A stretch of 64,000 bases of DNA from Thalassovita autumnalis (GTDB lineage: Bacteria; Pseudomonadota; Alphaproteobacteria; Rhodobacterales; Rhodobacteraceae), in NCBI RefSeq assembly GCF_001458255.1, contig NZ_CYSB01000004.1, positions 1-64,000 on the forward strand, written 5' to 3'. Under the pieces are notes generated by a model. That model saw only the letters and a program-made list of their open reading frames with translations, had not been told where the DNA came from and searched no databases. Below, one piece after another: positions 1-64,000 of this stretch; within the stretch, counting starts at the first letter, position 1; each line of letters opens with the position of its first letter. Position numbers and translations under genes: made by a program.

Positions 1-163
1 GACATCTAGCAGGCACTCCATCACGCCGTCAGAGCGGGGACACCGGACGGATACGTTTCCTCCCATCCATGTGGTTTTAGTTTTGTGGCCACCTCCTTGT
101 TGACCACGGCCTGCGAGATTGCAGGTTGGAGGTCAGAAAACACGAGTCCAGCTTCTCTGTCAA

Positions 164-188
164 TTAGTTTGTAAACTTTACTAACTAA
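164..188. promoter_or_regulatory. ROK-family operator (near-perfect inverted repeat)
   Basis: Two 12-bp arms, TTAGTTTGTAAA (164-175) and TTTACTAACTAA (177-188), flank a single central C and are inverted repeats with one mismatch. The site sits immediately upstream of the ROK repressor gene. TTAGTT...AACTAA dyads are typical of ROK (XylR/NagC-type) operators, so autoregulation is likely. A divergent sugar-uptake operon to the left of the window could be controlled from the same site, but that is inference. Confidence 0.7.
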
Positions 189-239
189 AAGGTGACTGCT
201 ACCTTCCCTTTGCAAACAGAGGGAACTATTGTGCAGGGC

Positions 240-1439
240 ATGGACGGTGATATCATTCCAACTCAACGCGCAGGCGTGAACCAAAGCGGTTTGCGCGACC
301 ATAACGAACGCCTGATCCTTTCCGTCCTGCAACGCCACAGAACGGTGCCGGCGGCAGAGTTGGCGCGTCGTACGGGCCTTTCCAAACCCACCGTTTCCAC
401 TATCCTGCGCAACCTCGGAGAAGACGGGTTGGTACGACGCGGCGAACCGGTACGCGGCAAGGTAGGCAAACCATCCATTCCCATCGAGCTGAATCCGGAT
501 GGCGCCTATTCCATCGGCCTAAAGATCGGACGCCGTAGCGCGGATTTGTTGTTGCTGGATTTTGCAGGGACCGTGCGGGGGCAATTGCACACCTCCTATG
601 ATTACCCCATGCCCGATGCCGTATTTGGCTTCTTGGAACAGGGTATTTCGGACCTGCTTGGGAACCTTTCTCCTGCCCATCAAAAACGTGTCTGTGGCAT
701 TGGGATCGGCACCCCGTTCGAGCTTTGGAAATGGCACGACCTTTCCGGCCCGGCAGCTGAAAAGTTCCGTTCCTGGAAAGATGTGAACTTCACCCAAGAA
801 ACTGCCCGTTTCAGCGATCTGCCGGTCTATGTGGTCAATGATGCTACCGCTGCCTGTCATGCAGAACACCTCTATGGCCGCGGCAAGGAGTATCGCGACT
901 TCGCCTATTTCTACATCGGATCGTTCATTGGCGGGGGCATCGCCCTGAACGGTACTGTCTTCGAGGGCAACCAAGGCAATGCAGGCGCACTGGGCTCTAT
1001 GCGGACAACCGGCCCCTTGGGGGAAAGCCAGCAATTGATTGACACGGCCTCGCTGCATCTGCTTGAGGCCCGTCTGATCGAAGCAGGTCTTGACCCGGAT
1101 CTGATGTGGCAGAAACCTCAGGAGTGGAGCGGACTTTCCCGCTATGTCGCCCCATGGGTCGGCGAGACAGCGCAGGAGCTGGCCAAGGCGTCCCTGTCGA
1201 TCTGTTCGGTCATCGATTTCGAGGCCATCTTGGTCGATGGGGCTTTCCCGTCTGAAATCCGCGAAGAATTGGTCGAACGGATTCGTCGGTATTTGGTGAA
1301 CCAGGACAAACGTGGGCTGATCGCGCCAAGGGTTGAAACCGGAACCGTCGGAGAAAATGCTCGTGCAATCGGTGCTGCAAGCGGCCCGATCTTCGCTGAA
1401 TTTCTGCTCAACACCAATGCGGGATTGTCATCGATCTGA
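240..1439 (+). CDS. ROK family transcriptional repressor
   Basis: A predicted sugar-responsive DNA-binding repressor of about 399 residues. The N-terminus has a MarR-like winged helix (AELARRTGLSKPTVSTIL), and the rest is a ROK sugar-kinase-like fold with the glycine-rich stretch YIGSFIGGGIALNG. The zinc-binding Cys cluster of catalytic ROK kinases is not visible, as expected for a regulator. The start is uncertain: ATG at 240 is chosen, but an in-frame GTG at 192 immediately after the operator is possible and would add 16 residues. The inducer cannot be told from the sequence. The neighbour on the left is outside the window, so the regulated pathway is unknown. Confidence 0.85.
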   Translation: MDGDIIPTQRAGVNQSGLRDHNERLILSVLQRHRTVPAAELARRTGLSKPTVSTILRNLGEDGLVRRGEPVRGKVGKPSIPIELNPDGAYSIGLKIGRRSADLLLLDFAGTVRGQLHTSYDYPMPDAVFGFLEQGISDLLGNLSPAHQKRVCGIGIGTPFELWKWHDLSGPAAEKFRSWKDVNFTQETARFSDLPVYVVNDATAACHAEHLYGRGKEYRDFAYFYIGSFIGGGIALNGTVFEGNQGNAGALGSMRTTGPLGESQQLIDTASLHLLEARLIEAGLDPDLMWQKPQEWSGLSRYVAPWVGETAQELAKASLSICSVIDFEAILVDGAFPSEIREELVERIRRYLVNQDKRGLIAPRVETGTVGENARAIGAASGPIFAEFLLNTNAGLSSI

Positions 1440-2064
1440 CATACCCTTGCTGTTTCGCCACAGCAGACATTTGAGAGAATGCAGCGAACTCACACGTTGT
1501 CCAGATTAGCGACATTTGGGCCCCTCAATGAGTGCGCCCGCTTTGGGCTGGAAGCGTTTATATGGCACCCAGACCATAAACGACCGTATTGGTGTGGCAG
1601 CCAATGTCGCAATGAAAAAACTGGTGGCCGCCTTCAGCAACGGCCTAGACATCACAGGCGCAACATCGAGTGTGTCAGACGTTTGTGGATCGCCCTTACT
1701 TGGATCTCCAATCTGCGACAATAATTTGATATCCGCTGAGACAAGCGCGCTTGCGACAGTTTCAAGGCTGGCGTTCGTACTCGCACCGAAGGCAAATTCA
1801 CAGGTGGGGGTATCACTAGAGGTACCTCCGCCCCAGGTGTGAAAATTTCCATATTTTTTATTATAGATTTAACAACTTTTTTTGACTCCGTGTGGGGCAC
1901 CATTTTCCTGAAATTTCTGCCTCTTCAGGGTGTTGCTGACCGAGCAACCACTCAAACGCATATTGTTCTGTGGAGACGAACACGTCGGCCCAAACGCTCT
2001 CATGTATTCCCCCCTAGCCCCGCACAACTTGAAACGGAGGCAGCGGTAAATTACTGAAAATAAA
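1440..2064. other. Intergenic gap with no convincing gene
   Basis: This 625-bp stretch holds only short overlapping open frames on both strands (all under 110 codons) without recognisable domains or good ribosome binding sites. It includes an AT-rich tract around 1843-1890. It could be gene or mobile-element debris, but I see no terminal repeats or transposase motifs to support that. Confidence 0.4.
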
Positions 2065-2634
2065 TCACTTTCCCCAGGGACAAAGGGCTTCGACCTGAGA
2101 ACGTCCAAGTTTTTTCAACGTTTCGATGTTGTCTAGGTAGATCTTCTCAGGGTTTGCAACATGGGTGAGGATCCGCGCCATGTGATCCTGACGCAGCAGG
2201 TGTATCGTCGGATAGGGCGACCGATTGGTGAAGTGACTGAGATCCTCTGCAGCCACGCCCTCAAATTGATAGTGCGGATGAAAGGACGCCAGCTGCACGT
2301 GATCGGTCAGGTCCGCGTCCTCCAACAATTGCTGAAACCAATCGAGGAGGTCGAGGTAATCCTCAAACGCCTCCACACCCTGGGTGAACATGAGCAAGCT
2401 TGTGGCAACATCGTTTTCGTTGGCCCCAAGCAGGCGCTGCAATTCATCCAAAAAGAACTGCCTCAGCTCTGCATCAGCGGTGGCATCACAGACGGCATAA
2501 TGGACTTGGTTTCGGGCGATGACGCTCAAGGAAAACGGGCATAGGTTGAGCCCTACGACCATTTGATCAAGCCAAAGACGGGTGGTATTAACCACGTCTT
2601 GATGGGCTTTGGAGAGCGTCTCTGGGTCGAACAT
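2065..2634 (-). CDS. DUF1415 family protein
   Basis: A cytosolic protein of about 189 residues matching the DUF1415 family, with the characteristic N-terminal run TRLWLDQMVVGLNLCPFS and the FHPHYQFEG and NRSPYPTIHLLR segments. The biochemical role of the family is not established. The ATG at 2634 (MFDPETLSKAH) is preferred over an upstream frame-open start at 2715, because the extra 27 residues are not like the family. It stands alone, 114 bp downstream of the MFS gene's stop and on the same strand, and no obvious functional link to its neighbours is visible. Confidence 0.8.
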   Translation of the reverse strand: MFDPETLSKAHQDVVNTTRLWLDQMVVGLNLCPFSLSVIARNQVHYAVCDATADAELRQFFLDELQRLLGANENDVATSLLMFTQGVEAFEDYLDLLDWFQQLLEDADLTDHVQLASFHPHYQFEGVAAEDLSHFTNRSPYPTIHLLRQDHMARILTHVANPEKIYLDNIETLKKLGRSQVEALCPWGK

Positions 2635-2748
2635 AGTGATGCAACGGGTCCTTTCCTGCTGGGCCCGCTTAAACCACGGTTCCCCGGCAATTCCAAACTG
2701 TTCGCCCCCTCTCAACGGTCCGGTTAGAGTGCCATCGAGAAGATAGTT

Positions 2749-3981
2749 TCAGCCCCTGTCGGGCAGGTAGCGATCTTCAACGGTATCATGGCGCCGTTTT
2801 CTGGGGTCAGGGATCATGACAAAGGTCGCAATCGCAAGGCTCAGGCAGGCCGCCATAACCGCAAAGGACCACCAGCCGCCGAAGCTCTGCGTGAGCCAGG
2901 CAAAGACAAATGGCGCCGAAGCGTTCAGTCCCAGTGTGATGACGGAGATCCAGCCCAGCCGCGCGCCGTAGCCTTTGGCGCCGAACAGGGCCAAGGGCAG
3001 CGTGCCCCGTGCAATGGTTTTGATCCCGTCGCCCATGCCATAAAGCGCTGCGGCGATCATCAGGCCCGTCAGGGTGAACCCCAGCGTCAAAAGGGTTACA
3101 AATCCTGCCAGCATCAGCCCGAGGCTCAAGGCATAGGTCACCAGCGGATACATATTGCGGCTGACCAGCATTTCGAAAAAGCGGCCAACGGTTTTAAAAG
3201 GGCCAATCACAGCGCCGGCGAGCGCCGCGTATGCTGCCGTGTGTCCAAGATCCTGCACATTCGTCACCCAGAGGGTCATGACCGCCCCCATGAGGTAACC
3301 GCCAAAGATGAAGGACACCACCATCCACAACATGCCACGCTTGCGATCCGCCCCTTGCAGTTCGGGCCAGTCGTTGGTTGCGGCGTGACTGGCCTCGCTG
3401 TGGTCTTTCAGCGGATGTGACAAGCTAACCGCATGCACAGGGACGCAGATGATCAACAGCAGCCCACCCAGGATGATCCAGGTGGTCTGCCAGCCCTGCG
3501 CGTTGAACAGCCACAGCGTAAACGGCCAATAGATGGTCGAGGCGACACCCCCGAACAGCGTGATCACTGAAATGGACTTCTGTGCTGGCAGATTGAGATC
3601 CAGGCGGGCCACGCTGGCAAAAGCCACGTTGTACAGCACCAGCATCCCTGCGGCCTCGGCGCAGAGAATGGCAACAAACAGCCCGTATGCGTTGGTGACA
3701 AGGCTCAGCGACATCACCGCAAGCCCCGCAAGGAGTGAGCCGATGGTCATGACCCAGCGGCCGCCGAACCTGTCGACCAACATGCCAGATAGCGGGGCAA
3801 CCACACCGCCAAAGAACAGACCAAGCGAGAGGATGCCGAACGCCGTTGAGAGCGACAAACCCAGATCTTGGGCCATATGCGGCAGCAGCACCGCATAGGT
3901 ATACATCAAGGTGCCGTAGCCCACGATCTGGGTCAGGCCCAGACCAACCGCCGGCAGGTAGTCAGGGTTCCACCTGATCAT
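2749..3981 (-). CDS. MFS transporter, last gene of the PhnDCE-like/methyltransferase operon
   Basis: A 410-residue major facilitator with about 12 hydrophobic segments and the loop motif DRFGGRW between helices 2 and 3. The start at 3981 is chosen because its ATG overlaps the TGA of the upstream PhnM-like gene (ATGA), which means translational coupling and puts it in the same operon. The longer frame to 4059 reads into the coding region of that gene. The substrate is unknown. From context it may export or take up a product or intermediate of the PhnM-like pathway, which is inference. Confidence 0.85.
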   Translation of the reverse strand: MIRWNPDYLPAVGLGLTQIVGYGTLMYTYAVLLPHMAQDLGLSLSTAFGILSLGLFFGGVVAPLSGMLVDRFGGRWVMTIGSLLAGLAVMSLSLVTNAYGLFVAILCAEAAGMLVLYNVAFASVARLDLNLPAQKSISVITLFGGVASTIYWPFTLWLFNAQGWQTTWIILGGLLLIICVPVHAVSLSHPLKDHSEASHAATNDWPELQGADRKRGMLWMVVSFIFGGYLMGAVMTLWVTNVQDLGHTAAYAALAGAVIGPFKTVGRFFEMLVSRNMYPLVTYALSLGLMLAGFVTLLTLGFTLTGLMIAAALYGMGDGIKTIARGTLPLALFGAKGYGARLGWISVITLGLNASAPFVFAWLTQSFGGWWSFAVMAACLSLAIATFVMIPDPRKRRHDTVEDRYLPDRG

Positions 3982-5189
3982 CCAGCAGGCCGGCCCTGAT
4001 AGGCGCAGCGCCCTGCAACCCATGTGCCCAGGATCGCCGGGGCCTGCCCTTCGGGCCAATCCACCAGCACCAGATCCGCACGTTTGCCCTTCTCAATGTC
4101 CCCGCGATCACCAAGCCCCATCGCCTGTGCAGGCCCTGAGGAGACAAGACGCCACAGGTCATCACGCGGCGCACGTTTTTCCGCATCCAGCCGCGCAACG
4201 GCAGACAGCATGGCCGGATAGAAATAATCAGAGGCCAAAACATCGCACAGCCCGGCTTCGACCATGTCCCCTGCCCCAAGTGATCCGATATGGCTGCCCC
4301 CGCGGGCCGCATTGGGTGAGCCGAAGACGATCAAGTCACCGTTTGCCCGCGCGGCCTCTGCCGCTTCCAGAACCATTGGAAACTCGGCGACCTGCGCCCC
4401 CAAGCCACGGAAATAGCTGCGGGTTTCGGCGCGGGTGTCGTCATGCGACAACATCGGCGCCCCGGCAGCGCGCCCCAGTGCCGCGATATCCGCAATCTTG
4501 TTGGGCACATCACCGCGCCGTTCCCAAACCTTTCCAAGCTGGGCAATATAGTCATCCTCAGACAGGCCCGCGCGTTTTGCTTTGGACGCAGTGCGCTGTT
4601 TCATCCGGGCATCATCCAGCGAGGCGATGGAGAAATCCGGCGACAGCTCAAAGGGGCGTTCCTGAATTGGCACGTCATAGGCGCGCATCGTCATCGAGGT
4701 GTGGTCGTTGAAGGCGATCGACGGGGTCAGCGGACCTGCCAGCGCCCATTCGATGGTGTCCAGTGCCTCAAAGGCGAAGGTTTCCCAGCGCAGCTGCACC
4801 CGGTTTTCGACCAGAAGCCGCGGCGCCAGAGTTTGCATGGCCTGCATCAGGTCCTTGCCGCGAGCCACATCGCGCAGACCCGGTTCCCAGCCCAGCGTGA
4901 TGGCGTGATAGGCTGTTGCAATCCCGTTTGCCGCCAGCTGTCTATCGGTGTCGATCACGGCAGCGTCTGTTGGAAAAAACACGCCGGGGCGCGGCATCAG
5001 TTGCCGCTCAAAGGCGTCGCCATGCACATCGATCAAAGCGGGGGCAAGGATCTTGCCTGTTGCGTCGATCTCGTCGCCATGCACGGGGCCGCCGATCTCA
5101 ACAATGTGGCCGTCGCTGATGGTTACTGTGGTGTCTTCGATGCTGCCGGGCAGATACACCTCTGCGCCAACAAAAGTACAAGTCGTCAT
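3978..5189 (-). CDS. PhnM-like amidohydrolase (second paralogue in the window)
   Basis: A 403-residue metal-dependent amidohydrolase related to alpha-D-ribose 1-methylphosphonate 5-triphosphate diphosphatase. It has the metal-binding DVHGD segment near residue 65, followed by the PhnM-like stretch RPGVFFPTDAAV, then SHDDTRAE and the LASDYFYPAML region. The true PhnM is at 18864-20060, and this copy is clearly divergent from it. Its ATG at 5189 shares one base with the TAA of the methyltransferase (TAATG), and its stop overlaps the MFS start. It sits in an operon that contains a PhnDCE-like importer but no PhnGHIJ, so its substrate is probably not the standard C-P lyase intermediate. That last point is inference. 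Confidence 0.8.
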   Translation of the reverse strand: MTTCTFVGAEVYLPGSIEDTTVTISDGHIVEIGGPVHGDEIDATGKILAPALIDVHGDAFERQLMPRPGVFFPTDAAVIDTDRQLAANGIATAYHAITLGWEPGLRDVARGKDLMQAMQTLAPRLLVENRVQLRWETFAFEALDTIEWALAGPLTPSIAFNDHTSMTMRAYDVPIQERPFELSPDFSIASLDDARMKQRTASKAKRAGLSEDDYIAQLGKVWERRGDVPNKIADIAALGRAAGAPMLSHDDTRAETRSYFRGLGAQVAEFPMVLEAAEAARANGDLIVFGSPNAARGGSHIGSLGAGDMVEAGLCDVLASDYFYPAMLSAVARLDAEKRAPRDDLWRLVSSGPAQAMGLGDRGDIEKGKRADLVLVDWPEGQAPAILGTWVAGRCAYQGRPAG

Positions 5190-5839
5190 TAGGAGAGGCG
5201 CTCCATCTTCAGGTGCCAATGGTAGGATCCGGGTTTGTCGTGCTCACGGTCTTCAAGCCAGAGCGTTTCAAATCCGGTAAACAACGCCAGCAGTTCAGCG
5301 GCGTTACAGAAATAGTGTGGGTGGATCTTATCTGTGCCGGGCGCGTCAAAGACCCAGGCGTTTCGGCTGATTTCGCGGCCCGGGTATTTTGCCTGTTCAA
5401 ATGGCAAGCGCCGCTTTGACAGCATAGTGCCCAGAAACGTGCCGCCCGGTTTCAGAACCCGGCGGATTTCATTGATGGTGTTCAGCAGGATCGTTTCATC
5501 ACCATGATAGATCACATTCCAGCTGAGCAGGTGATCAAAGCTGCGATCCTCAAACGGCAGTTGGTCCATTCGGCCCAGAACGGTGGCAACCTCCGCCCCC
5601 GTCGCGTCAATTGCAGATAGGCCTTCGGGTGCGGCGTCCAGGGCTGTGACCTGATGCCCCTTTGCGGCCAGCGCCAGGGCGTGACGCCCCACACCCGCGC
5701 CCAGATCCAGAACACAGGAACCCGATTCAAACTCAGCCGCCCAACGCATCACGTCAGCTTCAGGGCGCAACCATTTACTATCGTCCTCAATCCCAGCCCA
5801 TTGGTCATTCCAATGCTGGTCTGCGGTATCTGCTTTCAT
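5189..5839 (-). CDS. Class I SAM-dependent methyltransferase
   Basis: A 216-residue Methyltransf_11/25-type enzyme. Motif I is visible as VLDLGAGVGRHALALA at about residue 42, followed by an acidic motif II (VTALDAAP) and LKPGGTFLG as the post-III motif. It is cytosolic with no membrane segments. It overlaps the upstream PhnE-like gene by four bases (ATGA) and the downstream PhnM-like gene by one base, so it is an integral operon member. The methyl acceptor is unknown. The context suggests a phosphonate, a phosphate ester or a related small molecule. Confidence 0.85.
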   Translation of the reverse strand: MKADTADQHWNDQWAGIEDDSKWLRPEADVMRWAAEFESGSCVLDLGAGVGRHALALAAKGHQVTALDAAPEGLSAIDATGAEVATVLGRMDQLPFEDRSFDHLLSWNVIYHGDETILLNTINEIRRVLKPGGTFLGTMLSKRRLPFEQAKYPGREISRNAWVFDAPGTDKIHPHYFCNAAELLALFTGFETLWLEDREHDKPGSYHWHLKMERLS

Positions 5840-6642
5840 CGTTGTTCCCCAATGATCTTCTTGCGCGCCCAGGTGCTCAGCGCTTCGATAAGAATAACCA
5901 CAACAGCTATCATCAAGATGACAGTCATGGCCGTTGGATAGTCAAACAGATCGAACCCCACCTTCAGCTCAATCCCGATACCGCCAGCGCCCACCAGCCC
6001 AAGGATGGTTGAGGAGCGGACGGCCTTTTCCAGTGCAAATAGCGATGTCGAAACAAAGGCCGGGGCCGAGGCAGGCAGGGTTGCGCAGGCGGCGATGTCC
6101 AACTTGCGCGCGCCGGTTGCGGTCAGGGCCTCGGCGGAGCCTTTGTCAACGGCTTCCATGTCGTCTGCGAAAAAGCGGCCACAAAACCCGATCGTATCGA
6201 TCATAATCGCCAGAACCCCGGCAAAGGGACCAAGCCCGACGGCGACCACAAAAACCAGTGCCCAAGCAATGTCGGGCACCGCGCGGATAAAACTCAGCGC
6301 GGTGCGGGTCACCGTGCTGGTGATGCGCCCCACAACAAGCCCCTGCGCGGCCAGCAGCGCCACAGGCAGGGACAGGATCACGCCAATTGCAGCGCCCGCA
6401 AAGGCGATTTGCAGGGTTTCCACCATTTTCCAGCTCAGACGTTCCAGAACCTTTGGATCCAGGTTTGGCGGAAAGGCGCGGGAGGCAAAATCAGCAAACC
6501 GTGGCGGCGACGACAGGACCTTCTCCAGCGAAAATCCTGCACCGTTCAGGGCCCAGAAAAACAGGAGGATGCCTGATGCATAGCCCAGAAAGGACAGGGC
6601 TGACGGGCGTTGATAACGGGCGGGGAGTGATAGGTCAGTCAT
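5836..6642 (-). CDS. PhnE-like ABC transporter permease
   Basis: A 268-residue inner-membrane permease with several hydrophobic segments and a PhnE-type BPD_transp_1 domain. The EAA-like cytoplasmic loop reads EALTATGARKLDIAACATLP, and GLVGAGGIGIEL follows, as in PhnE proteins. It pairs with the ATPase at 6635-7465, overlapping it by 8 bp, and with the binding protein at 7458-8327. Together they form a complete one-permease importer, whereas the true phn locus at 15-18.7 kb has two permeases. Confidence 0.85.
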   Translation of the reverse strand: MTDLSLPARYQRPSALSFLGYASGILLFFWALNGAGFSLEKVLSSPPRFADFASRAFPPNLDPKVLERLSWKMVETLQIAFAGAAIGVILSLPVALLAAQGLVVGRITSTVTRTALSFIRAVPDIAWALVFVVAVGLGPFAGVLAIMIDTIGFCGRFFADDMEAVDKGSAEALTATGARKLDIAACATLPASAPAFVSTSLFALEKAVRSSTILGLVGAGGIGIELKVGFDLFDYPTAMTVILMIAVVVILIEALSTWARKKIIGEQR

Positions 6643-7465
6643 AAAGACCTCTTAGGTCGGACGCAGCTAGCGAGGCTGCGGTGGCGTCAAGTTTCAGGCG
6701 GCCCTCAGCAAGGCCAAGAACCCGATCGCCATAGGTCAAAGCATGATCGATGTGGTGTGAGGTAAAGACGACGGTCACCCCCTCACTGCGCACCAGATCA
6801 AAGAACATCGCCATAATCTCCTCACCCGCCGAGGGGTCGAGTGAGGCGCAGGGTTCGTCGGCAATCAACAGGCGCGGACGTGCGACCAAAGCACGGGCAA
6901 TGGCCACACGCTGGGACTGCCCGCCAGACAGGCGATCGGCGCGACGGCTGGCCAGATGGGCCAGGCCCACCTTGTCCAGAGCCTCCATCGCGGCCAACCG
7001 GGCCTGCGCTGGCGCGAAGCTTTGCGACCAGTAGCGCGGCCCGCTGTGTTGCCCCAGAAAACCGTGGATCACATTTGTCAGAACGGACAGGCGTGGGACA
7101 AGGTTATGTTTCTGCGCAACCAAACCCGTCTGCGCCCGCAATGTGCGCAGGCCAGCCCGGTTGGCCGATGCAATGTCATGGTCCAGCAGCTGGACAGATC
7201 CCGCATCAAACGGGATCAACCCCAGCAGACAGCGCAACAGGGTGGATTTTCCGGTGCCATTCCCCCCGACAAGTGCCACCGCTTCGCCCCGAACCAGCCG
7301 GAAGCTGACGTCCTTGAAGATTTCGTTTTGGCCAAAGGACTTGGTGAGGCCACTCGCTGTGACATCATGGTCCTGCAACGCGTGAAAGGTCGGGGCGCTG
7401 GTATGCGCCCCGGCCTGATCCACCCCTTTTGACAGCGGTGGCGTGGCTGTCCGAAGATCAGTCAC
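6635..7465 (-). CDS. PhnC-like ABC transporter ATP-binding protein
   Basis: An ABC ATPase with Walker A GGNGTGKST, signature LSGGQSQRVAIARAL, Walker B LLIADEPCASLD and a switch histidine region (TSHHIDHAL). The most plausible start is the GTG at 7465, which overlaps the stop of the PhnD-like gene and gives 277 residues. The upstream ATG at 7582 lies deep inside that gene and is unlikely. It energises the adjacent PhnE-like permease. The N-terminal 40 or so residues before the ATPase domain are not family-like. Confidence 0.82.
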   Translation of the reverse strand: MTDLRTATPPLSKGVDQAGAHTSAPTFHALQDHDVTASGLTKSFGQNEIFKDVSFRLVRGEAVALVGGNGTGKSTLLRCLLGLIPFDAGSVQLLDHDIASANRAGLRTLRAQTGLVAQKHNLVPRLSVLTNVIHGFLGQHSGPRYWSQSFAPAQARLAAMEALDKVGLAHLASRRADRLSGGQSQRVAIARALVARPRLLIADEPCASLDPSAGEEIMAMFFDLVRSEGVTVVFTSHHIDHALTYGDRVLGLAEGRLKLDATAASLAASDLRGLYD

Positions 7466-8327
7466 CGATAAAGTTGTCAAACTGCGGGAAGCCCGCGTTG
7501 GAATACATCGAGCGCACGTAGTCGTAAGCGCTGTCCTCGATGGCAACCAGATCCATGCCGACATATTTGTCGTTTTCTTCATGGGCGGTGATCCCTGCGA
7601 TCACGGCGTCTTTGTTTTCCAGGATCGCGGTTTTGACCTCTTCGGCCTTCTCGGCGGGCACATGGGCGCCGACCATGATCATGTCGTTTGGCAGATCACC
7701 AGACCGCGCCAGCATCTTGAAGAAACCATAAGGCAGATCGGTTTCCTTGTTACGCACATTCAACCACGAACCGGCATTTGAACCCAGCGCGTCCACATCA
7801 CCCGCTTTCAGCGCTTCATGTGCAATGTTGCGCGAAGTGTGGGTTTTCTCGATGTCATTGATCGGATCCAGACCGTAATCTGCCAGCACCTGCATCGGGC
7901 ACAGCATGTTCGAGGTTGATCCGATGTCACCGAAGGCAACCTTTTTGCCTTTCAGGTCCGCAACGGTGTTGATGCCGCTGTAGGCACGCACAACGATTGC
8001 ACAGTGGTAATCAGGACGACCAAGACCGATCAGCGGTGTGGCTTGGGTCAGCTTGTTGATCACGACATATTCGGCTGGACCGGAGACAACGAAATCCACG
8101 GTCTTGGCGCGCAGCGCTTCGGCGGCTGCCGTGCGCGAGTTCACGGCAAAGAATTCAAAGCTTTCGCCGGTAGCCGTTTCCAGCGCTTCTTTGAACGGAC
8201 CCCATTCCAGCTGAAGACGCTCCATGCCTTCAACATCGGTGACAGCCAGTTTCCAGGTATCAGCCGCAACTGCAAAGGCAGAGGCCGCCGCAAGGCCAAG
8301 GCCCAGTACAACAGATTTGAGTTTCAT
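7458..8327 (-). CDS. PhnD-like phosph(on)ate ABC substrate-binding protein
   Basis: A 289-residue periplasmic binding protein with a clear signal peptide (MKLKSVVLGLGLAAASAFA, cleavage near AVAA-DT). PhnD-like ligand features are kept: the GDIGSTS helix-start motif, which binds the phosphonyl group in PhnD, and the AHEALKAGDVDA segment. The ATG at 8327 is preferred because GGAGG lies just upstream and the signal peptide starts there. A PhnF-type operator lies 18 bp upstream. It is the first gene of the operon. The ligand is probably a phosphonate or organophosphate but not necessarily the same as for PhnD at 16965-17885. Confidence 0.85.
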   Translation of the reverse strand: MKLKSVVLGLGLAAASAFAVAADTWKLAVTDVEGMERLQLEWGPFKEALETATGESFEFFAVNSRTAAAEALRAKTVDFVVSGPAEYVVINKLTQATPLIGLGRPDYHCAIVVRAYSGINTVADLKGKKVAFGDIGSTSNMLCPMQVLADYGLDPINDIEKTHTSRNIAHEALKAGDVDALGSNAGSWLNVRNKETDLPYGFFKMLARSGDLPNDMIMVGAHVPAEKAEEVKTAILENKDAVIAGITAHEENDKYVGMDLVAIEDSAYDYVRSMYSNAGFPQFDNFIGD

Positions 8328-8344
8328 TGTTTCCTCCAGATGAA

Positions 8345-8360
8345 ATTCATCCGAATGATT
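8345..8360. promoter_or_regulatory. Putative PhnF operator of the PhnDCE-like operon
   Basis: The sequence ATTCATCCGAATGATT matches the perfect palindrome at phnF (25192-25207) at 14 of 16 positions. It lies 18 bp upstream of the PhnD-like start codon, almost the same spacing as the phnC operator (18741-18756 before the start at 18722). This suggests that the PhnF repressor also controls this operon. Confidence 0.6.
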
Positions 8361-8492
8361 TCGAGGGAACACAAAACTCAAGTGACCCAAGTGCGAAGCT
8401 TTGATGAAATTACTTTGCTCACCAATGGCGGAGCTGGCTTGAGGTAACAGACACCACCGCCCCCCATGGGAGTCAGGCCGAAGGTAATGAAG

Positions 8493-8527
8493 GTTTCATA
8501 TGACCGTCACGTAGCTTTCATATGAAA
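8493..8527 (+). promoter_or_regulatory. Tandem Pho-box-like repeats and/or DeoR operator before the ugp-like operon
   Basis: Three 7-mers, GTTTCAT (8493-8499), CCGTCAC (8504-8510) and CTTTCAT (8515-8521), are separated by 4 bp each. This is the 11-bp periodicity of PhoB boxes (CTGTCAY-N4-CTGTCAY). The second TTTCATATGA also forms the perfect palindrome TTTCATATGAAA (8516-8527), and TTTCATATGA recurs exactly 22 bp upstream, so a DeoR operator reading is also possible. The site is just upstream of the deoR-type gene at 8544. Confidence 0.55.
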
Positions 8528-8543
8528 CACCCATGCATCCCGC

Positions 8544-9350
8544 ATGACCAATGAAACCACCCCTTCCCCAGCAAAGGCCTCCGTACAGGGCGCGGACCGT
8601 CAGGCCCAGATTGCCGAGATCGTGCGCGATCAGGGTGAGGCCAAGGTTGATGATCTGGCCCATCGTTTTGGTGTTTCCTCCCAGACCATTCGCAAAGATA
8701 TCAATGTCATGTGCGAAAAAGGTCTGCTGCGTCGGGTGCATGGCGGGGTTGAACTGGCCCATGCCAATTCGCAACATTACGATCTGCGCCGGATCCTGAA
8801 TTTCAGCGCCAAGATGGCCATCGGGCAGACCGCCGCCAGACTGATCCCCGATGATATAACGCTGGCCGTTTCCATCGGCACCACGCCAGAGCTGACCATC
8901 CGCTGCCTGGAGCATCATCGCGGGTTGCGGATCTTCTCCAACAATCTGCACGTCGCCCTCACCGCCCATGAATTCGACACCACGGTCACGATACCGGGTG
9001 GGCAACTGCGCGCGGCGGAAGCTGATATTGTCGGACCCTCCGCAGTCACATTCTTTGAAGGCTACCGCTTTGACATCGGCTTGTTCGGCGTTGCCGCTGT
9101 GGCGCCTGACGGGGCCCTTTTGGATCTGTCGGATGAGGACGCCCACGCGCGCGAAGCCATCACCCGCAATGCTGCAACGACGATCCTGGTTCTGGACAGC
9201 ACAAAATTCACACGCCGCGCCCACACCTGCAGCGGGCACATCACCCAGGTTGACCACGTCGTATGCGACCAGCGCCCACCCGAGGCGATCTGCGCGATGT
9301 TGGACAAGGCTGGCGTTTCACTCACCATCTGTAACGAGGCCACGCTGTGA
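8544..9350 (+). CDS. DeoR/GlpR family transcriptional regulator
   Basis: A 268-residue DeoR-type repressor. The N-terminal helix-turn-helix is VDDLAHRFGVSSQTIRKDI, followed by RRVHGGVELA, and the C-terminal DeoRC sensor domain contains LAVSIGTTPELTIRCL, IPGGQLR and VLDSTKFTRR. The family senses phosphorylated sugars or glycerol 3-phosphate. It is the first gene of the ugp-like operon and overlaps the next gene by GTGA. Regulation probably acts at the repeats at 8493-8527. GlpR/UgpR-like control of an organophosphate transporter is a reasonable inference. Confidence 0.85.
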   Translation: MTNETTPSPAKASVQGADRQAQIAEIVRDQGEAKVDDLAHRFGVSSQTIRKDINVMCEKGLLRRVHGGVELAHANSQHYDLRRILNFSAKMAIGQTAARLIPDDITLAVSIGTTPELTIRCLEHHRGLRIFSNNLHVALTAHEFDTTVTIPGGQLRAAEADIVGPSAVTFFEGYRFDIGLFGVAAVAPDGALLDLSDEDAHAREAITRNAATTILVLDSTKFTRRAHTCSGHITQVDHVVCDQRPPEAICAMLDKAGVSLTICNEATL

Positions 9351-10438
9351 CGACCGGCAAATCCATTACCCTGAACGCCCTGCGCAAATCCTGGGGCGAC
9401 ACCGACACGCTGAAGGGCATCGATTTGACGATCCCCGCCGGTCAGTTCACGACGATCCTCGGGCCATCAGGATGCGGGAAGTCCACCACATTGCGCATCA
9501 TTGCAGGTCTGGAAGAGGTCACCTCGGGCACGGTTCAGATCGGCGGTGAGGATGTCACCAACCGCCCCTCCTCCGCGCGTGACATCGCGATGGTGTTTCA
9601 GTCCTACGCACTGTTTCCGCATCTGTCTGTGGCCGAAAACATCATCTTCGGTCTGCGCGTACGTCGCATGCCCCGCGCCGAACGGGACCGCAAACTGGCG
9701 CAGGCGGCGGATATGCTGGGGCTTGGCCAACTGCTGGATCGCAAACCCAGCCAGTTGTCAGGCGGGCAGCAGCAGCGTGTTGCGCTGGGACGTGCGATCG
9801 TTGCGGACAAGTCGATCTTTTTGATGGATGAACCGCTCTCCAACCTCGATGCGAAACTGCGCGCTGAGATGCGGGAGGAAATCCGTGATCTTCAGAAACG
9901 GCTGGGGGTCACCATGGTCTACGTGACCCATGATCAGGTTGAGGCCGTGACCATGGCAGACCAGATCGTGTTGATGAATCAGGGCCAGATCGAACAGGTC
10001 GCCAGCCCGCGCCAGATCTACAGTACCCCAGAAACCCTTTTCACCGCCAAGTTCATCGGAACCCCGCCCATGGGAACCTGCGCCGCGCCCGCCCTTGGGA
10101 TTGCGCGCGATGACATCACCGTGGGCATTCGCCCCGAAGCGCTGAAACTGGACAATGCCGGCGCCATCAAAGCGACCGTTGGCCGGGTGGAATACCTGGG
10201 CGCCGACGCGATGATCGACTGCGTTGTTGCGGATCAGACCCTGGCCTGCCGGTTGCCCGGCCAGACCGATTTGACACCGGGCACCGCCATTTCGCTGCGG
10301 GTTGGCCCCGAGGACCTGCACCTCTTTGACCGGGACACCGGTCAGAGGCGCGCAGATGTTCCTGCCGAATTTGCGCCGTTGTTTGCGTCGCAAGACACTG
10401 CCCCACAGGGGCCACACACATCCTCAATCGAAAGGTAA
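9347..10438 (+). CDS. ugpC: Ugp-like ABC transporter ATP-binding protein
   Basis: A 363-residue CUT1-type ATPase (MalK/UgpC class) with Walker A GPSGCGKST, signature [15 protein letters not shown], Walker B IFLMDEPLSNLD and a C-terminal TOBE/OB regulatory domain beginning near residue 240. It starts at a GTG that overlaps the deoR stop by four bases. It powers the two permeases at 11.8-13.5 kb. The symbol is assigned from the UgpB-like binding protein next to it. A generic sugar importer cannot be excluded. Confidence 0.8.
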   Translation: MTTGKSITLNALRKSWGDTDTLKGIDLTIPAGQFTTILGPSGCGKSTTLRIIAGLEEVTSGTVQIGGEDVTNRPSSARDIAMVFQSYALFPHLSVAENIIFGLRVRRMPRAERDRKLAQAADMLGLGQLLDRKPSQLSGGQQQRVALGRAIVADKSIFLMDEPLSNLDAKLRAEMREEIRDLQKRLGVTMVYVTHDQVEAVTMADQIVLMNQGQIEQVASPRQIYSTPETLFTAKFIGTPPMGTCAAPALGIARDDITVGIRPEALKLDNAGAIKATVGRVEYLGADAMIDCVVADQTLACRLPGQTDLTPGTAISLRVGPEDLHLFDRDTGQRRADVPAEFAPLFASQDTAPQGPHTSSIER

Positions 10439-10442
10439 CACT

Positions 10443-11726
10443 ATGTTTGCCAATTTTCTGAAAACGGCCAGCGTTGCGGCCCTTGCTACCGTGGCGTCTG
10501 CCGGTGCTTCGCTGGCGGTTGACCTTGAATTTTACTTCCCTGTCGCCGTTGGCGGCGCCGCGGCTGACACCATTGAACAGCTGACCGCAGAATACGGCGC
10601 AGCCAATCCCGATGTGAACATCACCGCGATCTATGCCGGTTCCTATTCGGACGCAGGCCAGAAAGCCCTGACCGCAGCACGTGGCGGTACACCGCCGCAA
10701 TTGTCGGTTCTGCTGTCGACCCAAATGTTTGCCCTGATCGACGAAGACGTGATTGTGCCTTTCGATGCCTACCTCACCGATGAGGAAAAAGCAGAATGGA
10801 TCGGCGGCTTCTACCCGTCCTTCATGGAAAACAGCCAGACCGGTGGCAAGACCTACGGCATCCCGTTCCAGCGCTCGACCCCGGTTCTCTACTGGAACAA
10901 AGAGGCGTTCAAGGCAGCCGGCCTCGACCCTGAAGTGGCCCCGGCCAACTGGGACGAAATGGTCGAAATGGGCAAAGCCCTGACGCTGAAAGATGACGCG
11001 GGCAACGTGACCCAGTGGGGCGTGCGGATCCCTTCGGCCGGCTTCCCCTATTGGCTGTTCCAGGGTCTGTCGACCCCGGCGGGTGCAATCCTGGCCAGCG
11101 CCGACGGCAACAAGGTGAACTTCAACGACGCCAAAGTGGTTGAGGCGCTGGAGTATCTGGTCGATCTGTCCAAGACCCATGAGATCATGCAGCCCGGTTC
11201 CATCGAATGGGGCCCCACACCGAAAGCCTTCTTTGAAGGTGAAACCGCAATGATGTGGACCACCACCGGCAACCTGACCAACGTCCGCAGCAACGCACCG
11301 TTCGATTTCGGTGTGGCAATGCTGCCGGCCAAGGAACGCCGTGGCGCGCCGACCGGCGGTGGCAACTTCTACCTGTTCAAGGACTCCACCGACGAACAGA
11401 AAGACGCGGCTGTAGATTTCGTGCAGTGGATCACCGCCCCTGAGCAAGCCGCAACCTGGTCGATCGCAACCGGTTACATCGCCCCGCGCGCCGAAACCTG
11501 GGACACCGACAAAATGAAGGCCTACACCGCCGATTTCCCGCAGGCGCTGGTTGCCCGCGATCAGCTGGAATTTGCGGTTGCTGAGCTGTCGACCTTTGAA
11601 AACGGCAAAGTGACCCAGGCGTTCAATGACGCCCTGGCCGCAGCCATCGCCGGTGAAAAGACCGCACAGGACGCTCTGGACGAAGCGCAGGCGAAAGCTG
11701 AGCGCATCCTGAAGCCTTATCAGTAA
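10443..11726 (+). CDS. ugpB: UgpB-like extracellular substrate-binding protein
   Basis: A 427-residue periplasmic binding protein with a signal peptide (MFANFLKTASVAALATVASA, cleavage before VDLEF). Several stretches resemble glycerol-3-phosphate-binding UgpB: YGIPFQRSTPVLYWNKEAFK, a GLDPE segment, the MMWTTTGNLTNVR segment and a C-terminal QDALDEAQAKAE helix. The longer open frame from 10302 runs inside ugpC and is not used. A strong hairpin follows at 11745-11768, typical after highly expressed binding proteins. The ligand may be glycerol 3-phosphate or another phosphodiester or phosphonate. Confidence 0.75.
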   Translation: MFANFLKTASVAALATVASAGASLAVDLEFYFPVAVGGAAADTIEQLTAEYGAANPDVNITAIYAGSYSDAGQKALTAARGGTPPQLSVLLSTQMFALIDEDVIVPFDAYLTDEEKAEWIGGFYPSFMENSQTGGKTYGIPFQRSTPVLYWNKEAFKAAGLDPEVAPANWDEMVEMGKALTLKDDAGNVTQWGVRIPSAGFPYWLFQGLSTPAGAILASADGNKVNFNDAKVVEALEYLVDLSKTHEIMQPGSIEWGPTPKAFFEGETAMMWTTTGNLTNVRSNAPFDFGVAMLPAKERRGAPTGGGNFYLFKDSTDEQKDAAVDFVQWITAPEQAATWSIATGYIAPRAETWDTDKMKAYTADFPQALVARDQLEFAVAELSTFENGKVTQAFNDALAAAIAGEKTAQDALDEAQAKAERILKPYQ

Positions 11727-11744
11727 GCCCTGAACACGCCAAAG

Positions 11745-11768
11745 CCCTGTCCGGTTTTCCGGGCAGGG
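11745..11768 (+). terminator. Intercistronic hairpin after ugpB-like gene
   Basis: A stem of CCCTG-T-CCGG and CCGG-G-CAGGG closes a TTTT loop. No uridine run follows, so it is more likely an mRNA-stabilising or partial-termination element that raises binding-protein over permease expression. Confidence 0.6.
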
Positions 11769-11791
11769 ATTGCCCCAGAAGGAACCACAAA

Positions 11792-12670
11792 ATGGACACC
11801 GCGCGCCGCCAATGGATCTATGCCTGGCTGATGCTCAGCCCGGCTATGGCGTTTTTGATCCTGTTCACCCACTACCCGGCGGTGCAAACCATCTTGAACT
11901 CCTTCTATTCAACCCCGCGCGGGCGACGCGAAGCGGTTTGGATCGGGTTGGACAATTACCAGACCTTGATGCTGGATGACGTGTTCTGGAAGGTCCTTGC
12001 AAATAACTTCTGGTACGCGGTTTGGACCATCCCGCTCTCAATCATTCTGTCCCTGGCGATGGCGCTGTGGGTGAATGACAAGATCCGCGGTCGTGGCTTC
12101 CTGCGCATGGCCTATTTCACCCCCACGGTTCTGCCCCTGATCGCGGTCGCCAATATCTGGCTGTTTTTCTACACCCCCGGCTTTGGCCTGATTGACCAGA
12201 TCCGCGGCCTGTTTGGCCTGCCCGAACAGAACTGGATGGGATCGCCGGACACCGCCCTTTACGCCATGATCGCCGTGGCCATCTGGAAAGAGGCCGGGTT
12301 CTTCATGATCTTTTACCTTGCCGCCCTGCAGACGGTTTCACCCAGCCTGAAAGAAGCTGCTGACATCGAAGGGGCGTCACGCTGGTACTACTTCCGCCGG
12401 GTGCTGTTTCCCCTGTTGATGCCGACCACGTTGTTTGTGTCGATCAACGCGGTGATCAATTCGTTCCGGCTGGTCGACCATATCTTTGTCATGACCGAAG
12501 GCGGGCCGAACAACGCCTCTTCGCTGCTGCTGTTCTACATCTACGAGGTGGCGTTTGATTATTGGGATACCGCCTACGCCGCGACCTTGACGGTGGTGAT
12601 GATCGCAATCCTGATCTTGCTGGCGATTGGGCAATTCTTCCTCTTTGACAGGAAGGTGCATTACAAATGA
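11792..12670 (+). CDS. ugpA: Ugp-like ABC transporter permease (UgpA type)
   Basis: A 292-residue inner-membrane permease with six predicted membrane segments. The EAA loop reads EAADIEGASRWYYFRRVLFPLL, near residues 190-212. It belongs to the CUT1 permease family. It overlaps the second permease by four bases. Assignment as UgpA follows from the operon context. Confidence 0.82.
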   Translation: MDTARRQWIYAWLMLSPAMAFLILFTHYPAVQTILNSFYSTPRGRREAVWIGLDNYQTLMLDDVFWKVLANNFWYAVWTIPLSIILSLAMALWVNDKIRGRGFLRMAYFTPTVLPLIAVANIWLFFYTPGFGLIDQIRGLFGLPEQNWMGSPDTALYAMIAVAIWKEAGFFMIFYLAALQTVSPSLKEAADIEGASRWYYFRRVLFPLLMPTTLFVSINAVINSFRLVDHIFVMTEGGPNNASSLLLFYIYEVAFDYWDTAYAATLTVVMIAILILLAIGQFFLFDRKVHYK

Positions 12671-13473
12671 CCTATGATCGCCTCTTGAACACGGCGGCCG
12701 CCTGGATGCTGGCGCTGTTCTGGCTCTTGCCGCTGGCCTATGCGGTCTGGACCGCCTTTCACCCCGCGGCCTATGAAACCCGCTTTGACCTTCTGGCGCC
12801 GCTGACGCTGCAGAATTTCGCACAGGCCTGGTCCGAAGCGCCCTTTGCACGCTACTTCCTCAACACAATGATCCTGGTCACCGGCATCGTCGCGGCACAG
12901 TTCACGCTGTGTACCTTTGCTGCATTCGCCTTTGCCCGCTTCACCTTTCCCGGCAAGTCGATCATGTTCGCGCTGGTGCTGATGCAGCTGCTGATCATGC
13001 CCGACATCCTGATCGTCGAAAACTATCGCACGATGAGTCAGCTGGGCCTGATTGACACCATAGCCGCCATCGGCCTGCCCTATGTTGCCTCTGCCTTTGG
13101 TATCTTTCTGCTGCGCCAGACCTTCATGACCGTACCCAAAGAACTGGATGATGCCGCGCGGGTCGAAGGGTGCAGCTATCTGGGCATTCTGTGGCGGGTC
13201 TATATCCCGCTGGCAAAACCCACATTCCTGGCCTACGGTCTGGTGTCCGTCAGCCACCACTGGAATAACTTTGTCTGGCCGCTGATCGTCACCAATTCCG
13301 TAGAAACCCGCCCCCTGACCGTGGGCCTGTCGATTTTCGCTGTCACGGACAGCGGCATCCAATGGTCCATCATCAATGCGGCCACGCTGATGACCTCAGG
13401 GCCTTTGCTGATCGCCTTCCTGCTTTTCCAACGCCAGTTCGTGCAGAGTTTCATGCGCGCCGGCATCAAATAA
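12667..13473 (+). CDS. ugpE: Ugp-like ABC transporter permease (UgpE type)
   Basis: A 268-residue partner permease of the CUT1 family with about six membrane segments. The EAA motif is DAARVEGCSYLGILWRVYIP, around residues 162-181. It is ATGA-coupled to the upstream permease gene. The pair forms the membrane channel of the ugp-like importer. Confidence 0.82.
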   Translation: MTYDRLLNTAAAWMLALFWLLPLAYAVWTAFHPAAYETRFDLLAPLTLQNFAQAWSEAPFARYFLNTMILVTGIVAAQFTLCTFAAFAFARFTFPGKSIMFALVLMQLLIMPDILIVENYRTMSQLGLIDTIAAIGLPYVASAFGIFLLRQTFMTVPKELDDAARVEGCSYLGILWRVYIPLAKPTFLAYGLVSVSHHWNNFVWPLIVTNSVETRPLTVGLSIFAVTDSGIQWSIINAATLMTSGPLLIAFLLFQRQFVQSFMRAGIK

Positions 13474-13519
13474 CCCTCACGCCTTGTGGCCGTTTTCTGG
13501 GCTCTGAAAGGATATCTAT

Positions 13520-14338
13520 ATGACCGACCTCCCTGTTGTTGGCGCCGCGCTGCCGTTGAACCAGTTCATCGAAATGCGCGATGTCATGTTTGGCCATGAC
13601 CGCGATCTGGAGCTGCAGGATTTCCACAATCCGCAGCTGCTGGACAGCGATTACAGCGCGCTTGTGGACCGCGCCAAAGCCGCGCTGACGGGATATGGTG
13701 GCCGCCACGGCATTCACGGCCCTTTCTGGGATCTGCCGTTGGCCACCTGGGATCCGCAGATCCGCGGAGTGATCCATGACCGCATGTTCAAGGCGCTGGG
13801 GATCTGTGAGGCCTTGGGCAGCACACATATGGTGGTGCACAGCCCCTATCTGGAATGGGACCACCGCAACATCATGCATTACCCCAACGCCAAAGAAGGC
13901 ATCTTTGAGCGGTTCCAGGAAACCATGGCCCCTGTGGTGAAACGCGCAGAAGAGGTTGGCACAACCCTGGTTCTGGAAAACATCGGTGATATCGATCCGC
14001 ATTTCCGTGTCGAACTGGCGGCCTCGCTGGGATCAGATGCCTTGCAGATCTCCGTGGACACGGGCCATGCCCATTATGCCCACGGTGCCTGCGGTGCGCC
14101 GCCGGTGGATTATTACATCAAGGCCGCTGGGGTCCGGTTGCAGCATGTCCATCTGCAGGATGCCGACGGCTACGCCGATCGCCATTGGGCACTGGGCGAA
14201 GGCACAATCCGCTGGGATGCGGTATTCCGTGCCATCGGTCAGCTGAACAGCAAGCCGCGCCTTATCATTGAGGTCTACGGCGATCAGAGCGTTGCACGGT
14301 CAATCGCCTACCTGCAAAGCAAAGGCCTGGCGCAATAA
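13520..14338 (+). CDS. Sugar phosphate isomerase/epimerase family protein
   Basis: A 272-residue AP-endonuclease-2-type TIM-barrel protein. Metal- and substrate-type motifs are visible: a VVHSPYLEWDH segment, VLENIGDIDP, ISVDTGHAHYAHG with the conserved DTGH, LQHVHLQDADG and the C-terminal LIIEVYGD. Family members isomerise or epimerise sugars or sugar phosphates, or act on related small molecules. It is the last gene of the ugp-like operon, where other systems carry a UgpQ phosphodiesterase, so it may process the imported compound. The substrate is unknown. Confidence 0.78.
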   Translation: MTDLPVVGAALPLNQFIEMRDVMFGHDRDLELQDFHNPQLLDSDYSALVDRAKAALTGYGGRHGIHGPFWDLPLATWDPQIRGVIHDRMFKALGICEALGSTHMVVHSPYLEWDHRNIMHYPNAKEGIFERFQETMAPVVKRAEEVGTTLVLENIGDIDPHFRVELAASLGSDALQISVDTGHAHYAHGACGAPPVDYYIKAAGVRLQHVHLQDADGYADRHWALGEGTIRWDAVFRAIGQLNSKPRLIIEVYGDQSVARSIAYLQSKGLAQ

Positions 14339-14345
14339 CAATACA

Positions 14346-14369
14346 GGGTGGGGCCGAAAGGCCCCGCCC
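14346..14369 (+). terminator. Stem-loop at the end of the ugp-like operon
   Basis: A 10-bp stem, GGGTGGGGCC against GGCCCCGCCC, closes a GAAA tetraloop 7 bp after the isomerase stop. It lacks a T-run, so it may be a weak or bidirectional terminator between convergent operons. A second dyad (CATCCCGC...GCGGGATG, about 14431-14459) lies just beyond the acetyltransferase stop on the other strand. Confidence 0.5.
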
Positions 14370-14474
14370 GACATGCGAACAAATTGATCTGGATCTGCTT
14401 GCGTCGCTGGCACCAGTGTTTGCTCATGGACCCATCCCGCAGCCTCCGCCGCGGGATGAAGGTCACACAGAAAG

Positions 14475-15101
14475 CTAACGATACTTCTCGATAAAGGCAT
14501 CAATCGGCAGGGCGCGGATGTCCGGCAGGGCCGCCTTATACGTATCGCGGTCCCAGTTCCAGACCGCGATGTCCTGCAGGGCCTCGGCCTGTTCTGTGCT
14601 GAACCTGCGTTTGATGACCCGCGCGGGCACACCGCCGACCACCGTGTAGGGATCTACATCGCGGGTCACAACGGCCCCTGCCCCGATCACCGCCCCCGTC
14701 CCGATGCGCACACCGGCCGTCACGGTCACCCCATGGCCGATCCAGACATCATGGCCGATATTCACCCAGTGATCCTTGCGCCAGTCAAAGAAATCATGAT
14801 CGTCGGCACCCAGTCCGTAGGCCTCGGCGCGATAGACGGAATGATGCTGCACCGCGCGCCAGGTCGGGTGATTGCCGGGGTTGATCCGGGTGGCATTGGC
14901 GATCGAGCAGAACTTGCCAATCGTGGCCCACACAACGTGGCAATGTTGGGTGATGTAGGAATAGTCCCCCATCTGCGCGGACTTCATCACCGTGCCTTTG
15001 CCCACCTCTGTCCATTGACCAAGGTCACAGTCGGTGACATCGGCCTCTGGATGGATGGTCGGGGCTTCGGACAGACGTTTCTTGGATCCTGCACCACTCA
15101 T
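14475..15101 (-). CDS. Phosphonate-cluster hexapeptide-repeat acetyltransferase
   Basis: A 208-residue left-handed beta-helix acyltransferase like those that recur in phn operons (chloramphenicol-acetyltransferase/DapH-like). Hexapeptide repeats are seen at [18 protein letters not shown] and again at [20 protein letters not shown], and a catalytic-type histidine lies in the [11 protein letters not shown] region. The ATG at 15101 overlaps the phnE2 stop (ATGA). Its acceptor is not established. It may acetylate an aminophosphonate, as PhnO does, but it is not homologous to PhnO. Confidence 0.8.
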
Positions 15102-15955
15102 TTCGCACCATCCCATTTGCCGATAATGCGCTGACGGATCAGGCCTGACAGGTAGTCGATCAGATAGACCATCGCGATGATCAAAAAGATGATTGACCAG
15201 GCTTCATCCCATTTATAGGCCGCGATCCGATCCGAGAGCAGGAAGCCAATCCCCCCGGCCCCGACAATCCCCAGGATCGTGCCCGAGCGGACATTGGATT
15301 CGAAGTTGTACAGCAGGATCGACAGGATCACCGGATTGACCTGCGGGGCAATGGCATATCGGATCTGCTGCAAACGGGATCCACCTGAAGCCTTAACCCC
15401 ATCCACGGGCTTTTTCGATGTGTTCTCAATCGCTTCGGAAAACAGTTTGGCAAAGGTGCCGATTTCTGAGACCGCAATCGCCAGGATGCCCGGCAGCGGA
15501 CCAAGGCCAAAGGCGCGGATAAAAATCAGCGCAAGGATAAGGGTTTCAAAGGCACGGATCACATCATAGCCCCGGCGTGTGGTCTGGCGCAGCAGGCTAA
15601 AGCGGTTAATGTTCTTGGCCCCCAGGAACGACAGGGGAAAAGCCACGATCGCGCCCAATAGGGTGCCAAGGAAGGCAATCGCCAATGTCTCCCCCAGGCC
15701 GTTCAGAACCTCGGAAAAGTCGCGCCAATTGTCCCAGACATGGGGCGGAAACATGAAGCTGAGAACCGTGCCGAGACGCCCCAGTCCCGTCCAGATCCGT
15801 TCAGGACTGAAATCAAAGGCCCAGAGGCAGTAGCAGAACAGCCCGATAAACCCGGCCCACAGTGCCGCCCGGCGCAGACGCACCGGCAAGGGCGCCTGAA
15901 AGGCCAACGGCACACGCTCTTTGGCTGCGGCGATCTCTTTTGCTGTTAGGGTCAT
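15098..15955 (-). CDS. phnE: Phosphonate ABC transporter permease PhnE2
   Basis: A 285-residue PhnE permease with an N-terminal cytoplasmic stretch and about six membrane segments. The EAA-like loop is [20 protein letters not shown], and the PhnE signature [16 protein letters not shown] follows. It overlaps both phnE1 (ATGA at 15952-15955) and the acetyltransferase gene. It probably forms a heterodimeric channel with PhnE1. Confidence 0.9.
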
Positions 15956-16905
15956 ACCCGGTCCTCCAGGCCAATCACGCGGTGGCGCAGTTTTTCTGAA
16001 CCGTAGTCAATGATCACAACGGTCACGAAGATGATGATGAAGAGAGCCGACAGGTCAGTGTATTCCTGAAAGGACATCGCGGTGCGAAACTCCTGCCCCA
16101 GCCCACCGGCGCCGACGTAGCCAATGATCGAACTGGCCCGAACGTTGATCTCAAACCGCAACAGGGTGTAGCTGAGGATGTTCGGCAGAACCTGCGGCAC
16201 AGCGCCGTATCGGATTTGGTCAAACCAGCTGCCGCCCGCGGCCTTCACGCCCTCAAGGGGGCGCATATCGATGTTCTCATTCACTTCGGAATAAAGCTTG
16301 CCCAATGCGCCCGTTGCATGCAGACCAATAGCCAGCACACCGGCCATTGGACCAACTGAGAAGCAGAAAACAAAAATCAGCGCCCAGACCAGTTCCGGCA
16401 CAGTGCGCGCGATTTCCAAGTAGCGGCGGGTGATCCACAGCACCCACGTGTTGGGTGCCAGATTGCGTGCCGCTGGAAAGGACAACAGGAACCCGCCGAA
16501 GACGCCAAAGACCGTCGCCATGAAGGCGATCAGGATGGTTTCAAACAGCAGGTTCATCCAGATCTTCCAGCGCCAGAACCAATTGGCCAGATCTGCCCCC
16601 AGAGTGTCCCAATGCAGGGTCGGGATGGTCTGCGAAATGTATTCCCCCAGCCGCGGCAGACCCGCCGGAATGATCCAGCGCCAGTCCCGCGATCCGTCAG
16701 GCAGGGTGATCTGCGTGACCTTGAAGAAATCGCCCAACCAACTGGACAACGCAAAGAGGATCAGGAACAGCGTGGTTCCCAAGGTCCAGTTGCGCAGAGA
16801 ACGGCGGCGTTGCGCGGCATAGGCACGCTCGAATTCAGCAAGGGTATCTGCGCCGCCGCCAGAAGCAGCCGCCGCACCCGCTGACAGATCAGCAGACATG
16901 GTCAT
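15952..16905 (-). CDS. phnE: Phosphonate ABC transporter permease PhnE1
   Basis: A permease of about 317 residues, with the EAA-like loop EGVKAAGGSWFDQIRYGAVP and the PhnE signature GYVGAGGLGQEF. The ATG at 16905 (or the second ATG at 16899) is chosen because the open frame upstream to 17019 runs through the phnD end and a terminator hairpin. It is separated from phnD by 59 bp containing that hairpin, and it overlaps phnE2 by four bases. Confidence 0.88.
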   Translation of the reverse strand: MTMSADLSAGAAAASGGGADTLAEFERAYAAQRRRSLRNWTLGTTLFLILFALSSWLGDFFKVTQITLPDGSRDWRWIIPAGLPRLGEYISQTIPTLHWDTLGADLANWFWRWKIWMNLLFETILIAFMATVFGVFGGFLLSFPAARNLAPNTWVLWITRRYLEIARTVPELVWALIFVFCFSVGPMAGVLAIGLHATGALGKLYSEVNENIDMRPLEGVKAAGGSWFDQIRYGAVPQVLPNILSYTLLRFEINVRASSIIGYVGAGGLGQEFRTAMSFQEYTDLSALFIIIFVTVVIIDYGSEKLRHRVIGLEDRV

Positions 16906-16920
16906 GAAAGGTCTTCCCAA

Positions 16921-16950
16921 CAAAGAAAAAGGGAGGGCGACAGCCCTCCC
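16921..16950 (-). terminator. Rho-independent-type terminator/attenuator between phnD and phnE1
   Basis: On the minus strand an 8-bp perfect stem, GGGAGGGC and GCCCTCCC, with a 4-base loop is followed directly by TTTTTCTTTG. That is a canonical intrinsic terminator shape inside the operon. It would lower permease relative to binding-protein expression. Confidence 0.75.
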
Positions 16951-16964
16951 TCCAGATCGATAGA

Positions 16965-17885
16965 TCAGCTGTTGCTGCGACGTGCGGCCTTGATCCAGGC
17001 GCGCATGTCCACGATCCACTGATAGCGGTCAGCGTCCACGCGGGTGAAGCCAACTTTGTTGTTGTCATCTTCCGGGTCATAGGACGAGTACAGCTTGAAG
17101 CCCTCAGGATCTTCGGCCGGGAAGGTTTCGATGACGGCGGTCACCTCTTCGATCATCTCGGCAGGCAGGTTCTTGCGGAACGTCCACGGGCCGGTGGTGA
17201 TTTCCGGGCTCTGCCAGATTTTGCAGATTTGACCGGGTTCGATCATGCCTTTGGCTTCCATGCGCTGATAGATGCCGTTTACGTCGTTGTTCTGATAGGT
17301 CGAGGCGGTGTCGAAAGTGCCGTTGTAAACGCCCTGCACGTCCGCTTCGTGGCTGCCACCAAAAGTTACGGTGCCAAAGTGCTCTTCCGGCTTGAAGCCC
17401 TCTTTGTTGACCATGTTCCAGTAAGGAACCGCATAGCCCGAGGTCGAGTCCGGATCGGCAAAGGCGTGAACCTTACCTTTGGCATCTTCCAGCGAGGTGA
17501 TGCCCGAGTCACAGCGGGTCACAACGATCGAGTAATAGCCGGTGGTGCCGTCTTTCTTGATGTCGGTCAGGGTCGGAACAACGCCACCGTTGGTCGCGGT
17601 ATAAGCCGCCGCGTAGGACGAGGAGCCCAGACGCGCGATTTCGATCTGATCGGCGGCCAGCGCCTGGATCACACCGTCATAGTTGCCTGCGGTGAAGATC
17701 TCGACCTCGATACCCAGCTTTTCTTCCAGGTATTTTTCCAGCGGCGTGTAGCGCGCGATCCGGTCTTTTTCGTTCTCGCCCGACAGAACGCCGAACTTCA
17801 GAACCTGATAATCGTCTTTCCAACCATCGGCCATAGCCGGGGCTGCGATGAGAGCCGCAAGAGCGGTGGCAGTGATAAAACGCAT
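16965..17885 (-). CDS. phnD: Phosphonate ABC transporter substrate-binding protein PhnD
   Basis: A 306-residue periplasmic protein with a signal peptide (MRFITATALAALIAAPAMA, cleavage before DGWKDD). Family features are RLGSSSYAAAYT, the phosphonate-binding motif DPDSTSGY, and GSHEADVQGVYNGTFDTAS. It delivers phosphonates to PhnE1/E2/PhnC. It lies 33 bp downstream of phnC in the same transcription unit and is followed by an intrinsic terminator. Confidence 0.93.
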   Translation of the reverse strand: MRFITATALAALIAAPAMADGWKDDYQVLKFGVLSGENEKDRIARYTPLEKYLEEKLGIEVEIFTAGNYDGVIQALAADQIEIARLGSSSYAAAYTATNGGVVPTLTDIKKDGTTGYYSIVVTRCDSGITSLEDAKGKVHAFADPDSTSGYAVPYWNMVNKEGFKPEEHFGTVTFGGSHEADVQGVYNGTFDTASTYQNNDVNGIYQRMEAKGMIEPGQICKIWQSPEITTGPWTFRKNLPAEMIEEVTAVIETFPAEDPEGFKLYSSYDPEDDNNKVGFTRVDADRYQWIVDMRAWIKAARRSNS

Positions 17886-17918
17886 GTGGATGTCCCCTTG
17901 TTCGCGTTTTCGGAAGCG

Positions 17919-18722
17919 TTAAGCCGGCACGGGTGTGCGGATTGCAGTAGAGGTGACGGCTTCGTTGAATTCTCTCAGCCCCTCGAGGCCATAGATGTCG
18001 CGGACGACATCGTCGGTCAGCTGTGCGGCGGTGCCGTCAAAGAACACGCGCCCCTGGCGCATGGCGATGATGCGGTCACAATAGGCGCGGGCAGTGTCGA
18101 GGGTGTGCAGATTGACCAGAACGGTGATCCCATCCTCGCGGTTGATGGTCTTAAGCCCATCCATAACGAGGGTGGCGTTTGCCGGATCCAGTGAAGCGAT
18201 AGGTTCATCGGCCAGCATGATCTTTGGCTGCTGCACCAGCGCTTTGGCGATGGCGACACGCTGCTGCTGCCCGCCCGAGAGGGTGCCCGCCCGCTGCAGG
18301 GCCTGCGGCACCAGATCCAGACGGTCCAGCGCCTGAATGGCCATCGCGCGCTCTTCATCGGAAAACCGCATCGCCATCGAGGACAGGAAGCCATGTTCGG
18401 CCAGCCGCCCGATCAGCACATTTGTCAGAACATCCAGACGTTCAACCAGATTGAACTGCTGGAAAATCATCGCGCAGTCACGCCGCCACGCCCGCAGCGC
18501 CTTGCCCTTGAGCGCGGTAATGTCCTTGCCGTCAAACAGGATCGATCCTTCGGTCGGATCGGCCAGCCGGTTGATCAACCGCAACATAGTGGACTTACCG
18601 GCGCCGGACCGGCCAATCACGCCGACGAACTGGCCGGGGCGAATATTCAGCGTTACATTGTCCACGGCACGGGTGTCACCAAAATGGCGCGACACGGCTT
18701 GCAGGGATAGCTCAGAACTCAT
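17919..18722 (-). CDS. phnC: Phosphonate ABC transporter ATP-binding protein PhnC
   Basis: A 267-residue ABC ATPase with Walker [10 protein letters not shown], the PhnC-typical stretch [20 protein letters not shown], signature [15 protein letters not shown], and Walker [13 protein letters not shown]. It is the first gene of the phnCDE1E2-acetyltransferase unit. A PhnF-type operator lies 19 bp upstream and a Pho box about 100 bp upstream, so it has its own promoter separate from phnFGHIJKLM. Confidence 0.94.
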
Positions 18723-18740
18723 CTAAATCGCTCCGGATCA

Positions 18741-18756
18741 ATTCATTCGAATGTTT
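18741..18756. promoter_or_regulatory. PhnF operator upstream of phnC
   Basis: ATTCATTCGAATGTTT shares 14 of 16 positions with the perfect palindrome at phnF. It is located just upstream of the phnC start codon, consistent with repression by PhnF. Confidence 0.7.
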
Positions 18757-18823
18757 CCAGAGCTTTCTATGCGTCCAAGCTAACGGCCAACGAACAATTG
18801 GGTGACGCTGTTTTGATTGTTTT

Positions 18824-18841
18824 ATGACCCAACCATGACAG
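18824..18841 (-). promoter_or_regulatory. Pho box upstream of phnC
   Basis: On the minus strand, CTGTCAT, a 4-base spacer GGTT and GGGTCAT form the 7-4-7 direct repeat of PhoB sites, with the first half matching the consensus exactly. It lies about 100 bp upstream of phnC, suggesting activation under phosphate starvation. Confidence 0.6.
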
Positions 18842-18863
18842 GCGTCTCAGCGCTGCAGCCCGC

Positions 18864-20060
18864 TCAGGCGGGTTGCAGTATTGGCTGATCCAAAAGGGCA
18901 ACATCGCCCACAGAATGCACGAACCGACCGGCCCGCATTGTGGCTGTGACGCGCGGCAGCTTGCCCGTTTGAACAAAGGCAAGGTCGGCCAGCAGTCCCG
19001 GTTTGATCTCCCCCCGGTCTGTCAGGCCCAGCGCCTTGGCGGGGTTGCGCGTCACCAGCGCCATTGCGCCGGGCAGTCCAGCCGGATCGCTTTGCGCCAA
19101 TGTCATCACCGCGGTCAGCATCGCCCCCGGATGATAGTCCGAGGCCAGAATGTCCAGCAGCCCGTTTTCATGCGCCAGACGGGCCGATAGGTTGCCCGAA
19201 TAGCTTTGACCGCGCATCGCATTCGGCGCGCCCATGGCTGTCATCATGCCCCGTTCCGCACCGATCTCAGCAGCCTCCAGCGTGACCGGGAATTCGCTGA
19301 TCACCGCGCCGATGTCCGCCATCAGATGCGCTTTCTCGCGGATGTCATCGTCATGGCTGGCCAATGCAACTGCGCCAGCACGACACAGATCCGACACGGC
19401 CTTGAGGTTGCTCAAAATGACCTGCTGCGGGCGACTGCGCTCAGCAATCCGGGTAGTGACAATCTGCCGGGCCTGGGTTTCAGACACGCCCTCACGCTTT
19501 GCGAGCTGGCGAATGTGTTGTTCCAGATCGCGGTACTGCCCCTGCCCCGGCGTGTGATCCATGACCGAAACCAGATCCACCTGCCCGTCCCGGATCAGAT
19601 CGCGCAACACTTCAACGGCGTTATCAAAGGTAATGTCGAACCGGGCATGAATACGGTGATCCACGGCACAGTGAGCACGCAGCGCATGCAGACTGCGGAT
19701 CACCTGACTGGTGTGCTCAAAAGAACGCCGTTCGCCGCTGCGCACCCCGCGCGAGAAGCTGACAGCCGCATAGGCTGTCGTGATCCCACAGGCCGCAAGC
19801 CGCGCATCCAGATGGGCAAGGGCCACCTCCATCGGGAAATCGACGTTTGGACGTGGCTCCAACTCGACCTCAATCATGTCACCATGCATGTCGATGAACC
19901 CGGGTGCGACCAGCGCGCCACCACAGTCGATGCCATGGTCCACGGGGGTTTCGCGCACCTCGGCAATGCGATCCCCGTCGATCCGCAACGCCCCGCTGCT
20001 GATCACCCGATCCGATAAGACAAGGGACAGATTAGACAACCACATCTTCGCGCTCCTCAT
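18864..20060 (-). CDS. phnM: Alpha-D-ribose 1-methylphosphonate 5-triphosphate diphosphatase PhnM
   Basis: A 398-residue amidohydrolase that releases pyrophosphate from the triphosphate intermediate to give the substrate of PhnJ. The metal site segment IDMHGDMIEVELEPRPNVDFP and the later SHDDDIREK and LASDYHPGAMLTAV segments match the family. The start is ATG 20060 (or ATG 20045), overlapping the end of phnL. It ends the phnFGHIJKLM unit. A 25-bp dyad spans the stop codon but has no T-run. Confidence 0.92.
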   Translation of the reverse strand: MRSAKMWLSNLSLVLSDRVISSGALRIDGDRIAEVRETPVDHGIDCGGALVAPGFIDMHGDMIEVELEPRPNVDFPMEVALAHLDARLAACGITTAYAAVSFSRGVRSGERRSFEHTSQVIRSLHALRAHCAVDHRIHARFDITFDNAVEVLRDLIRDGQVDLVSVMDHTPGQGQYRDLEQHIRQLAKREGVSETQARQIVTTRIAERSRPQQVILSNLKAVSDLCRAGAVALASHDDDIREKAHLMADIGAVISEFPVTLEAAEIGAERGMMTAMGAPNAMRGQSYSGNLSARLAHENGLLDILASDYHPGAMLTAVMTLAQSDPAGLPGAMALVTRNPAKALGLTDRGEIKPGLLADLAFVQTGKLPRVTATMRAGRFVHSVGDVALLDQPILQPA

Positions 20061-20748
20061 TTTCCAAGCCTGGTGTCAGGTCGATCACACGGTCAATCAG
20101 CTGCGCCACATCATCGGGATGATGAAACACACCGATCATCGCGGTGCCGGCCGCCTTCAGCTCCCTCAGGCGGGCAACCAATGCGGCGCGCGCTTTCACA
20201 TCCAGCGAGGCGGTCGGCTCATCCAGCAGCAACAGTTTCTGTGGCAGGATCAACGCCCGTGCCAGATTGACCTTCTGCTGTTCCCCGCCTGAGAAAGTCG
20301 TCGGGTAGGCCCGCCACAAATCTTCCTTCACGCCAAATTCCGCCAGCCATTTGCGTGCTTCCTTCAGGGCTGCCTCAGCCGATTGGCCCGCCAACCTCAG
20401 AGGTTCCGCCACCAGAGCCTCGGCAGAGACGCGGGGGCGTGCGACAAGAAACTGGGTGACGAACCCGATCTCCTCGCGCCGCAGCAAGGTGATATCCACA
20501 TCAGCCGCCCGCAAGAGGTCAATCGCCCCATGGTTTGAATGAAAGATCACCTGCCCCGCCTGTGCGATATAAGACCGGTAAAGCGTGCGCAGCAGCGTCG
20601 ATTTCCCGGCGCCGTTTTGGCCTTTCAGCAGCAGAAACTCCCCAGCCCTCAGATCAAAAGAGATCTGATCAAAGGCCGCCAAGTGGTTGCCCAGATGGTG
20701 CATCGTGAAGCCTTTGGTCAGGCCCTGAACTTCGAGAACGGTTGTCAT
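20032..20748 (-). CDS. phnL: C-P lyase accessory ATPase PhnL
   Basis: A 238-residue ABC-type ATPase with Walker A GQNGAGKST, signature FSGGEQQKVNLARAL and Walker B LLLLDEPTASLD. PhnL proteins bind the C-P lyase core and are not membrane importers. It overlaps phnK by four bases. Confidence 0.93.
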   Translation of the reverse strand: MTTVLEVQGLTKGFTMHHLGNHLAAFDQISFDLRAGEFLLLKGQNGAGKSTLLRTLYRSYIAQAGQVIFHSNHGAIDLLRAADVDITLLRREEIGFVTQFLVARPRVSAEALVAEPLRLAGQSAEAALKEARKWLAEFGVKEDLWRAYPTTFSGGEQQKVNLARALILPQKLLLLDEPTASLDVKARAALVARLRELKAAGTAMIGVFHHPDDVAQLIDRVIDLTPGLENEEREDVVV

Positions 20749-21542
20749 AGCTTTGCGTGCACCAATTGTTGCGTATAGGCATGTTGCGGATCTTGGAAAA
20801 TCTGATCGGCCAGTCCGGCCTCCACCACTTCGCCGCGGCGCATGACCATCACGCGGTCCGCCAGCGTGCGGATCACCCCAAGGTCATGGGAAACGATCAC
20901 CATGGTGATCTTGCGGTCCTGTTGCAGCCGTTTCAGCGTGTCCAGCACCAGGGCCTGAACGCTGACGTCCAGCCCGGTAGTCGGTTCATCCAGCAGCAGC
21001 AGCGCAGGCTCCAAAGCGATTGCCTTGGCCAGTTGCACACGCTGTTGCATCCCCCCTGACAGTTCTGCCGGAGGCGCATCCAGACGATCCAGTGGAAACT
21101 CCGATGCCTCCAGCGCATCGCTGGCTTTTTCGCGCAAGACCGCAAAGCGGCGCTCCCCAGCGACCAGCAGGCGTTCGGCCACATTGCCCGAGGAGGAATG
21201 TTTCATCAGCAGCCCCAGATGTGGGTTCTGATAGACAATCCCGATCCGCGTGGCACAGAGCATCCGACGGGCGAACCGGTCCAGATCGAACAGATTACCC
21301 TCAACCTCGGGCAGATCCAGCGTGTAGCTGCCGCTGTCAGGTGTTTCTTCCAGATTAAGCATCCGAAGGAAAGTAGATTTCCCCGATCCGCTTTCGCCAA
21401 CAATGCCCAGTACTTCGCCCGGGAAGACCTCGACCGAAACACTCCGCACCGCCTGAACCGCTCCATAGGTCTTGCTGACGTTCTGCGCCCGCAGCAGCGG
21501 TGCGGCCTTTATCAGTTTGGGTGCATCTATCGTGATAGTCAT
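20745..21542 (-). CDS. phnK: C-P lyase accessory ATPase PhnK
   Basis: A 265-residue ABC-type ATPase with Walker A GESGSGKST, signature LSGGMQQRVQLAKAI and Walker B LLLLDEPTTGLD. It contains the PhnK-typical insertion GIVYQNPHLGLLMKHSSSGN. In E. coli PhnK docks on PhnJ. It is ATGA-coupled to phnJ. Confidence 0.93.
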   Translation of the reverse strand: MTITIDAPKLIKAAPLLRAQNVSKTYGAVQAVRSVSVEVFPGEVLGIVGESGSGKSTFLRMLNLEETPDSGSYTLDLPEVEGNLFDLDRFARRMLCATRIGIVYQNPHLGLLMKHSSSGNVAERLLVAGERRFAVLREKASDALEASEFPLDRLDAPPAELSGGMQQRVQLAKAIALEPALLLLDEPTTGLDVSVQALVLDTLKRLQQDRKITMVIVSHDLGVIRTLADRVMVMRRGEVVEAGLADQIFQDPQHAYTQQLVHAKL

Positions 21543-22453
21543 GACGGCATCTCCCCGTCGGTATACCAGGTTTCGCCAAATTCAACGCGCTCACCTTCGG
21601 CTTGTTTGATGGTTTTGACGCCGAACTCGCTATCCGAAATCTCATAGGTCGAAGATCCGTCATCCTGCGGAATTTCGTTCATGAAGAACCCCTTGGCGCC
21701 AGAGCGATTGCAGGTCAGACCCCCATGGTCTTCGACCTTGTAGGGCACATCGTCAAAGACCAGCGGTTCAACCCGTGTGAAGGGCGGCACCGCGTGAATA
21801 CGTTTTTCGCGCCCCGCCGACAGGATGGTCAGATGCTTGGCCATATGCAGTTTCGGCACATCCCAGCGTGGGATCGGCGATGGTGTCATCACGTGACGCC
21901 CGTTCACCAGCGACGGGTAGCTAGCCCCCTGCATCACCCGGCCTGAACGCACGATCTGTTCATAGAGCTGCAGCCACATACGGCCATAATCCGCATCCGC
22001 ATGCATTTGCCGCGCGATTGACATATTGGGCTGCACCGGGCGCAGCGGTTCGGGGTTAGGCACCTGCAACACCAGCACCTGATCCTCACGCAGCTTTTCT
22101 TCGGGGATGCGGTGGCGTGATTGGATCAGATCCGCCTCAAGCGTGTCCAAAGTGGTCGGCGCACCGGACACCCGCGCCAGAAAACGGCGGATGGAGGCGG
22201 CATTGACGGAATCATCGGCGCCCTGATCGATCACCTTGACCCGTTTGGACGGGTTCATCAGGGTCAGTGACACCTGCAAGCCCCCGGTGCCCCAGCCGCG
22301 TGCCATTGGCACCTCACGGCTGGCATAGGGCATCTGACAGCCGGGCACGGCCACGGCCTTTAGCATTTTGCGCCGGATCTCACGCTTGGCTGAGGCATCG
22401 AGGAAACCATAGCTCATCGGCTCCCAGTTTTTGGTCAATGTTGCAAGGCTCAT
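21539..22453 (-). CDS. phnJ: C-P lyase subunit PhnJ, divergent, lacking most Fe-S/radical cysteines
   Basis: A 304-residue homologue of alpha-D-ribose 1-methylphosphonate 5-phosphate C-P lyase, the radical-SAM enzyme that breaks the carbon-phosphorus bond. Family similarity is strong throughout: RGWGTGGLQVSLTL, KVIDQGADDSVNAASIR, QSRHRIPEEKL, TPSPIPRWDVPKLHM and AGREKRIHAVPPFTRVEPL. In E. coli PhnJ the C-terminal region has C241-x2-C244, C266 and C272. Here the aligned region (about 244-278) has only C248. The E. coli FVCSDTDYC segment is YEISDSEFG, so the positions of C266 and C272 are Ile and Gly. The frame is continuous with no sign of a frameshift, and a tail of about 25 residues follows. 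The start overlaps the phnI stop (ATGA). Confidence 0.9.
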   Translation of the reverse strand: MSLATLTKNWEPMSYGFLDASAKREIRRKMLKAVAVPGCQMPYASREVPMARGWGTGGLQVSLTLMNPSKRVKVIDQGADDSVNAASIRRFLARVSGAPTTLDTLEADLIQSRHRIPEEKLREDQVLVLQVPNPEPLRPVQPNMSIARQMHADADYGRMWLQLYEQIVRSGRVMQGASYPSLVNGRHVMTPSPIPRWDVPKLHMAKHLTILSAGREKRIHAVPPFTRVEPLVFDDVPYKVEDHGGLTCNRSGAKGFFMNEIPQDDGSSTYEISDSEFGVKTIKQAEGERVEFGETWYTDGEMPS

Positions 22454-23505
22454 TCGGCTGGCTCCTTCCGGGATGCGGCTTTCGCTTTGGCGTCCCGCAT
22501 TGCGTCCAATGAAGATTGGAACGTCACGTAGTGGGGCAGTTTGAAGTGAATACAGAAGCCCGAGCTTTCGACACCTTCGGTGTGGTAGATGAAGAACTCT
22601 TCTTCGGTGGCAGATCCCTTTTCAGCACCAGCGCTGTTCAGATCCAAAGTTGCGGCAGAGATGCATTTGACCTCATTCCAGCCCAGCGTGGCGGCAAACC
22701 CCAACTCCAGCTTTTCGCCTTTCTTGGACACCACTTCAGCCTGGCTCACCTTGACGCGACCTGCCGAAAACGCGGTGCCATTGGGGTGGCGCACCATGAT
22801 ATCGGCCTCAGCAAGGCGCAGCTCATTCACAGTGGGATGGGCCTGCCCGTAACCGCGCATCGCTGCATAGCCCAGCGCCAGTGCGCCGCCTGTTTCAGCA
22901 CGGGCCAGACTTTGCAGCGTATGCGCCCGCTTGGCTGGAAACAGCAGCGGTTCGCGGGTCACATCCGGGATATCTTCGGGCGCGGTGTCATCAATTGGCG
23001 GCAGGTCCACCAGATCGTTATCCGCCTGCCATGCCGCGACTGAGGGCTGATAGGCCGGTGCGGGCTGTGCCGCAGGCTCCACCTCCGCCGGTTTGAAGGG
23101 GAACCCGTTTAGAACATCCGTGGCCAAAATCCGGTGCGAGTAGTCCAGCGTTGGCCCCAAAACCTGCCCCCCCGGAATATCCTTGAACGCGGCCGAGATC
23201 CGGCGATGAGTAAACAGCGCGTCCTGCGTGATGGGATCAGCGACCTGCAAACGCGGCTGCGTCGTACGCCAAGCCCGCAGGACCAATACCGCCTCAAACA
23301 ATTCCCCCCCGGTTTGGGCGAGCGCCAAAGCAGCCAGATCCTCATCATAAAGCGAGGCTTCGCCCATCACCCGGTCAATCAGATAGGGCATGGCCGCTTT
23401 GATTTCGGCCACGCGGGCTTCGGTAATTTCGCCCATTTCAGCACGGAACAAACGCTCTGCCTGTTCAATCGCGCGTTCACCGCCACGGGTTGCAACATAG
23501 GCCAT
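22450..23505 (-). CDS. phnI: C-P lyase subunit PhnI (nucleosidase component)
   Basis: A 351-residue PhnI, close to the usual 354. PhnI with PhnG, PhnH and PhnL transfers phosphonate to the ribose 1-position of ATP. Recognisable parts are ATRGGERAIEQAE at the start, HRRISAAFKDIPGGQVLGPT, MRGYGQAHPTVNELR and the C-terminal FKLPHYVTFQSSLDAM with the metal-binding histidine. Its start shares one base with the phnH stop and its end overlaps phnJ. Confidence 0.93.
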   Translation of the reverse strand: MAYVATRGGERAIEQAERLFRAEMGEITEARVAEIKAAMPYLIDRVMGEASLYDEDLAALALAQTGGELFEAVLVLRAWRTTQPRLQVADPITQDALFTHRRISAAFKDIPGGQVLGPTLDYSHRILATDVLNGFPFKPAEVEPAAQPAPAYQPSVAAWQADNDLVDLPPIDDTAPEDIPDVTREPLLFPAKRAHTLQSLARAETGGALALGYAAMRGYGQAHPTVNELRLAEADIMVRHPNGTAFSAGRVKVSQAEVVSKKGEKLELGFAATLGWNEVKCISAATLDLNSAGAEKGSATEEEFFIYHTEGVESSGFCIHFKLPHYVTFQSSLDAMRDAKAKAASRKEPAE

Positions 23506-24041
23506 TACAGCACCTCCACTTGGGTGGAACGCGGCATGCCCAGCACCCAGTCACCATCCACCAGAAACAGATCAAACCCCATCGGATACCGGATCCGCTG
23601 CCGCCGCAGGTCCCAGAACCCCTCGGGCAAGCTACCAACAGTGACCTCAACCGTGGTTTCGATCCCCGGCCCTGTCAGGCGCAGCTTTGGGCCTTGGCCA
23701 AGCACCGCGCGCACCACAAGGGTTGCGCCATCATCGGGGTAAAGGTGACTGCCCAGATCAAGGCCGTTCACAACGTCCAAATCCTGCAGAGCGCCCGCGA
23801 AAACATGATCCGCTGCGGGCAAGTCAGCAACAATCGCGCCGGTGGCAAGAACTATCGGCATCAGTAGCGGGTCGGCACAAAAGACGCGGCATTCACGATC
23901 GAGCAACGCCTCAATGATCGACGCTTCACCGGGTTGGGGCAGCCTCTGGATCGAACCCGGTCGGCTAAGCGCGGTCAGCAAGGCGTCGAAAGCTTGGTTC
24001 GAACGGCGCTCCGCCTCGGAGGGGATGGGTATCGCAGTCAT
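23505..24041 (-). CDS. phnH: C-P lyase subunit PhnH
   Basis: A 178-residue PhnH, a structural core subunit of the C-P lyase complex. Recognisable stretches are NQAFDALLTALSRPGSIQRLP and the C-terminal GFWDLRRQRIRYPMGFDLFLVDGDWVLGMPRST (quoted here in parts of a longer family motif: RIRYPMGFDLFLVDG). The ATG at 24041 forms TGATG with the phnG stop. An upstream in-frame ATG at 24083 would sit inside phnG and is not favoured. Confidence 0.92.
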   Translation of the reverse strand: MTAIPIPSEAERRSNQAFDALLTALSRPGSIQRLPQPGEASIIEALLDRECRVFCADPLLMPIVLATGAIVADLPAADHVFAGALQDLDVVNGLDLGSHLYPDDGATLVVRAVLGQGPKLRLTGPGIETTVEVTVGSLPEGFWDLRRQRIRYPMGFDLFLVDGDWVLGMPRSTQVEVL

Positions 24042-24460
24042 CAGAACGTCTCCATATCGACGCGGGTGGCTTCCACCTGACAAAGGCGCGCGTGGTCTTC
24101 CGCCGCCTGTGTGCGCTGCTGGGCGTCAAGGAATGCCTGACACTCGGCAGACGCAATGCCGCTTTGCAGGGCCGCATCGATCAGGGCCATGGCCATGGCC
24201 GCTTCCAGATCGCGACCACGGCGCATGCCGTAACCTTCGATGTCACCACATGTGATATGCGCCTCACTGACCAGCGCCTCACCAAGGTGAAAGGCTGTGC
24301 CCTGCGCCGTATCGCGCATGGGCAGCATGACCAGACCGGTCTGGCTTTTCAGCACTTCGACGTCGCCCAACAGCGGGATCAGCGTTTCCGCAAAGGGCTT
24401 TATTGCCTCCGCTCCGCTTCTTGCCAAAATGCTAAGGTGTGAGGAGTGAGGCGTTTCCAT
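24041..24460 (-). CDS. phnG: C-P lyase subunit PhnG
   Basis: A 139-residue PhnG, close to the E. coli size of 150. Family features are the N-terminal HLSILARSGAEAIKPFAE, GLVMLPMRDTAQGTAFHLGE, GYGMRRGRDLEAAMAMALID and TRVDMETF at the end. It starts just 4 bp after the phnF stop and shares its own stop codon base with phnH. It belongs to the PhnGHI nucleosidase core. Confidence 0.92.
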   Translation of the reverse strand: METPHSSHLSILARSGAEAIKPFAETLIPLLGDVEVLKSQTGLVMLPMRDTAQGTAFHLGEALVSEAHITCGDIEGYGMRRGRDLEAAMAMALIDAALQSGIASAECQAFLDAQQRTQAAEDHARLCQVEATRVDMETF

Positions 24461-24464
24461 TTCG

Positions 24465-25193
24465 CTACTTCCTGTCAGTGGACATTGAGAATTTCACACG
24501 CAGCGCCGACCAGATCACTTCCTTGTAGCTGAGCGCTGTGCCCTCCAGCGTTTCATCCAGGGCGCGGATCACCACGACGGGGCTGTCGACGTGCTGCTTG
24601 AGCATCTTGGCCTCTTCCGGGCGTGCCAGACGGCTGTGCAGGGTGGTTTCGGCCCGCAGATAATCGTGGATCCCGTAGGTCTTATAGGCCTGCGTGGTTG
24701 AGCCCAGCACATCGCGGCGGGCTGCAAAATCAGGGAATTTTTCCGGGTCGTGATAAGAAGCGCCAAAGGCAATCGGGACAGCGTTGCCATAGGTGATGCG
24801 GCGGCTTTCCAGCACTGGCGCCCCGGGGATCATCCCCAGCGCCTGTGCCACACGCTCGCTCGATTTGACCAGCTGCGCCGACAGCAACGCGCTAGACATC
24901 TCAACACCCTGAGCGCCGAGGTTTTTGCTTAACCTCGTGCGTGCCCCGATCTCATACTCCAGCAAAGGAGCCGTTTCGACAAAGGTGCCCCGCCCCTGCT
25001 CGACACTTAGCGTGCCCTCTTTGGACAGCTCTGAAACGGCGCGGCGAACCGAATGACGCCCGGCCCCGAACTGCGCTGCAAGCTCCGGCTCAGTAGGCAA
25101 TTTTGCCCCGGGTTGGAATACGCCCGCTTCGATATCCTGTTTCAGCTGGTCACGCACCAACCGCCATTTTTCTTTCACCATCAGACCGCTCAT
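24465..25193 (-). CDS. phnF: GntR/UTRA phosphonate regulator PhnF
   Basis: A 242-residue GntR repressor of the HutC/UTRA subfamily. The winged helix is LPTEPELAAQFGAGRHSVRRAV, near residues 28-49. The UTRA ligand domain includes SERVAQALGMIPGAPVLESRRI and ends with EVIWSALRVKFSM. It is the first gene of phnFGHIJKLM. The ATG at 25193 lies inside a perfect operator palindrome. A second ATG at 25181 (MVKEKW) is an alternative start, as neither has a strong ribosome binding site. Autoregulation is very likely. Confidence 0.92.
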   Translation of the reverse strand: MSGLMVKEKWRLVRDQLKQDIEAGVFQPGAKLPTEPELAAQFGAGRHSVRRAVSELSKEGTLSVEQGRGTFVETAPLLEYEIGARTRLSKNLGAQGVEMSSALLSAQLVKSSERVAQALGMIPGAPVLESRRITYGNAVPIAFGASYHDPEKFPDFAARRDVLGSTTQAYKTYGIHDYLRAETTLHSRLARPEEAKMLKQHVDSPVVVIRALDETLEGTALSYKEVIWSALRVKFSMSTDRK

Positions 25194-25207
25194 TCATTCG
25201 AATGAAT
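25192..25207. promoter_or_regulatory. PhnF autoregulatory operator (perfect palindrome)
   Basis: ATTCATTCGAATGAAT is a perfect 16-bp palindrome overlapping the phnF start codon. Related copies occur at 18741-18756 (phnC) and 8345-8360 (PhnD-like operon), which defines a PhnF recognition motif within the window. Confidence 0.75.
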
Positions 25208-25225
25208 CCGATCTAGCTTGTGGCG

Positions 25226-25243
25226 GTAACAGAGAAATGACGA
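25226..25243 (-). promoter_or_regulatory. Weak Pho-box-like repeat upstream of phnF
   Basis: On the minus strand TCGTCAT, spacer TTCT and CTGTTAC match the 7-4-7 PhoB arrangement with 5 of 7 consensus bases in each half. It is 18 bp upstream of the PhnF palindrome. Confidence 0.4.
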
Positions 25244-25309
25244 TTTTCTCGTCAGATTATTTTCGGATACCAATTTCCCCCGCAGGGTTTTCTACCCGGC
25301 ACCCAACCC

Positions 25310-25344
25310 CCAAAACAACACCGGCCCGCTAAGGTGCGGGCCGG
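25310..25344 (-). terminator. Terminator after the bkd/lpd operon
   Basis: A 9-bp perfect stem, CCGGCCCGC and GCGGGCCGG (25321-25344), with a 6-base loop is followed on the minus strand by TGTTGTTTT. It lies just after the dihydrolipoyl dehydrogenase stop. Confidence 0.75.
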
Positions 25345-25352
25345 CGGTTGGG

Positions 25353-26711
25353 TTAGATGTGCAACGCATGCCCCAGTGCGCGTAAACAGGCCTCTTGCAG
25401 GCCTTCGGACTGGGTCGGATGGGCGTGGATCGTCGATCCGATGTCTTCCAGACAGGCACCCATTTCGATGGCGAGCGAGAAGGCTGCGGAAAGTTCAGAG
25501 ACCCCGGCGCCAACTGCCTGCAGCCCCAGCACCGCATGATCGGCCTCACGGTAGACCACCCGGATGAAGCCATCTTCGCGTTCGCAGGTCATCGCGCGGC
25601 CATTGGCCATGAAGGGAAATTCGGACGCTTTGGTGCCCTCAACCTCGCCCGGCAGGGCGCCGCAGGTGACAATCTCAGGGTCGGTGAAGCAGACCGCCGG
25701 AATGGCGCGCTTGTCCCATTCCACGGCATGGCCAGCGATGTGCTCCGCCACCATTTCGCCCTGCGCCATCGCCCGGTGGGCCAGCATCGGCTCCCCGGTG
25801 ACATCGCCGATCGCATAGATCCCGCGCATGGAGGTCTGGCAGGTCTGATCGATCCGAATGAACGGCCCGTCCAGCGTCAGTGCCAGTTCCTCCACGCCGA
25901 TGCCCTGCGTCCGTGGACGGCGGCCGACGGTGACAAGCACTTTGTCGGCCTGAACAGCCCCCTGATCGGCGGTGAGTTGGCCCTCGGCAAAGCCTTCGGC
26001 CTTGGCCCCGGTCATCACGGTCACACCCAGCGCCGCCAGACGTTTGGCCACCGGCGCGGTCAGCGCCTTGTCATAGGTTGGCAGGATCCGATCCGCCGCC
26101 TCAACCACGGTGACCTTGGTGCCCAGTTTGGCAAAGGCCGTGCCCAGTTCCAGACCGATATAGCCGCCGCCCACAACGGCCAGTGTCTCCGGCACGCTGT
26201 CCAGTGACAGCGCCTCGGTCGAGGAGAGGATGTCGCCGCCAAACGGCAGGAAGGGTAGTTCAACCGGGGCCGAGCCTGAGGCGATCACCACATGTTCCGC
26301 GCGGATCTGTGTGACCTCATCGCCATTGCTGACGGCGACGGTTTTGCCATCAAGGAAGCGGGCCCGCCCCTGCACATACTGCGCGCCCGCGCGTTTCATC
26401 AGCCCGGCAACGCCGCCTGTCAGACGGGAGACGATGCCGTCTTTCCAGGCAACGGTTTCGGCCAGATCGATGCTGGCACCCGCGGTTTTGATGCCCAAGG
26501 GACCATCATTCGCATGGGTGATCTTGTGGAATTCATCCGCCGCATGGATCAGCGCCTTGGAGGGGATGCAACCGATGTTCAGGCAGGTGCCGCCCGGTGC
26601 GGCCTCATCCACCACAATCGTGTCAATACCCAGCTGGCCGGCACGGATCGCACAGACATAGCCGCCGGGACCCGCGCCAATGATCAGAAGTTTACATTTC
26701 TTATCCGCCAT
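25353..26711 (-). CDS. lpd: Dihydrolipoyl dehydrogenase (E3) of branched-chain 2-oxoacid dehydrogenase
   Basis: A 452-residue flavoprotein disulfide reductase that reoxidises dihydrolipoamide with NAD+. The FAD motif is [20 protein letters not shown], the redox-active disulfide is in [15 protein letters not shown], the NAD motif is [13 protein letters not shown], and the catalytic His region [13 protein letters not shown] is at the C-terminus. It is directly adjacent to the E2 gene (stop and start abut) and is the last gene of the operon. Confidence 0.92.
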
Positions 26712-27983
26712 TTACCCCTCCACAAACAGCATCGCTGGGGTTTCCAGCAGGGTCTTGAGTTTCTGCACGAACACCGCCGCGTCCCAGCCATCGATCACCC
26801 GGTGATCAAAAGAGCAGGAGATATTCATCATCTTGCGCGGCTGAAATTGCTGCCCGTCCCAGACCGGGCGGATCTGCATTTTATTGACGCCGACAATGGC
26901 CACCTCGGGGTGGTTGATGATTGGCGTGGTTGCCAGCGCGCCAAGCGGACCCAGCGAGGTGATGGTGATCGTGCCCCCCTGCAATTCATCAATCTTGATG
27001 GTGCCATCACGGGCGGCATCGGCCAGCCGGCCAAGCTCGGTCGCATTGTCCCAGAGGCTGCCTGCCTCAGCGTGGCGGATCACCGGCACGTTCAACCCGT
27101 TGGGGGTTTGCGTGGCGATGCCCACATGCACCCCGCCGTGGCGATGGATCACACCGGCCTCATCATCATAACGCGCGTTCAGCTCTGGCTGTTCGCGCAC
27201 CGCTTCGACGATGGCGCGCATTAGGAACGGCAGGATGGTCAGCTTGGGGCGATCGCCCTTGTGTTTGGCGTTCAGCGCCGCGCGGAGGCTTTCAAGCGCC
27301 TCCATCTCGACCTCTTCGACGATGGTGATATGCGGGATCTGCCGTTTGGAGATCTGCATCTTCTCGGCGATTTTGCGGCGCATGCCGATGACGCGCACCT
27401 CTTCGATGCCGGTGTTGGCAGCGCGGGTCACGCCGCCCTGCTGGATGCCGCCAGAGGCGATCCAGCGGTCCAGATCCTCATGGCTGATCCGACCGGCAGG
27501 GCCGGACCCCGTCACCTGACGCAGATCGATGCCTTCGTCACGGGCGCGGCCACGCACCGAAGGCGACGCCAGCGGTTTGGTGCCCTGCGCGCGTGCCACG
27601 ATATGGGCTGCGGAGGGCGCAGGCGCCGGTGCGGGTTTGGGCGCAGGGGCGGCTGCGGGTTTTGGCACCTCCGGCTTGGGGGCCGGCGCGGCGGCGGGCG
27701 GTGTTGCGGCGTCTTCAGCGATGTCGCCTTCGTTGCCTTCGCCGTCCACTTCGATCCGGATCAACACGGCGCCAACGGCCATCAGCGTGCCAATCTCACC
27801 GCCCAGTTCGACCACTTTGCCCTCAACCGAGGACGGCACTTCCACAGCGGCCTTATCGGTCATGACAACCGCCAGGATGTCGTCTTCTTTAACGATATCG
27901 CCCGGCTTCACCTGCCATTCGGTCAATTCGGCCTCGGCAATGCCTTCACCGATATCGGGCAGTCTGATTGCGTGAATACCCAT
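26712..27983 (-). CDS. bkdB: Branched-chain 2-oxoacid dehydrogenase E2 (dihydrolipoamide acyltransferase)
   Basis: A 423-residue E2 with one N-terminal lipoyl domain (lipoylated lysine in MTDKAAVEVPS, near residue 44) and an Ala/Pro-rich linker at about 90-130. A peripheral subunit-binding domain follows (SPSVRGRARDEGIDLRQVTG), and then a catalytic domain whose active-site motif SFDHRVIDGWD is near the C-terminus. It transfers acyl groups from lipoamide to CoA in valine, leucine and isoleucine catabolism. It sits 3 bp after the E1 beta gene. Confidence 0.9.
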   Translation of the reverse strand: MGIHAIRLPDIGEGIAEAELTEWQVKPGDIVKEDDILAVVMTDKAAVEVPSSVEGKVVELGGEIGTLMAVGAVLIRIEVDGEGNEGDIAEDAATPPAAAPAPKPEVPKPAAAPAPKPAPAPAPSAAHIVARAQGTKPLASPSVRGRARDEGIDLRQVTGSGPAGRISHEDLDRWIASGGIQQGGVTRAANTGIEEVRVIGMRRKIAEKMQISKRQIPHITIVEEVEMEALESLRAALNAKHKGDRPKLTILPFLMRAIVEAVREQPELNARYDDEAGVIHRHGGVHVGIATQTPNGLNVPVIRHAEAGSLWDNATELGRLADAARDGTIKIDELQGGTITITSLGPLGALATTPIINHPEVAIVGVNKMQIRPVWDGQQFQPRKMMNISCSFDHRVIDGWDAAVFVQKLKTLLETPAMLFVEG

Positions 27984-27986
27984 GGC

Positions 27987-29000
27987 TTACCCCTCCATCA
28001 CTTTTTTCAAGGCTTCCCCAACACGGGCCGGACCGGGGAAATATTCCCATTCCTGCGCGTGCGGATAAGGTGTGTCCCATCCGGTCACGCGGATCATCGG
28101 CGCCTCGAGGTGGTAAAAACAGCTTTCCTGCACAAGGCTCATCAGCTCAGCACCAAAGCCCGAGGTGCGGGTTGCCTCATGCACGATGACGCAGCGGCCG
28201 GTTTTTTGAACGGAGGCCACAATCGTGTCCAGATCCAGCGGCATCAGGGTGCGCAGGTCGATCACCTCAGCGTCAACACCGGCCTCTTCTGCGGCGGCCT
28301 CGGCGACGTAAACCATTGTGCCGTAGGCCAAAACCGTCACATCCGCGCCTTCGCGGGTGATCTTGGCCTTGCCCAGGGGAATTGACACATCCCCATCTGG
28401 CACATCGCCCAGCGGGTGTTTCTTCCATGAGGTCAGGGGCCGGTCATGGTGGCCGTCAAACGGGCCATTGTATAGCCGTTTGGGTTCGAGGAAGATCACC
28501 GGATCGGGATCCGCAACCGCCGACAGGAACAGCCCCTTGGCATCGGCTGGGTTTGAGGGGATCACCACCTTTAGCCCTGACACATGGGTAAAGATCGCCT
28601 CGGGCGATTGGCTGTGGGTCTGCCCGCCAAAGATGCCGCCGCCGGTGGGCATGCGGATCACCAAGGGACAGGTGAAATCCCCGTTTGAGCGATGCCGCAG
28701 GCGCGCTGCCTCAGACACGATCTGGTCATAGGCGGGATAGACATAGTCGGCGAACTGAATTTCGATCACCGGTTTCAGCCCATAGGCCGCCATGCCAATG
28801 GCGGTGCCCACGATCCCGCTTTCGTTGATCGGGGCATCAAAGCAGCGTGCGCTGCCGTATTTTTCCTGAAGGCCAGCGGTGCAGCGGAACACGCCGCCGA
28901 AAAACCCGACGTCTTCGCCAAAGACCACCACTTTGTCATCCGCAGCCATCGCCACATCATGGGCGTCCCGGATGGCTTCGATCATTGTCATCTGTGCCAT
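27987..29000 (-). CDS. bkdA2: Branched-chain 2-oxoacid dehydrogenase E1 beta
   Basis: A 337-residue transketolase-like beta subunit with FGEDVGFFGGVFRCTAGLQ, NESGIVGTAIGMAAYGLKPV and a C-terminal transketolase_C domain (AEVIDLRTLMPLDLDTIVAS). It pairs with E1 alpha encoded 2 bp upstream to decarboxylate branched-chain 2-oxoacids with ThDP. Confidence 0.9.
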   Translation of the reverse strand: MAQMTMIEAIRDAHDVAMAADDKVVVFGEDVGFFGGVFRCTAGLQEKYGSARCFDAPINESGIVGTAIGMAAYGLKPVIEIQFADYVYPAYDQIVSEAARLRHRSNGDFTCPLVIRMPTGGGIFGGQTHSQSPEAIFTHVSGLKVVIPSNPADAKGLFLSAVADPDPVIFLEPKRLYNGPFDGHHDRPLTSWKKHPLGDVPDGDVSIPLGKAKITREGADVTVLAYGTMVYVAEAAAEEAGVDAEVIDLRTLMPLDLDTIVASVQKTGRCVIVHEATRTSGFGAELMSLVQESCFYHLEAPMIRVTGWDTPYPHAQEWEYFPGPARVGEALKKVMEG

Positions 29001-29002
29001 GG

Positions 29003-30400
<1,398 letters not shown>

Positions 30401-30437
30401 CTAAGTCAGCGTCAAATCACTAAGGATCTGCGGAAAC

Positions 30438-30902
30438 ATGGCCAAAATCACCCTAGATCATCTGGATCGAGAGATTTTGCGTGCACTGGAGGCTGACAGT
30501 CGGATTTCACTGGTTCAGCTGTCTGAACGCATTGGCCTCTCCGCCACCCCCTGCAAACGCCGTTTGGCGCGGCTACAGGACAGCGGGCTGATCGCCCACT
30601 ACGGTGTGACGCTCGATCGCAAGGTCGCGGGCCATGGCATCACCGCCTATGTCTCGGTCGAATTGGAGCGTACAGACGCCGCACAGATCGCCGATTTCCA
30701 ACGACAGGTCAGCCTGTTTGAAGAGGTGGTGACCGGCACGCTGATGACCGGAGCTCAGGATTTCCTGTTGGAAGTCGCCGTCGAAAGCCTTGAGGAATTT
30801 GACATGTTCCTGCAATCAAAACTGATGCGCATTCCCGGCCTGCGCAACGTAAAATCCCGGTTTGCCTTGCAAAAATTCATCAACCGCAACCGGTTGCCGT
30901 AA
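30438..30902 (+). CDS. bkdR: Lrp/AsnC family regulator, probable bkd activator
   Basis: A 154-residue Lrp-type regulator. The N-terminal helix-turn-helix is ISLVQLSERIGLSATPCKRRL, and the C-terminal AsnC/RAM ligand domain includes VTGTLMTGAQDFLLEVAV. It is divergent from bkdA1 with a 199-bp shared regulatory gap. In other bacteria the divergent Lrp homologue BkdR activates bkd expression in response to branched-chain amino acids, so the same role is inferred here. Confidence 0.82.
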   Translation: MAKITLDHLDREILRALEADSRISLVQLSERIGLSATPCKRRLARLQDSGLIAHYGVTLDRKVAGHGITAYVSVELERTDAAQIADFQRQVSLFEEVVTGTLMTGAQDFLLEVAVESLEEFDMFLQSKLMRIPGLRNVKSRFALQKFINRNRLP

Positions 30903-31081
30903 TTGCTCTCTGCCGGTGATGCTTTCAAAAGCTTCTCCATTATTGGGCTGGCAAACCCTCGGGGATTGCGCTCTAAATCGGTGCCCTTGCCAAAAACCGA
31001 CAGGGACGAAAATCGCGACAGTGATCCTGAAACAATCTTCCTTTTTGGTTGGAGGCTATTATCCTTGGCAAGGTCATGATT

Positions 31082-32221
31082 ATGAACCGACGTCATTTCC
31101 TCGCAAGTAGCGCTGGGCTAGCCCTGTCCGCCTGCGTGGCCGGCAGGTCCCCGACGGCAACGGGGGCTGGTGTCAGCAGCCTGCCATCAGACCTCAAACC
31201 AGTAGCCAACCCGGCATTTGCAAATTGGATCGCGAATTTCAGACCACGCGCGCGGGCCGCAGGCATTTCCGAAACTACCCTGCAGGTGGCTTTTGCAAAT
31301 GTTGGCTATCTGCCCGGGGTCATCACCCGGGACAGAACCCAGATCCAAACTCGGCGCACTTTGGAAGAATACCTGTCGATTGCCGCGTCAGATGACAGGC
31401 TGACAAAAGGCCGCGCCGCTTTGACGAAACATGCAAGTACACTTGCCGAGATTGAACGGAAATACGGTGTCAGCGCGCTGATCACTGCGGCGATTTGGGG
31501 CATGGAAAGTCAGTTTGGCGAAAAGCGTGGACAGATCCCGGTGATCTCCGCCACGGCGACGCTTGCCTTTGAAGGCCGCCGTGGCGCCTTTTATGAAACG
31601 CAGCTGATCGCCGCCTTGCGCATACTTGAGCGTGGCGACATCTCAGCGGCCAAACTGACCGGCAGCTGGGCCGGGGCGATGGGGCACACGCAGTTCATTC
31701 CCACCTCCTACCAATCTTTTGCTGTCGATTTCACCGGTGATGGCAGGCGCGATGTCTGGGGGCAGGATCCAAGCGACGCGCTGGCCTCCACCGCCAGCTA
31801 TCTGGCGCGCAACGGCTGGCAATCTGGATTGACTTGGGGGGCGGAAGTCGGGCCTGGCGCACCGGCAGGGCGCACTCTTCAGCCGCAACAGGGCGGCGTC
31901 AGCTTTGTGGTCACCCGCAATTTCAATGTGCTGAAGACCTATAACAATTCCGATTTCTACGCGCTCGGGGTGGGCCATCTCGCCGATCGCCTCGGCGGGG
32001 CGGGACCCCTGCGCGGAACCTTCCCGCCGGATGCCAATGGGTTGACCAAAGAGGATCGGCTGGCACTCCAACGTGGTTTGCAAGCCAAAGGGTACGACGT
32101 TGGTACGGTCGACGGCGTGATCGGCGCCAAAACCGAAGCCGCCATTCGGGATTTCCAAAGACGGCTAGGGCTGGCAATCACCGGCACCGCAAACCGCGAT
32201 CTGCTTGCCCGCCTGAGCTAA
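31082..32221 (+). CDS. Lytic murein transglycosylase (MltB type), lipoprotein
   Basis: A 379-residue cell-wall enzyme. It has a twin-arginine-like and lipoprotein-like N-terminus (NRRHFLASSAGLALSAC) and an SLT_2/MltB domain with the catalytic glutamate in IWGMESQFG. A C-terminal PG_binding_1 domain spans about the last 60 residues (LQRGLQAKGYDVGTVDGVIG). It cleaves peptidoglycan to form anhydromuropeptides. The ATG at 31082 is chosen because the signal sequence begins there, although an earlier in-frame start at 31049 is open. It is a single gene. Confidence 0.88.
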   Translation: MNRRHFLASSAGLALSACVAGRSPTATGAGVSSLPSDLKPVANPAFANWIANFRPRARAAGISETTLQVAFANVGYLPGVITRDRTQIQTRRTLEEYLSIAASDDRLTKGRAALTKHASTLAEIERKYGVSALITAAIWGMESQFGEKRGQIPVISATATLAFEGRRGAFYETQLIAALRILERGDISAAKLTGSWAGAMGHTQFIPTSYQSFAVDFTGDGRRDVWGQDPSDALASTASYLARNGWQSGLTWGAEVGPGAPAGRTLQPQQGGVSFVVTRNFNVLKTYNNSDFYALGVGHLADRLGGAGPLRGTFPPDANGLTKEDRLALQRGLQAKGYDVGTVDGVIGAKTEAAIRDFQRRLGLAITGTANRDLLARLS

Positions 32222-32238
32222 ACAAGCCTCATCCCAGC

Positions 32239-33135
32239 TCACACCTTTGATTGGCGCAACGCTGTGGTCAGGGCGTCCCATTGGCGGCGGCGGATGGCGC
32301 GTTTGGAGGCGAGGAGCCAATAGGTTTCGCCATGTGGCAGCACCTCAGACCCCAGTTGCACCAGCCGCCCTGCCCGCAGATCTGCGGCGCAGAGCGGCAG
32401 TGAGGCCAGCGCGACGCCGAGGCCGGATTTTGCCGCCTCAAGCGTGGCATGAAACGTGTCAAAGCGCAGTGCCTCGGCACCGGGGGAGGCGGGCAATCCA
32501 AAGGCGCGGGTAAAGGCGTGCCAGTCCGGCCGCGGGCCGGTGCAGGCGATCCGTGGCAGGGCGGTCCAGTCGCCCAGTTGCTTCACCGGCCCTTGCCCTG
32601 CCCCCTGCGCTAGCAGTTGCGGTGCGGCAACCGGCGCCAGCACCTCATCATAAAGCGGCATTTGATAGTGATGCGGCCAGTTCCCAGTGCCATAGCGGAT
32701 CTGGATCACCTCATCCAATGTCGCACTCTGGCCGCCAAGCACATAGGATTGCACGGAAATTGATGCCCCCGTGACGCGCTCAACCTCAGACAGGCGGGGG
32801 ATCAGCCACAGCGCAATCACCGACTGGCTGGCGGAAAAGGTCAGATGGGTGCGGTCGCGCGCAAACAGCATCTCCGAGCTTTCGCTCAACTCCTGCAGCG
32901 CCGCCTGCACATGGGGCAGCCAGGCCTCGCCTTCAACGCTCAGCGTAATGGTGCGCGCCTGCCGCAGGAACAGCTGTGCGCCCAGATGCGCCTCCAGTTG
33001 GCTGATGCGTTGGCTGATCGCGGGCTGGGTCAACCCGGTTTCGCGGGCAGCGGCGGTAAAACTGCCCAGCCGTGCGGCCGCCTCAAAGGCGCGGATCCAT
33101 TCCAGTTGCGGCAGTTGAAAGCTAGGCTCTTGCAT
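32239..33135 (-). CDS. LysR family regulator, divergent from tmpA
   Basis: A 298-residue LysR regulator of the GcvA-like class. The N-terminal helix-turn-helix is SFTAAARETGLTQPAISQRI, and a periplasmic-binding-like effector domain follows. It diverges from tmpA over 102 bp. The tmpA promoter has a perfect -10 but no good -35, which fits LysR-dependent activation. The inducer is likely the trimethylated phosphonate or a product such as glycine betaine, which is inference. Confidence 0.85.
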   Translation of the reverse strand: MQEPSFQLPQLEWIRAFEAAARLGSFTAAARETGLTQPAISQRISQLEAHLGAQLFLRQARTITLSVEGEAWLPHVQAALQELSESSEMLFARDRTHLTFSASQSVIALWLIPRLSEVERVTGASISVQSYVLGGQSATLDEVIQIRYGTGNWPHHYQMPLYDEVLAPVAAPQLLAQGAGQGPVKQLGDWTALPRIACTGPRPDWHAFTRAFGLPASPGAEALRFDTFHATLEAAKSGLGVALASLPLCAADLRAGRLVQLGSEVLPHGETYWLLASKRAIRRRQWDALTTALRQSKV

Positions 33136-33177
33136 AAATCAAACCGATACTCAGAGGGCTTTTTTCTGATTTGAGTT

Positions 33178-33183
33178 TATAAT
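33178..33183 (+). promoter_or_regulatory. -10 element of the tmpA promoter
   Basis: A perfect TATAAT lies 55 bp upstream of the tmpA start. The matching -35 position (about 33155-33160) is a poor AGGGCT, and partial dyad sequence (AAATCAAAC ... GATTTGAG) overlaps it, as expected for an activator-dependent LysR promoter. Confidence 0.5.
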
Positions 33184-33213
33184 GGGAATGGCTGACAAGG
33201 AAGCCACAGATGA

Positions 33214-34963
<1,750 letters not shown>

Positions 34964-34967
<4 letters not shown>

Positions 34968-35632
34968 GCGCGCCTGAGTATATGTTTGAGGCCAGCAGCA
35001 AACCGTCGCTGCCCTGGCATGAGGTGCCGCTGATCCGCGCCACCAACGACAGCCTCAAGGGTTATGGCCAGCTGGTCGAAGACCCTTCCACCTTTGACAT
35101 TGAAATCACCCGTTGGCCGCAGCAGGGCTGGCGGCCAATTGATGAGGGCACCGGCGATGAAGGCGGCTATGTCGAGGGCACGTTCAAATGCGACTGGCGC
35201 GGGGATGTGCTTTATGGCGAAAACGAAGCGGTGAAAGGCAACTATGTGCTGGGCTGGTCCAACAATCCGCAAAAAGCCCGCACCGACAGTCAGACCGCCC
35301 CGCGGGATCAGGTGCTGTTGTGGCATATGAACTACCACCCCGATGGCGGGCAGCTGTTCTTTCCGCTGGACCGCAAACCCTTCATCGTGCCCGCCGCCCT
35401 GCCCGGTGACAATCTGGGCCCGGAAAAGGTTGTGGCCTTCTGGAGCGATGGCAGCGTCGGAATCTATATCCATGCCGGCATCTGGCACGAAGGTGTCTTC
35501 CCGGTCGAGGACAGCCAGCGGTTTCTGGACCGTCAGGGCGCGGTACATGCCCGTGTCAGCGCCGATATCGGCAAGGAATTCGGCGTCTACCTCAGCTGCC
35601 CGTTGACCGCTGACAAGGTGAAGGATCTCTGA
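34964..35632 (+). CDS. Ureidoglycolate lyase (AllA)-like cupin protein
   Basis: A 222-residue cupin-type protein resembling the ureidoglycolate hydrolase/lyase family. Similar segments are LLWHMNYHPDGGQLFFPLDR, KPFIVPAALPGDN and VGIYIHAGIWHEGVFPVE, with conserved histidines. It is longer than E. coli AllA (about 160). It starts within an ATGA overlap with tmpB and ends 3 bp before the next gene, so it is an integral part of the tmp operon. No purine catabolic genes are nearby, so ureidoglycolate is unlikely to be the substrate. The true reaction is unknown. Confidence 0.7.
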
Positions 35633-35635
35633 GCG

Positions 35636-36463
35636 ATGACCAAAACCTGTCTGATCATCGTCGATGGGCTACGCGATGACACCGCGCGCAAGTGTTGCAA
35701 CTGGCTCATGGGCTCGGTGGCCCAAGGCGATGCCCGCCTCTGGACCATGCAGGCCTGCCTGCCCACCATCTCGGCCCCGCTTTATGAAACGATCCACACC
35801 GGGTTGGCCCCGGCAGATCATGGGCTGATGGACAACGAAGGCCTGCGCCCCTGCCCCCACCCCAATGTGTTCAGCACCTTGCAGGGCGCTGGCAAAACCA
35901 GTGGCGTAGTGGGCCATAGCTATTTCCACAGCCTGTTCGCCGGATCCACCTTTGACCCGTTTGACCATGTGGAGGTAGACGATCCGCACAGCCCGATCAC
36001 CCATGGCCGCTACTACAGCATGGATGGCTATGACGCCGACAATGCGGTGCAACCGGCGGAGGTGGACCTTTGCGGCCAGCTCTGGGGCATCGCCAAACGG
36101 CATGCGCCGGACTACCTGCTGCTGCATTCCTCCAGCTGTGACACGCTGGGGCACACCCACACCGGGTTGGGGGCGGCCTATGAACGGCAGGCCGGCAAGG
36201 TCGACAAGGCCCTGGCCCAGCTGATCCCGCGCCTGCGGGAGGCCGGTTATCAGGTGCTGATCACCGCCGATCACGGCATGGATGAACACGGCGATCACGG
36301 CGGCGATGCGCCGTCTTTGGTCAACGTGCCCTTCTTTGCCTTCGACACGGCCATCACCGCACCAGAGGGGCAGGTTCTGGATCAACGCGCCCTTGCGCCA
36401 ACGATCCTGTCTTTTTTAGGGGTTGCCGCGCCGGATACCATGAAGGCCGCGCCCTTGGCCTAG
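35636..36463 (+). CDS. Alkaline-phosphatase-superfamily phosphodiesterase/hydrolase
   Basis: A 275-residue member of the type I phosphodiesterase/nucleotide pyrophosphatase group, related to phosphonoacetate hydrolase. Predicted metal and nucleophile residues are D10 (LIIVDGLRDD), Thr44 (CLPTISAPL), CDTLGHTHTG and ITADHGMDEHGDHGGD. No signal peptide is seen, so it is probably cytosolic. As the last tmp operon gene it might release the trimethylated phosphonate from a diester or conjugate before TmpA acts. That role is inference. Confidence 0.75.
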   Translation: MTKTCLIIVDGLRDDTARKCCNWLMGSVAQGDARLWTMQACLPTISAPLYETIHTGLAPADHGLMDNEGLRPCPHPNVFSTLQGAGKTSGVVGHSYFHSLFAGSTFDPFDHVEVDDPHSPITHGRYYSMDGYDADNAVQPAEVDLCGQLWGIAKRHAPDYLLLHSSSCDTLGHTHTGLGAAYERQAGKVDKALAQLIPRLREAGYQVLITADHGMDEHGDHGGDAPSLVNVPFFAFDTAITAPEGQVLDQRALAPTILSFLGVAAPDTMKAAPLA

Positions 36464-36828
36464 GTTCAGGGCCCATTCATGGTCCCGCAGCGGCGTCAAA
36501 AACGCAAAATATCAAGGGTTTGAGGTGCGCCGAAAATAGTGGTTCTATTTTCAAGCGCCTCACGCCATTGAGATGCAGCGGTTTTGGCGTCTTCGATTTG
36601 GCGGATTTTCGAACGAAGGCGCACCGCATTGCCTTGAAATAATTCACTATTCCTGCGACCACCGCCGTTGTCTAATTTCAGGGTCATTTCGAAAATCCGC
36701 CACACCGGTGCTGGAACATGAATGGGTCCTGAGCCTATCCCAGACCGCGCCCCATTCGGCAACGCATGGGGCGCAGAAAAATATACGCTTTTCATTGAAT
36801 ACCTTCTGAAAAACGATATTTTAGCAGC
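36464..36828. repeat. Intergenic region with long-range 14-bp inverted repeat
   Basis: GGCGGATTTTCGAA (36600-36613) and TTCGAAAATCCGCC (36688-36701) are exact reverse complements separated by 74 bp. They lie upstream of the GntR regulator at 36829. The region also holds a minus-strand open frame of about 120 codons that has no recognisable domain and is not called. The repeats may be paired regulator sites or remnants of a mobile element. Confidence 0.6.
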
Positions 36829-37509
36829 ATGGACAAATCCACGCTCGCCCCGACCCAACCCGCCGAAACGGCCAATACCTCAGCCACGCAGCTCGCCTAT
36901 CAGGCGTTGCGGCGCATGATTGTGGTGGGGGAGTTGCCGCCGGGCGAAAAACTCAAGATCGAACGGCTGCGGCAGGTGCTGGATACCGGTGCCTCCCCCG
37001 TGCGCGAAGCGCTGAGCCTGCTGACCTCAGATCAGCTGGTGGAACGGATTGACCAGCGGGGCTTTCGCACCGCCGCCGTCAGCAAAGCCAACTTTGAGGA
37101 AATCCTGCGCCTGCGCTGCTACCTGGAAGAAATGGCGCTGCGCCAATCCATTGCCGCCGCCGATGAGGCCTGGGAAGGACGCGCCGTTCTGGCCCATCAC
37201 CGGATGGTGCGACAGCCGCGCGAAGATGTTGAGGTGTTTGAACAGCGGCACAAGGATTTCCACATGGCCCTGCTGGAGGCCTGCGGATCCCCCATTTTGC
37301 TGAAGTTCTGCACCCAGCTTTATGATCTGAACATCCGCTACCGCTATCTGGCGGAACAGGCCAGCGGCTACAAAAAGCGCGACATTGGCAAAGAACACGC
37401 GGAAATCCTTGAGGCGGCCATCAACCGCGATGCGGATCTGGCGGTGGAGCGTCTGCTGCATCACTACCGCCAGACCGGTGCTTATCTGACGGCCCAGTTC
37501 CCCGAATAG
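36829..37509 (+). CDS. GntR family (FadR/FCD) regulator
   Basis: A 226-residue GntR-type repressor. The N-terminal winged helix includes ALRRMIVVGELPPGEKLKIE and TGASPVREALSLLTSDQLVE, and the C-terminal FCD domain has metal-binding-type histidines (HRMVRQPRED, HKDFHMALLEA, HYRQTGAYL). It converges on the hydroxyquinol dioxygenase gene, so it probably regulates that catabolic locus, although tmp genes upstream are also possible. The inverted repeat at 36600-36701 is a candidate binding region. Confidence 0.85.
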   Translation: MDKSTLAPTQPAETANTSATQLAYQALRRMIVVGELPPGEKLKIERLRQVLDTGASPVREALSLLTSDQLVERIDQRGFRTAAVSKANFEEILRLRCYLEEMALRQSIAAADEAWEGRAVLAHHRMVRQPREDVEVFEQRHKDFHMALLEACGSPILLKFCTQLYDLNIRYRYLAEQASGYKKRDIGKEHAEILEAAINRDADLAVERLLHHYRQTGAYLTAQFPE

Positions 37510-37574
37510 GGCCACTCCCCCATGAGATCGGAAAACTGGGCCAGGGATCTGGCCCAGGCCACCTGTGCGGCGGC

Positions 37575-38441
37575 TTAGTCGGCGGCCAGCACCAGATCAA
37601 ACTCAACCCGCGAATAGGCCTCGGCCACCTGCCCTGACAGGGCAAACCCCTCAGGGAAGCTGCCGGCGGGTTGGGGTTCATAGGTCATCACCAGATCGCT
37701 GCGGACCCCAAAGACCGTGTCTTCGTCAAGGTAGGGATCATCATCCGGGAAAACCTCAGTCACCAGATTGCGGAACCCTTTGGCGGACACGATGTAATGC
37801 AGATGCGACGGCCGCCACGGGTGGCGCCCTGCCGCGCGCAGGATGTCCCCCACCGGCCCGTCATCAGGCACCGTATAGCTGACCGGACGCACCGTGGTGA
37901 AGGCATAGCGGCCGTTTTCATCGGCCTTCATCAGACCATGGAACGAATGAATGTCCTGATCCGGGTCCTGACTGGAATACAGCCCGTTTGGCGCGGTCTG
38001 CCAGATATCAATCTCAGCCCCGGGGATCGGGTTGCCCTCGGTGTCGCGCACCGTGCCTTCGACCAGCAGTACCTCACCCTCAAAGTCACGCTTCATGTCA
38101 CCGCCGATTTCCAGCGGCGGCGGGTTGGACACATGGAACGGCCCCAGCACCGAGGAACTGGTCGCATCCTCACGCGAATGCAGCATATCCACCAGTGAGG
38201 ACAGGCCCAGCACATCCGACAGCAGCACAAACTCATGCCGTTCAGGTGTGGTGATGTCACCGGCGCGGGTCAGGAAATCGATCCCCACCTGCCATTCCTC
38301 ATGGGTCAGCTTCACCTCGCGGGCAAAGTCATGGATGTGACGGGCCAGCGCCCCCAGAACTTCACGGACCCGCGGATCTGTATCCTCGCCGAAGTAAGCG
38401 GTGAAAACCTCAGTGATATTGTCTTTGGTGACGGAACGCAT
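37575..38441 (-). CDS. Hydroxyquinol 1,2-dioxygenase (intradiol ring cleavage)
   Basis: A 288-residue intradiol dioxygenase with the N-terminal catechol dioxygenase domain (LARHIHDFAREVKLTHEEWQ) and the catalytic beta-sandwich (SSVLGPFHVSNPPPLEIGGD). Iron ligands fit the tyrosine in the PNGLYSSQD region, RPVSYTVPDDGPVG and the two histidines of HPWRPSHLHY. It would convert hydroxyquinol to maleylacetate in resorcinol-type degradation. It is 9 bp downstream of the broken TRAP permease gene, and no maleylacetate reductase or hydroxylase is present in the window. Confidence 0.82.
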   Translation of the reverse strand: MRSVTKDNITEVFTAYFGEDTDPRVREVLGALARHIHDFAREVKLTHEEWQVGIDFLTRAGDITTPERHEFVLLSDVLGLSSLVDMLHSREDATSSSVLGPFHVSNPPPLEIGGDMKRDFEGEVLLVEGTVRDTEGNPIPGAEIDIWQTAPNGLYSSQDPDQDIHSFHGLMKADENGRYAFTTVRPVSYTVPDDGPVGDILRAAGRHPWRPSHLHYIVSAKGFRNLVTEVFPDDDPYLDEDTVFGVRSDLVMTYEPQPAGSFPEGFALSGQVAEAYSRVEFDLVLAAD

Positions 38442-38450
38442 CTGCGCCTC

Positions 38451-39386
38451 CTAGTTCAGAATTGCGAGGCTGAGCGCCGGATAGCGGATCAGCAGGATCA
38501 GCACGACCAGCATCACAGCCGCGAAGGGCAGCGCGCCAAGGAAGACATCCTTCAGCGAAATACGGTCGTCGTTCAGCGTGGCTTTGATTACAAAGCAGGA
38601 AATGCCCAGCGGCGGGGTCAGCAGACCAATTTCGGCGCCAACCACAGTGATGATGCCAAACCAGACAAGGCTTAGGCCCATCGGCTCCACCAGCGGCAGG
38701 AACAGGGGCACCACGATCAGAATGATCGAAGCCGTGTCCAGAAGCGTGCCAAGGAAAAGCATCAGGAGCACATAAAGCACCATGATCCAGAAGAAGCTCA
38801 CCTGACTGGCCGCCAGCATATCGCCCAGCTCATTCGGCAGACCGGCAAGGCCCAGCATCCGGCTGTAGATTGAGGCAGCGGTGATCAGGAACAGGATCGA
38901 TGCGGTGATATGACCGGTTTCCAGGAGTGCCTCCCAGAACCCTTTCAGGGTCATGCGGCCACGCGCCATTGCGATCAGCAAGGCCACAACCGATCCCGCT
39001 GCACCGGCCTCCACCGGGGTCAGCCAACCGGTGTAGATGCCGCCCAGAACCACCGCGATGATGATCAGGGTTGGCAGGGTTTTCAGCGCGATCTCGCCCC
39101 AGGGGATGGGCCGGAAATCATCGGCAGAGCGCCCGCCCACAAAGGCCGGGAAAAACCGCCCCATGAACCAGATCGCCGCCACATAGGCCACCGCCAGCAT
39201 CAGCACCGGCACCACACCGGCCAGGAACATTTCGCCCACCGACTGTTCGGCCACGAAGGAATAGATGATCAGCCCCATGAAGGTAAAGAGCGGCACGGTG
39301 GCGAAAGTGTATTCCATCACGCTGTCAGACACCGCAACTTTCAACAGGTTCATCGCCAGATCAAAGTTGTCCCGCATCAGCTCCCA
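38451..39386 (-). pseudogene. Truncated TRAP transporter large permease (DctM)
   Basis: An open frame of 308 codons (ATG 39377) encodes the C-terminal part of a DctM-type permease, ending in GLLTPPLGISCFVIKATLND and several membrane segments. A full DctM is about 430-460 residues. The N-terminus is missing: recognisable coding starts three codons upstream of the ATG, 4 bp after the NRPS stop. A second gap lies where VPLFTFMGL joins directly to IIYSFVAEQSVGEMF, skipping roughly 100 residues normally between these motifs. No DctP or DctQ gene is present. It is probably non-functional. Confidence 0.72.
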
Positions 39387-39389
39387 CCG

Positions 39390-42300
39390 TCACCGCCGCT
39401 TCAAGATCCGGCGCCACCGGGTTTCTCGGCGCTCCGCCCGTTTGATCCACAGCCGCAGGCGGGTGTTATCCTCCCAAACCTCCAGCGCTTGGTAAAACAG
39501 CGCAAGCGCCTCCTCAAACCGGCCATGTTGCGCGTAGCAAATGCCCAGTTCCAATTCCAACTGCGCTTCGCTGCCCCACTTGGATTGTGCTGCCTCCAGC
39601 ACCTTTTGAGCGGCGCGCACCTGCCGCAAATACAGAAGTTTACGGGCGTAGTTCACTTCAAGATCATAGATCGGTTCACACTCTTTCCGCGCCCGTTTCA
39701 AGGCCAGGAAACACCTCACGTGTTGGCCAAGCTGATCATAAGCATCTGCGCGTCCCGAGTGCCAACACAGCGGCTCCACCCCTTCAGGCACAGACCGCGG
39801 TGCCTGCGCCAGCCAGCGCCGCAACACCGCCCGACCTTCAGCCCCACGGCCCAGACCATCAGCCAGACGATAGGCGCAACCCGCCTGCCAGGGATGCAAA
39901 GGATAGGCCTCAACCAGCGCACGCAACTGGTCAAAGGCAGCATCTGGTTTGCCATCGGCGATAAGATGGGCGACCTCCCGGCGCGCCTCCGCCCCCGGTT
40001 GGGGGTGCAAGACCGCCAGTGGCGGGACAGAGCGTTGCACAGCACCCGCCAGATCCTTCGCGCCGCCGGTCAACAGGTTGGAGTGGCGGGCAATCGCGGT
40101 ATAGATCGTGACAGTGCCGGTCGCGTAGTCTTCCCAACCTTTGGCCAGCATCGACATCCCGTAAAGGCCGCCGCTGCTGCGGAAAAAAGAAATGTCGCCC
40201 TCTACTGGGTGAAAGTGGTGTGCGCTCCTCAGGCAGTTCGCCCGATCTTGCTGTGAGGCGGTGAGGAAGTCCGGGCGGTCTTGAACCTTCAGCCCCAGGC
40301 CATGGTCCAGAATGGTCAGTTGCGGCCGATGACCAAGGGCCTGCAGGGCGCGCACGGTTTCCACCGCCACCCCACCGCCGTGGGAAAACCCGCAGACATG
40401 GATCTCGGTCTCACCAAACACCTCATCCGCAATCTGCGCATAGTGTTTGGTGTGATCGGCAAACTCCACCAAGGGACCGATATAGGGGATCGGTTTGCGG
40501 TGGAACTGATAGACGCTTTGATCCTGCGGCAGCATCTGCAGCAAAGACACCAAGTTTGGGGAGATGGGCATTACACCAGGCACAAAGACCAGCGGTGTTT
40601 TTGTGGTTTCAGAGGCTTCGGCCTGCCGCGCCACGACCAGGGGATCGGGCAAACTCAGGCGTTTTTCTTCCCGCAACAGGTCAGTCAAAGCCGCGGGGGT
40701 GGGCCGCTCAAAGGCGTGATCCACCGGCAGATGTGCCTTGGTTTGTTCCCGCAAAGTGGCCAACAACCCGATGAACTGTGCAGAATTGCCGCCCAGATCA
40801 AAGAAGTCCACATCGGCCGCAACCGGGGCGGTGCCCAGCGCTGCGGTCCAGGCCTGCTGCACCACGGGCGCGATATCAACCGTTGTGGCGGCCGCGTCTG
40901 GGCTCGTCTCAGCGCTACGCAGTTCCTCTAGGCAAAGGTTCTGCAAGGCACGACGGTCCAGCTTGCCCGCGCTGTTGACAGGTAGGGCGTCGATTTCAAA
41001 CAGATGGCTCGGCACCCAGGTCGCCGGCAATGCCCGACGCAGATGACGTAACAGATCCGCCTTCAGGGTTTCGGACGGGTTTTCAAACGGGGTGTCTGAC
41101 GCCGGCACAATATGCATGGCAAGCGTCTGGCGCCCCTGCCGTTCAAAAACGTAAGCACCCGCAGCCTTCAGCAAACCCGACGCGATGGCCGCTGCCTCCA
41201 CTTCGCCCAACTCGATGCGCTGCCCGGAGATTTTGACCTGTGCGTCGATGCGCCCGGCATAGCCAAGCCGACCGTCCAATAGGACGCGGCCCAAGTCGCC
41301 CGTCCGATACCAGCGGCCCTTGGGCAATCCGGGCGGGTCCTTTGGAAAACTGACCGCGCTGCGCACCGGATCGTTGTGGTAGCCCAAGGCAAGCCCTTGA
41401 CCATGCACCCAAACCTCCCCCATTTGGCCGGGCCAAACGGGCTGCCCGTCGGGGTTGACAACGGCCACCAGATACCCCGGCAGCACATATCCGACCGAGG
41501 AGGCCGTGGCGGCATGGGTCGGGGTCAGTTCAGCCGGTCCATCGATCAGGTCCATTGAGGTTGCCACCGTCGCTTCGGTTGGGCCGTACCCGTTCAGCAG
41601 GCGATCGGTGCGTTGCAACAATTCATTCTGGATGGACGCAGGCAGGGTTTCACCACCGGTCAACATCGTCAGCCTGTCATGGCCGCGCAGCCCCGCGTTC
41701 AACAGCATTTGCCACAGGGTCGGCGTGGCAGAGAGAACATCAAAACGCCGCTCCTCAGACATTTCGACAATTTTCCACGGATCGCGCCGGTAGCGATCTT
41801 CCAGCATCACCAGCTCGGCGCCAGCAATCAGCGGCAATAGCCACTCCAGCAGCACCACATCAAAGGTCACACTGCACCCTGAAAGGAACCGCCCCTTGGG
41901 CCGCAGTTTGAAAACCTGGCTCTGCACGCACAGCTGGGCAGAAAGCGCATCAAAAGACACCGCGACCCCTTTTGGGGTGCCGCTCGAGCCGGATGTGAAC
42001 ATCACATAGGCCAGTGTGTCGGGCGCCAGATTAGGCGCGAAGTCTTTTGCGGCCATGACCGTCTCGGCAGCATCGGGCGCGGCCAGCACCGCCAGTTCCT
42101 GCGCATTCTTGCCCGTTGCATTCTGAGCCAACTGAGCGTTCAGCTCTGCGCCCATTTCGACCTCTGCGATCAACACCTTTGGCTGAGCGTGGCGCAGCAT
42201 CTGCGCCAGACGATGGGGCGGATCCTCAGGTGACAGTGGAACAAAGGCGCAGCCTGCCCGAAAGGCGCCGATCACAGCAGCCAGAAACGCTGGCCCGCGC

Positions 42301-43895
42301 GGCAGTGCAATCGCCACCAGATCCCCCGGACCCAGATCGCGTTGCATAAGCGAATACGCCCAAAGCGCACTGTGTCGATCCAGATCAGCGTAATCCCATT
42401 CCAGATCCCCATGGCGCAGCGCAACGGAGCCTTTATTTGACTCAAAGGTCCGTTCCAGCTGCGCGCGGACTGGCACAATGCCCTGTGTGCTGGCCCAAAA
42501 ACCGCTATCGCCATTGAGCAGACGCGCGTCCCGCTCCGCCTCGGTCAAGTTAAGCGGCCAAATCGCGGCTTTCGACCGGGCCAACCCAGCCGCCAGCACC
42601 TCGCGAAACTCCGCCGCGATCCTGGCGACGGTTTCTTCCTGAAAACAGGCGCGTTGCCACAGCAGCTCAATCGCGTAGCCTGCCCCATCGGGTTCGACGT
42701 TGAAGCCAAGCGGGAATGCGGCGGTCTGTGCCTCCAGCGCATATTCTTCGCAATTGCTGCCCTCCAGCGTCAGCCCCCGGGTTGGATAGCCGCGATAATT
42801 GAAGGTCGCTTGAAAACTGTCACGGGACAGATCGCCATCCAGAGTGCCCTCCTGCCCCAAGAGGTCTGCCGACGCCCCCTGCTCGGCCTGACACAATTGG
42901 CCGAACGTCATGCCTGAGCGCAGCGGAACCTGACTGTTCGCGGTCTGCACAAAGCCCCCTAGGAGCGACTGCACCTCTGGTGCGTTGCGGCCAAACAGGA
43001 CGGTACCAAGGGCAAACTCTGCCTGTCCCGAAATACGGGCCAGCGTCAGACGCCATGCCGCCATCAGCACAGCGGCAGCGCCCACGTGCAAATCGGCAGC
43101 CAGCGCTTCGATACCCTGCCGTTCCGCTGCGGTGAGATGCAGCCACAGGGCCCGACCCGACAGATCAGTACCCCGCCGCTCATAGTCATAAGGCAGCTGC
43201 AAAGGCTCCAATTCGCCCGACTGGGGGCCCGGGGCCGCAGACCTGTCCGCAACAGACAGGGCAGACAGATAGGCCCCCCAACCGTAGCTGGGCGGGGTGA
43301 GCGCCTCACTGGGGGCGCCATAGGTCCGGCGCAGATCTTCCAGCAATCGGGTGACCGACCAGCCGTCCAGCACGGCGTGGTGGTGCACCAGCAGCAACAC
43401 CCAGTCCTGCGCCCCGATCTGATACAGCCGCAACCGCATCAGGCTAGGCGCCTCAGGTGCAAAAGCCATGCGGCGACACTCAGCGATTTGCGCGTCCAGA
43501 TCGGCCGGTTTCTGACGCAGGTCCAGCGTTTCGAAATCCACCTGAGCGCTGGCAGCGACCTCAACCTGCAGGCACCCGTCCGCCAGAACCAAACGCGACC
43601 GCAGCGCGTCATGCGCCATCACAAGCTGCTGCGCGGCCTGATGGAGCTGCGCAACGTTAAGCTGCCCGCTGATACGCCAGGCCCGCGATACCAGCGCCGC
43701 GCCGCTGTCTGGGGCCAGTTCCTGCAGCGCCCACATCTGCTGCTGCAGAGGTTGCGCCGGAACACGCCCGACAAAAGGCGCAGTTTTTGTGCCTGGTACA
43801 GGCGTCGTCGATGCCGGCGCCGCCGAAGTTTGAGAGGCGAGGTGCTGGCGTAGCCGGGATCGGCGCGCTGACGATGGAACCGAGGTCTGGGTCAT
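39390..43895 (-). CDS. Single-module nonribosomal peptide synthetase (C-A-T-TE) with C-terminal TPR region
   Basis: A 1501-residue NRPS. The condensation domain (about 45-450) has an intact HHAVLDG motif at 172-178. The adenylation domain (about 480-985) has TSGSSGTPKG at 634, NGYGPTEATV near 768, YRTGDLGR and the catalytic K978 in NSAGKLDRR. Asp679 occupies the position that contacts the amino group of the substrate, so an alpha-amino acid is expected. A carrier domain has LGGNS with Ser1038. The thioesterase (about 1100-1300) has a Ser1171 (GFSHGGG), D1197 and H1271 triad. The last 200 or so residues are TPR-like helices, which is unusual. There is no epimerase domain. It is the last of three co-directional genes. 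Confidence 0.9.
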   Translation of the reverse strand: MTQTSVPSSARRSRLRQHLASQTSAAPASTTPVPGTKTAPFVGRVPAQPLQQQMWALQELAPDSGAALVSRAWRISGQLNVAQLHQAAQQLVMAHDALRSRLVLADGCLQVEVAASAQVDFETLDLRQKPADLDAQIAECRRMAFAPEAPSLMRLRLYQIGAQDWVLLLVHHHAVLDGWSVTRLLEDLRRTYGAPSEALTPPSYGWGAYLSALSVADRSAAPGPQSGELEPLQLPYDYERRGTDLSGRALWLHLTAAERQGIEALAADLHVGAAAVLMAAWRLTLARISGQAEFALGTVLFGRNAPEVQSLLGGFVQTANSQVPLRSGMTFGQLCQAEQGASADLLGQEGTLDGDLSRDSFQATFNYRGYPTRGLTLEGSNCEEYALEAQTAAFPLGFNVEPDGAGYAIELLWQRACFQEETVARIAAEFREVLAAGLARSKAAIWPLNLTEAERDARLLNGDSGFWASTQGIVPVRAQLERTFESNKGSVALRHGDLEWDYADLDRHSALWAYSLMQRDLGPGDLVAIALPRGPAFLAAVIGAFRAGCAFVPLSPEDPPHRLAQMLRHAQPKVLIAEVEMGAELNAQLAQNATGKNAQELAVLAAPDAAETVMAAKDFAPNLAPDTLAYVMFTSGSSGTPKGVAVSFDALSAQLCVQSQVFKLRPKGRFLSGCSVTFDVVLLEWLLPLIAGAELVMLEDRYRRDPWKIVEMSEERRFDVLSATPTLWQMLLNAGLRGHDRLTMLTGGETLPASIQNELLQRTDRLLNGYGPTEATVATSMDLIDGPAELTPTHAATASSVGYVLPGYLVAVVNPDGQPVWPGQMGEVWVHGQGLALGYHNDPVRSAVSFPKDPPGLPKGRWYRTGDLGRVLLDGRLGYAGRIDAQVKISGQRIELGEVEAAAIASGLLKAAGAYVFERQGRQTLAMHIVPASDTPFENPSETLKADLLRHLRRALPATWVPSHLFEIDALPVNSAGKLDRRALQNLCLEELRSAETSPDAAATTVDIAPVVQQAWTAALGTAPVAADVDFFDLGGNSAQFIGLLATLREQTKAHLPVDHAFERPTPAALTDLLREEKRLSLPDPLVVARQAEASETTKTPLVFVPGVMPISPNLVSLLQMLPQDQSVYQFHRKPIPYIGPLVEFADHTKHYAQIADEVFGETEIHVCGFSHGGGVAVETVRALQALGHRPQLTILDHGLGLKVQDRPDFLTASQQDRANCLRSAHHFHPVEGDISFFRSSGGLYGMSMLAKGWEDYATGTVTIYTAIARHSNLLTGGAKDLAGAVQRSVPPLAVLHPQPGAEARREVAHLIADGKPDAAFDQLRALVEAYPLHPWQAGCAYRLADGLGRGAEGRAVLRRWLAQAPRSVPEGVEPLCWHSGRADAYDQLGQHVRCFLALKRARKECEPIYDLEVNYARKLLYLRQVRAAQKVLEAAQSKWGSEAQLELELGICYAQHGRFEEALALFYQALEVWEDNTRLRLWIKRAERRETRWRRILKRR

Positions 43896-43910
43896 GAAAA
43901 CACGGTAGTC

Positions 43911-45608
43911 TTACAATCTGGTTAAGCGGTTTGGGGGTTCGTCCGGTTCGGATGCGGGCCCTGGCCTATCTGCCGAAAGGGTGACGGAGATAACCTGTGG
44001 CCCGGCTTGCGTTTTCTGCGCAGTAAGGGCTGCGGAAAGGGCATCAAGCAAAGCGGCGGGACCGGCAATTTGCTGCGCAGGTACGCCCCAGCCCCGGGCG
44101 ATATCAGCGTAGTTTACAGATGGGGTGAAGCGCAGCGTATCGTGGCTGCCTGGGGCCATCCAACGGTCCTGAAACGCCCGGCCGCTGATCGCGCTGTTGT
44201 CGGCGACCACCACGATCAGGCAGGCCTTGTGGCACAGGGCGGTTTCCAGTTCGGCAGCGGCAAAGCCGAAGCCAACGTCGCCGACCAAGGCAACCACAGT
44301 CTGATCAGGATCGGCCAGCGCGGCGCCCAAACCCTGTGGGATGCCCACCCCCATGGTGCCGTTCTGGCCCGGGGTCAGCCGGGTAAACGGTTGTTTGGTC
44401 GACCAGACCAGATGCCCCCAGGACAGCGCCAGCCCGCCCTCAATCACGCTGACCACCCCATCGGGGCACAGCGTTTTCAGCGACTGGTCCAGTGCGGCGC
44501 TCAGTTCAATGATCCGTGCGACGTCATTTGGCTGACTGGCCCGGGCGGCAATCTGCGCCATAATCTCAGCCTGCCGCTGCTGCATCGCTTGCATCCAAGT
44601 TTGATGTTGGGGACGGCGCGGCAGCGCCTTTAGCTGCGCGACCAAACTGGCGCCCTCAGAGGGGATTTCTATCGGGTCCAGCCGGGCCAAGGCCGCCGGG
44701 ATCCCGGCAAATCGCCAATCCGCCTGCGCGCCGCAGAGCAGGATCTGATCGCAGGCGGTCAGCACATCGGGGCCGGCGGCAAAGACGTTTTGGCGATGAT
44801 CGTCGGGCAAGATCCCCCGCGCCATAGGGCTGGCAAGGACGGGCAATCCGGTGGCCTCCAACGCGGCGCGCAAGGGAGCTGTGTCACCGGCGGTCCAACG
44901 CAGACCCTCCCCCAGTAAGATCACTGGCCGATCCGCGGCGGGAATGTGCTGCAGCTCTGGCGTTGTGGTCTTGGCGGTGTCCGTGCTGGCCGCAAGCACA
45001 TCCGAGGCGCGCCCGTTGAGCGCTGCCGGCGCAACCTCAAGGCAGACCGAACCGCAGGGGCCGGTGCCCGCTAACGCAACCGCAGCGTCCAGATCTGCGC
45101 TCAGCTGAGGGCGGTCTTTCACTGCAAAAACCGCCTTGGCAAAAGGGGCCGCCATACGCGCGGCATCTGACAGTTGAAAGTTCCAGCTGCTCTCCTCCTC
45201 GCCGCCCGCGATGAGTATAAGCGGCCATTGGTTGGCATAGGCATCGTTGAGCCCGGTCAGCGAATTTGTCAGACCCGGCGCGGGCGAACAAAGCGCTACA
45301 GCCGCCAATCCCCCTGCCCGGTAGTTATGGGCCAGGGCCGCGTTCATGGCACCGTTCTGGGTGCGGCAGCCCACCGTGACCAACCCCGCATCGGCAAAGG
45401 CGGCAATGGTGGCATAAACCGGATTGCCGGGCAGAGAATAGACATGGGTGATGCCGCGCGCCTTCAACCCCTGCGCCAGCGCCTGATGGCCGCTAAGCAA
45501 CTGCGGATCGCGGGCGGCGGTGGCTTCGTCAGTGCTTGGTTTCAACCGGTCGCGCAGCCCGGCGCGCAATCGACCGCGTGGCTTCTTTGGTGGTCCCAAG
45601 ACGGTCAT
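43911..45608 (-). CDS. ThDP-dependent enzyme (acetolactate synthase/oxalyl-CoA decarboxylase-like)
   Basis: A 565-residue ThDP enzyme with the three-domain layout of the acetolactate synthase family: GLKARGITHVYSLPGNPVYA in the N-terminal domain, a central domain near 210-330, and a C-terminal ThDP-binding domain (NGTMGVGIPQGLGAAL, ALVGDVGFGFAAAELETAL, VVVADNSAISG). The activating glutamate of the usual RHEQ motif is replaced: the aligned residues are R82-T-Q84-N. The GDG of the cofactor motif is GDV. It starts directly at the stop of the A-T gene and is 15 bp from the NRPS, so it is likely part of the biosynthetic pathway, perhaps acting on a carrier-bound starter acyl group. Confidence 0.82.
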   Translation of the reverse strand: MTVLGPPKKPRGRLRAGLRDRLKPSTDEATAARDPQLLSGHQALAQGLKARGITHVYSLPGNPVYATIAAFADAGLVTVGCRTQNGAMNAALAHNYRAGGLAAVALCSPAPGLTNSLTGLNDAYANQWPLILIAGGEEESSWNFQLSDAARMAAPFAKAVFAVKDRPQLSADLDAAVALAGTGPCGSVCLEVAPAALNGRASDVLAASTDTAKTTTPELQHIPAADRPVILLGEGLRWTAGDTAPLRAALEATGLPVLASPMARGILPDDHRQNVFAAGPDVLTACDQILLCGAQADWRFAGIPAALARLDPIEIPSEGASLVAQLKALPRRPQHQTWMQAMQQRQAEIMAQIAARASQPNDVARIIELSAALDQSLKTLCPDGVVSVIEGGLALSWGHLVWSTKQPFTRLTPGQNGTMGVGIPQGLGAALADPDQTVVALVGDVGFGFAAAELETALCHKACLIVVVADNSAISGRAFQDRWMAPGSHDTLRFTPSVNYADIARGWGVPAQQIAGPAALLDALSAALTAQKTQAGPQVISVTLSADRPGPASEPDEPPNRLTRL

Positions 45609-47393
45609 CTAAGCATCCTCAGCGCTGTCTTGCACCGCGGCCTCCAGCCGGTCCAGATTGTCCTTTGACATCTGCGGGCGCAGGTGATCCGCCAGGGCCT
45701 CAGCCGTGGGGAAGCGGAACAGGGCTGAGGGCACGACGTGGCAGCCCAAAAGCCCGCCAAGCGTAATCGACAACTGGAATCCGATGATGGAGTTTCCACC
45801 AAGGTTGAAGAAGTTGTCATCGCGCCCGATCTCTTCAAGACCCAGCGCCTCGGCGGTGAACTCACAGAGAATAAATTCCAAAGCGTCGCGGGGCGGCTGC
45901 GGTGCGACGGCAAAGGCGCCTTTCAGCGCGGACCACATTTGCAGGCGTTGACGTTTGCCGGTGGCCCCAACCGGGATGTGATCCACCACCGCGATCTGGC
46001 TGGGCACCTTGTAATCGGCCAGCCGTTCAAACAGACGCAGGCGAATATCTTGCGCGGAGAGAGCTTGGCCCCGCTGCAGGATCACAGCGGCCACCAGATC
46101 TTCGCCGAGGCTGTCATGCGGCATGGCAAAGGCGACCGCATCGGCAATGCCCGCGATGTCCATCAGGGCCTCATCCACCTCACGGGGGGAGATTTTCTGC
46201 CCGCCGCGATTGATCTGCTCTTTGCTGCGCCCGGTCAGCGTCAGATAGCCCTCAGGGTCCAGAAACCCGAGGTCCCCGGTCCAGAAGGAGCCGCCGCGGA
46301 ACCCTTCGGCATTGGCCTCAGGGTGGTCGATATAGCCCGGTGTCACCCCGGCGCCGCGGATCACCACATGCCCGGTCACGCCCGCCGCCAGCGGGGTGCC
46401 CGCGTCATCAACCACGTCAATTTCTGTGCCACTGGCCGGACCGACGGTGCCCGGTTTGCGCTGTGCAGGTGGCAGCGGGTTGGCGGCGATCTGGTGGCTG
46501 GCTTCGGTCATACCGTAGGCTTCGATCAGCGGCGCGCCGAAGGTGGTTTCCAAACGGGCAATCACCGACGGCGGCAAAGAGGCCGAGGAGGAGCGGATCA
46601 GCCGCAGGCTGTGGTTAGGGATCTGGCCGATGCCCTCAAGATGGTTGATCAGCGCCAGATGGATTGTCGGCACCGCCGAATACCATGTGGGCTGATATCG
46701 GCTGAGCGCATCGGTGAAACTGACAGGGTTGAACTTGCCCGTCAGCACCACCGATCCCCCCGAGAGCAGCGGGGCACAGAGACTGGCCATCAGACCATGG
46801 ATGTGGAAGAGCGGCATCGCACAGAGCGATCGATCCTTCGCCTGCAATGACAATGAGGCCGCGATATTGGCGCAGGAGGCTGCCAGATTGGCCTGGGTCA
46901 GCGCCACCATCTTCGGCCGCGCCGTGGTTCCAGAGGTGTGCAGGATCATCGCGACATCATCCAGCGCGGCGGGCGCATGTTCAGATGCGAACTCGGCCCC
47001 TGCCAGATCCGCAAAGCGCAGGGTGTTCAGACCCATTTGAGCCACCGCAGCCTCAGCAGCGGCGCTGGCGCCCTGCCCCAGAAGCACAAGGCTGGGGCGC
47101 AGATCCTGAAGGTAAAACAGAAACTCATCAGTGGTGTAATCAGGGTTCAGCGGCGCGGCTGTGTGGCTGTGCATGGAGGCCAGAAACCCACGCACCGCCT
47201 CCTCGGGTTGGGGTGCAATCAGGGCAACACGGCTGCCTTCTGCCGCCCCTGCGGCAATCATCTGTCGGCTGAGGCACAGCAACTGGTCCGCAAACTGATC
47301 CCCGGACTGATCCCCCCGTTCGGTGCAGATCAGCGCGGCCTCCGCCCCCTTCTGCCGCAATGCCGCAATCAACTGTTGACCAAAATTCTTCAC
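45609..47393 (-). CDS. Acyl-AMP ligase fused to a carrier domain (A-T loading didomain)
   Basis: A protein of about 594 residues with an AMP-binding domain related to acyl- or oxalate-CoA ligases (ILHTSGTTARPKMVALT, EAYGMTEASHQIA, FWTGDLGFLDPEGYLTLTGR, catalytic lysine in GATGKRQRLQ). A C-terminal phosphopantetheine-carrier domain follows (NFFNLGGNSIIGFQLSITL). It is expected to activate and load a carboxylic acid starter. The GTG at 47393 is chosen because GGGGGA precedes it at good spacing. An open frame continues to 47453, but that start would sit inside the operator-like dyad. It is the first gene of the NRPS operon. Confidence 0.85.
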   Translation of the reverse strand: MKNFGQQLIAALRQKGAEAALICTERGDQSGDQFADQLLCLSRQMIAAGAAEGSRVALIAPQPEEAVRGFLASMHSHTAAPLNPDYTTDEFLFYLQDLRPSLVLLGQGASAAAEAAVAQMGLNTLRFADLAGAEFASEHAPAALDDVAMILHTSGTTARPKMVALTQANLAASCANIAASLSLQAKDRSLCAMPLFHIHGLMASLCAPLLSGGSVVLTGKFNPVSFTDALSRYQPTWYSAVPTIHLALINHLEGIGQIPNHSLRLIRSSSASLPPSVIARLETTFGAPLIEAYGMTEASHQIAANPLPPAQRKPGTVGPASGTEIDVVDDAGTPLAAGVTGHVVIRGAGVTPGYIDHPEANAEGFRGGSFWTGDLGFLDPEGYLTLTGRSKEQINRGGQKISPREVDEALMDIAGIADAVAFAMPHDSLGEDLVAAVILQRGQALSAQDIRLRLFERLADYKVPSQIAVVDHIPVGATGKRQRLQMWSALKGAFAVAPQPPRDALEFILCEFTAEALGLEEIGRDDNFFNLGGNSIIGFQLSITLGGLLGCHVVPSALFRFPTAEALADHLRPQMSKDNLDRLEAAVQDSAEDA

Positions 47394-47417
47394 GAGCGTC
47401 CCCCGAAACTCAAATAA

Positions 47418-47473
47418 CAACCGGCAACCTACCGGTTGACCCAATAATATCAAGGATTTCTCAATTTACCCAA
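47418..47473 (-). promoter_or_regulatory. Predicted promoter and operator-like dyad of the NRPS operon
   Basis: On the minus strand TTGGGT (47468-47473) and TATTAT (47444-47449) are spaced by 18 bp, a plausible sigma-70 promoter. Just downstream is a perfect dyad with arms CAACCGG (47418-47424) and CCGGTTG (47432-47438) around a 7-bp spacer, placed where a repressor would block transcription start. Confidence 0.5.
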
Positions 47474-47484
47474 TTAGATGTTCC

Positions 47485-47521
47485 ACAAAACAAAAGCCCC
47501 CACCAAAACGGCAGGGGCTTT
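47485..47521 (-). terminator. Terminator after the peptide-binding protein gene
   Basis: On the minus strand AAAGCCCC and GGGGCTTT (47493-47521) form a hairpin followed by TGTTTTGTGG. It separates the binding-protein gene from the downstream NRPS promoter. Confidence 0.7.
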
Positions 47522-47565
47522 CAGGGGTCAGGCAGTCAACCCAACGAAACTTGGTTCGTGAACCC

Positions 47566-49128
47566 TTAGTTTACCGTCACCCAGCGCAGGATGAAGAAGT
47601 TGTCCGGGCGCTGAGTCAGCTCGATGTTGTCCTGGGTGCCCCAGACCAGCGGCTGCACGTAGAGCGGCACATAGGCATGTTCACCCTGATAGATCGCAAC
47701 GGTCTCATCGATCATCGCCTGACGCTTGGTGTCGTCGATCTCAGACTGGATCATCGGCAGCAGCTCATCCACACGGGCGTTGGAGAAGGCACCGAAGTTC
47801 CACGAACCCAGTTTCTTTTCCGAGTTCGGGGTGGTCACCAGGAAGCGCACGGGGTGCTCATGGTCAAAGGTACCCGGGCTCCAACCCAGGAGGTACATGT
47901 CGTAGTTGTCAGCCCGCAGTTCCGGCCAGTAGTTCGACACCGGCATCGCATCCAGCTGCGCCGTGATGCCGACCTGTGCCAGCATGCCGGTCACAGCCTG
48001 ACAGACCGCTTCGTCGTTCAGGTAACGGTTGTTGGGGCATTTCAGACCGAAGGAGAAGCCATCGGCGTAACCGGCTTCGGCCAGCAGGGCCTTGGCGCCC
48101 TCGGGATCATAAGCGGTGCGGGCGGCGTTGGCGTCGGAATAGCCGCGCATGGCCGGGCTGACCAGCTGGCTGGCTGCCTCGGCGGAACCGCGCATGATGG
48201 TCTGACGGATCGCATCAACGTTGACCGCCTTGGCCACCGCTTCACGCACACGCACGCCCTGGAACGGGTTCTTTTCACCCGCGTTTTCGCCGTATTTCAG
48301 CAGGTCTGCCTCATGGCCAAAGCCCAGCATGATCACACGCGCTTCGATGCCGCGGATCACTTTCACGCCGTCGCGCTGATCGACACGTGCCGCATCCTGG
48401 ATCGGCACCGGGTTGATCATGTCAACGTCACCCGACAGCAGCGCCGCAACAGCGGTGGCCGGGTTGTCGATCGGGGTGAAGGTGGCTTCGGTGATGTTGT
48501 GCTCTGCCTCATCCCACCAGCCGTCGAACGGCACCAGCGTAGTGGTCAGGCCGGGCTGACGGGCGCTGAGTTTGAAGGCGCCGGTGCCATTGGCGTTCAG
48601 CGTGGCGTAGTTGCCGGCTTCTTTATCAGGACGGGCGGCGCTGTTGGCTTCGGCCCAGCCCTTGTCCATGATCATCCAATTGGCAATCGAATCCGGGAAA
48701 ATCGGGTTCGGCGCTTTGGTCATCACGTCCACGGTGTAGGCATCCACCATTTTGACGTCCGCAACAGGGGCAAACCAGCTGCGGGTGTCCGAGCCTTCGT
48801 CCGAAGCCCGTTCGTAGCTGAAGACCACATCTTCAGCGTCAAAGGTTGACCCATCGTGGAAGGTCACACCCTGACGCAGGTTGAAGCGCCAGCCTTCGCC
48901 GTCGCCGATCGGCTCCCAGCTGGTGGCCAGCGCAGGCTCAATCGCCATGTCTTTGCCACGGCGGACCAGACCTTCGTAGACGTTGTTCAAAAACCCCAAA
49001 ACCGGAGCCGAGTTCACAGCGTGTGGATCCATTGTCTGAGGGTCGGTGGTGCCTGCCCAGCGGAAGGTTTCCGCTGAAGCGGCAGTGGCCATCATCAAGG
49101 CCAGTGCAGAAACAGTAACGAGTTTCAT
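47566..49128 (-). CDS. ABC transporter substrate-binding protein, dipeptide/oligopeptide family (orphan)
   Basis: A 520-residue SBP_bac_5 family protein with signal peptide MKLVTVSALALMMATAASA (cleavage before ETFRWAG). Family stretches are GDGEGWRFNLRQGVTFHDGS and VREAVAKAVNVDAIRQTIMR. It would bind peptides or related solutes in the periplasm. A GGGGAG ribosome binding site lies before the ATG. No dppBCDF-type permease or ATPase genes follow, because an intrinsic terminator and the NRPS operon come next, so it must work with a transporter encoded elsewhere or is a remnant of a split operon. Confidence 0.87.
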   Translation of the reverse strand: MKLVTVSALALMMATAASAETFRWAGTTDPQTMDPHAVNSAPVLGFLNNVYEGLVRRGKDMAIEPALATSWEPIGDGEGWRFNLRQGVTFHDGSTFDAEDVVFSYERASDEGSDTRSWFAPVADVKMVDAYTVDVMTKAPNPIFPDSIANWMIMDKGWAEANSAARPDKEAGNYATLNANGTGAFKLSARQPGLTTTLVPFDGWWDEAEHNITEATFTPIDNPATAVAALLSGDVDMINPVPIQDAARVDQRDGVKVIRGIEARVIMLGFGHEADLLKYGENAGEKNPFQGVRVREAVAKAVNVDAIRQTIMRGSAEAASQLVSPAMRGYSDANAARTAYDPEGAKALLAEAGYADGFSFGLKCPNNRYLNDEAVCQAVTGMLAQVGITAQLDAMPVSNYWPELRADNYDMYLLGWSPGTFDHEHPVRFLVTTPNSEKKLGSWNFGAFSNARVDELLPMIQSEIDDTKRQAMIDETVAIYQGEHAYVPLYVQPLVWGTQDNIELTQRPDNFFILRWVTVN

Positions 49129-49635
49129 TCGTGTTCTCCCCGCGAGAATTTTGTTAGCGCCAGGGCATACAACATGATGCCTAAAGGGCCTGTGTTTTAA
49201 GATCAGACCTCTGGGTTAGGACATGGAGCACACTGACAGGAAAACAAAAAAAGGTGATCTGTCAGCACTCTGCATCCCCTTGACGGTGAAATTGATAGCG
49301 CTCACAAGGCAGAATGTCGATATTTTCGACGGCTCCCTAAGTGCGCGTAGATGCGCAAAGCACTCGCCGTCTTCGCATCATTCGCCGCCTAAAATGCCCC
49401 CACATCCGGTATGATCCTTGCAAGGCTCCGGTGATGCGACCTGAAACACATCCGCAGCAAACCTTAGGCAGGTGAGGTAGAATTTATCTCTCTTCCATTG
49501 ATTGCTGGGCAATTTCAGATATGTATCCACATCCCTAAGCCTACGCGCCCTAGATGTCTGCCATACGCTGGGGAATGCCGGGTGCTCTGCCCTTTCGTCT
49601 GTTTCGGTCCTGTCTGACCAGTTTGGAAGCTCGTG
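49129..49635. other. Intergenic gap, divergent promoters expected, no gene seen
   Basis: This 507-bp region separates two divergent genes. It contains only short open frames without ribosome binding sites or recognisable domains. I see no tRNA-like or clear sRNA structure. Promoters for the flanking genes must lie here. Confidence 0.4.
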
Positions 49636-50166
49636 ATGATTCAATACGCGTTGAAATGCAGCAACGATCACCGGTTTGACAGCTGGTTTCAATCGGCCGA
49701 AGCCTTTGACAAGCTGCAGTCGCGCGGTCTGGTCAGCTGCAGCCATTGCGGCAGCACCGACGTGACCAAGGCCATCATGGCGCCGCGGGTGCACTCCGGC
49801 CGCAAAGCGGAAGCCGCCAAAAAAGAAGCCGCCGCACGGGCCGCCAAAGCCTCAGCGGATCAGGCCCAAGCGCCCGCGACCCAAGCGGGCCCAGCGGCCC
49901 CGCAGCCTGCCGCAGCCCCCGCCCCTTCCCTCAGCACCCCCGCCAATGAGCAGGAGCGCGCCCTGGCCGAGCTGAAAAAGCAGGTTGAGGCCAATTCGGA
50001 ATATGTCGGTGACAGCTTCGTCGATGAGGCCCGCGCCATGCATGTGGGCGATGCGCCAGAACGGGCCATTCACGGTGAAGCAAAGCTTGACGAGGCGAAA
50101 CAGCTGATTGACGATGGCGTGCCGGTAGTGCCGCTGCCGTTCCGGCCGGGACGCAAGGCCAACTGA
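49636..50166 (+). CDS. DUF1178 family protein
   Basis: A 176-residue protein matching the DUF1178 family, with the zinc-ribbon-like N-terminus IQYALKCSNDHRFDSWFQSA and the CSHCGSTDV cysteine pair. An Ala/Pro-rich linker is at about 60-100, and the C-terminal segment begins SFVDEARAMHVGDAPERAIH. The function of the family is unknown. The start ATG at 49636 follows an in-frame GTG at 49633. Confidence 0.82.
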   Translation: MIQYALKCSNDHRFDSWFQSAEAFDKLQSRGLVSCSHCGSTDVTKAIMAPRVHSGRKAEAAKKEAAARAAKASADQAQAPATQAGPAAPQPAAAPAPSLSTPANEQERALAELKKQVEANSEYVGDSFVDEARAMHVGDAPERAIHGEAKLDEAKQLIDDGVPVVPLPFRPGRKAN

Positions 50167-50242
50167 GCCGCAACAGTTTCAAATCAATCCGCCCGACCCA
50201 GGGGCCGGTAAACGCCTTGCGGTCATTCTAAAGGGGGCCCTC

Positions 50243-50887
50243 ATGCAGATCGTCATCACTGGCGCCAACCGTGGCATCGGCCACGCCATGTACCAATCCT
50301 ACCTTGATGCAGGCCACGATGTCCTGGGCACCGCGCGTGGGCGCGAAGGGTTCCACAACCTGGATGTCACCAAACCGACCGATTTTGCCTCCCTGGGCGC
50401 CGCGATGGACGGCAAGGCGGTGGATCTGCTGATCTGCAACGCCGGTGTGTACCTCGACAAACATCACTCGCTGGCCGATGGCTATGATGCTGACACCTGG
50501 GCGCAAAGCTTTGCCGCAAATGTCACCGGGGTGTTCCAGACAATCCAGACCCTGCTGCCCAACCTGCAGATGGCCGATCAGGGCAAAATCGCCATCATCT
50601 CCTCACAAATGGCCTCGGACACACGCGCGCCGGGCGGCTCATATGCGTACCGCGCCTCCAAAGCGGCGGCGCTGAACCTGGGCCGCAACCTGGCCGCGGA
50701 CCTCAGAGGGCTTGGCATCGCAGTGGGCATCTACCACCCGGGCTGGGTGAAAACCGACATGGGCGGCGATGCGGCCGATATTACGGTGGCGGAAAGTGCC
50801 AGCGGGCTGCTGGACCGGTTTGCCGATCTCAGCCTCGACAGCACCGGCTGTTTCAAAACCTGGGACGGGCGCGATCACGCTTACTGA
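50243..50887 (+). CDS. Short-chain dehydrogenase/reductase
   Basis: A 214-residue classical SDR with the cofactor motif TGANRGIGHA, ICNAGVY, and catalytic serine, tyrosine and lysine in IISSQMASD and YAYRASKAA. It resembles the CsgA-like group. The substrate is unknown. It stands alone between the DUF1178 gene and lysC. Confidence 0.85.
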   Translation: MQIVITGANRGIGHAMYQSYLDAGHDVLGTARGREGFHNLDVTKPTDFASLGAAMDGKAVDLLICNAGVYLDKHHSLADGYDADTWAQSFAANVTGVFQTIQTLLPNLQMADQGKIAIISSQMASDTRAPGGSYAYRASKAAALNLGRNLAADLRGLGIAVGIYHPGWVKTDMGGDAADITVAESASGLLDRFADLSLDSTGCFKTWDGRDHAY

Positions 50888-51073
50888 GCCGGATCTGACA
50901 TCCGCTCAACCAGGGACGATTGCAGATCTTGCGCACCCCGCCCTTCACTGTTTCAAAAATACTCAAATCCCATGCCTTCCCCGCAACACCACGTCGCGGG
51001 GGAGCATTGCGCCCTTGCGCCCCTGCCCCCCTTTCTCTAAACCCGCCTCGATCAAAGACGCTTAGGACAGACC

Positions 51074-52312
51074 ATGCCCGTTCTCGTGATGAAATTCGGC
51101 GGCACTTCCGTCGCCACGCTCGACCGGATCAAACGCGCCGCCAAACGTGTCGGCCTGGAAGTTGCCAAAGGCTATGACGTCATCGTCATCGTCTCAGCCA
51201 TGTCCGGTAAGACCAATGAGTTGGTCGGTTGGGTAAATGAAACCTCGCCGCTTTATGATGCGCGCGAATATGACGCTGTTGTCTCCTCCGGTGAAAACGT
51301 CACCGCGGGCCTGATGGCGCTGACCCTGCAGGAAATGGGCGTTCCGGCGCGCAGCTGGCAGGGCTGGCAGGTGCCGGTGAAAACCACCGATGCCCATTCG
51401 GCCGCCCGGATCGAAGAGATCCCGCCGGAAAACATCACTGAGAAATTCGGCGAAGGCATGAAAGTGGCGGTTGTTGCAGGGTTCCAGGGCGTCAGCCCCG
51501 AAGGCCGCATCACCACGCTGGGCCGCGGGGGGTCTGACACCACGGCTGTGGCCTTTGCAGCCGCCTTTGATGCGGAACGCTGCGACATCTACACCGATGT
51601 GGATGGCGTCTACACCACCGACCCGCGGATCAGCCCCAAGGCCCGCAAGCTCGACAAGATCTCCTTTGAGGAGATGCTGGAGCTGGCGTCGCTCGGCGCC
51701 AAGGTCCTGCAAACCCGATCTGTTGAACTGGCAATGCGCTACAAGGTGAAACTGCGCGTGCTCAGCTCTTTCGAAGAACCATCTGACGAGGCAGGCACTT
51801 TGGTCTGCGACGAGGAGGAAACCATGGAAAACCGTCCCGTATCCGGCATCGCCTATTCCCGTGATGAGGCGAAGATGACCCTGATCTCCGTCGCTGACCG
51901 TCCCGGCATCGCCGCGGCGATCTTTGGCCCGCTGTCCGAGGCCGGCGTGAACGTCGATATGATCATTCAGAACATCGCCGATGAAGGTCGCACCGATATG
52001 ACCTTCTCCTGCCCCACAGATCAGGTGATGCGCGCCACCAAGGCCCTGCAAGAGGCCCATGACAGCGGTGAAATCAACTTCCGCGATCTGGTGGCTGACA
52101 CCGACGTCTGCAAAATCTCGGCCGTGGGCATCGGCATGCGGTCGCAGTCGGGCGTGGCCGCGACCATGTTCAAAACCCTGTCGGACGAAGGCATCAACAT
52201 CAAGGTGATCGCCACTTCGGAAATCAAAATCTCGGTTCTGATTGACCGCAAATACCTGGAACTGGCCGTGCAATCCCTGCACGACGCCTTTGAGCTGGAA
52301 ACCGCTGGCTGA
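51074..52312 (+). CDS. lysC: Aspartate kinase
   Basis: A 412-residue monofunctional aspartokinase, the first enzyme of lysine, threonine and methionine synthesis. The N-terminal kinase motif is VMKFGGTSVA, GRGGSDTTAVAFA is the nucleotide/aspartate-binding segment, and two C-terminal ACT domains (about 265-412) provide feedback control. A strong terminator follows. Confidence 0.95.
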   Translation: MPVLVMKFGGTSVATLDRIKRAAKRVGLEVAKGYDVIVIVSAMSGKTNELVGWVNETSPLYDAREYDAVVSSGENVTAGLMALTLQEMGVPARSWQGWQVPVKTTDAHSAARIEEIPPENITEKFGEGMKVAVVAGFQGVSPEGRITTLGRGGSDTTAVAFAAAFDAERCDIYTDVDGVYTTDPRISPKARKLDKISFEEMLELASLGAKVLQTRSVELAMRYKVKLRVLSSFEEPSDEAGTLVCDEEETMENRPVSGIAYSRDEAKMTLISVADRPGIAAAIFGPLSEAGVNVDMIIQNIADEGRTDMTFSCPTDQVMRATKALQEAHDSGEINFRDLVADTDVCKISAVGIGMRSQSGVAATMFKTLSDEGINIKVIATSEIKISVLIDRKYLELAVQSLHDAFELETAG

Positions 52313-52335
52313 TCTGCCAGCTGCCAAGATGTCAC

Positions 52336-52366
52336 AAAGCCCGCGTCTGTTACGCGGGCTTTTGTG
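52336..52366 (+). terminator. lysC terminator
   Basis: A 10-bp perfect stem, AAAGCCCGCG and CGCGGGCTTT, with a 7-base loop is followed by TTGTGTTT, 23 bp after the lysC stop. It is a classical intrinsic terminator. Confidence 0.85.
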
Positions 52367-52463
52367 TTTGGGGGTGCCCGCAACCTGTGTTGGGCAACTA
52401 GGATCTTTCCTTGCAAGCCGTCATGAGACAGTGTCGCAAGCTGAATATCTGCAGGAGTAAGCG

Positions 52464-52871
52464 TTGATTGAGAAAAAGAACTGGCAGACGTCCCCTGCTG
52501 CACCTGCCCCGGCGTTGAGGAAAGTGGCCTCGGTATCTCCATTTCCACTGCCTGAAAGCTATTTAGAGTTCTTGTCAAACAGCAATGGCGGAGAGGGCGC
52601 GCTTGGCGTTAGCCCAGATTGGCTCATTCTATTTCCGGCCGAGGAGGTTGCGGAGATTGAAGAGAACGCCACCTTTCATGAATTTTTCAAAGGCTATTTT
52701 GTGATCGGCGGCAGCGGAGGTGGCGATGCAATTGCATTGACCGCCAACACCGAGGGTCAGGTGAATGTCGTTGCCTTTGACATGACAAACATCGATTTGA
52801 AGGAAAGCGTCGTTTTGCTTGCGCCGACCTTTGATGCCCTTATTGAGATGCTTGAGGATCGCGAGGCCTAG
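52464..52871 (+). CDS. SMI1/KNR4 (SUKH) family protein
   Basis: A 135-residue SUKH-domain protein. It has the typical LPESYLEFLSNSNGGEG motif and a C-terminal hydrophobic strand-helix pattern (YFVIGGSGGGDAIALTA). A TTG start at 52464 is preceded by AGGAG at good spacing. SUKH proteins often serve as immunity proteins in contact-dependent toxin systems, but no toxin gene is adjacent here, so the role is unknown. Confidence 0.78.
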   Translation: MIEKKNWQTSPAAPAPALRKVASVSPFPLPESYLEFLSNSNGGEGALGVSPDWLILFPAEEVAEIEENATFHEFFKGYFVIGGSGGGDAIALTANTEGQVNVVAFDMTNIDLKESVVLLAPTFDALIEMLEDREA

Positions 52872-53212
52872 CAAAGCTATCGCGGACCGTAAAACTGGCC
52901 TAACAAGTCAGGCAGCGTAACCATATGGTTCAGCCCCTGCTCACGGATATATCTGCCGGGATATTTCGTGGCTGATCCGCAGGATTGTCAGATGAAAGCA
53001 GGTTAGCGCGCATAGCGGAAAATCGCGTTTTGGAGGTGATATCTCCCTTCGCAACCGCAGCATTTTTTCGCCCTCACGGCGGCGCTGCTCAATCATCTGG
53101 CATATGGCACGCGGAAACGCACCTATTGCGCTAACAGGCTTGCGATATTCGTTTTGTTCTCCGCCAACATGTGGTCTAACCACCGTGGTGACAGTGAGGA
53201 GGGCCGCCGCAG
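52872..53212. other. Intergenic gap upstream of ptsP
   Basis: This 341-bp region contains no convincing gene, RNA or repeat. A minus-strand frame of 80 codons is present without domain similarity. The ptsP promoter presumably lies here. Confidence 0.4.
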
Positions 53213-55456
53213 ATGAGTGATGCGACGGAAACAGAAAGCCGCAAATTGCTGCAACGGCTGCGCGATGCGATGGCCGAAGACAGTGCCGGTCAGGCGCGGC
53301 TGGATAAGATCACCCATCTGATCGCCGATTCCACCGGCTCTGAGGTGTGTTCGATCTACCTCTTCCGCGATTCCGAAACGCTGGAGCTGTGCGCCACCGA
53401 AGGTCTGAACGCCGAAGCGGTGCACCAGACCCGGATGAAACTGGGCGAAGGTCTGGTGGGCCGCGTCGCCCGCTATGGCCGGGTGATCAACACGGCTGAT
53501 GCACCCTCGGCCAAAGGGTTCCGCTATATGCCGGAAACCGGCGAGGAGATCTATTCCTCCTTCCTGGGCGTGCCGGTGCAGCGGCTTGGCGAAAAACAGG
53601 GTGTTCTGGTGGTGCAGTCCAAAGACGCCCGCGAATATTCCGCCGATGAGGTCTACGCGCTGGAAGTGGTCGCCATGGTGCTGGCCGAAATGACCGAGCT
53701 GGGCGCCTTTGTCGGTGAAGGCGCCGCCTTGGCCGCGCCGCACCAGAACCCGGCCCTGATCCGCGCCACCACTGCACAGGAAGGCGCTGCCGAAGGCCAC
53801 GTCTGGCTGCATGAGCCGCGCGTCGTAGTCACCAACCCGATTGCCGAAGATCCCCATGCCGAACTGGTCCGCCTGCGCGAAGCGGTGGATGAGCTGCGCG
53901 TCAGCGTTGATCAGATGCTGGCGGGCGCCTCGGGCGGCGACGCCGAACAGGTGCAGGTGCTGGAAGCCTACCGGATGTTTGCCAACTCCAAAGGTTGGTT
54001 ACGCCGGATGGAGGAAGACATCAGCCGCGGCCTTTCCGCCGAAGCCGCGGTGGAGAAAGAACAATCGCAGGCGCGTGCACGGATGAACATGGCCACCGAT
54101 GCCTACCTGCGCGAACGGCTGCATGACCTTGATGATCTGTCTAACCGCCTGCTCAGGATCCTGACCGGTCAGGGACAAAACACCGGCGCTGATATGCCCA
54201 GTGACCCGATCCTGATCGCCCGCAACATCGGCCCGGCCGAATTGCTGGATTATGGCCGTTCGCTGAAGGGGATCGTGCTGGAAGAGGGCTCCGTCGGGTC
54301 CCATGCTGCCATTGTGGCCCGCGCCCTTGCCATCCCGCTGGTGGTCCATGCCGGTGGCATCACCACCGATGCCCTCAACGGCAACCACATCATGGTGGAT
54401 GGCGATCAGGGCATTGTTCACCTGCGCCCCGACGACACTGTTGTCACCGCCTTCCGCGACAAGATCGCGATGCAGGCCAAGGCGCAGGAACGCTACGCCT
54501 CAATCCGGGAAAAACCGGCCACCACCAAATGCGGCAAAACCATTTCGCTGCAGATGAACGCGGGCCTCATGGCGGATCTGCCCTCGCTCGAAGGCTCCGG
54601 CGCCGAAGGCGTGGGCCTGTTCCGCACCGAATTGCAGTTCCTGGTGCGCAACCAGATGCCGAAACGGTCTGAACTGTCGGCGCTTTATGCCCGCGTGTTG
54701 GATGCGGCACATGGCAAGCGCGTGGTCTTTCGCACGCTCGACATCGGGTCCGACAAGGTGCTGCCCTACATGAAACCCAATGATGAGCCGAACCCGGCTC
54801 TGGGCTGGCGCGCCATTCGGGTGGGTCTGGACAAACGCGGCGTGATGCGAATGCAGCTGCAGGCGCTGATCCGCGCGGCCGCCGGGCGCCCCTTGACCAT
54901 CATGTTCCCCTTTGTGGCGCAGTACGAAGAATACCGTCAGGCCCGCGCCGAGATGGAAAAGGTAATGGAGCGGGAGCGCAAGCTTGGCCATGTGCTGCCT
55001 GAAAAGGTTGAGATTGGCGCCATGCTGGAAACGCCTTCCCTGGCCTTTGCCCCGGATAAATTCTACGAGGAGGTCGATTTCCTCTCCATCGGTGGCAACG
55101 ATCTGAAACAGTTCTTCTTTGCCGCTGACCGGGAAAATGAACGGGTGCGCAAACGCTACGACTCGCTCAACGTCAGCTTCCTCACCTTCCTCGAAGGCAT
55201 TGTGAAACGCTGCGAGGCCTCGGGCACTTCGCTGTCCTTCTGTGGCGAAGATGCCGGCCGCCCCGTCGAGGCGATATGCCTCGCCGCCATGGGGCTGCGC
55301 GCCCTGTCGATGCGCCCAGCCTCCATCGGGCCGGTGAAAAACATCCTGCGCTCGGTGGATCTTGACGGGCTGCGCCGGGTCATCGAGGAGGGCAAGCTGC
55401 GCGGCGATCAATCCGTGCGCCCGGCAGTGATGAACTACCTGCGCAGCAACAGCTGA
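53213..55456 (+). CDS. ptsP: Phosphoenolpyruvate-protein phosphotransferase PtsP (EI-Ntr)
   Basis: A 747-residue enzyme I of the nitrogen PTS. An N-terminal GAF sensor domain (about 20-165) is followed by PEP-utiliser domains. The phospho-accepting histidine lies in GSVGSHAAIVARALAIPLVV, and the C-terminal PEP-binding barrel includes VGLFRTELQFLVRN, RTLDIGSDKVLPYM and SIGGNDLKQFFFAADR. It passes phosphate from PEP to NPr and EIIA-Ntr. Confidence 0.93.
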   Translation: MSDATETESRKLLQRLRDAMAEDSAGQARLDKITHLIADSTGSEVCSIYLFRDSETLELCATEGLNAEAVHQTRMKLGEGLVGRVARYGRVINTADAPSAKGFRYMPETGEEIYSSFLGVPVQRLGEKQGVLVVQSKDAREYSADEVYALEVVAMVLAEMTELGAFVGEGAALAAPHQNPALIRATTAQEGAAEGHVWLHEPRVVVTNPIAEDPHAELVRLREAVDELRVSVDQMLAGASGGDAEQVQVLEAYRMFANSKGWLRRMEEDISRGLSAEAAVEKEQSQARARMNMATDAYLRERLHDLDDLSNRLLRILTGQGQNTGADMPSDPILIARNIGPAELLDYGRSLKGIVLEEGSVGSHAAIVARALAIPLVVHAGGITTDALNGNHIMVDGDQGIVHLRPDDTVVTAFRDKIAMQAKAQERYASIREKPATTKCGKTISLQMNAGLMADLPSLEGSGAEGVGLFRTELQFLVRNQMPKRSELSALYARVLDAAHGKRVVFRTLDIGSDKVLPYMKPNDEPNPALGWRAIRVGLDKRGVMRMQLQALIRAAAGRPLTIMFPFVAQYEEYRQARAEMEKVMERERKLGHVLPEKVEIGAMLETPSLAFAPDKFYEEVDFLSIGGNDLKQFFFAADRENERVRKRYDSLNVSFLTFLEGIVKRCEASGTSLSFCGEDAGRPVEAICLAAMGLRALSMRPASIGPVKNILRSVDLDGLRRVIEEGKLRGDQSVRPAVMNYLRSNS

Positions 55457-55556
55457 TCCGCTTTCATCGTTCCCCAAATACTCCCGCCGGAGGCAGCCAA
55501 AAAATACTGCGCGTCCCGGCAGGGGCGCACCGCGGGATTAGCCTCGCCTGCCCGCC

Positions 55557-56324
55557 TTACAGATGGCTGATCGGTGGCGCGACGCGGCGGCGCAGATCCT
55601 CGACCAGCACCTCAGGCTTGGTGTCCGTCTCAATCGCCAGTCGGCGCAGGCGGAAATGCACATGGGCGATGTCTTGATAGTAGCTGGTGTAGGCATAGTT
55701 GGTCGCCGCCCCGGCAACCGCACCCAGCACCGGCACGGTTTGGGCCGCCAGTTTCTGCCCCAGCACTTGCGCCAAGCGGGGGGCAACCTTGGCCACCAAG
55801 GCCTGCATTGAGGCGCCGCGCAGCGCCATGCGGGTCGCCAGAAAGGCCATATCCGCCCCATCGTCATGGGCCAGCGGCCCGGCCGAGGCAAAGACCTGCA
55901 CACAATCAAACTGCACGTTTTCCGCCGCCGCATCAAAGCCATGTTCCACCGCCACGCCCTGAATGGCGCGCAGCAGCACCGCCGTGGTCACCGGCAGTTC
56001 CGCCATCGCGGTGGGCAATCCGCCAAAGCCGCCAGCCGCGCCCATGGCTGTGGTCACGGTGGTGTTCAGCCACCCGGGTTGATCCGCCAGCCATCCGCGC
56101 GAGCGATGGGCCGCTTTCATGGTCAGAAACAGGGCCTTTTCGGTGCCTTCATCCAGCCGGTCCCGCACGGTTTCCGGCAGCCGGTCCAACAGCCCCTCAG
56201 CTGAGGAACCCAGCAGGTTCAACACCTGAATGCCGGGGCCAGAGGCCTTGCGGTAACGCTCAGCCAGCGCGGCCATTTCCGCGTCCAGATCCAGGGTCAC
56301 AGGCGGTGCGTCTTCGACCAACAT
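55557..56324 (-). CDS. EcsC family protein
   Basis: A 255-residue EcsC-domain protein with an amphipathic Ala/Gly-rich middle region (TVTTAMGAAGGFGGLPTAMA, QTVPVLGAVAGAATNYAYTS) that suggests membrane association. Its biochemical function is not established. It is a single gene on the minus strand. Confidence 0.8.
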   Translation of the reverse strand: MLVEDAPPVTLDLDAEMAALAERYRKASGPGIQVLNLLGSSAEGLLDRLPETVRDRLDEGTEKALFLTMKAAHRSRGWLADQPGWLNTTVTTAMGAAGGFGGLPTAMAELPVTTAVLLRAIQGVAVEHGFDAAAENVQFDCVQVFASAGPLAHDDGADMAFLATRMALRGASMQALVAKVAPRLAQVLGQKLAAQTVPVLGAVAGAATNYAYTSYYQDIAHVHFRLRRLAIETDTKPEVLVEDLRRRVAPPISHL

Positions 56325-56432
56325 GATTTGAATATCCCTCCAACAGGGCGCTAATAGGCCCCTGACATGTCAGGTGGGCGTGCTACTGCCCGGTTTCAAG
56401 TCAGGCCGGATCAGGGGGTGCAGACGCAGACG

Positions 56433-56921
56433 TCAGACCTCATAGCGGGTGACATCACCCTGCACGCCGTCCCAGATCCCATCGGCCAGCCCATGCCCCA
56501 GCACCCGGTCGGGGTTGGTGGGCGGCGGCATCACCACGCCTGACAGCCGCTGAAATCCAAACCGACGGTAATAGGGTTCATCGCCCACCAGCATCACCCG
56601 GTGCCAGCCAAGGCGCGCGGCGCGGGACATGCTGTCATGGATCAACGCCCCACCCAGGCCTTCGCCCTGATGGGTCGGGTGCACCGCAACCGGACCCAAC
56701 AGCAGCGCCACATCGGTCCCGATGTGCACCGGCCAGTAGCGAATTGCGCCTGCCAGAATGCCATCGCCATCACGTGCCACAATCGACAGATCGGCCACCG
56801 GATCCACATCTTCGCGCAGACGATAAGACGACAGCGCCGTGCGCCCCGGGGCAAAGCACAGATCATAAAGCGCCTCGACTTCCCACCAGTCGTCTTTGGT
56901 TTCTACGTCAAAGTGGAACAC
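56433..56921 (-). CDS. GNAT family N-acetyltransferase
   Basis: A 162-residue GNAT enzyme with the acetyl-CoA-binding motif VHPTHQGEGLGGALIHDSM and the preceding LLLGPVAV strand, as in YhbS-like acetyltransferases. The acceptor is unknown. Confidence 0.85.
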   Translation of the reverse strand: MFHFDVETKDDWWEVEALYDLCFAPGRTALSSYRLREDVDPVADLSIVARDGDGILAGAIRYWPVHIGTDVALLLGPVAVHPTHQGEGLGGALIHDSMSRAARLGWHRVMLVGDEPYYRRFGFQRLSGVVMPPPTNPDRVLGHGLADGIWDGVQGDVTRYEV

Positions 56922-57038
56922 GGCCGCCCTGATCCTTTAAGCTGCACATATTGAACTGGAAATGGCCCTAGCATGTGGTTAGGTCTGATACAAACGCGAA
57001 ACCATATGCGCCGCCAGCGGGCGCGCCTTTGAGGTCCC

Positions 57039-57647
57039 ATGTTCTACCGCCCCCAAGATGGCCACGGCCTGCCCCACAACCCGTTCAACGCCATTGTCAC
57101 ACCGCGCCCGATCGGCTGGATCTCCACCCGGTCGGCGGATGGGATCGACAATCTGGCGCCCTATTCCTTCTTCAACGCGGTTGCCTATGAGCCGCCGCAG
57201 GTGATGTTTGCCTCCACCGGCGCCAAGGCGGATCAGGACAACAGCAAAGACACCGTTGCCAATATCCGCGCCACCGGCCTTTTTGCCTGCAACGTTGTGT
57301 CCTACGCGCTGCGCGATGCGATGAATGCCAGTTCTGCTGCCTTGCCGGCCGCAACAGATGAATTTGCCCATGCCGGTTTGGACAAAGGCGAATGTGACAG
57401 CATCAACTGCGCCTATGTCACTGCCGCCCCTGCGGTGCTGGAATGCAAGCTGACCCAAATTGTTCAGCTGCCCGGTGCCTCCAACACCGCTGTTTTTGGT
57501 GAGGTCACCGGCGTGCGCCTACAGGATGACTGCCTGGTAGACGGCACCTTTGACATCACCCGCTACCAGCCGCTGGCCCGGCTTGGCTATCGTGACTATT
57601 CGGTGGTGCGCGACCTCTTTGCGCTGACGCGCCCGGATGATCGCTAA
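57039..57647 (+). CDS. Flavin reductase family protein
   Basis: A 202-residue FMN-binding flavin-reductase-like protein with the typical PRPIGWISTRSADGIDNLAP and SFFNAVAYEPPQVMFAS segments. It probably binds FMN and may reduce free flavin or act as an oxidoreductase. It lies 41 bp before mtnP, on the same strand. Confidence 0.85.
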   Translation: MFYRPQDGHGLPHNPFNAIVTPRPIGWISTRSADGIDNLAPYSFFNAVAYEPPQVMFASTGAKADQDNSKDTVANIRATGLFACNVVSYALRDAMNASSAALPAATDEFAHAGLDKGECDSINCAYVTAAPAVLECKLTQIVQLPGASNTAVFGEVTGVRLQDDCLVDGTFDITRYQPLARLGYRDYSVVRDLFALTRPDDR

Positions 57648-57688
57648 ACCATTCCCCCGCAACAGAGTTTCAGACAGGACCACATACC

Positions 57689-58561
57689 ATGGACACATAT
57701 ATCGGCGTGATCGGCGGATCGGGCATCTATGAAATCGACGGGCTGGAAAACGCCGAATGGGTCACGGTTGAAACGCCCTGGGGGGCGCCTTCGGATCAGA
57801 TCCTGACCGGGGTCTATGACGGGGTCAAAATGGCCTTCCTGCCGCGGCACGGGCGCGGCCATGTGCATTCACCCACCACGGTGCCTTACCGCGCCAATAT
57901 CGACGCGCTGAAACGTCTGGGCGTCACCGATGTGATTTCGGTTTCGGCCTGCGGCTCCTTCCGCGATGAAATGGCGCCAGGCGATTTTGTCATTGTGGAT
58001 CAGTTCATTGATCGCACTTTCGCACGCGAAAAGAGCTTCTTTGGCACCGGCTGTGTGGCCCATGTCAGCGTCGCCCATCCCACCTGCCCGCGCCTGTCCG
58101 AGGCCTGTTTCACCGCCGCAACGGATGCTGGCATCAAGGTCCATAAGGGCGGCACCTATCTGGCGATGGAGGGACCGCAATTTTCCACCCTGGCGGAATC
58201 CAAAATGTACCGCGAAAGCTGGGGCTGTGATGTGATCGGCATGACAAATATGCCCGAAGCGAAACTCGCCCGTGAGGCCGAGCTGTGCTACGCATCCGTC
58301 GCGATGATCACCGATTATGACAGCTGGCACCCCGACCATGGTGAGGTCGATGTGACCGAGATCATCAAGACGCTGGTGGGCAATGCCGACAAGGGCCGTG
58401 ATCTGGTCAAACGCCTGCCCGCCCTCTTGGGGGCGGAACGGGACGACTGCCCCCATGGCTGCGACAAAGCGCTGGAGTTTGCCATCCTCACTGCCCCGGA
58501 AAAACGCGATCCTGCGCTGGTGGCGAAACTCGACGCCGTCGCAGGCCGGGTTCTGGGCTAA
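57689..58561 (+). CDS. mtnP: S-methyl-5'-thioadenosine phosphorylase
   Basis: A 290-residue PNP/MTAP family enzyme. Family motifs are IGVIGGSGIYEIDGLEN, FLPRHGRGHVHSPTTVPYRA, MEGPQFSTLAESKMYRESWG and MTNMPEAKLAREAELCYA, the last two in the substrate site. It releases adenine from methylthioadenosine, and that adenine can be salvaged by Apt encoded 1.2 kb downstream. Confidence 0.93.
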   Translation: MDTYIGVIGGSGIYEIDGLENAEWVTVETPWGAPSDQILTGVYDGVKMAFLPRHGRGHVHSPTTVPYRANIDALKRLGVTDVISVSACGSFRDEMAPGDFVIVDQFIDRTFAREKSFFGTGCVAHVSVAHPTCPRLSEACFTAATDAGIKVHKGGTYLAMEGPQFSTLAESKMYRESWGCDVIGMTNMPEAKLAREAELCYASVAMITDYDSWHPDHGEVDVTEIIKTLVGNADKGRDLVKRLPALLGAERDDCPHGCDKALEFAILTAPEKRDPALVAKLDAVAGRVLG

Positions 58562-58590
58562 GCTGGAACTGGCACGTTTTCGCCACTCAT

Positions 58591-58620
58591 GGCCGCCTCC
58601 TCCGGGGCGGCCTTTTATTT
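58591..58620 (+). terminator. mtnP terminator
   Basis: GGCCGCC and GGCGGCC form a 7-bp stem with an 8-base loop, followed by TTTTATTT. It lies 30 bp after the mtnP stop. Confidence 0.8.
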
Positions 58621-58674
58621 TGCGCCCACCATGTCCAAGTCTTTGGCAGATTTTGGTTAAAGCGGATTGATCTC

Positions 58675-59676
58675 ATGCGGCTTGATGGCCTTGATATTGC
58701 GCGTTTCCTTGCCTTCTTGGGCATGGTTCTGGTGAATTTTCGCATCGCGGCTGAGGTGAGCGCGGGGGGCGATTTGGCCTCGCTTCTGACAAACGCACTG
58801 GAGGGGCGCGCGGCGGCGCTGTTTGTGGTGCTGGCGGGCATCGGGCTGGGCTTGGCGCGGGCCACGGCGCCACTGATTTTCCGACGGGCGTTGTTTCTGA
58901 TGGCGCTGGGGCTCCTCAACCTCACCATCTTTGAGGCGGACATCCTGCATTATTACGGCACCTATTTCCTCTGCGCGCTGCCCTTCCTTGCGGCCTCAGC
59001 TCGTGTGCTCTGGGGTGCGGCCGCTGCGATTACCCTGCTGGCCCTGGGCGCGCTGATCTTTGGCAATTACGATCAGGGCTGGGACTGGGACACGCTGAGT
59101 TACACCGGGTTCTGGACGCTCAGCGGCTATCTGCGCCACACCTTTTACAACGGCTGGCACCCGGTGCTGCCTTGGCTGAGCTTCCTGTTTATCGGCATGG
59201 CGCTGGCGCGGCTGGATCTGGCGGCGGCGCGGGTTCAGGCGCGACTGGCGATCTGGGGGGTGGTTGCGATGATCGCTGGCATGATCCCGGCTACGCTGAT
59301 CACCAGCGGTGAGCTGGCACCGCTTTTGGGCACCTCCCCAATCCCGCCAACACCGTTCTACATCCTGTCGGCCAGCGGCAGTGCGGCCCTGATGGTGGCG
59401 CTTTGCCTTTGGGCGGGGCCGATGCTGATGCGGTTTGCCCCCAGCCGCGCGGTGGCGCTGGCCGGACGGCAGAGCCTGACGCTCTACCTCGCGCATATCC
59501 TCCTTGGCATGGGTCTGCTCGAAGGGCTTGGCCTGCTCTCAGGTGTGCTCAGCCCCGGTCAGATCTTTGCCTATGCGCTGGGGTTCTGTGCGCTGTGCCT
59601 GATCTACGCTAGCCTGTGGCAACATGTGGCCAAACGGGGCCCGCTGGAGGCGCTGATGCGCCGTGTGGCGGGCTAA
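58675..59676 (+). CDS. DUF418/acyltransferase-like integral membrane protein
   Basis: A 333-residue protein with about 8-10 hydrophobic segments, starting LDGLDIARFLAFLGMVLVNF, which is typical of the DUF418/DUF1624 acyltransferase-like membrane family. A substrate is not known. It lies between mtnP and apt but has its own upstream gap. Confidence 0.75.
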   Translation: MRLDGLDIARFLAFLGMVLVNFRIAAEVSAGGDLASLLTNALEGRAAALFVVLAGIGLGLARATAPLIFRRALFLMALGLLNLTIFEADILHYYGTYFLCALPFLAASARVLWGAAAAITLLALGALIFGNYDQGWDWDTLSYTGFWTLSGYLRHTFYNGWHPVLPWLSFLFIGMALARLDLAAARVQARLAIWGVVAMIAGMIPATLITSGELAPLLGTSPIPPTPFYILSASGSAALMVALCLWAGPMLMRFAPSRAVALAGRQSLTLYLAHILLGMGLLEGLGLLSGVLSPGQIFAYALGFCALCLIYASLWQHVAKRGPLEALMRRVAG

Positions 59677-59749
59677 ACCCCCGCCGTTTTCGCATCAAAG
59701 CTTGCATGAACGCCGCAGCCTTGCCAAACACCGCAGGTAACAGATTGCT

Positions 59750-60307
59750 ATGAAAGGTCCCGCTGTGGCGCCCAAGGACAAAACCGTAAAAGACTACATT
59801 CGCACCATCGTCGACTTCCCGCACGAAGGGATCATGTTCCGCGATGTGACCACTCTGTTTGCCGATCCGCGCGGGTTCCGCATGGCGGTGGACCAGATGC
59901 TGCACCCCTATGCCGGTCAGCGCATCGACAAGGTGGTGGGTCTTGAGGCGCGGGGCTTTATCCTGGGCGGCGCGATCGCGCACCAGCTGGGCACCGGGTT
60001 TGTGCCCGTGCGCAAAAAGGGCAAGCTGCCCGGCAAAACCATTTCCGAGGCCTACACGCTGGAATATGGCGAAGCGATTGTGGAGCTGCATGAGGACGCG
60101 ATTGAGCCCGGTGAAACCATTTTGCTGGTGGATGACCTGCTGGCCACCGGTGGCACCGCTGAGGCGGGGATCAAGCTGATCGAACGTCTGGGCGGCAAGA
60201 TCCTCAGCTGCGCCTTTGTCATCGATCTGCCCGAGTTGGGTGGCCGCAAGAAACTGGAAGCCATGGGCATGGACGTCAGCGTTCTGTGCGAATTCGAAGG
60301 CCTCTGA
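59750..60307 (+). CDS. apt: Adenine phosphoribosyltransferase
   Basis: A 185-residue purine salvage enzyme. Characteristic motifs are [20 protein letters not shown] at the N-terminus, [20 protein letters not shown], and the PRPP-binding loop [17 protein letters not shown]. It converts adenine and PRPP to AMP and complements the adenine-releasing MtnP nearby. Confidence 0.94.
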
Positions 60308-60680
60308 TCGCGGCCATCACCTGATTTTCAGGGGCGCCGGATGCTGGCGCCTCAATTCTCTCAAAAGAGAGACTTGCCGCCCCCGCCCCCACACCCTATC
60401 TAAGGCCTCGGCGGGTGCTGCTCTTCTCGATACACGGTTGCATTCCGGTGGCCTTAAGCAATTCCGAGGGAGCTGGCTCTGTCTAGATCCTGGTCTAGTT
60501 ACCTGGCGCCCACCTGTACATACAGGTCCTCGGGAATGAGATAACCAAACGGTCGCTGCGGGCCCGCCGCCCTTCCCCCTTTTTGTCTGCTCTGAAATCG
60601 GGTCGTATTGCGTAGAAATGCGGAATTTCCCTTTCCCCTGTCTTGCGCCATCCTGAGCGTCGGAAAGAGGAGGCCCCATC
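60308..60680. other. Intergenic region with dyads
   Basis: This 373-bp gap holds a stem-loop of GGCGCC arms (around 60334-60352) after apt, a short TCTCTC-AAAA-GAGAGA hairpin (about 60357-60372), and a perfect dyad ACCTGTA-CA-TACAGGT at 60511-60526. The last may be a regulator site for the downstream SDR gene. No gene is evident. Confidence 0.5.
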
Positions 60681-61436
60681 ATGTCCCAGCCCATCGCGCT
60701 TGTCAGCAACGCCGCCGGTTTCGCCGGTCCCGGCGCGGTTCTTGGCCTGTTGCAGGGCGGATTTCAGGTCTGGGCGCAGGATGCCAGCTTTGCCGATCCC
60801 GCGGTGTCTGAAACCTATGCCGCTGGGCGTGCGGATCTGCATCTGCTGTCAGAGAGCGACCCCGCGCAGCTGGTCAAGACGGTGGTGGCTGCCGCCGGTC
60901 GGATCGATGCGCTGGTCAGCAATGATCACTACCCGGCCCCGCCCCACCTGCCCCATGACGCCCCCGCGTCCGAGTTGACAGCCAACCTCGACACTTTGAT
61001 CACAGCCCCCTTTCAACTGATCCAAGCGGCGCTGCCGCAACTGAAGGCGCAGGGCGGTGGCAATATCGTCATGGTGACCTCAAACCGCACCAACCTGCCG
61101 CTGTCTGGCGGTGGCTTTGCCGATGCAGCGCGGGCCGGGGTGAATGCGCTGCTGAAATCACTGGCGCGGGATCTGGCGGCGGATCAGATCACCGTCAATG
61201 CGGTGGCGCCGAACTTCCTCTACTCTGAGGCCTACTACCCCAAAGCGATCTATGAGCAGACCGAACTGGGCCGTACCTATGTGCGCCAGAATGTGCCGGC
61301 TGGCCGTCTGGGCGATCCGTCTGAGATCGGCGAGGTGATTCATTTCCTCGCCTCCGCCAAGACGCGGTTCATGACCGGCGCGATCCTGGAGTTTTCGGGC
61401 GGCTGGCCCTGGGCCGGTGCGCGACCCGAGTTGTAA
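60681..61436 (+). CDS. Halohydrin-dehalogenase-like SDR lacking the catalytic tyrosine
   Basis: A 251-residue SDR-fold protein. Instead of a GxxxGxG cofactor motif it has SNAAGFAGPG, resembling the T-x4-F-x-G halide-side motif of halohydrin dehalogenases. LVSND, APNFLYSEAYYP and FSGGWPW also match that group. The expected Ser-x12-Tyr-x3-Arg triad appears as Ser...Ala...Arg (TSNRTNLPLSGGGFADAARA). The tyrosine is absent, and a Phe is one position earlier. It may be a divergent or inactive halohydrin dehalogenase, or an SDR with another function. Confidence 0.72.
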   Translation: MSQPIALVSNAAGFAGPGAVLGLLQGGFQVWAQDASFADPAVSETYAAGRADLHLLSESDPAQLVKTVVAAAGRIDALVSNDHYPAPPHLPHDAPASELTANLDTLITAPFQLIQAALPQLKAQGGGNIVMVTSNRTNLPLSGGGFADAARAGVNALLKSLARDLAADQITVNAVAPNFLYSEAYYPKAIYEQTELGRTYVRQNVPAGRLGDPSEIGEVIHFLASAKTRFMTGAILEFSGGWPWAGARPEL

Positions 61437-61508
61437 GCCGCTGTAAAATATCCACAAAACCAGACCCGCTTTGACGGGGGTGTTCGTGTTTTAGGCAGGG
61501 GTTGACAG

Positions 61509-61551
61509 GATACCAAAAGGTATCACAACATAAGAGATACCAAATAGTATC
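61509..61551. promoter_or_regulatory. Tandem ArsR-type operators
   Basis: Two dyads, GATACCAAAAGGTATC (61509-61524) and GATACCAAATAGTATC (61536-61551), are spaced 27 bp centre to centre just upstream of the ArsR gene. A TTGACA (61502-61507) abuts the first site, so repression of this promoter by the ArsR protein is likely. Confidence 0.7.
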
Positions 61552-61565
61552 GCTTGAGGCCCGCC

Positions 61566-61919
61566 ATGCCCTTTGACCTACAGCCCAGTTTCCGTGCCCT
61601 GTCTGATCCCAGCCGCCGGGACATTCTGCGCCTGCTTGGCGCGCAGGAGATGAGCGTCGCAGATGTGGCGCAGCATTTCGACATGACCCGCGCCGCGGTG
61701 AAAAAACACCTGAACGTGCTGGACGAAGGCGGGCTGATCACCACCCGCAAGCGGGGCCGTGAGCGGCTGAACCGGCTGAACGCCGAGGGGTTGCGCCCCG
61801 TGGTGGATTGGCTCAGCTGGTTTGACCAGTTCTGGGATCAGCGTCTGGACGCGTTGAAAGCCGCCATCGAAGAGATTGAAGACCCCAATTTGACCCCAAA
61901 GGAGACTGAAGATGACTGA
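61566..61919 (+). CDS. ArsR family transcriptional regulator
   Basis: A 117-residue winged-helix ArsR-like repressor (FRALSDPSRRDILRLLGAQE, then AVKKHLNVLDEGGLITTRK). No metal-binding cysteines are seen, so it is probably not a metal sensor. It overlaps the AHSA1-domain gene by 8 bp. Such ArsR/SRPBCC pairs are widespread, and the ligand is unknown. Confidence 0.87.
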   Translation: MPFDLQPSFRALSDPSRRDILRLLGAQEMSVADVAQHFDMTRAAVKKHLNVLDEGGLITTRKRGRERLNRLNAEGLRPVVDWLSWFDQFWDQRLDALKAAIEEIEDPNLTPKETEDD

Positions 61920-62337
61920 CACCACCATTCGCAAATCCGTCTTTCTGGCCGCGGACAAACCGCGTGTCTGGGATTTCCTGACCAAGACCGATCTGTTGAC
62001 CCAATGGTTCCACCCGGCCCAATCTGACCTGAGTGAAGGGGAGGACTATCTGCTGACCAGCCAGAAAGATGGCGACCGCATGTGCTGGGGCACCGTCGAG
62101 GTGATGAAGCCGGTCGACTATATGAAGTGGTCCTTCACCGTTGGTCCGATGCAGGGCAAAATGTCGACGGTGGAATGGTGGCTGGAGGAAGCCCCCGGCG
62201 GCACACGGCTGACGCTGGAACATTCAGAGCTGCCAAATTCACCGGATGGCTACGGTCTGGTTCTGGCCCTGGATAAGGGCTGGCATGGCTTCATGGGCAA
62301 TCTGCACGATCTGGCCACCGCCCCTGCCCCAGCGTGA
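61912..62337 (+). CDS. SRPBCC/AHSA1 domain protein
   Basis: A 141-residue START-like protein with typical AHSA1 segments (DKPRVWDFLTKTDLLTQWF, WHGFMGNLHDLA). It probably binds a hydrophobic ligand and works with the ArsR repressor encoded just upstream, with which it is co-transcribed. The exact function is unknown. Confidence 0.83.
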   Translation: MTDTTIRKSVFLAADKPRVWDFLTKTDLLTQWFHPAQSDLSEGEDYLLTSQKDGDRMCWGTVEVMKPVDYMKWSFTVGPMQGKMSTVEWWLEEAPGGTRLTLEHSELPNSPDGYGLVLALDKGWHGFMGNLHDLATAPAPA

Positions 62338-62361
62338 AACCAAGCAAAACCCCGAAAACAC

Positions 62362-62386
62362 AAAAGGCGCCCCCTGGGCGCCTTTT
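62362..62386. terminator. Bidirectional terminator
   Basis: An 11-bp perfect stem, AAAAGGCGCCC and GGGCGCCTTTT, with a 3-base loop lies between the convergent AHSA1 and membrane-protein genes. The A and T tracts on both sides allow termination in both directions. Confidence 0.85.
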
Positions 62387-62406
62387 CATCTGCTCGCTAG
62401 ACCGGT

Positions 62407-62727
62407 TTAACGCAGCTGCGTCCGCTTGGCCGGTGCTTCCTGACGCACGCGCACGGGCTGCGAATAGTCAACGCGGATCGGACGGCCCCGGCCGGTTTTC
62501 GGCTCATCCTCTTTCAGGCGCATCACGGCGATCCCGAACTGCACCCCGGCAAAGACAATGCCGTTTGAGAACCACAAGAGGAACACCGCCAGCAGCCCGA
62601 CATCCGAATTTGAAACCAGCGACCATAGGTTGCCAAGGTTGAACCACAGCAACATCGCAACAAAGGCGGCGGCAACGGCAAAGCCGATCAAAACGTTGGT
62701 AATGTAAAGGCGGACGAGTTTGGGCAT
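62407..62727 (-). CDS. Small two-helix membrane protein of unknown function
   Basis: A 106-residue protein with two hydrophobic segments (NVLIGFAVAAAFVAMLLWF and GLLAVFLLWFSNGIVFAGV) and a basic cytoplasmic tail rich in Arg and Lys. I do not recognise a named family. It is followed by the bidirectional terminator. Confidence 0.7.
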   Translation of the reverse strand: MPKLVRLYITNVLIGFAVAAAFVAMLLWFNLGNLWSLVSNSDVGLLAVFLLWFSNGIVFAGVQFGIAVMRLKEDEPKTGRGRPIRVDYSQPVRVRQEAPAKRTQLR

Positions 62728-62796
62728 GGCAGCGACTCCGTTAAGGCCTAAGGAGAAGGGTATGCCTCAGGCCAGAATGTTCAAGCCCAATATGAA

Positions 62797-62831
62797 AACC
62801 CGCGGCGCTTTCTGACGAAATGCCGCGGGTT
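62797..62831 (-). terminator. Terminator after nusB
   Basis: AACCCGCGGC and GCCGCGGGTT form a 10-bp stem with a 15-base loop, followed on the minus strand by TTCATATTG. It lies 39 bp after the nusB stop. Confidence 0.65.
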
Positions 62832-62869
62832 CTATTCATAAATGCATCCTAGGCGCGTTATGGGCGCGT

Positions 62870-63364
62870 TCAGAACGCCTCTGGCTTGGCTTCGCGGGCC
62901 ATATGGTCCAGCACGGCGTTGACGAACTTGGGCTCTTTGCCTTCCGGGAAGAAGGCGCGCGCCACGTCGACATATTCCGTGATCACCACCTTTGGCGGGG
63001 TCTCGGACTGGGTCAGCTCAGCGCCAGCCGCACGGAACAGCGCCCGCAGGGTCGAGTCGATGCGGCCCAGCGGCCATTTTGCCACCAGCGCCCGGTCGGT
63101 CATCTGGTCCACCTTGGCCTGCCAGTTCACCGCCTCTTTCACCAGCTGTTTGAACAATGCGGTGTCGCCTTCCAGCCACTCCACATCTTCAACAACCGCA
63201 CCGAAGCGGTGGTCCAGAAACTCCAGGATGACCTGATCAACGATCTGATCGCTGACCTCCATCTGGTAAAGCGCCTGCACGGCATAAAGCCGCGACGCAG
63301 ATTTCATCTTGCGCTTCTGGTTGTTCGAAAGCGGTTTACGCTCTTCTTCTTGGCCGGTGCTCAT
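62870..63364 (-). CDS. nusB: Transcription antitermination factor NusB
   Basis: A 164-residue NusB with SASRLYAVQALYQMEVSD, a DRALVAKWPLGRIDSTLRAL motif and the C-terminal VVITEYVDVARAFF. It binds boxA RNA in rRNA antitermination. It is in the common Rhodobacteraceae order ribH-nusB. Confidence 0.94.
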   Translation of the reverse strand: MSTGQEEERKPLSNNQKRKMKSASRLYAVQALYQMEVSDQIVDQVILEFLDHRFGAVVEDVEWLEGDTALFKQLVKEAVNWQAKVDQMTDRALVAKWPLGRIDSTLRALFRAAGAELTQSETPPKVVITEYVDVARAFFPEGKEPKFVNAVLDHMAREAKPEAF

Positions 63365-63412
63365 GCGGTTCGCAGTCCTAAAGATGCCGTGACACGACAG
63401 GCGTTTTTACGG

Positions 63413-63943
63413 TTACGCCTTGCCTGCCAGCTGGATTTCATCGGCGGGAACGAATCCCACGCCTTTGCGCTGATCGCCCCATTTACGGGCCAAAGCGATC
63501 AGGTGCAAGGCCGCAGCCGCTGCGCCGCCGCCTTTGTTCTGATCAGCCGGATCTGCGCGCACCTCAGCCTGACGGCGATTTTCCACGGTCAGAATGCCGT
63601 TGCCAATGCAGAGCCCCTGCAGGCCCAGCAGCTGAATGGCGCGGCTGGAGTCATTGCAGACCGTTTCGTAATGGGTGGTTTCGCCGCGGATCACGCAGCC
63701 CAGCGCCACATAGCCGTCAAAGTTGCTCATCCGTTCGGCAATGCCGATGGCGGTGGGGATTTCCAGCGCGCCGGGCACTTCGACCACCTCATAGGTGCCG
63801 CCGACGGCTTCGATCTCGGCAACGGCGCCTTTCAGCATGTTGTCTGCGATGTCTTTGTAGTAAGGCGACATCACGATTGCCAGCTTCACCGGTTTGTCAA
63901 ACTCGGGGCGCGGCAGAATATAGTGTTGCTCATGTCCAGCCAT
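63413..63943 (-). CDS. ribH: 6,7-dimethyl-8-ribityllumazine synthase
   Basis: A 176-residue RibH, the penultimate enzyme of riboflavin synthesis. Key motifs are VEVPGALEIPTAIGIAE, VALGCVIRGETTHYE and GLCIGNGILTVENRRQA. It lies between nusB and the end of a probable ribBA gene, with a 14-bp gap to the latter. Confidence 0.94.
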   Translation of the reverse strand: MAGHEQHYILPRPEFDKPVKLAIVMSPYYKDIADNMLKGAVAEIEAVGGTYEVVEVPGALEIPTAIGIAERMSNFDGYVALGCVIRGETTHYETVCNDSSRAIQLLGLQGLCIGNGILTVENRRQAEVRADPADQNKGGGAAAAALHLIALARKWGDQRKGVGFVPADEIQLAGKA

Positions 63944-63957
63944 GTCTCAGACCTCCT

Positions 63958-64000
63958 TCAGGCGTCGCCAAGGATCGGGCGGGTGCCGACGATTTCAATA
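63958..64000 (-). CDS. C-terminal end of a probable riboflavin synthesis protein (RibBA), partial
   Basis: The last 13 codons, encoding IEIVGTRPILGDA followed by a stop, run off the window edge. The position immediately upstream of ribH and the EIV...R pattern fit a RibA/RibBA C-terminus. The fragment is too short to be certain. Confidence 0.4.
   Translation of the reverse strand, partial: IEIVGTRPILGDA

Follow-up and report, generated by a model that had tools for sequence, protein, structure and literature searches.

The 64,000-nucleotide stretch of Thalassovita autumnalis DNA analyzed here (the window) carries a complete phnFGHIJKLM-CDEE operon whose phnJ gene (21539..22453, minus strand) encodes a 304-residue protein lacking three of the four metal-site cysteines of PhnJ. 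Its conservation, the selection acting on it, the complete operon, and the intact zinc site mark the product as a conserved, functional PhnJ without the iron-sulfur/thiyl site, which would assemble as a subunit of its own PhnGHIJKLM complex. We favor, at about even odds, a C-P-lyase-type complex, free of Fe-S and thiyl chemistry, in which a polar reaction at the PhnI/PhnJ zinc site would still yield 5-phosphoribosyl 1,2-cyclic phosphate (PRcP).

The mechanism of C-P cleavage by PhnJ is unsettled. According to PMC9947105, the Escherichia coli complex was made without phosphonate, its zinc-site ligand, contacted by PhnJ R107 and H108, was modeled as the product PRcP, and its Fe4S4 site is termed putative and lies ~30 Å from the radical glycine, Gly32. 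PMC7916636 describes this gap as confusing and recounts in vitro experiments that link the cluster of E. coli PhnJ to C241, C244, and C266 and the radical attack to C272. Natural enzymes with the zinc site only are a direct test of the disputed mechanism, and complete phn operons with a cysteine-poor PhnJ occur in several phyla. Among the literature matches listed, no title or abstract dealt with a PhnJ lacking these cysteines. PMC11978286 takes phnJ as an indicator that methane is released from methylphosphonate; the variant forms may not make methane, which bears on the use of this marker in ecology.

The window PhnJ and its operon

The initial annotation described a continuous reading frame with high overall similarity to PhnJ, and both points held: the frame is intact from an ATG start, on the minus strand (not given there), and the product matches Pfam PF06007 over residues 13 to 281 (388.7 bits against a cut-off of 25, E = 1.5e-116) and E. 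coli PhnJ from the PDB over residues 13 to 277 (E = 1.7e-81). An AlphaFold2 model (pLDDT 88.5) predicts the PhnJ fold across the whole chain, with a Foldseek TM score of 0.93 by target over 276 columns against 7z19_D, and the C-terminal domain is still folded in this model.

The protein contains exactly two cysteines, C39 and C248, as first counted. The family alignment reproduces the earlier placement by eye, in which C248 alone was left in the C-terminal region: C248 (codon 21710..21712) corresponds to E. coli C241, S251 (21701..21703) to C244, I272 (21638..21640) to C266, and G278 (21620..21622) to C272, the proposed thiyl radical residue, and it places no canonical cysteine elsewhere in the protein. 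Thus, one of the three cluster cysteines is present, and glycine occupies the thiyl position. The residues at the zinc site, R113-H114 (22112..22117; E. coli R107 and H108), are kept, as is G38 (22340..22342), which corresponds to the proposed glycyl radical residue Gly32, is followed directly by C39, and is by itself no proof of a radical; all of these codons lie on the minus strand. The window PhnJ is 48% identical to E. coli PhnJ (PDB 4xb6, 7z15-7z19; PhnGHIJKL), and the two systems have the core gene set in common, along with Gly32 and the residues of the zinc site. Unlike E. coli PhnJ, the window protein has C244, C266, and C272 replaced and a longer C-terminal tail, and its operon is without phnN, phnO, and phnP.

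The initial annotation held the other core genes to be intact, and Pfam bears this out, while NCBIfam does so in part. Upstream of phnJ on the same minus strand lie phnI (22450..23505; PF05861, 1.5e-105), which keeps the zinc-site residues H219, H328, and H333 (E. coli numbers), phnH (23505..24083; PF05845, 3e-32; TIGR03292 above cut-off), phnG (24041..24460; PF06754, 1.9e-23), and phnF, encoding a GntR/UTRA regulator (24465..25193; TIGR02325 above cut-off). Downstream are genes for the ABC subunits PhnK (20745..21542) and PhnL (20032..20748), whose best matches, TIGR02323 at 228.8 bits and TIGR02324 at 237 bits, fall under cut-offs of 302.85 and 256.3, and phnM (18864..20060), encoding ribosyl-phosphonate triphosphate diphosphatase (NF011988, 484.7 bits; cut-off 369). 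PhnG is also under its NCBIfam cut-off (86.1 versus 89), and no NCBIfam family was matched by PhnI or PhnJ. The transporter genes, again on the minus strand, encode the ATPase PhnC (17919..18722; TIGR02315, 331.1 bits, cut-off 266.1), the substrate-binding protein PhnD (16965..17885; TIGR03431, 270.7 bits, cut-off 261.1), and two PhnE permeases (15952..17019, start uncertain, and 15098..15955; TIGR01097, 257.2 and 277.7 bits, cut-off 216.7). They are followed by a gene for a hexapeptide-repeat transferase of phosphonate operons (14475..15116, minus strand; TIGR03308, 278.5 bits, cut-off 201.65), which, like PhnF, PhnH, PhnM, PhnC, PhnD, and both PhnE proteins, passes its NCBIfam cut-off.

Spread, origins, and copy number of the variant

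Variant PhnJ was read at 85 loci in the Alphaproteobacteria, Chloroflexota, Deinococcota (including Thermus), and Bacillota. C244 and C272 are absent from all 85, and PhnJ R107, H108, and Q124 are retained in all 85; the PhnI zinc-site histidines H219, H328, and H333 are intact at all 39 variant loci read for them, as is the PhnK catalytic Glu in 40 of 40 variants. All four cysteines are present in 70 of 70 canonical PhnJ rows and in the further full PhnJ sequences read outside the variant groups. This pattern of loss at 85 loci against retention in every full nonvariant PhnJ excludes chance. PhnJ matches occur in 89 Rhodobacteraceae-family genomes, of which 10 carry the variant by identity, each confirmed by residues; it is rarer across the class Alphaproteobacteria (2/66) and is found in 21/47 Caryophanaceae, 11/14 Deinococcota with a full PhnJ, and 9/28 Chloroflexota with a PhnJ match, a total that includes one weak fragment (L182), with the PhnJ of L180 left out of the residue reads.

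The initial annotation raised the possibility that such proteins form a clade with conserved replacement residues. In the family tree, 42 cysteine-poor rows form a strongly supported clade (clade A, support 100/98), and with 85 hand-picked rows a single clade of all variants was rejected in an AU test run without the Cys domain (P = 0.015). The trees indicate that cysteine loss arose at least twice, with the Bacillota separate from clade A. The replacements come from a restricted set: Ser or Thr at 244 and, at 272, Gly, Ala, or Met in most cases. Furthermore, 94 positions of PhnJ are conserved in 90% or more of the 70 canonical rows; of these, clade A (0/42 rows kept) and the Bacillota variants (at most 1/4 kept) are both changed at 244, 266, and 272 alone, and no such position was found in PhnI, PhnK, or PhnL under the same test. 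As judged from these alignments, convergent change is confined to the Cys site.

The Bacillota variants comprise Solibacillus palustris, a Ureibacillus metagenome-assembled genome (MAG), 19 more Caryophanaceae genomes, and two more distant Bacillota. Like the window protein, they have lost C244 and C272 and retain the zinc-site residues; in those of the Caryophanaceae, unlike the window protein, position 244 is Thr, position 272 is Met (Leu in one case), and C266 is retained in 19 of 21. The phn operon on plasmid pVV8 of Thermus thermophilus HB8 encodes a variant with C-T-V-M at the four positions that is ~60% identical to the window PhnJ; Ugp-like permeases and a TIM-barrel gene lie nearby, as in the window, while Tyr occupies position 33 and the start of the operon differs.

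Values of dN/dS were 0.020 to 0.131 in eight variant pairs. The window copy gave 0.037 and 0.058 in its two pairs, values that are rough as dS exceeds 1.4, and on these estimates it is under purifying selection. The initial annotation would have been refuted by a second, canonical phnJ in the genome together with decay of the window copy; such a canonical gene is present (C26:169027-169836), but the window copy shows no decay. The canonical protein, from the same family, has four cysteines, is ~49% identical to the window PhnJ, and belongs to its own phnG, H, I, J, K, L, M operon; canonical operons in this genome and in other Rhodobacteraceae include phnN and differ from the window operon in gene order.

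A second PhnJ at 46 to 52% identity is found in 15 of 18 alphaproteobacterial variant genomes. The variant is the sole PhnJ match in five of five non-alphaproteobacterial clade-A genomes and four of four Bacillota genomes, which argues that it works without a canonical partner there, and it is the sole full-length PhnJ in 21 Caryophanaceae, 9 Chloroflexota, and 11 Deinococcota variant genomes, one of which (G1466) has an extra stray PhnJ match of 22.9 bits. A second copy may have been missed in the many draft genomes and MAGs of this set, and the search in T. thermophilus HB8 covered plasmid pVV8. A general role as a helper or heteromer of canonical PhnJ was rejected, given the many genomes in which the variant is the only PhnJ match.

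Candidate diesterases and other neighboring genes

Divergent from the window operon, on the plus strand, lie a gene for an AP-endonuclease-like TIM barrel, a candidate phosphodiesterase (13520..14338; PF01261, 8.9e-27; best NCBIfam match CbiR phosphodiesterase at 47.6 bits, under the cut-off of 105), and genes for a Ugp-like, glycerol-phosphate-type ABC transporter (9347..13473) with UgpB, UgpA, and UgpE as best NCBIfam matches, all below cut-offs, and a PDB UgpB match at 2.4e-33. Neither PhnP nor PhnPP was found near the operon, leaving the TIM-barrel gene as the sole candidate. A GpxB-type glycerol-phosphate transporter was considered and rejected, as the second binding protein (7458-8390) is closer to PtxB and the match to GpxB (9lf9) is weak.

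Counts across neighborhoods, for which groups were set by hand, flank lengths are unequal, loci are not independent, and canonical alphaproteobacterial loci number only six, place relatives of the TIM barrel at 16/58 clade-A variant loci, the window included, versus 0/68 canonical loci, show enrichment of the Ugp-like transporter, and give 0/58 for PhnP, 1/58 for PhnPP, and 5/58 for PhnN at clade-A variant loci. Pooling any candidate diesterase near clade-A operons yielded no enrichment (20/58 versus 11/37, P = 0.66). Unlike the window, 15 of 15 Bacillota variant loci include a gene with PRcP diphosphodiesterase (NF041661) as its best NCBIfam match; three of these PhnPP-like proteins were scanned, scoring 298.7, 299.1, and 308.9 bits, with the next family at 126 or less and all under the cut-off of 500.

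Proposed chemistry and competing explanations

The initial annotation left two options, a C-P lyase whose chemistry has changed and a PhnJ that has taken on a different role, and the comparative sequence evidence supports the two jointly. In the polar mechanism that we prefer, a phosphorus compound would be joined to ribose by PhnG, PhnH, PhnI, and PhnL and trimmed by PhnM, after which the zinc site between PhnI and PhnJ would be where the bond at phosphorus is broken. With the help of His108, Arg107, and zinc at this site, the ribose 2-OH may attack the phosphorus and displace the leaving group, yielding PRcP without SAM, Fe-S cluster, or thiyl radical. PRcP would then be opened by a diesterase, in Bacillota presumably the PhnPP-like protein, a name taken from its sequence, and in the clade of the window perhaps the TIM-barrel protein or a GpdQ/SpdA-like enzyme. 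A methyl group is implausible as a polar leaving group, so the model needs a shift in substrate; our guess is compounds open to polar cleavage, such as phosphate esters or activated phosphonates.

Several observations weigh against this polar mechanism. A substrate shift sits badly with the Caryophanaceae, in which core gene order is the same in variant and canonical operons and the PhnD tail-pocket residues and the operon hardly differ between them. Gly32, for which a nonradical enzyme would have no need, is present in 46 of 46 variants of the main alignment and in later reads, although its neighbors are conserved too. The persistence of C241 in 78 of 85 variants also counts against the model, which is weaker in the clade of the window, where no proven PRcP diesterase is encoded nearby, and is weakened by the scores of the PhnPP-like proteins under the curated cut-off.

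It is possible, though we consider it doubtful, that these are recurring natural C-P lyases that cut true C-P bonds at the PhnI/PhnJ zinc site without Fe-S, SAM, or a thiyl radical. If so, the complex has a second way to cleave C-P bonds, or else the radical mechanism accepted for PhnJ does not hold in the intact complex. Somewhat less probable is that the four-cysteine site is structural or regulatory, like a zinc ribbon, in every C-P lyase when the complex is intact, that the zinc site cuts true C-P bonds throughout, and that the variants perform the same reaction on the same substrates without the ribbon metal. The sharing of a core operon and PRcP-diesterase-like gene by variant and canonical Caryophanaceae fits this account, as do the zinc site retained in every variant read, the predicted folding of the C-terminal domain, and the distance called confusing in PMC7916636. 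Against it stand the in vitro assignments of the four cysteines summarized in that same source and their presence in every canonical row.

An unlikely reading makes variant PhnJ a scaffold only, in a complex that attaches ribose to a phosphate or phosphonate substrate but leaves its bond at phosphorus unbroken, whether to detoxify it, to store it, or to pass it on to another lyase (PhnX, for example). Genes for PhnX (TIGR01422, above cut-off) and a TIGR03364 oxidoreductase adjoin three variant loci (L061, L067, and L070; one of each was scanned), and the second PhnJ in most alphaproteobacterial variant genomes agrees with it; a PRcP-diesterase-like gene in every Bacillota variant locus would be idle, however, and R107/H108/Q124 are fully retained. 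Less likely still, the radical may be made elsewhere, with Gly32 charged by a separate activase, in the manner of pyruvate formate-lyase, and C272 replaced by another residue, such as C39 of the window protein. Invariant Gly32 and the frequency of Cys at position 33 (28/46 variants versus 2/70 canonical rows) favor this idea, but among the same 46 variants 17 have Tyr and 1 has His at this position, so there is no common replacement and C39 was rejected as a general substitute. In addition, no radical-SAM gene was seen among near-operon gene clusters common to at least five variant loci, inspected by eye from one sequence each, a survey that small or split genes may escape. The idea of a duplicate in decay, or of a fault in sequencing or assembly, has the canonical phnJ of the same genome in its favor but is very improbable; it was rejected on the low dN/dS and the recurrence at 85 loci, alongside the full operon and the many genomes in which the variant is the only PhnJ.

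Two minor observations concern other proteins of these operons. At the PhnD position that would hold the ammonium group of 2-aminoethylphosphonate, three canonical Rhodobacterales rows have Asp and variant rows have Asn or Thr, a weak lead from a poorly aligned loop in which one row (L037) is another PhnD; Bacillota PhnD has no such change. The positions separating variant from canonical Caryophanaceae do not single out PhnJ, which has 12, since PhnI and PhnM each have 16.

A PhnJ homolog without three of its four metal-site cysteines

The phnJ gene at 21539-22453 (minus strand) has an unbroken coding frame for 304 residues, confirming the continuity described in the initial annotation. The Pfam match of the protein is PhnJ (1.5e-116), and phmmer matched it to Escherichia coli PhnJ at 1.7e-81. 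Cysteines C241, C244, and C266 of E. coli PhnJ are assigned to the cluster and C272 to radical attack in the excerpts of PMC7916636. The window protein has just two cysteines, C39 and C248, as had been claimed. Alignment to E. coli PhnJ places C248 at C241, S251 at C244, I272 at C266, and G278 at C272, which bears out the view that C248 is the sole C-terminal cysteine and that the other metal-site cysteines are gone. The predicted model (pLDDT 88.5; 91 to 94 across residues 241 to 300) resembles E. coli PhnJ over its full length. From this confident model and full-length match, folding of the C-terminal domain is predicted even with its metal ligands gone. We file the protein as a PhnJ-family member lacking the full cysteine set that defines a SAM-radical C-P lyase.

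The core phn genes around phnJ are present together, as annotated, in an operon ordered phnF-G-H-I-J-K-L-M-C-D-E-E plus a hexapeptide transferase gene (25193 down to 14475). A canonical PhnJ with all four cysteines is encoded on a different contig of the same genome (locus L001), in an operon with phnN (L033). Of the earlier suggestion that a second canonical phnJ might accompany a decayed window copy, the first part holds and the second does not, since dN/dS is low across variant pairs (0.020 to 0.131 in eight variant pairs versus 0.023 to 0.075 in four canonical pairs, values that are rough, several dS being >1). A second phosphonate-type module lies at 3978-8390 (minus strand), with PhnD-, PhnC-, and PhnE-like genes, a methyltransferase gene, and a second PhnM-like amidohydrolase gene; the nearest relative of its binding protein is PtxB. 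PhnM-like genes also adjoin the variant operons L034, L037, and L254, and canonical Rhodobacterales operons (L033, L220-L225) mostly carry two, one by phnF and one after phnN.

Residue pattern and origins of the variant

Residues were read in 85 variant loci (46 + 19 + 8 + 11 + L254) from which recognizable repeats of one genome had been removed, although a genome reached via two collections could still count twice. C244 and C272 are missing in 85/85; C266 is lost in 66 and retained in 19 Caryophanaceae; C241 is lost in seven, with Asp in its place in L069 and six Deinococcota. All four cysteines are present in 70/70 canonical PhnJ sequences. Stages of the loss are visible, since Caryophanaceae loci L127-L145 are halfway, with C244 and C272 replaced and C241 and C266 retained, while L125 (Solibacillus palustris) and L126 have lost C266 too. 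In Deinococcota L230-L235 (regions L245-L249), Asp replaces the last cysteine, so that all four are absent.

Other sites are kept. Gly32, residues 47 to 50, R107, H108, and Q124 are retained in 46/46 variants of the 46-variant set, and Gly32, R107, H108, and Q124 likewise in the remaining variants read. In the same set, PhnI H219, H328, and H333 are retained in 39/39, PhnK E171 in 40/40, and PhnL E175 in 28/28, the denominators varying because some loci lack a gene or did not yield it. The PhnI histidines are also intact in a further set of variant loci, wherever PhnI was read; H219 is altered in 1 of 45 canonical PhnI sequences and in L180 and L181. Of the PhnJ positions, 94 show ≥90% conservation across the 70 canonical rows; those of the 94 that are changed in both variant groups are 244, 266, and 272, where "changed" means ≤10% kept among 42 variants of the clade described below (clade A) and one or none kept among four Bacillota variants. 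The same test found no doubly changed position in PhnI (0/61), PhnK (0/58), or PhnL (0/38). Clade A by itself departs from canonical PhnJ at further positions; the change common to both groups is confined to the Cys site.

In a tree of 116 PhnJ sequences, 42 variants from Alphaproteobacteria, Chloroflexota, and Thermus form one clade (100/98; clade A), and the four Bacillota variants fall among canonical Bacillota. An 85-row tree built without the Cys domain requires three changes, at least two of them forced; the 11 variants of the Deinococcota draw (below) were left out of both trees. Forcing all variants into one clade was rejected (AU test, P = 0.0153), while a single clade of Bacillota variants was not (P = 0.529). 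With a single clade rejected and at least two changes forced, cysteine loss arose in at least two origins.

The four cysteines are treated as conserved in the excerpts of PMC11978286, and those of PMC10574752 mention variant operons, PhnJ cysteine loss not among them. Literature searches, with most subscription papers outside their scope, listed no title or abstract on a PhnJ of this cysteine-lacking kind. Cysteine goes unmentioned in PMC6852614 and PMC9381506.

Distribution among genomes

In the family draw, 89 of 198 genomes had a PhnJ match and 10 had a relative of the window PhnJ (79 to 100% identity), the next match falling to 53%. Nine of the 10 have a second match at 46 to 49% identity; genome G074 has the variant alone. 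In the class-wide draw, 66/385 genomes matched, two (the window's own included) at ≥87% and the rest at ≤52% identity, with residues read in L003 and L254 and the others classed by identity. Among the matches listed by a scan of contigs, C244 and C272 are missing in 32 of the best 80 loci. PhnJ occurs in 47 of 200 Caryophanaceae genomes and is variant in 21 (residues read for 30; the other 17, at ≤73%, judged by identity). A PhnJ match is present in 28 of 301 Chloroflexota genomes (9 variant), and PhnJ in 2 of 296 from the class of an Erysipelotrichaceae genome (1 variant). Matches in 30 of 111 Deinococcota genomes include 16 that are merely stray (<24 bits); 11 of the 14 full PhnJ are variant. 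Wrong binning may lie behind the labels given to L068 (unclassified) and to L070 (a Bacteroidetes metagenome-assembled genome).

Among 27 variant genomes searched, a second PhnJ (46 to 52% identity, classed by identity rather than residues) was found in 15 of 18 Alphaproteobacteria and in none of the other three, while the variant is the sole PhnJ in 5/5 Chloroflexota-type and 4/4 Bacillota genomes. For T. thermophilus HB8, the second-copy search covered the plasmid only.

A possible zinc-site route and operon context

Excerpts of PMC9947105 describe, in an E. coli complex prepared without phosphonate, a ligand modeled as 5-phosphoribosyl 1,2-cyclic phosphate (PRcP) at the zinc of PhnI H328/H333, surrounded by PhnJ R107, H108, and Q124; the Fe4S4 site is termed putative and lies far from Gly32. 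Variants retain the zinc-ligand site and drop the Fe4S4 site. The most economical reading is that the step at phosphorus would run at the zinc site without a radical, the ribose 2-OH attacking phosphorus to give PRcP and a leaving group. Such a polar route is chemically implausible for methylphosphonate, which leaves two options: different substrates, or a radical model that does not fit the intact complex. Phosphate or phosphonate esters would be our guess for the window's clade, with Ugp-like transporters and phosphodiesterases as a hint. Ugp- and Phn-type binding proteins can both take up glycerol phosphates according to excerpts of PMC12718374, in which nothing was found on the window operon.

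Beside the window operon, a divergent gene group at 8544-14338 encodes a regulator of the DeoR/GlpR type, a Ugp-like transporter, and a TIM-barrel protein resembling AP endonucleases, every Ugp and regulator match being under its curated cutoff. Relatives of the TIM-barrel protein (13520-14338, plus strand) adjoin phn operons carrying the variant phnJ in Alphaproteobacteria, Chloroflexota, and Deinococcota. They occur, at ≥190 bits except in Thermus (60 bits), in 16/58 clade A loci from these three phyla, window included, versus 0/37 canonical non-Bacillota loci (P = 0.00016), and in 0/31 canonical Bacillota loci. Paired Ugp-like permeases occur in 11/58 versus 0/37 (P = 0.0058), and pooling any candidate diesterase gave no enrichment (20/58 versus 11/37, P = 0.66); all three P values ignore kinship and unequal flanks. 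In L047, L049, and L214, the position by the Ugp genes is occupied by a GpdQ/SpdA-like phosphodiesterase. The window TIM-barrel protein is a candidate phosphodiesterase for PRcP or glycerophosphodiesters. PhnP was found in 0/58 clade A loci, PhnPP in 1/58, and PhnN in 5/58.

The 11 fetched Caryophanaceae variant operons read G H I J K M L, a PhnPP-like gene, a PhnD-sized gene, C, E, E; the gene preceding G is phnF-like in six and unassigned in five. Gene order is identical in 7/9 fetched canonical Caryophanaceae operons; a hexapeptide transferase sets L197 and L198 apart, L197 having a different order as well. Order in L104 and L114 agrees over the stretch covered. Against the PRcP diphosphodiesterase model, the PhnPP-like products of L104, L114, and L186 score 299 to 309 bits, under the curated cutoff of 500, the next family scoring ≤126 bits. 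The PhnPP-like gene is present in 15/15 Bacillota variant versus 28/31 canonical Bacillota loci. Finally, phnX and TIGR03364 FAD-oxidoreductase genes adjoin the variant operon in L061, L067, and L070, suggesting a possible link there between the operon and the use of aminoethylphosphonate.
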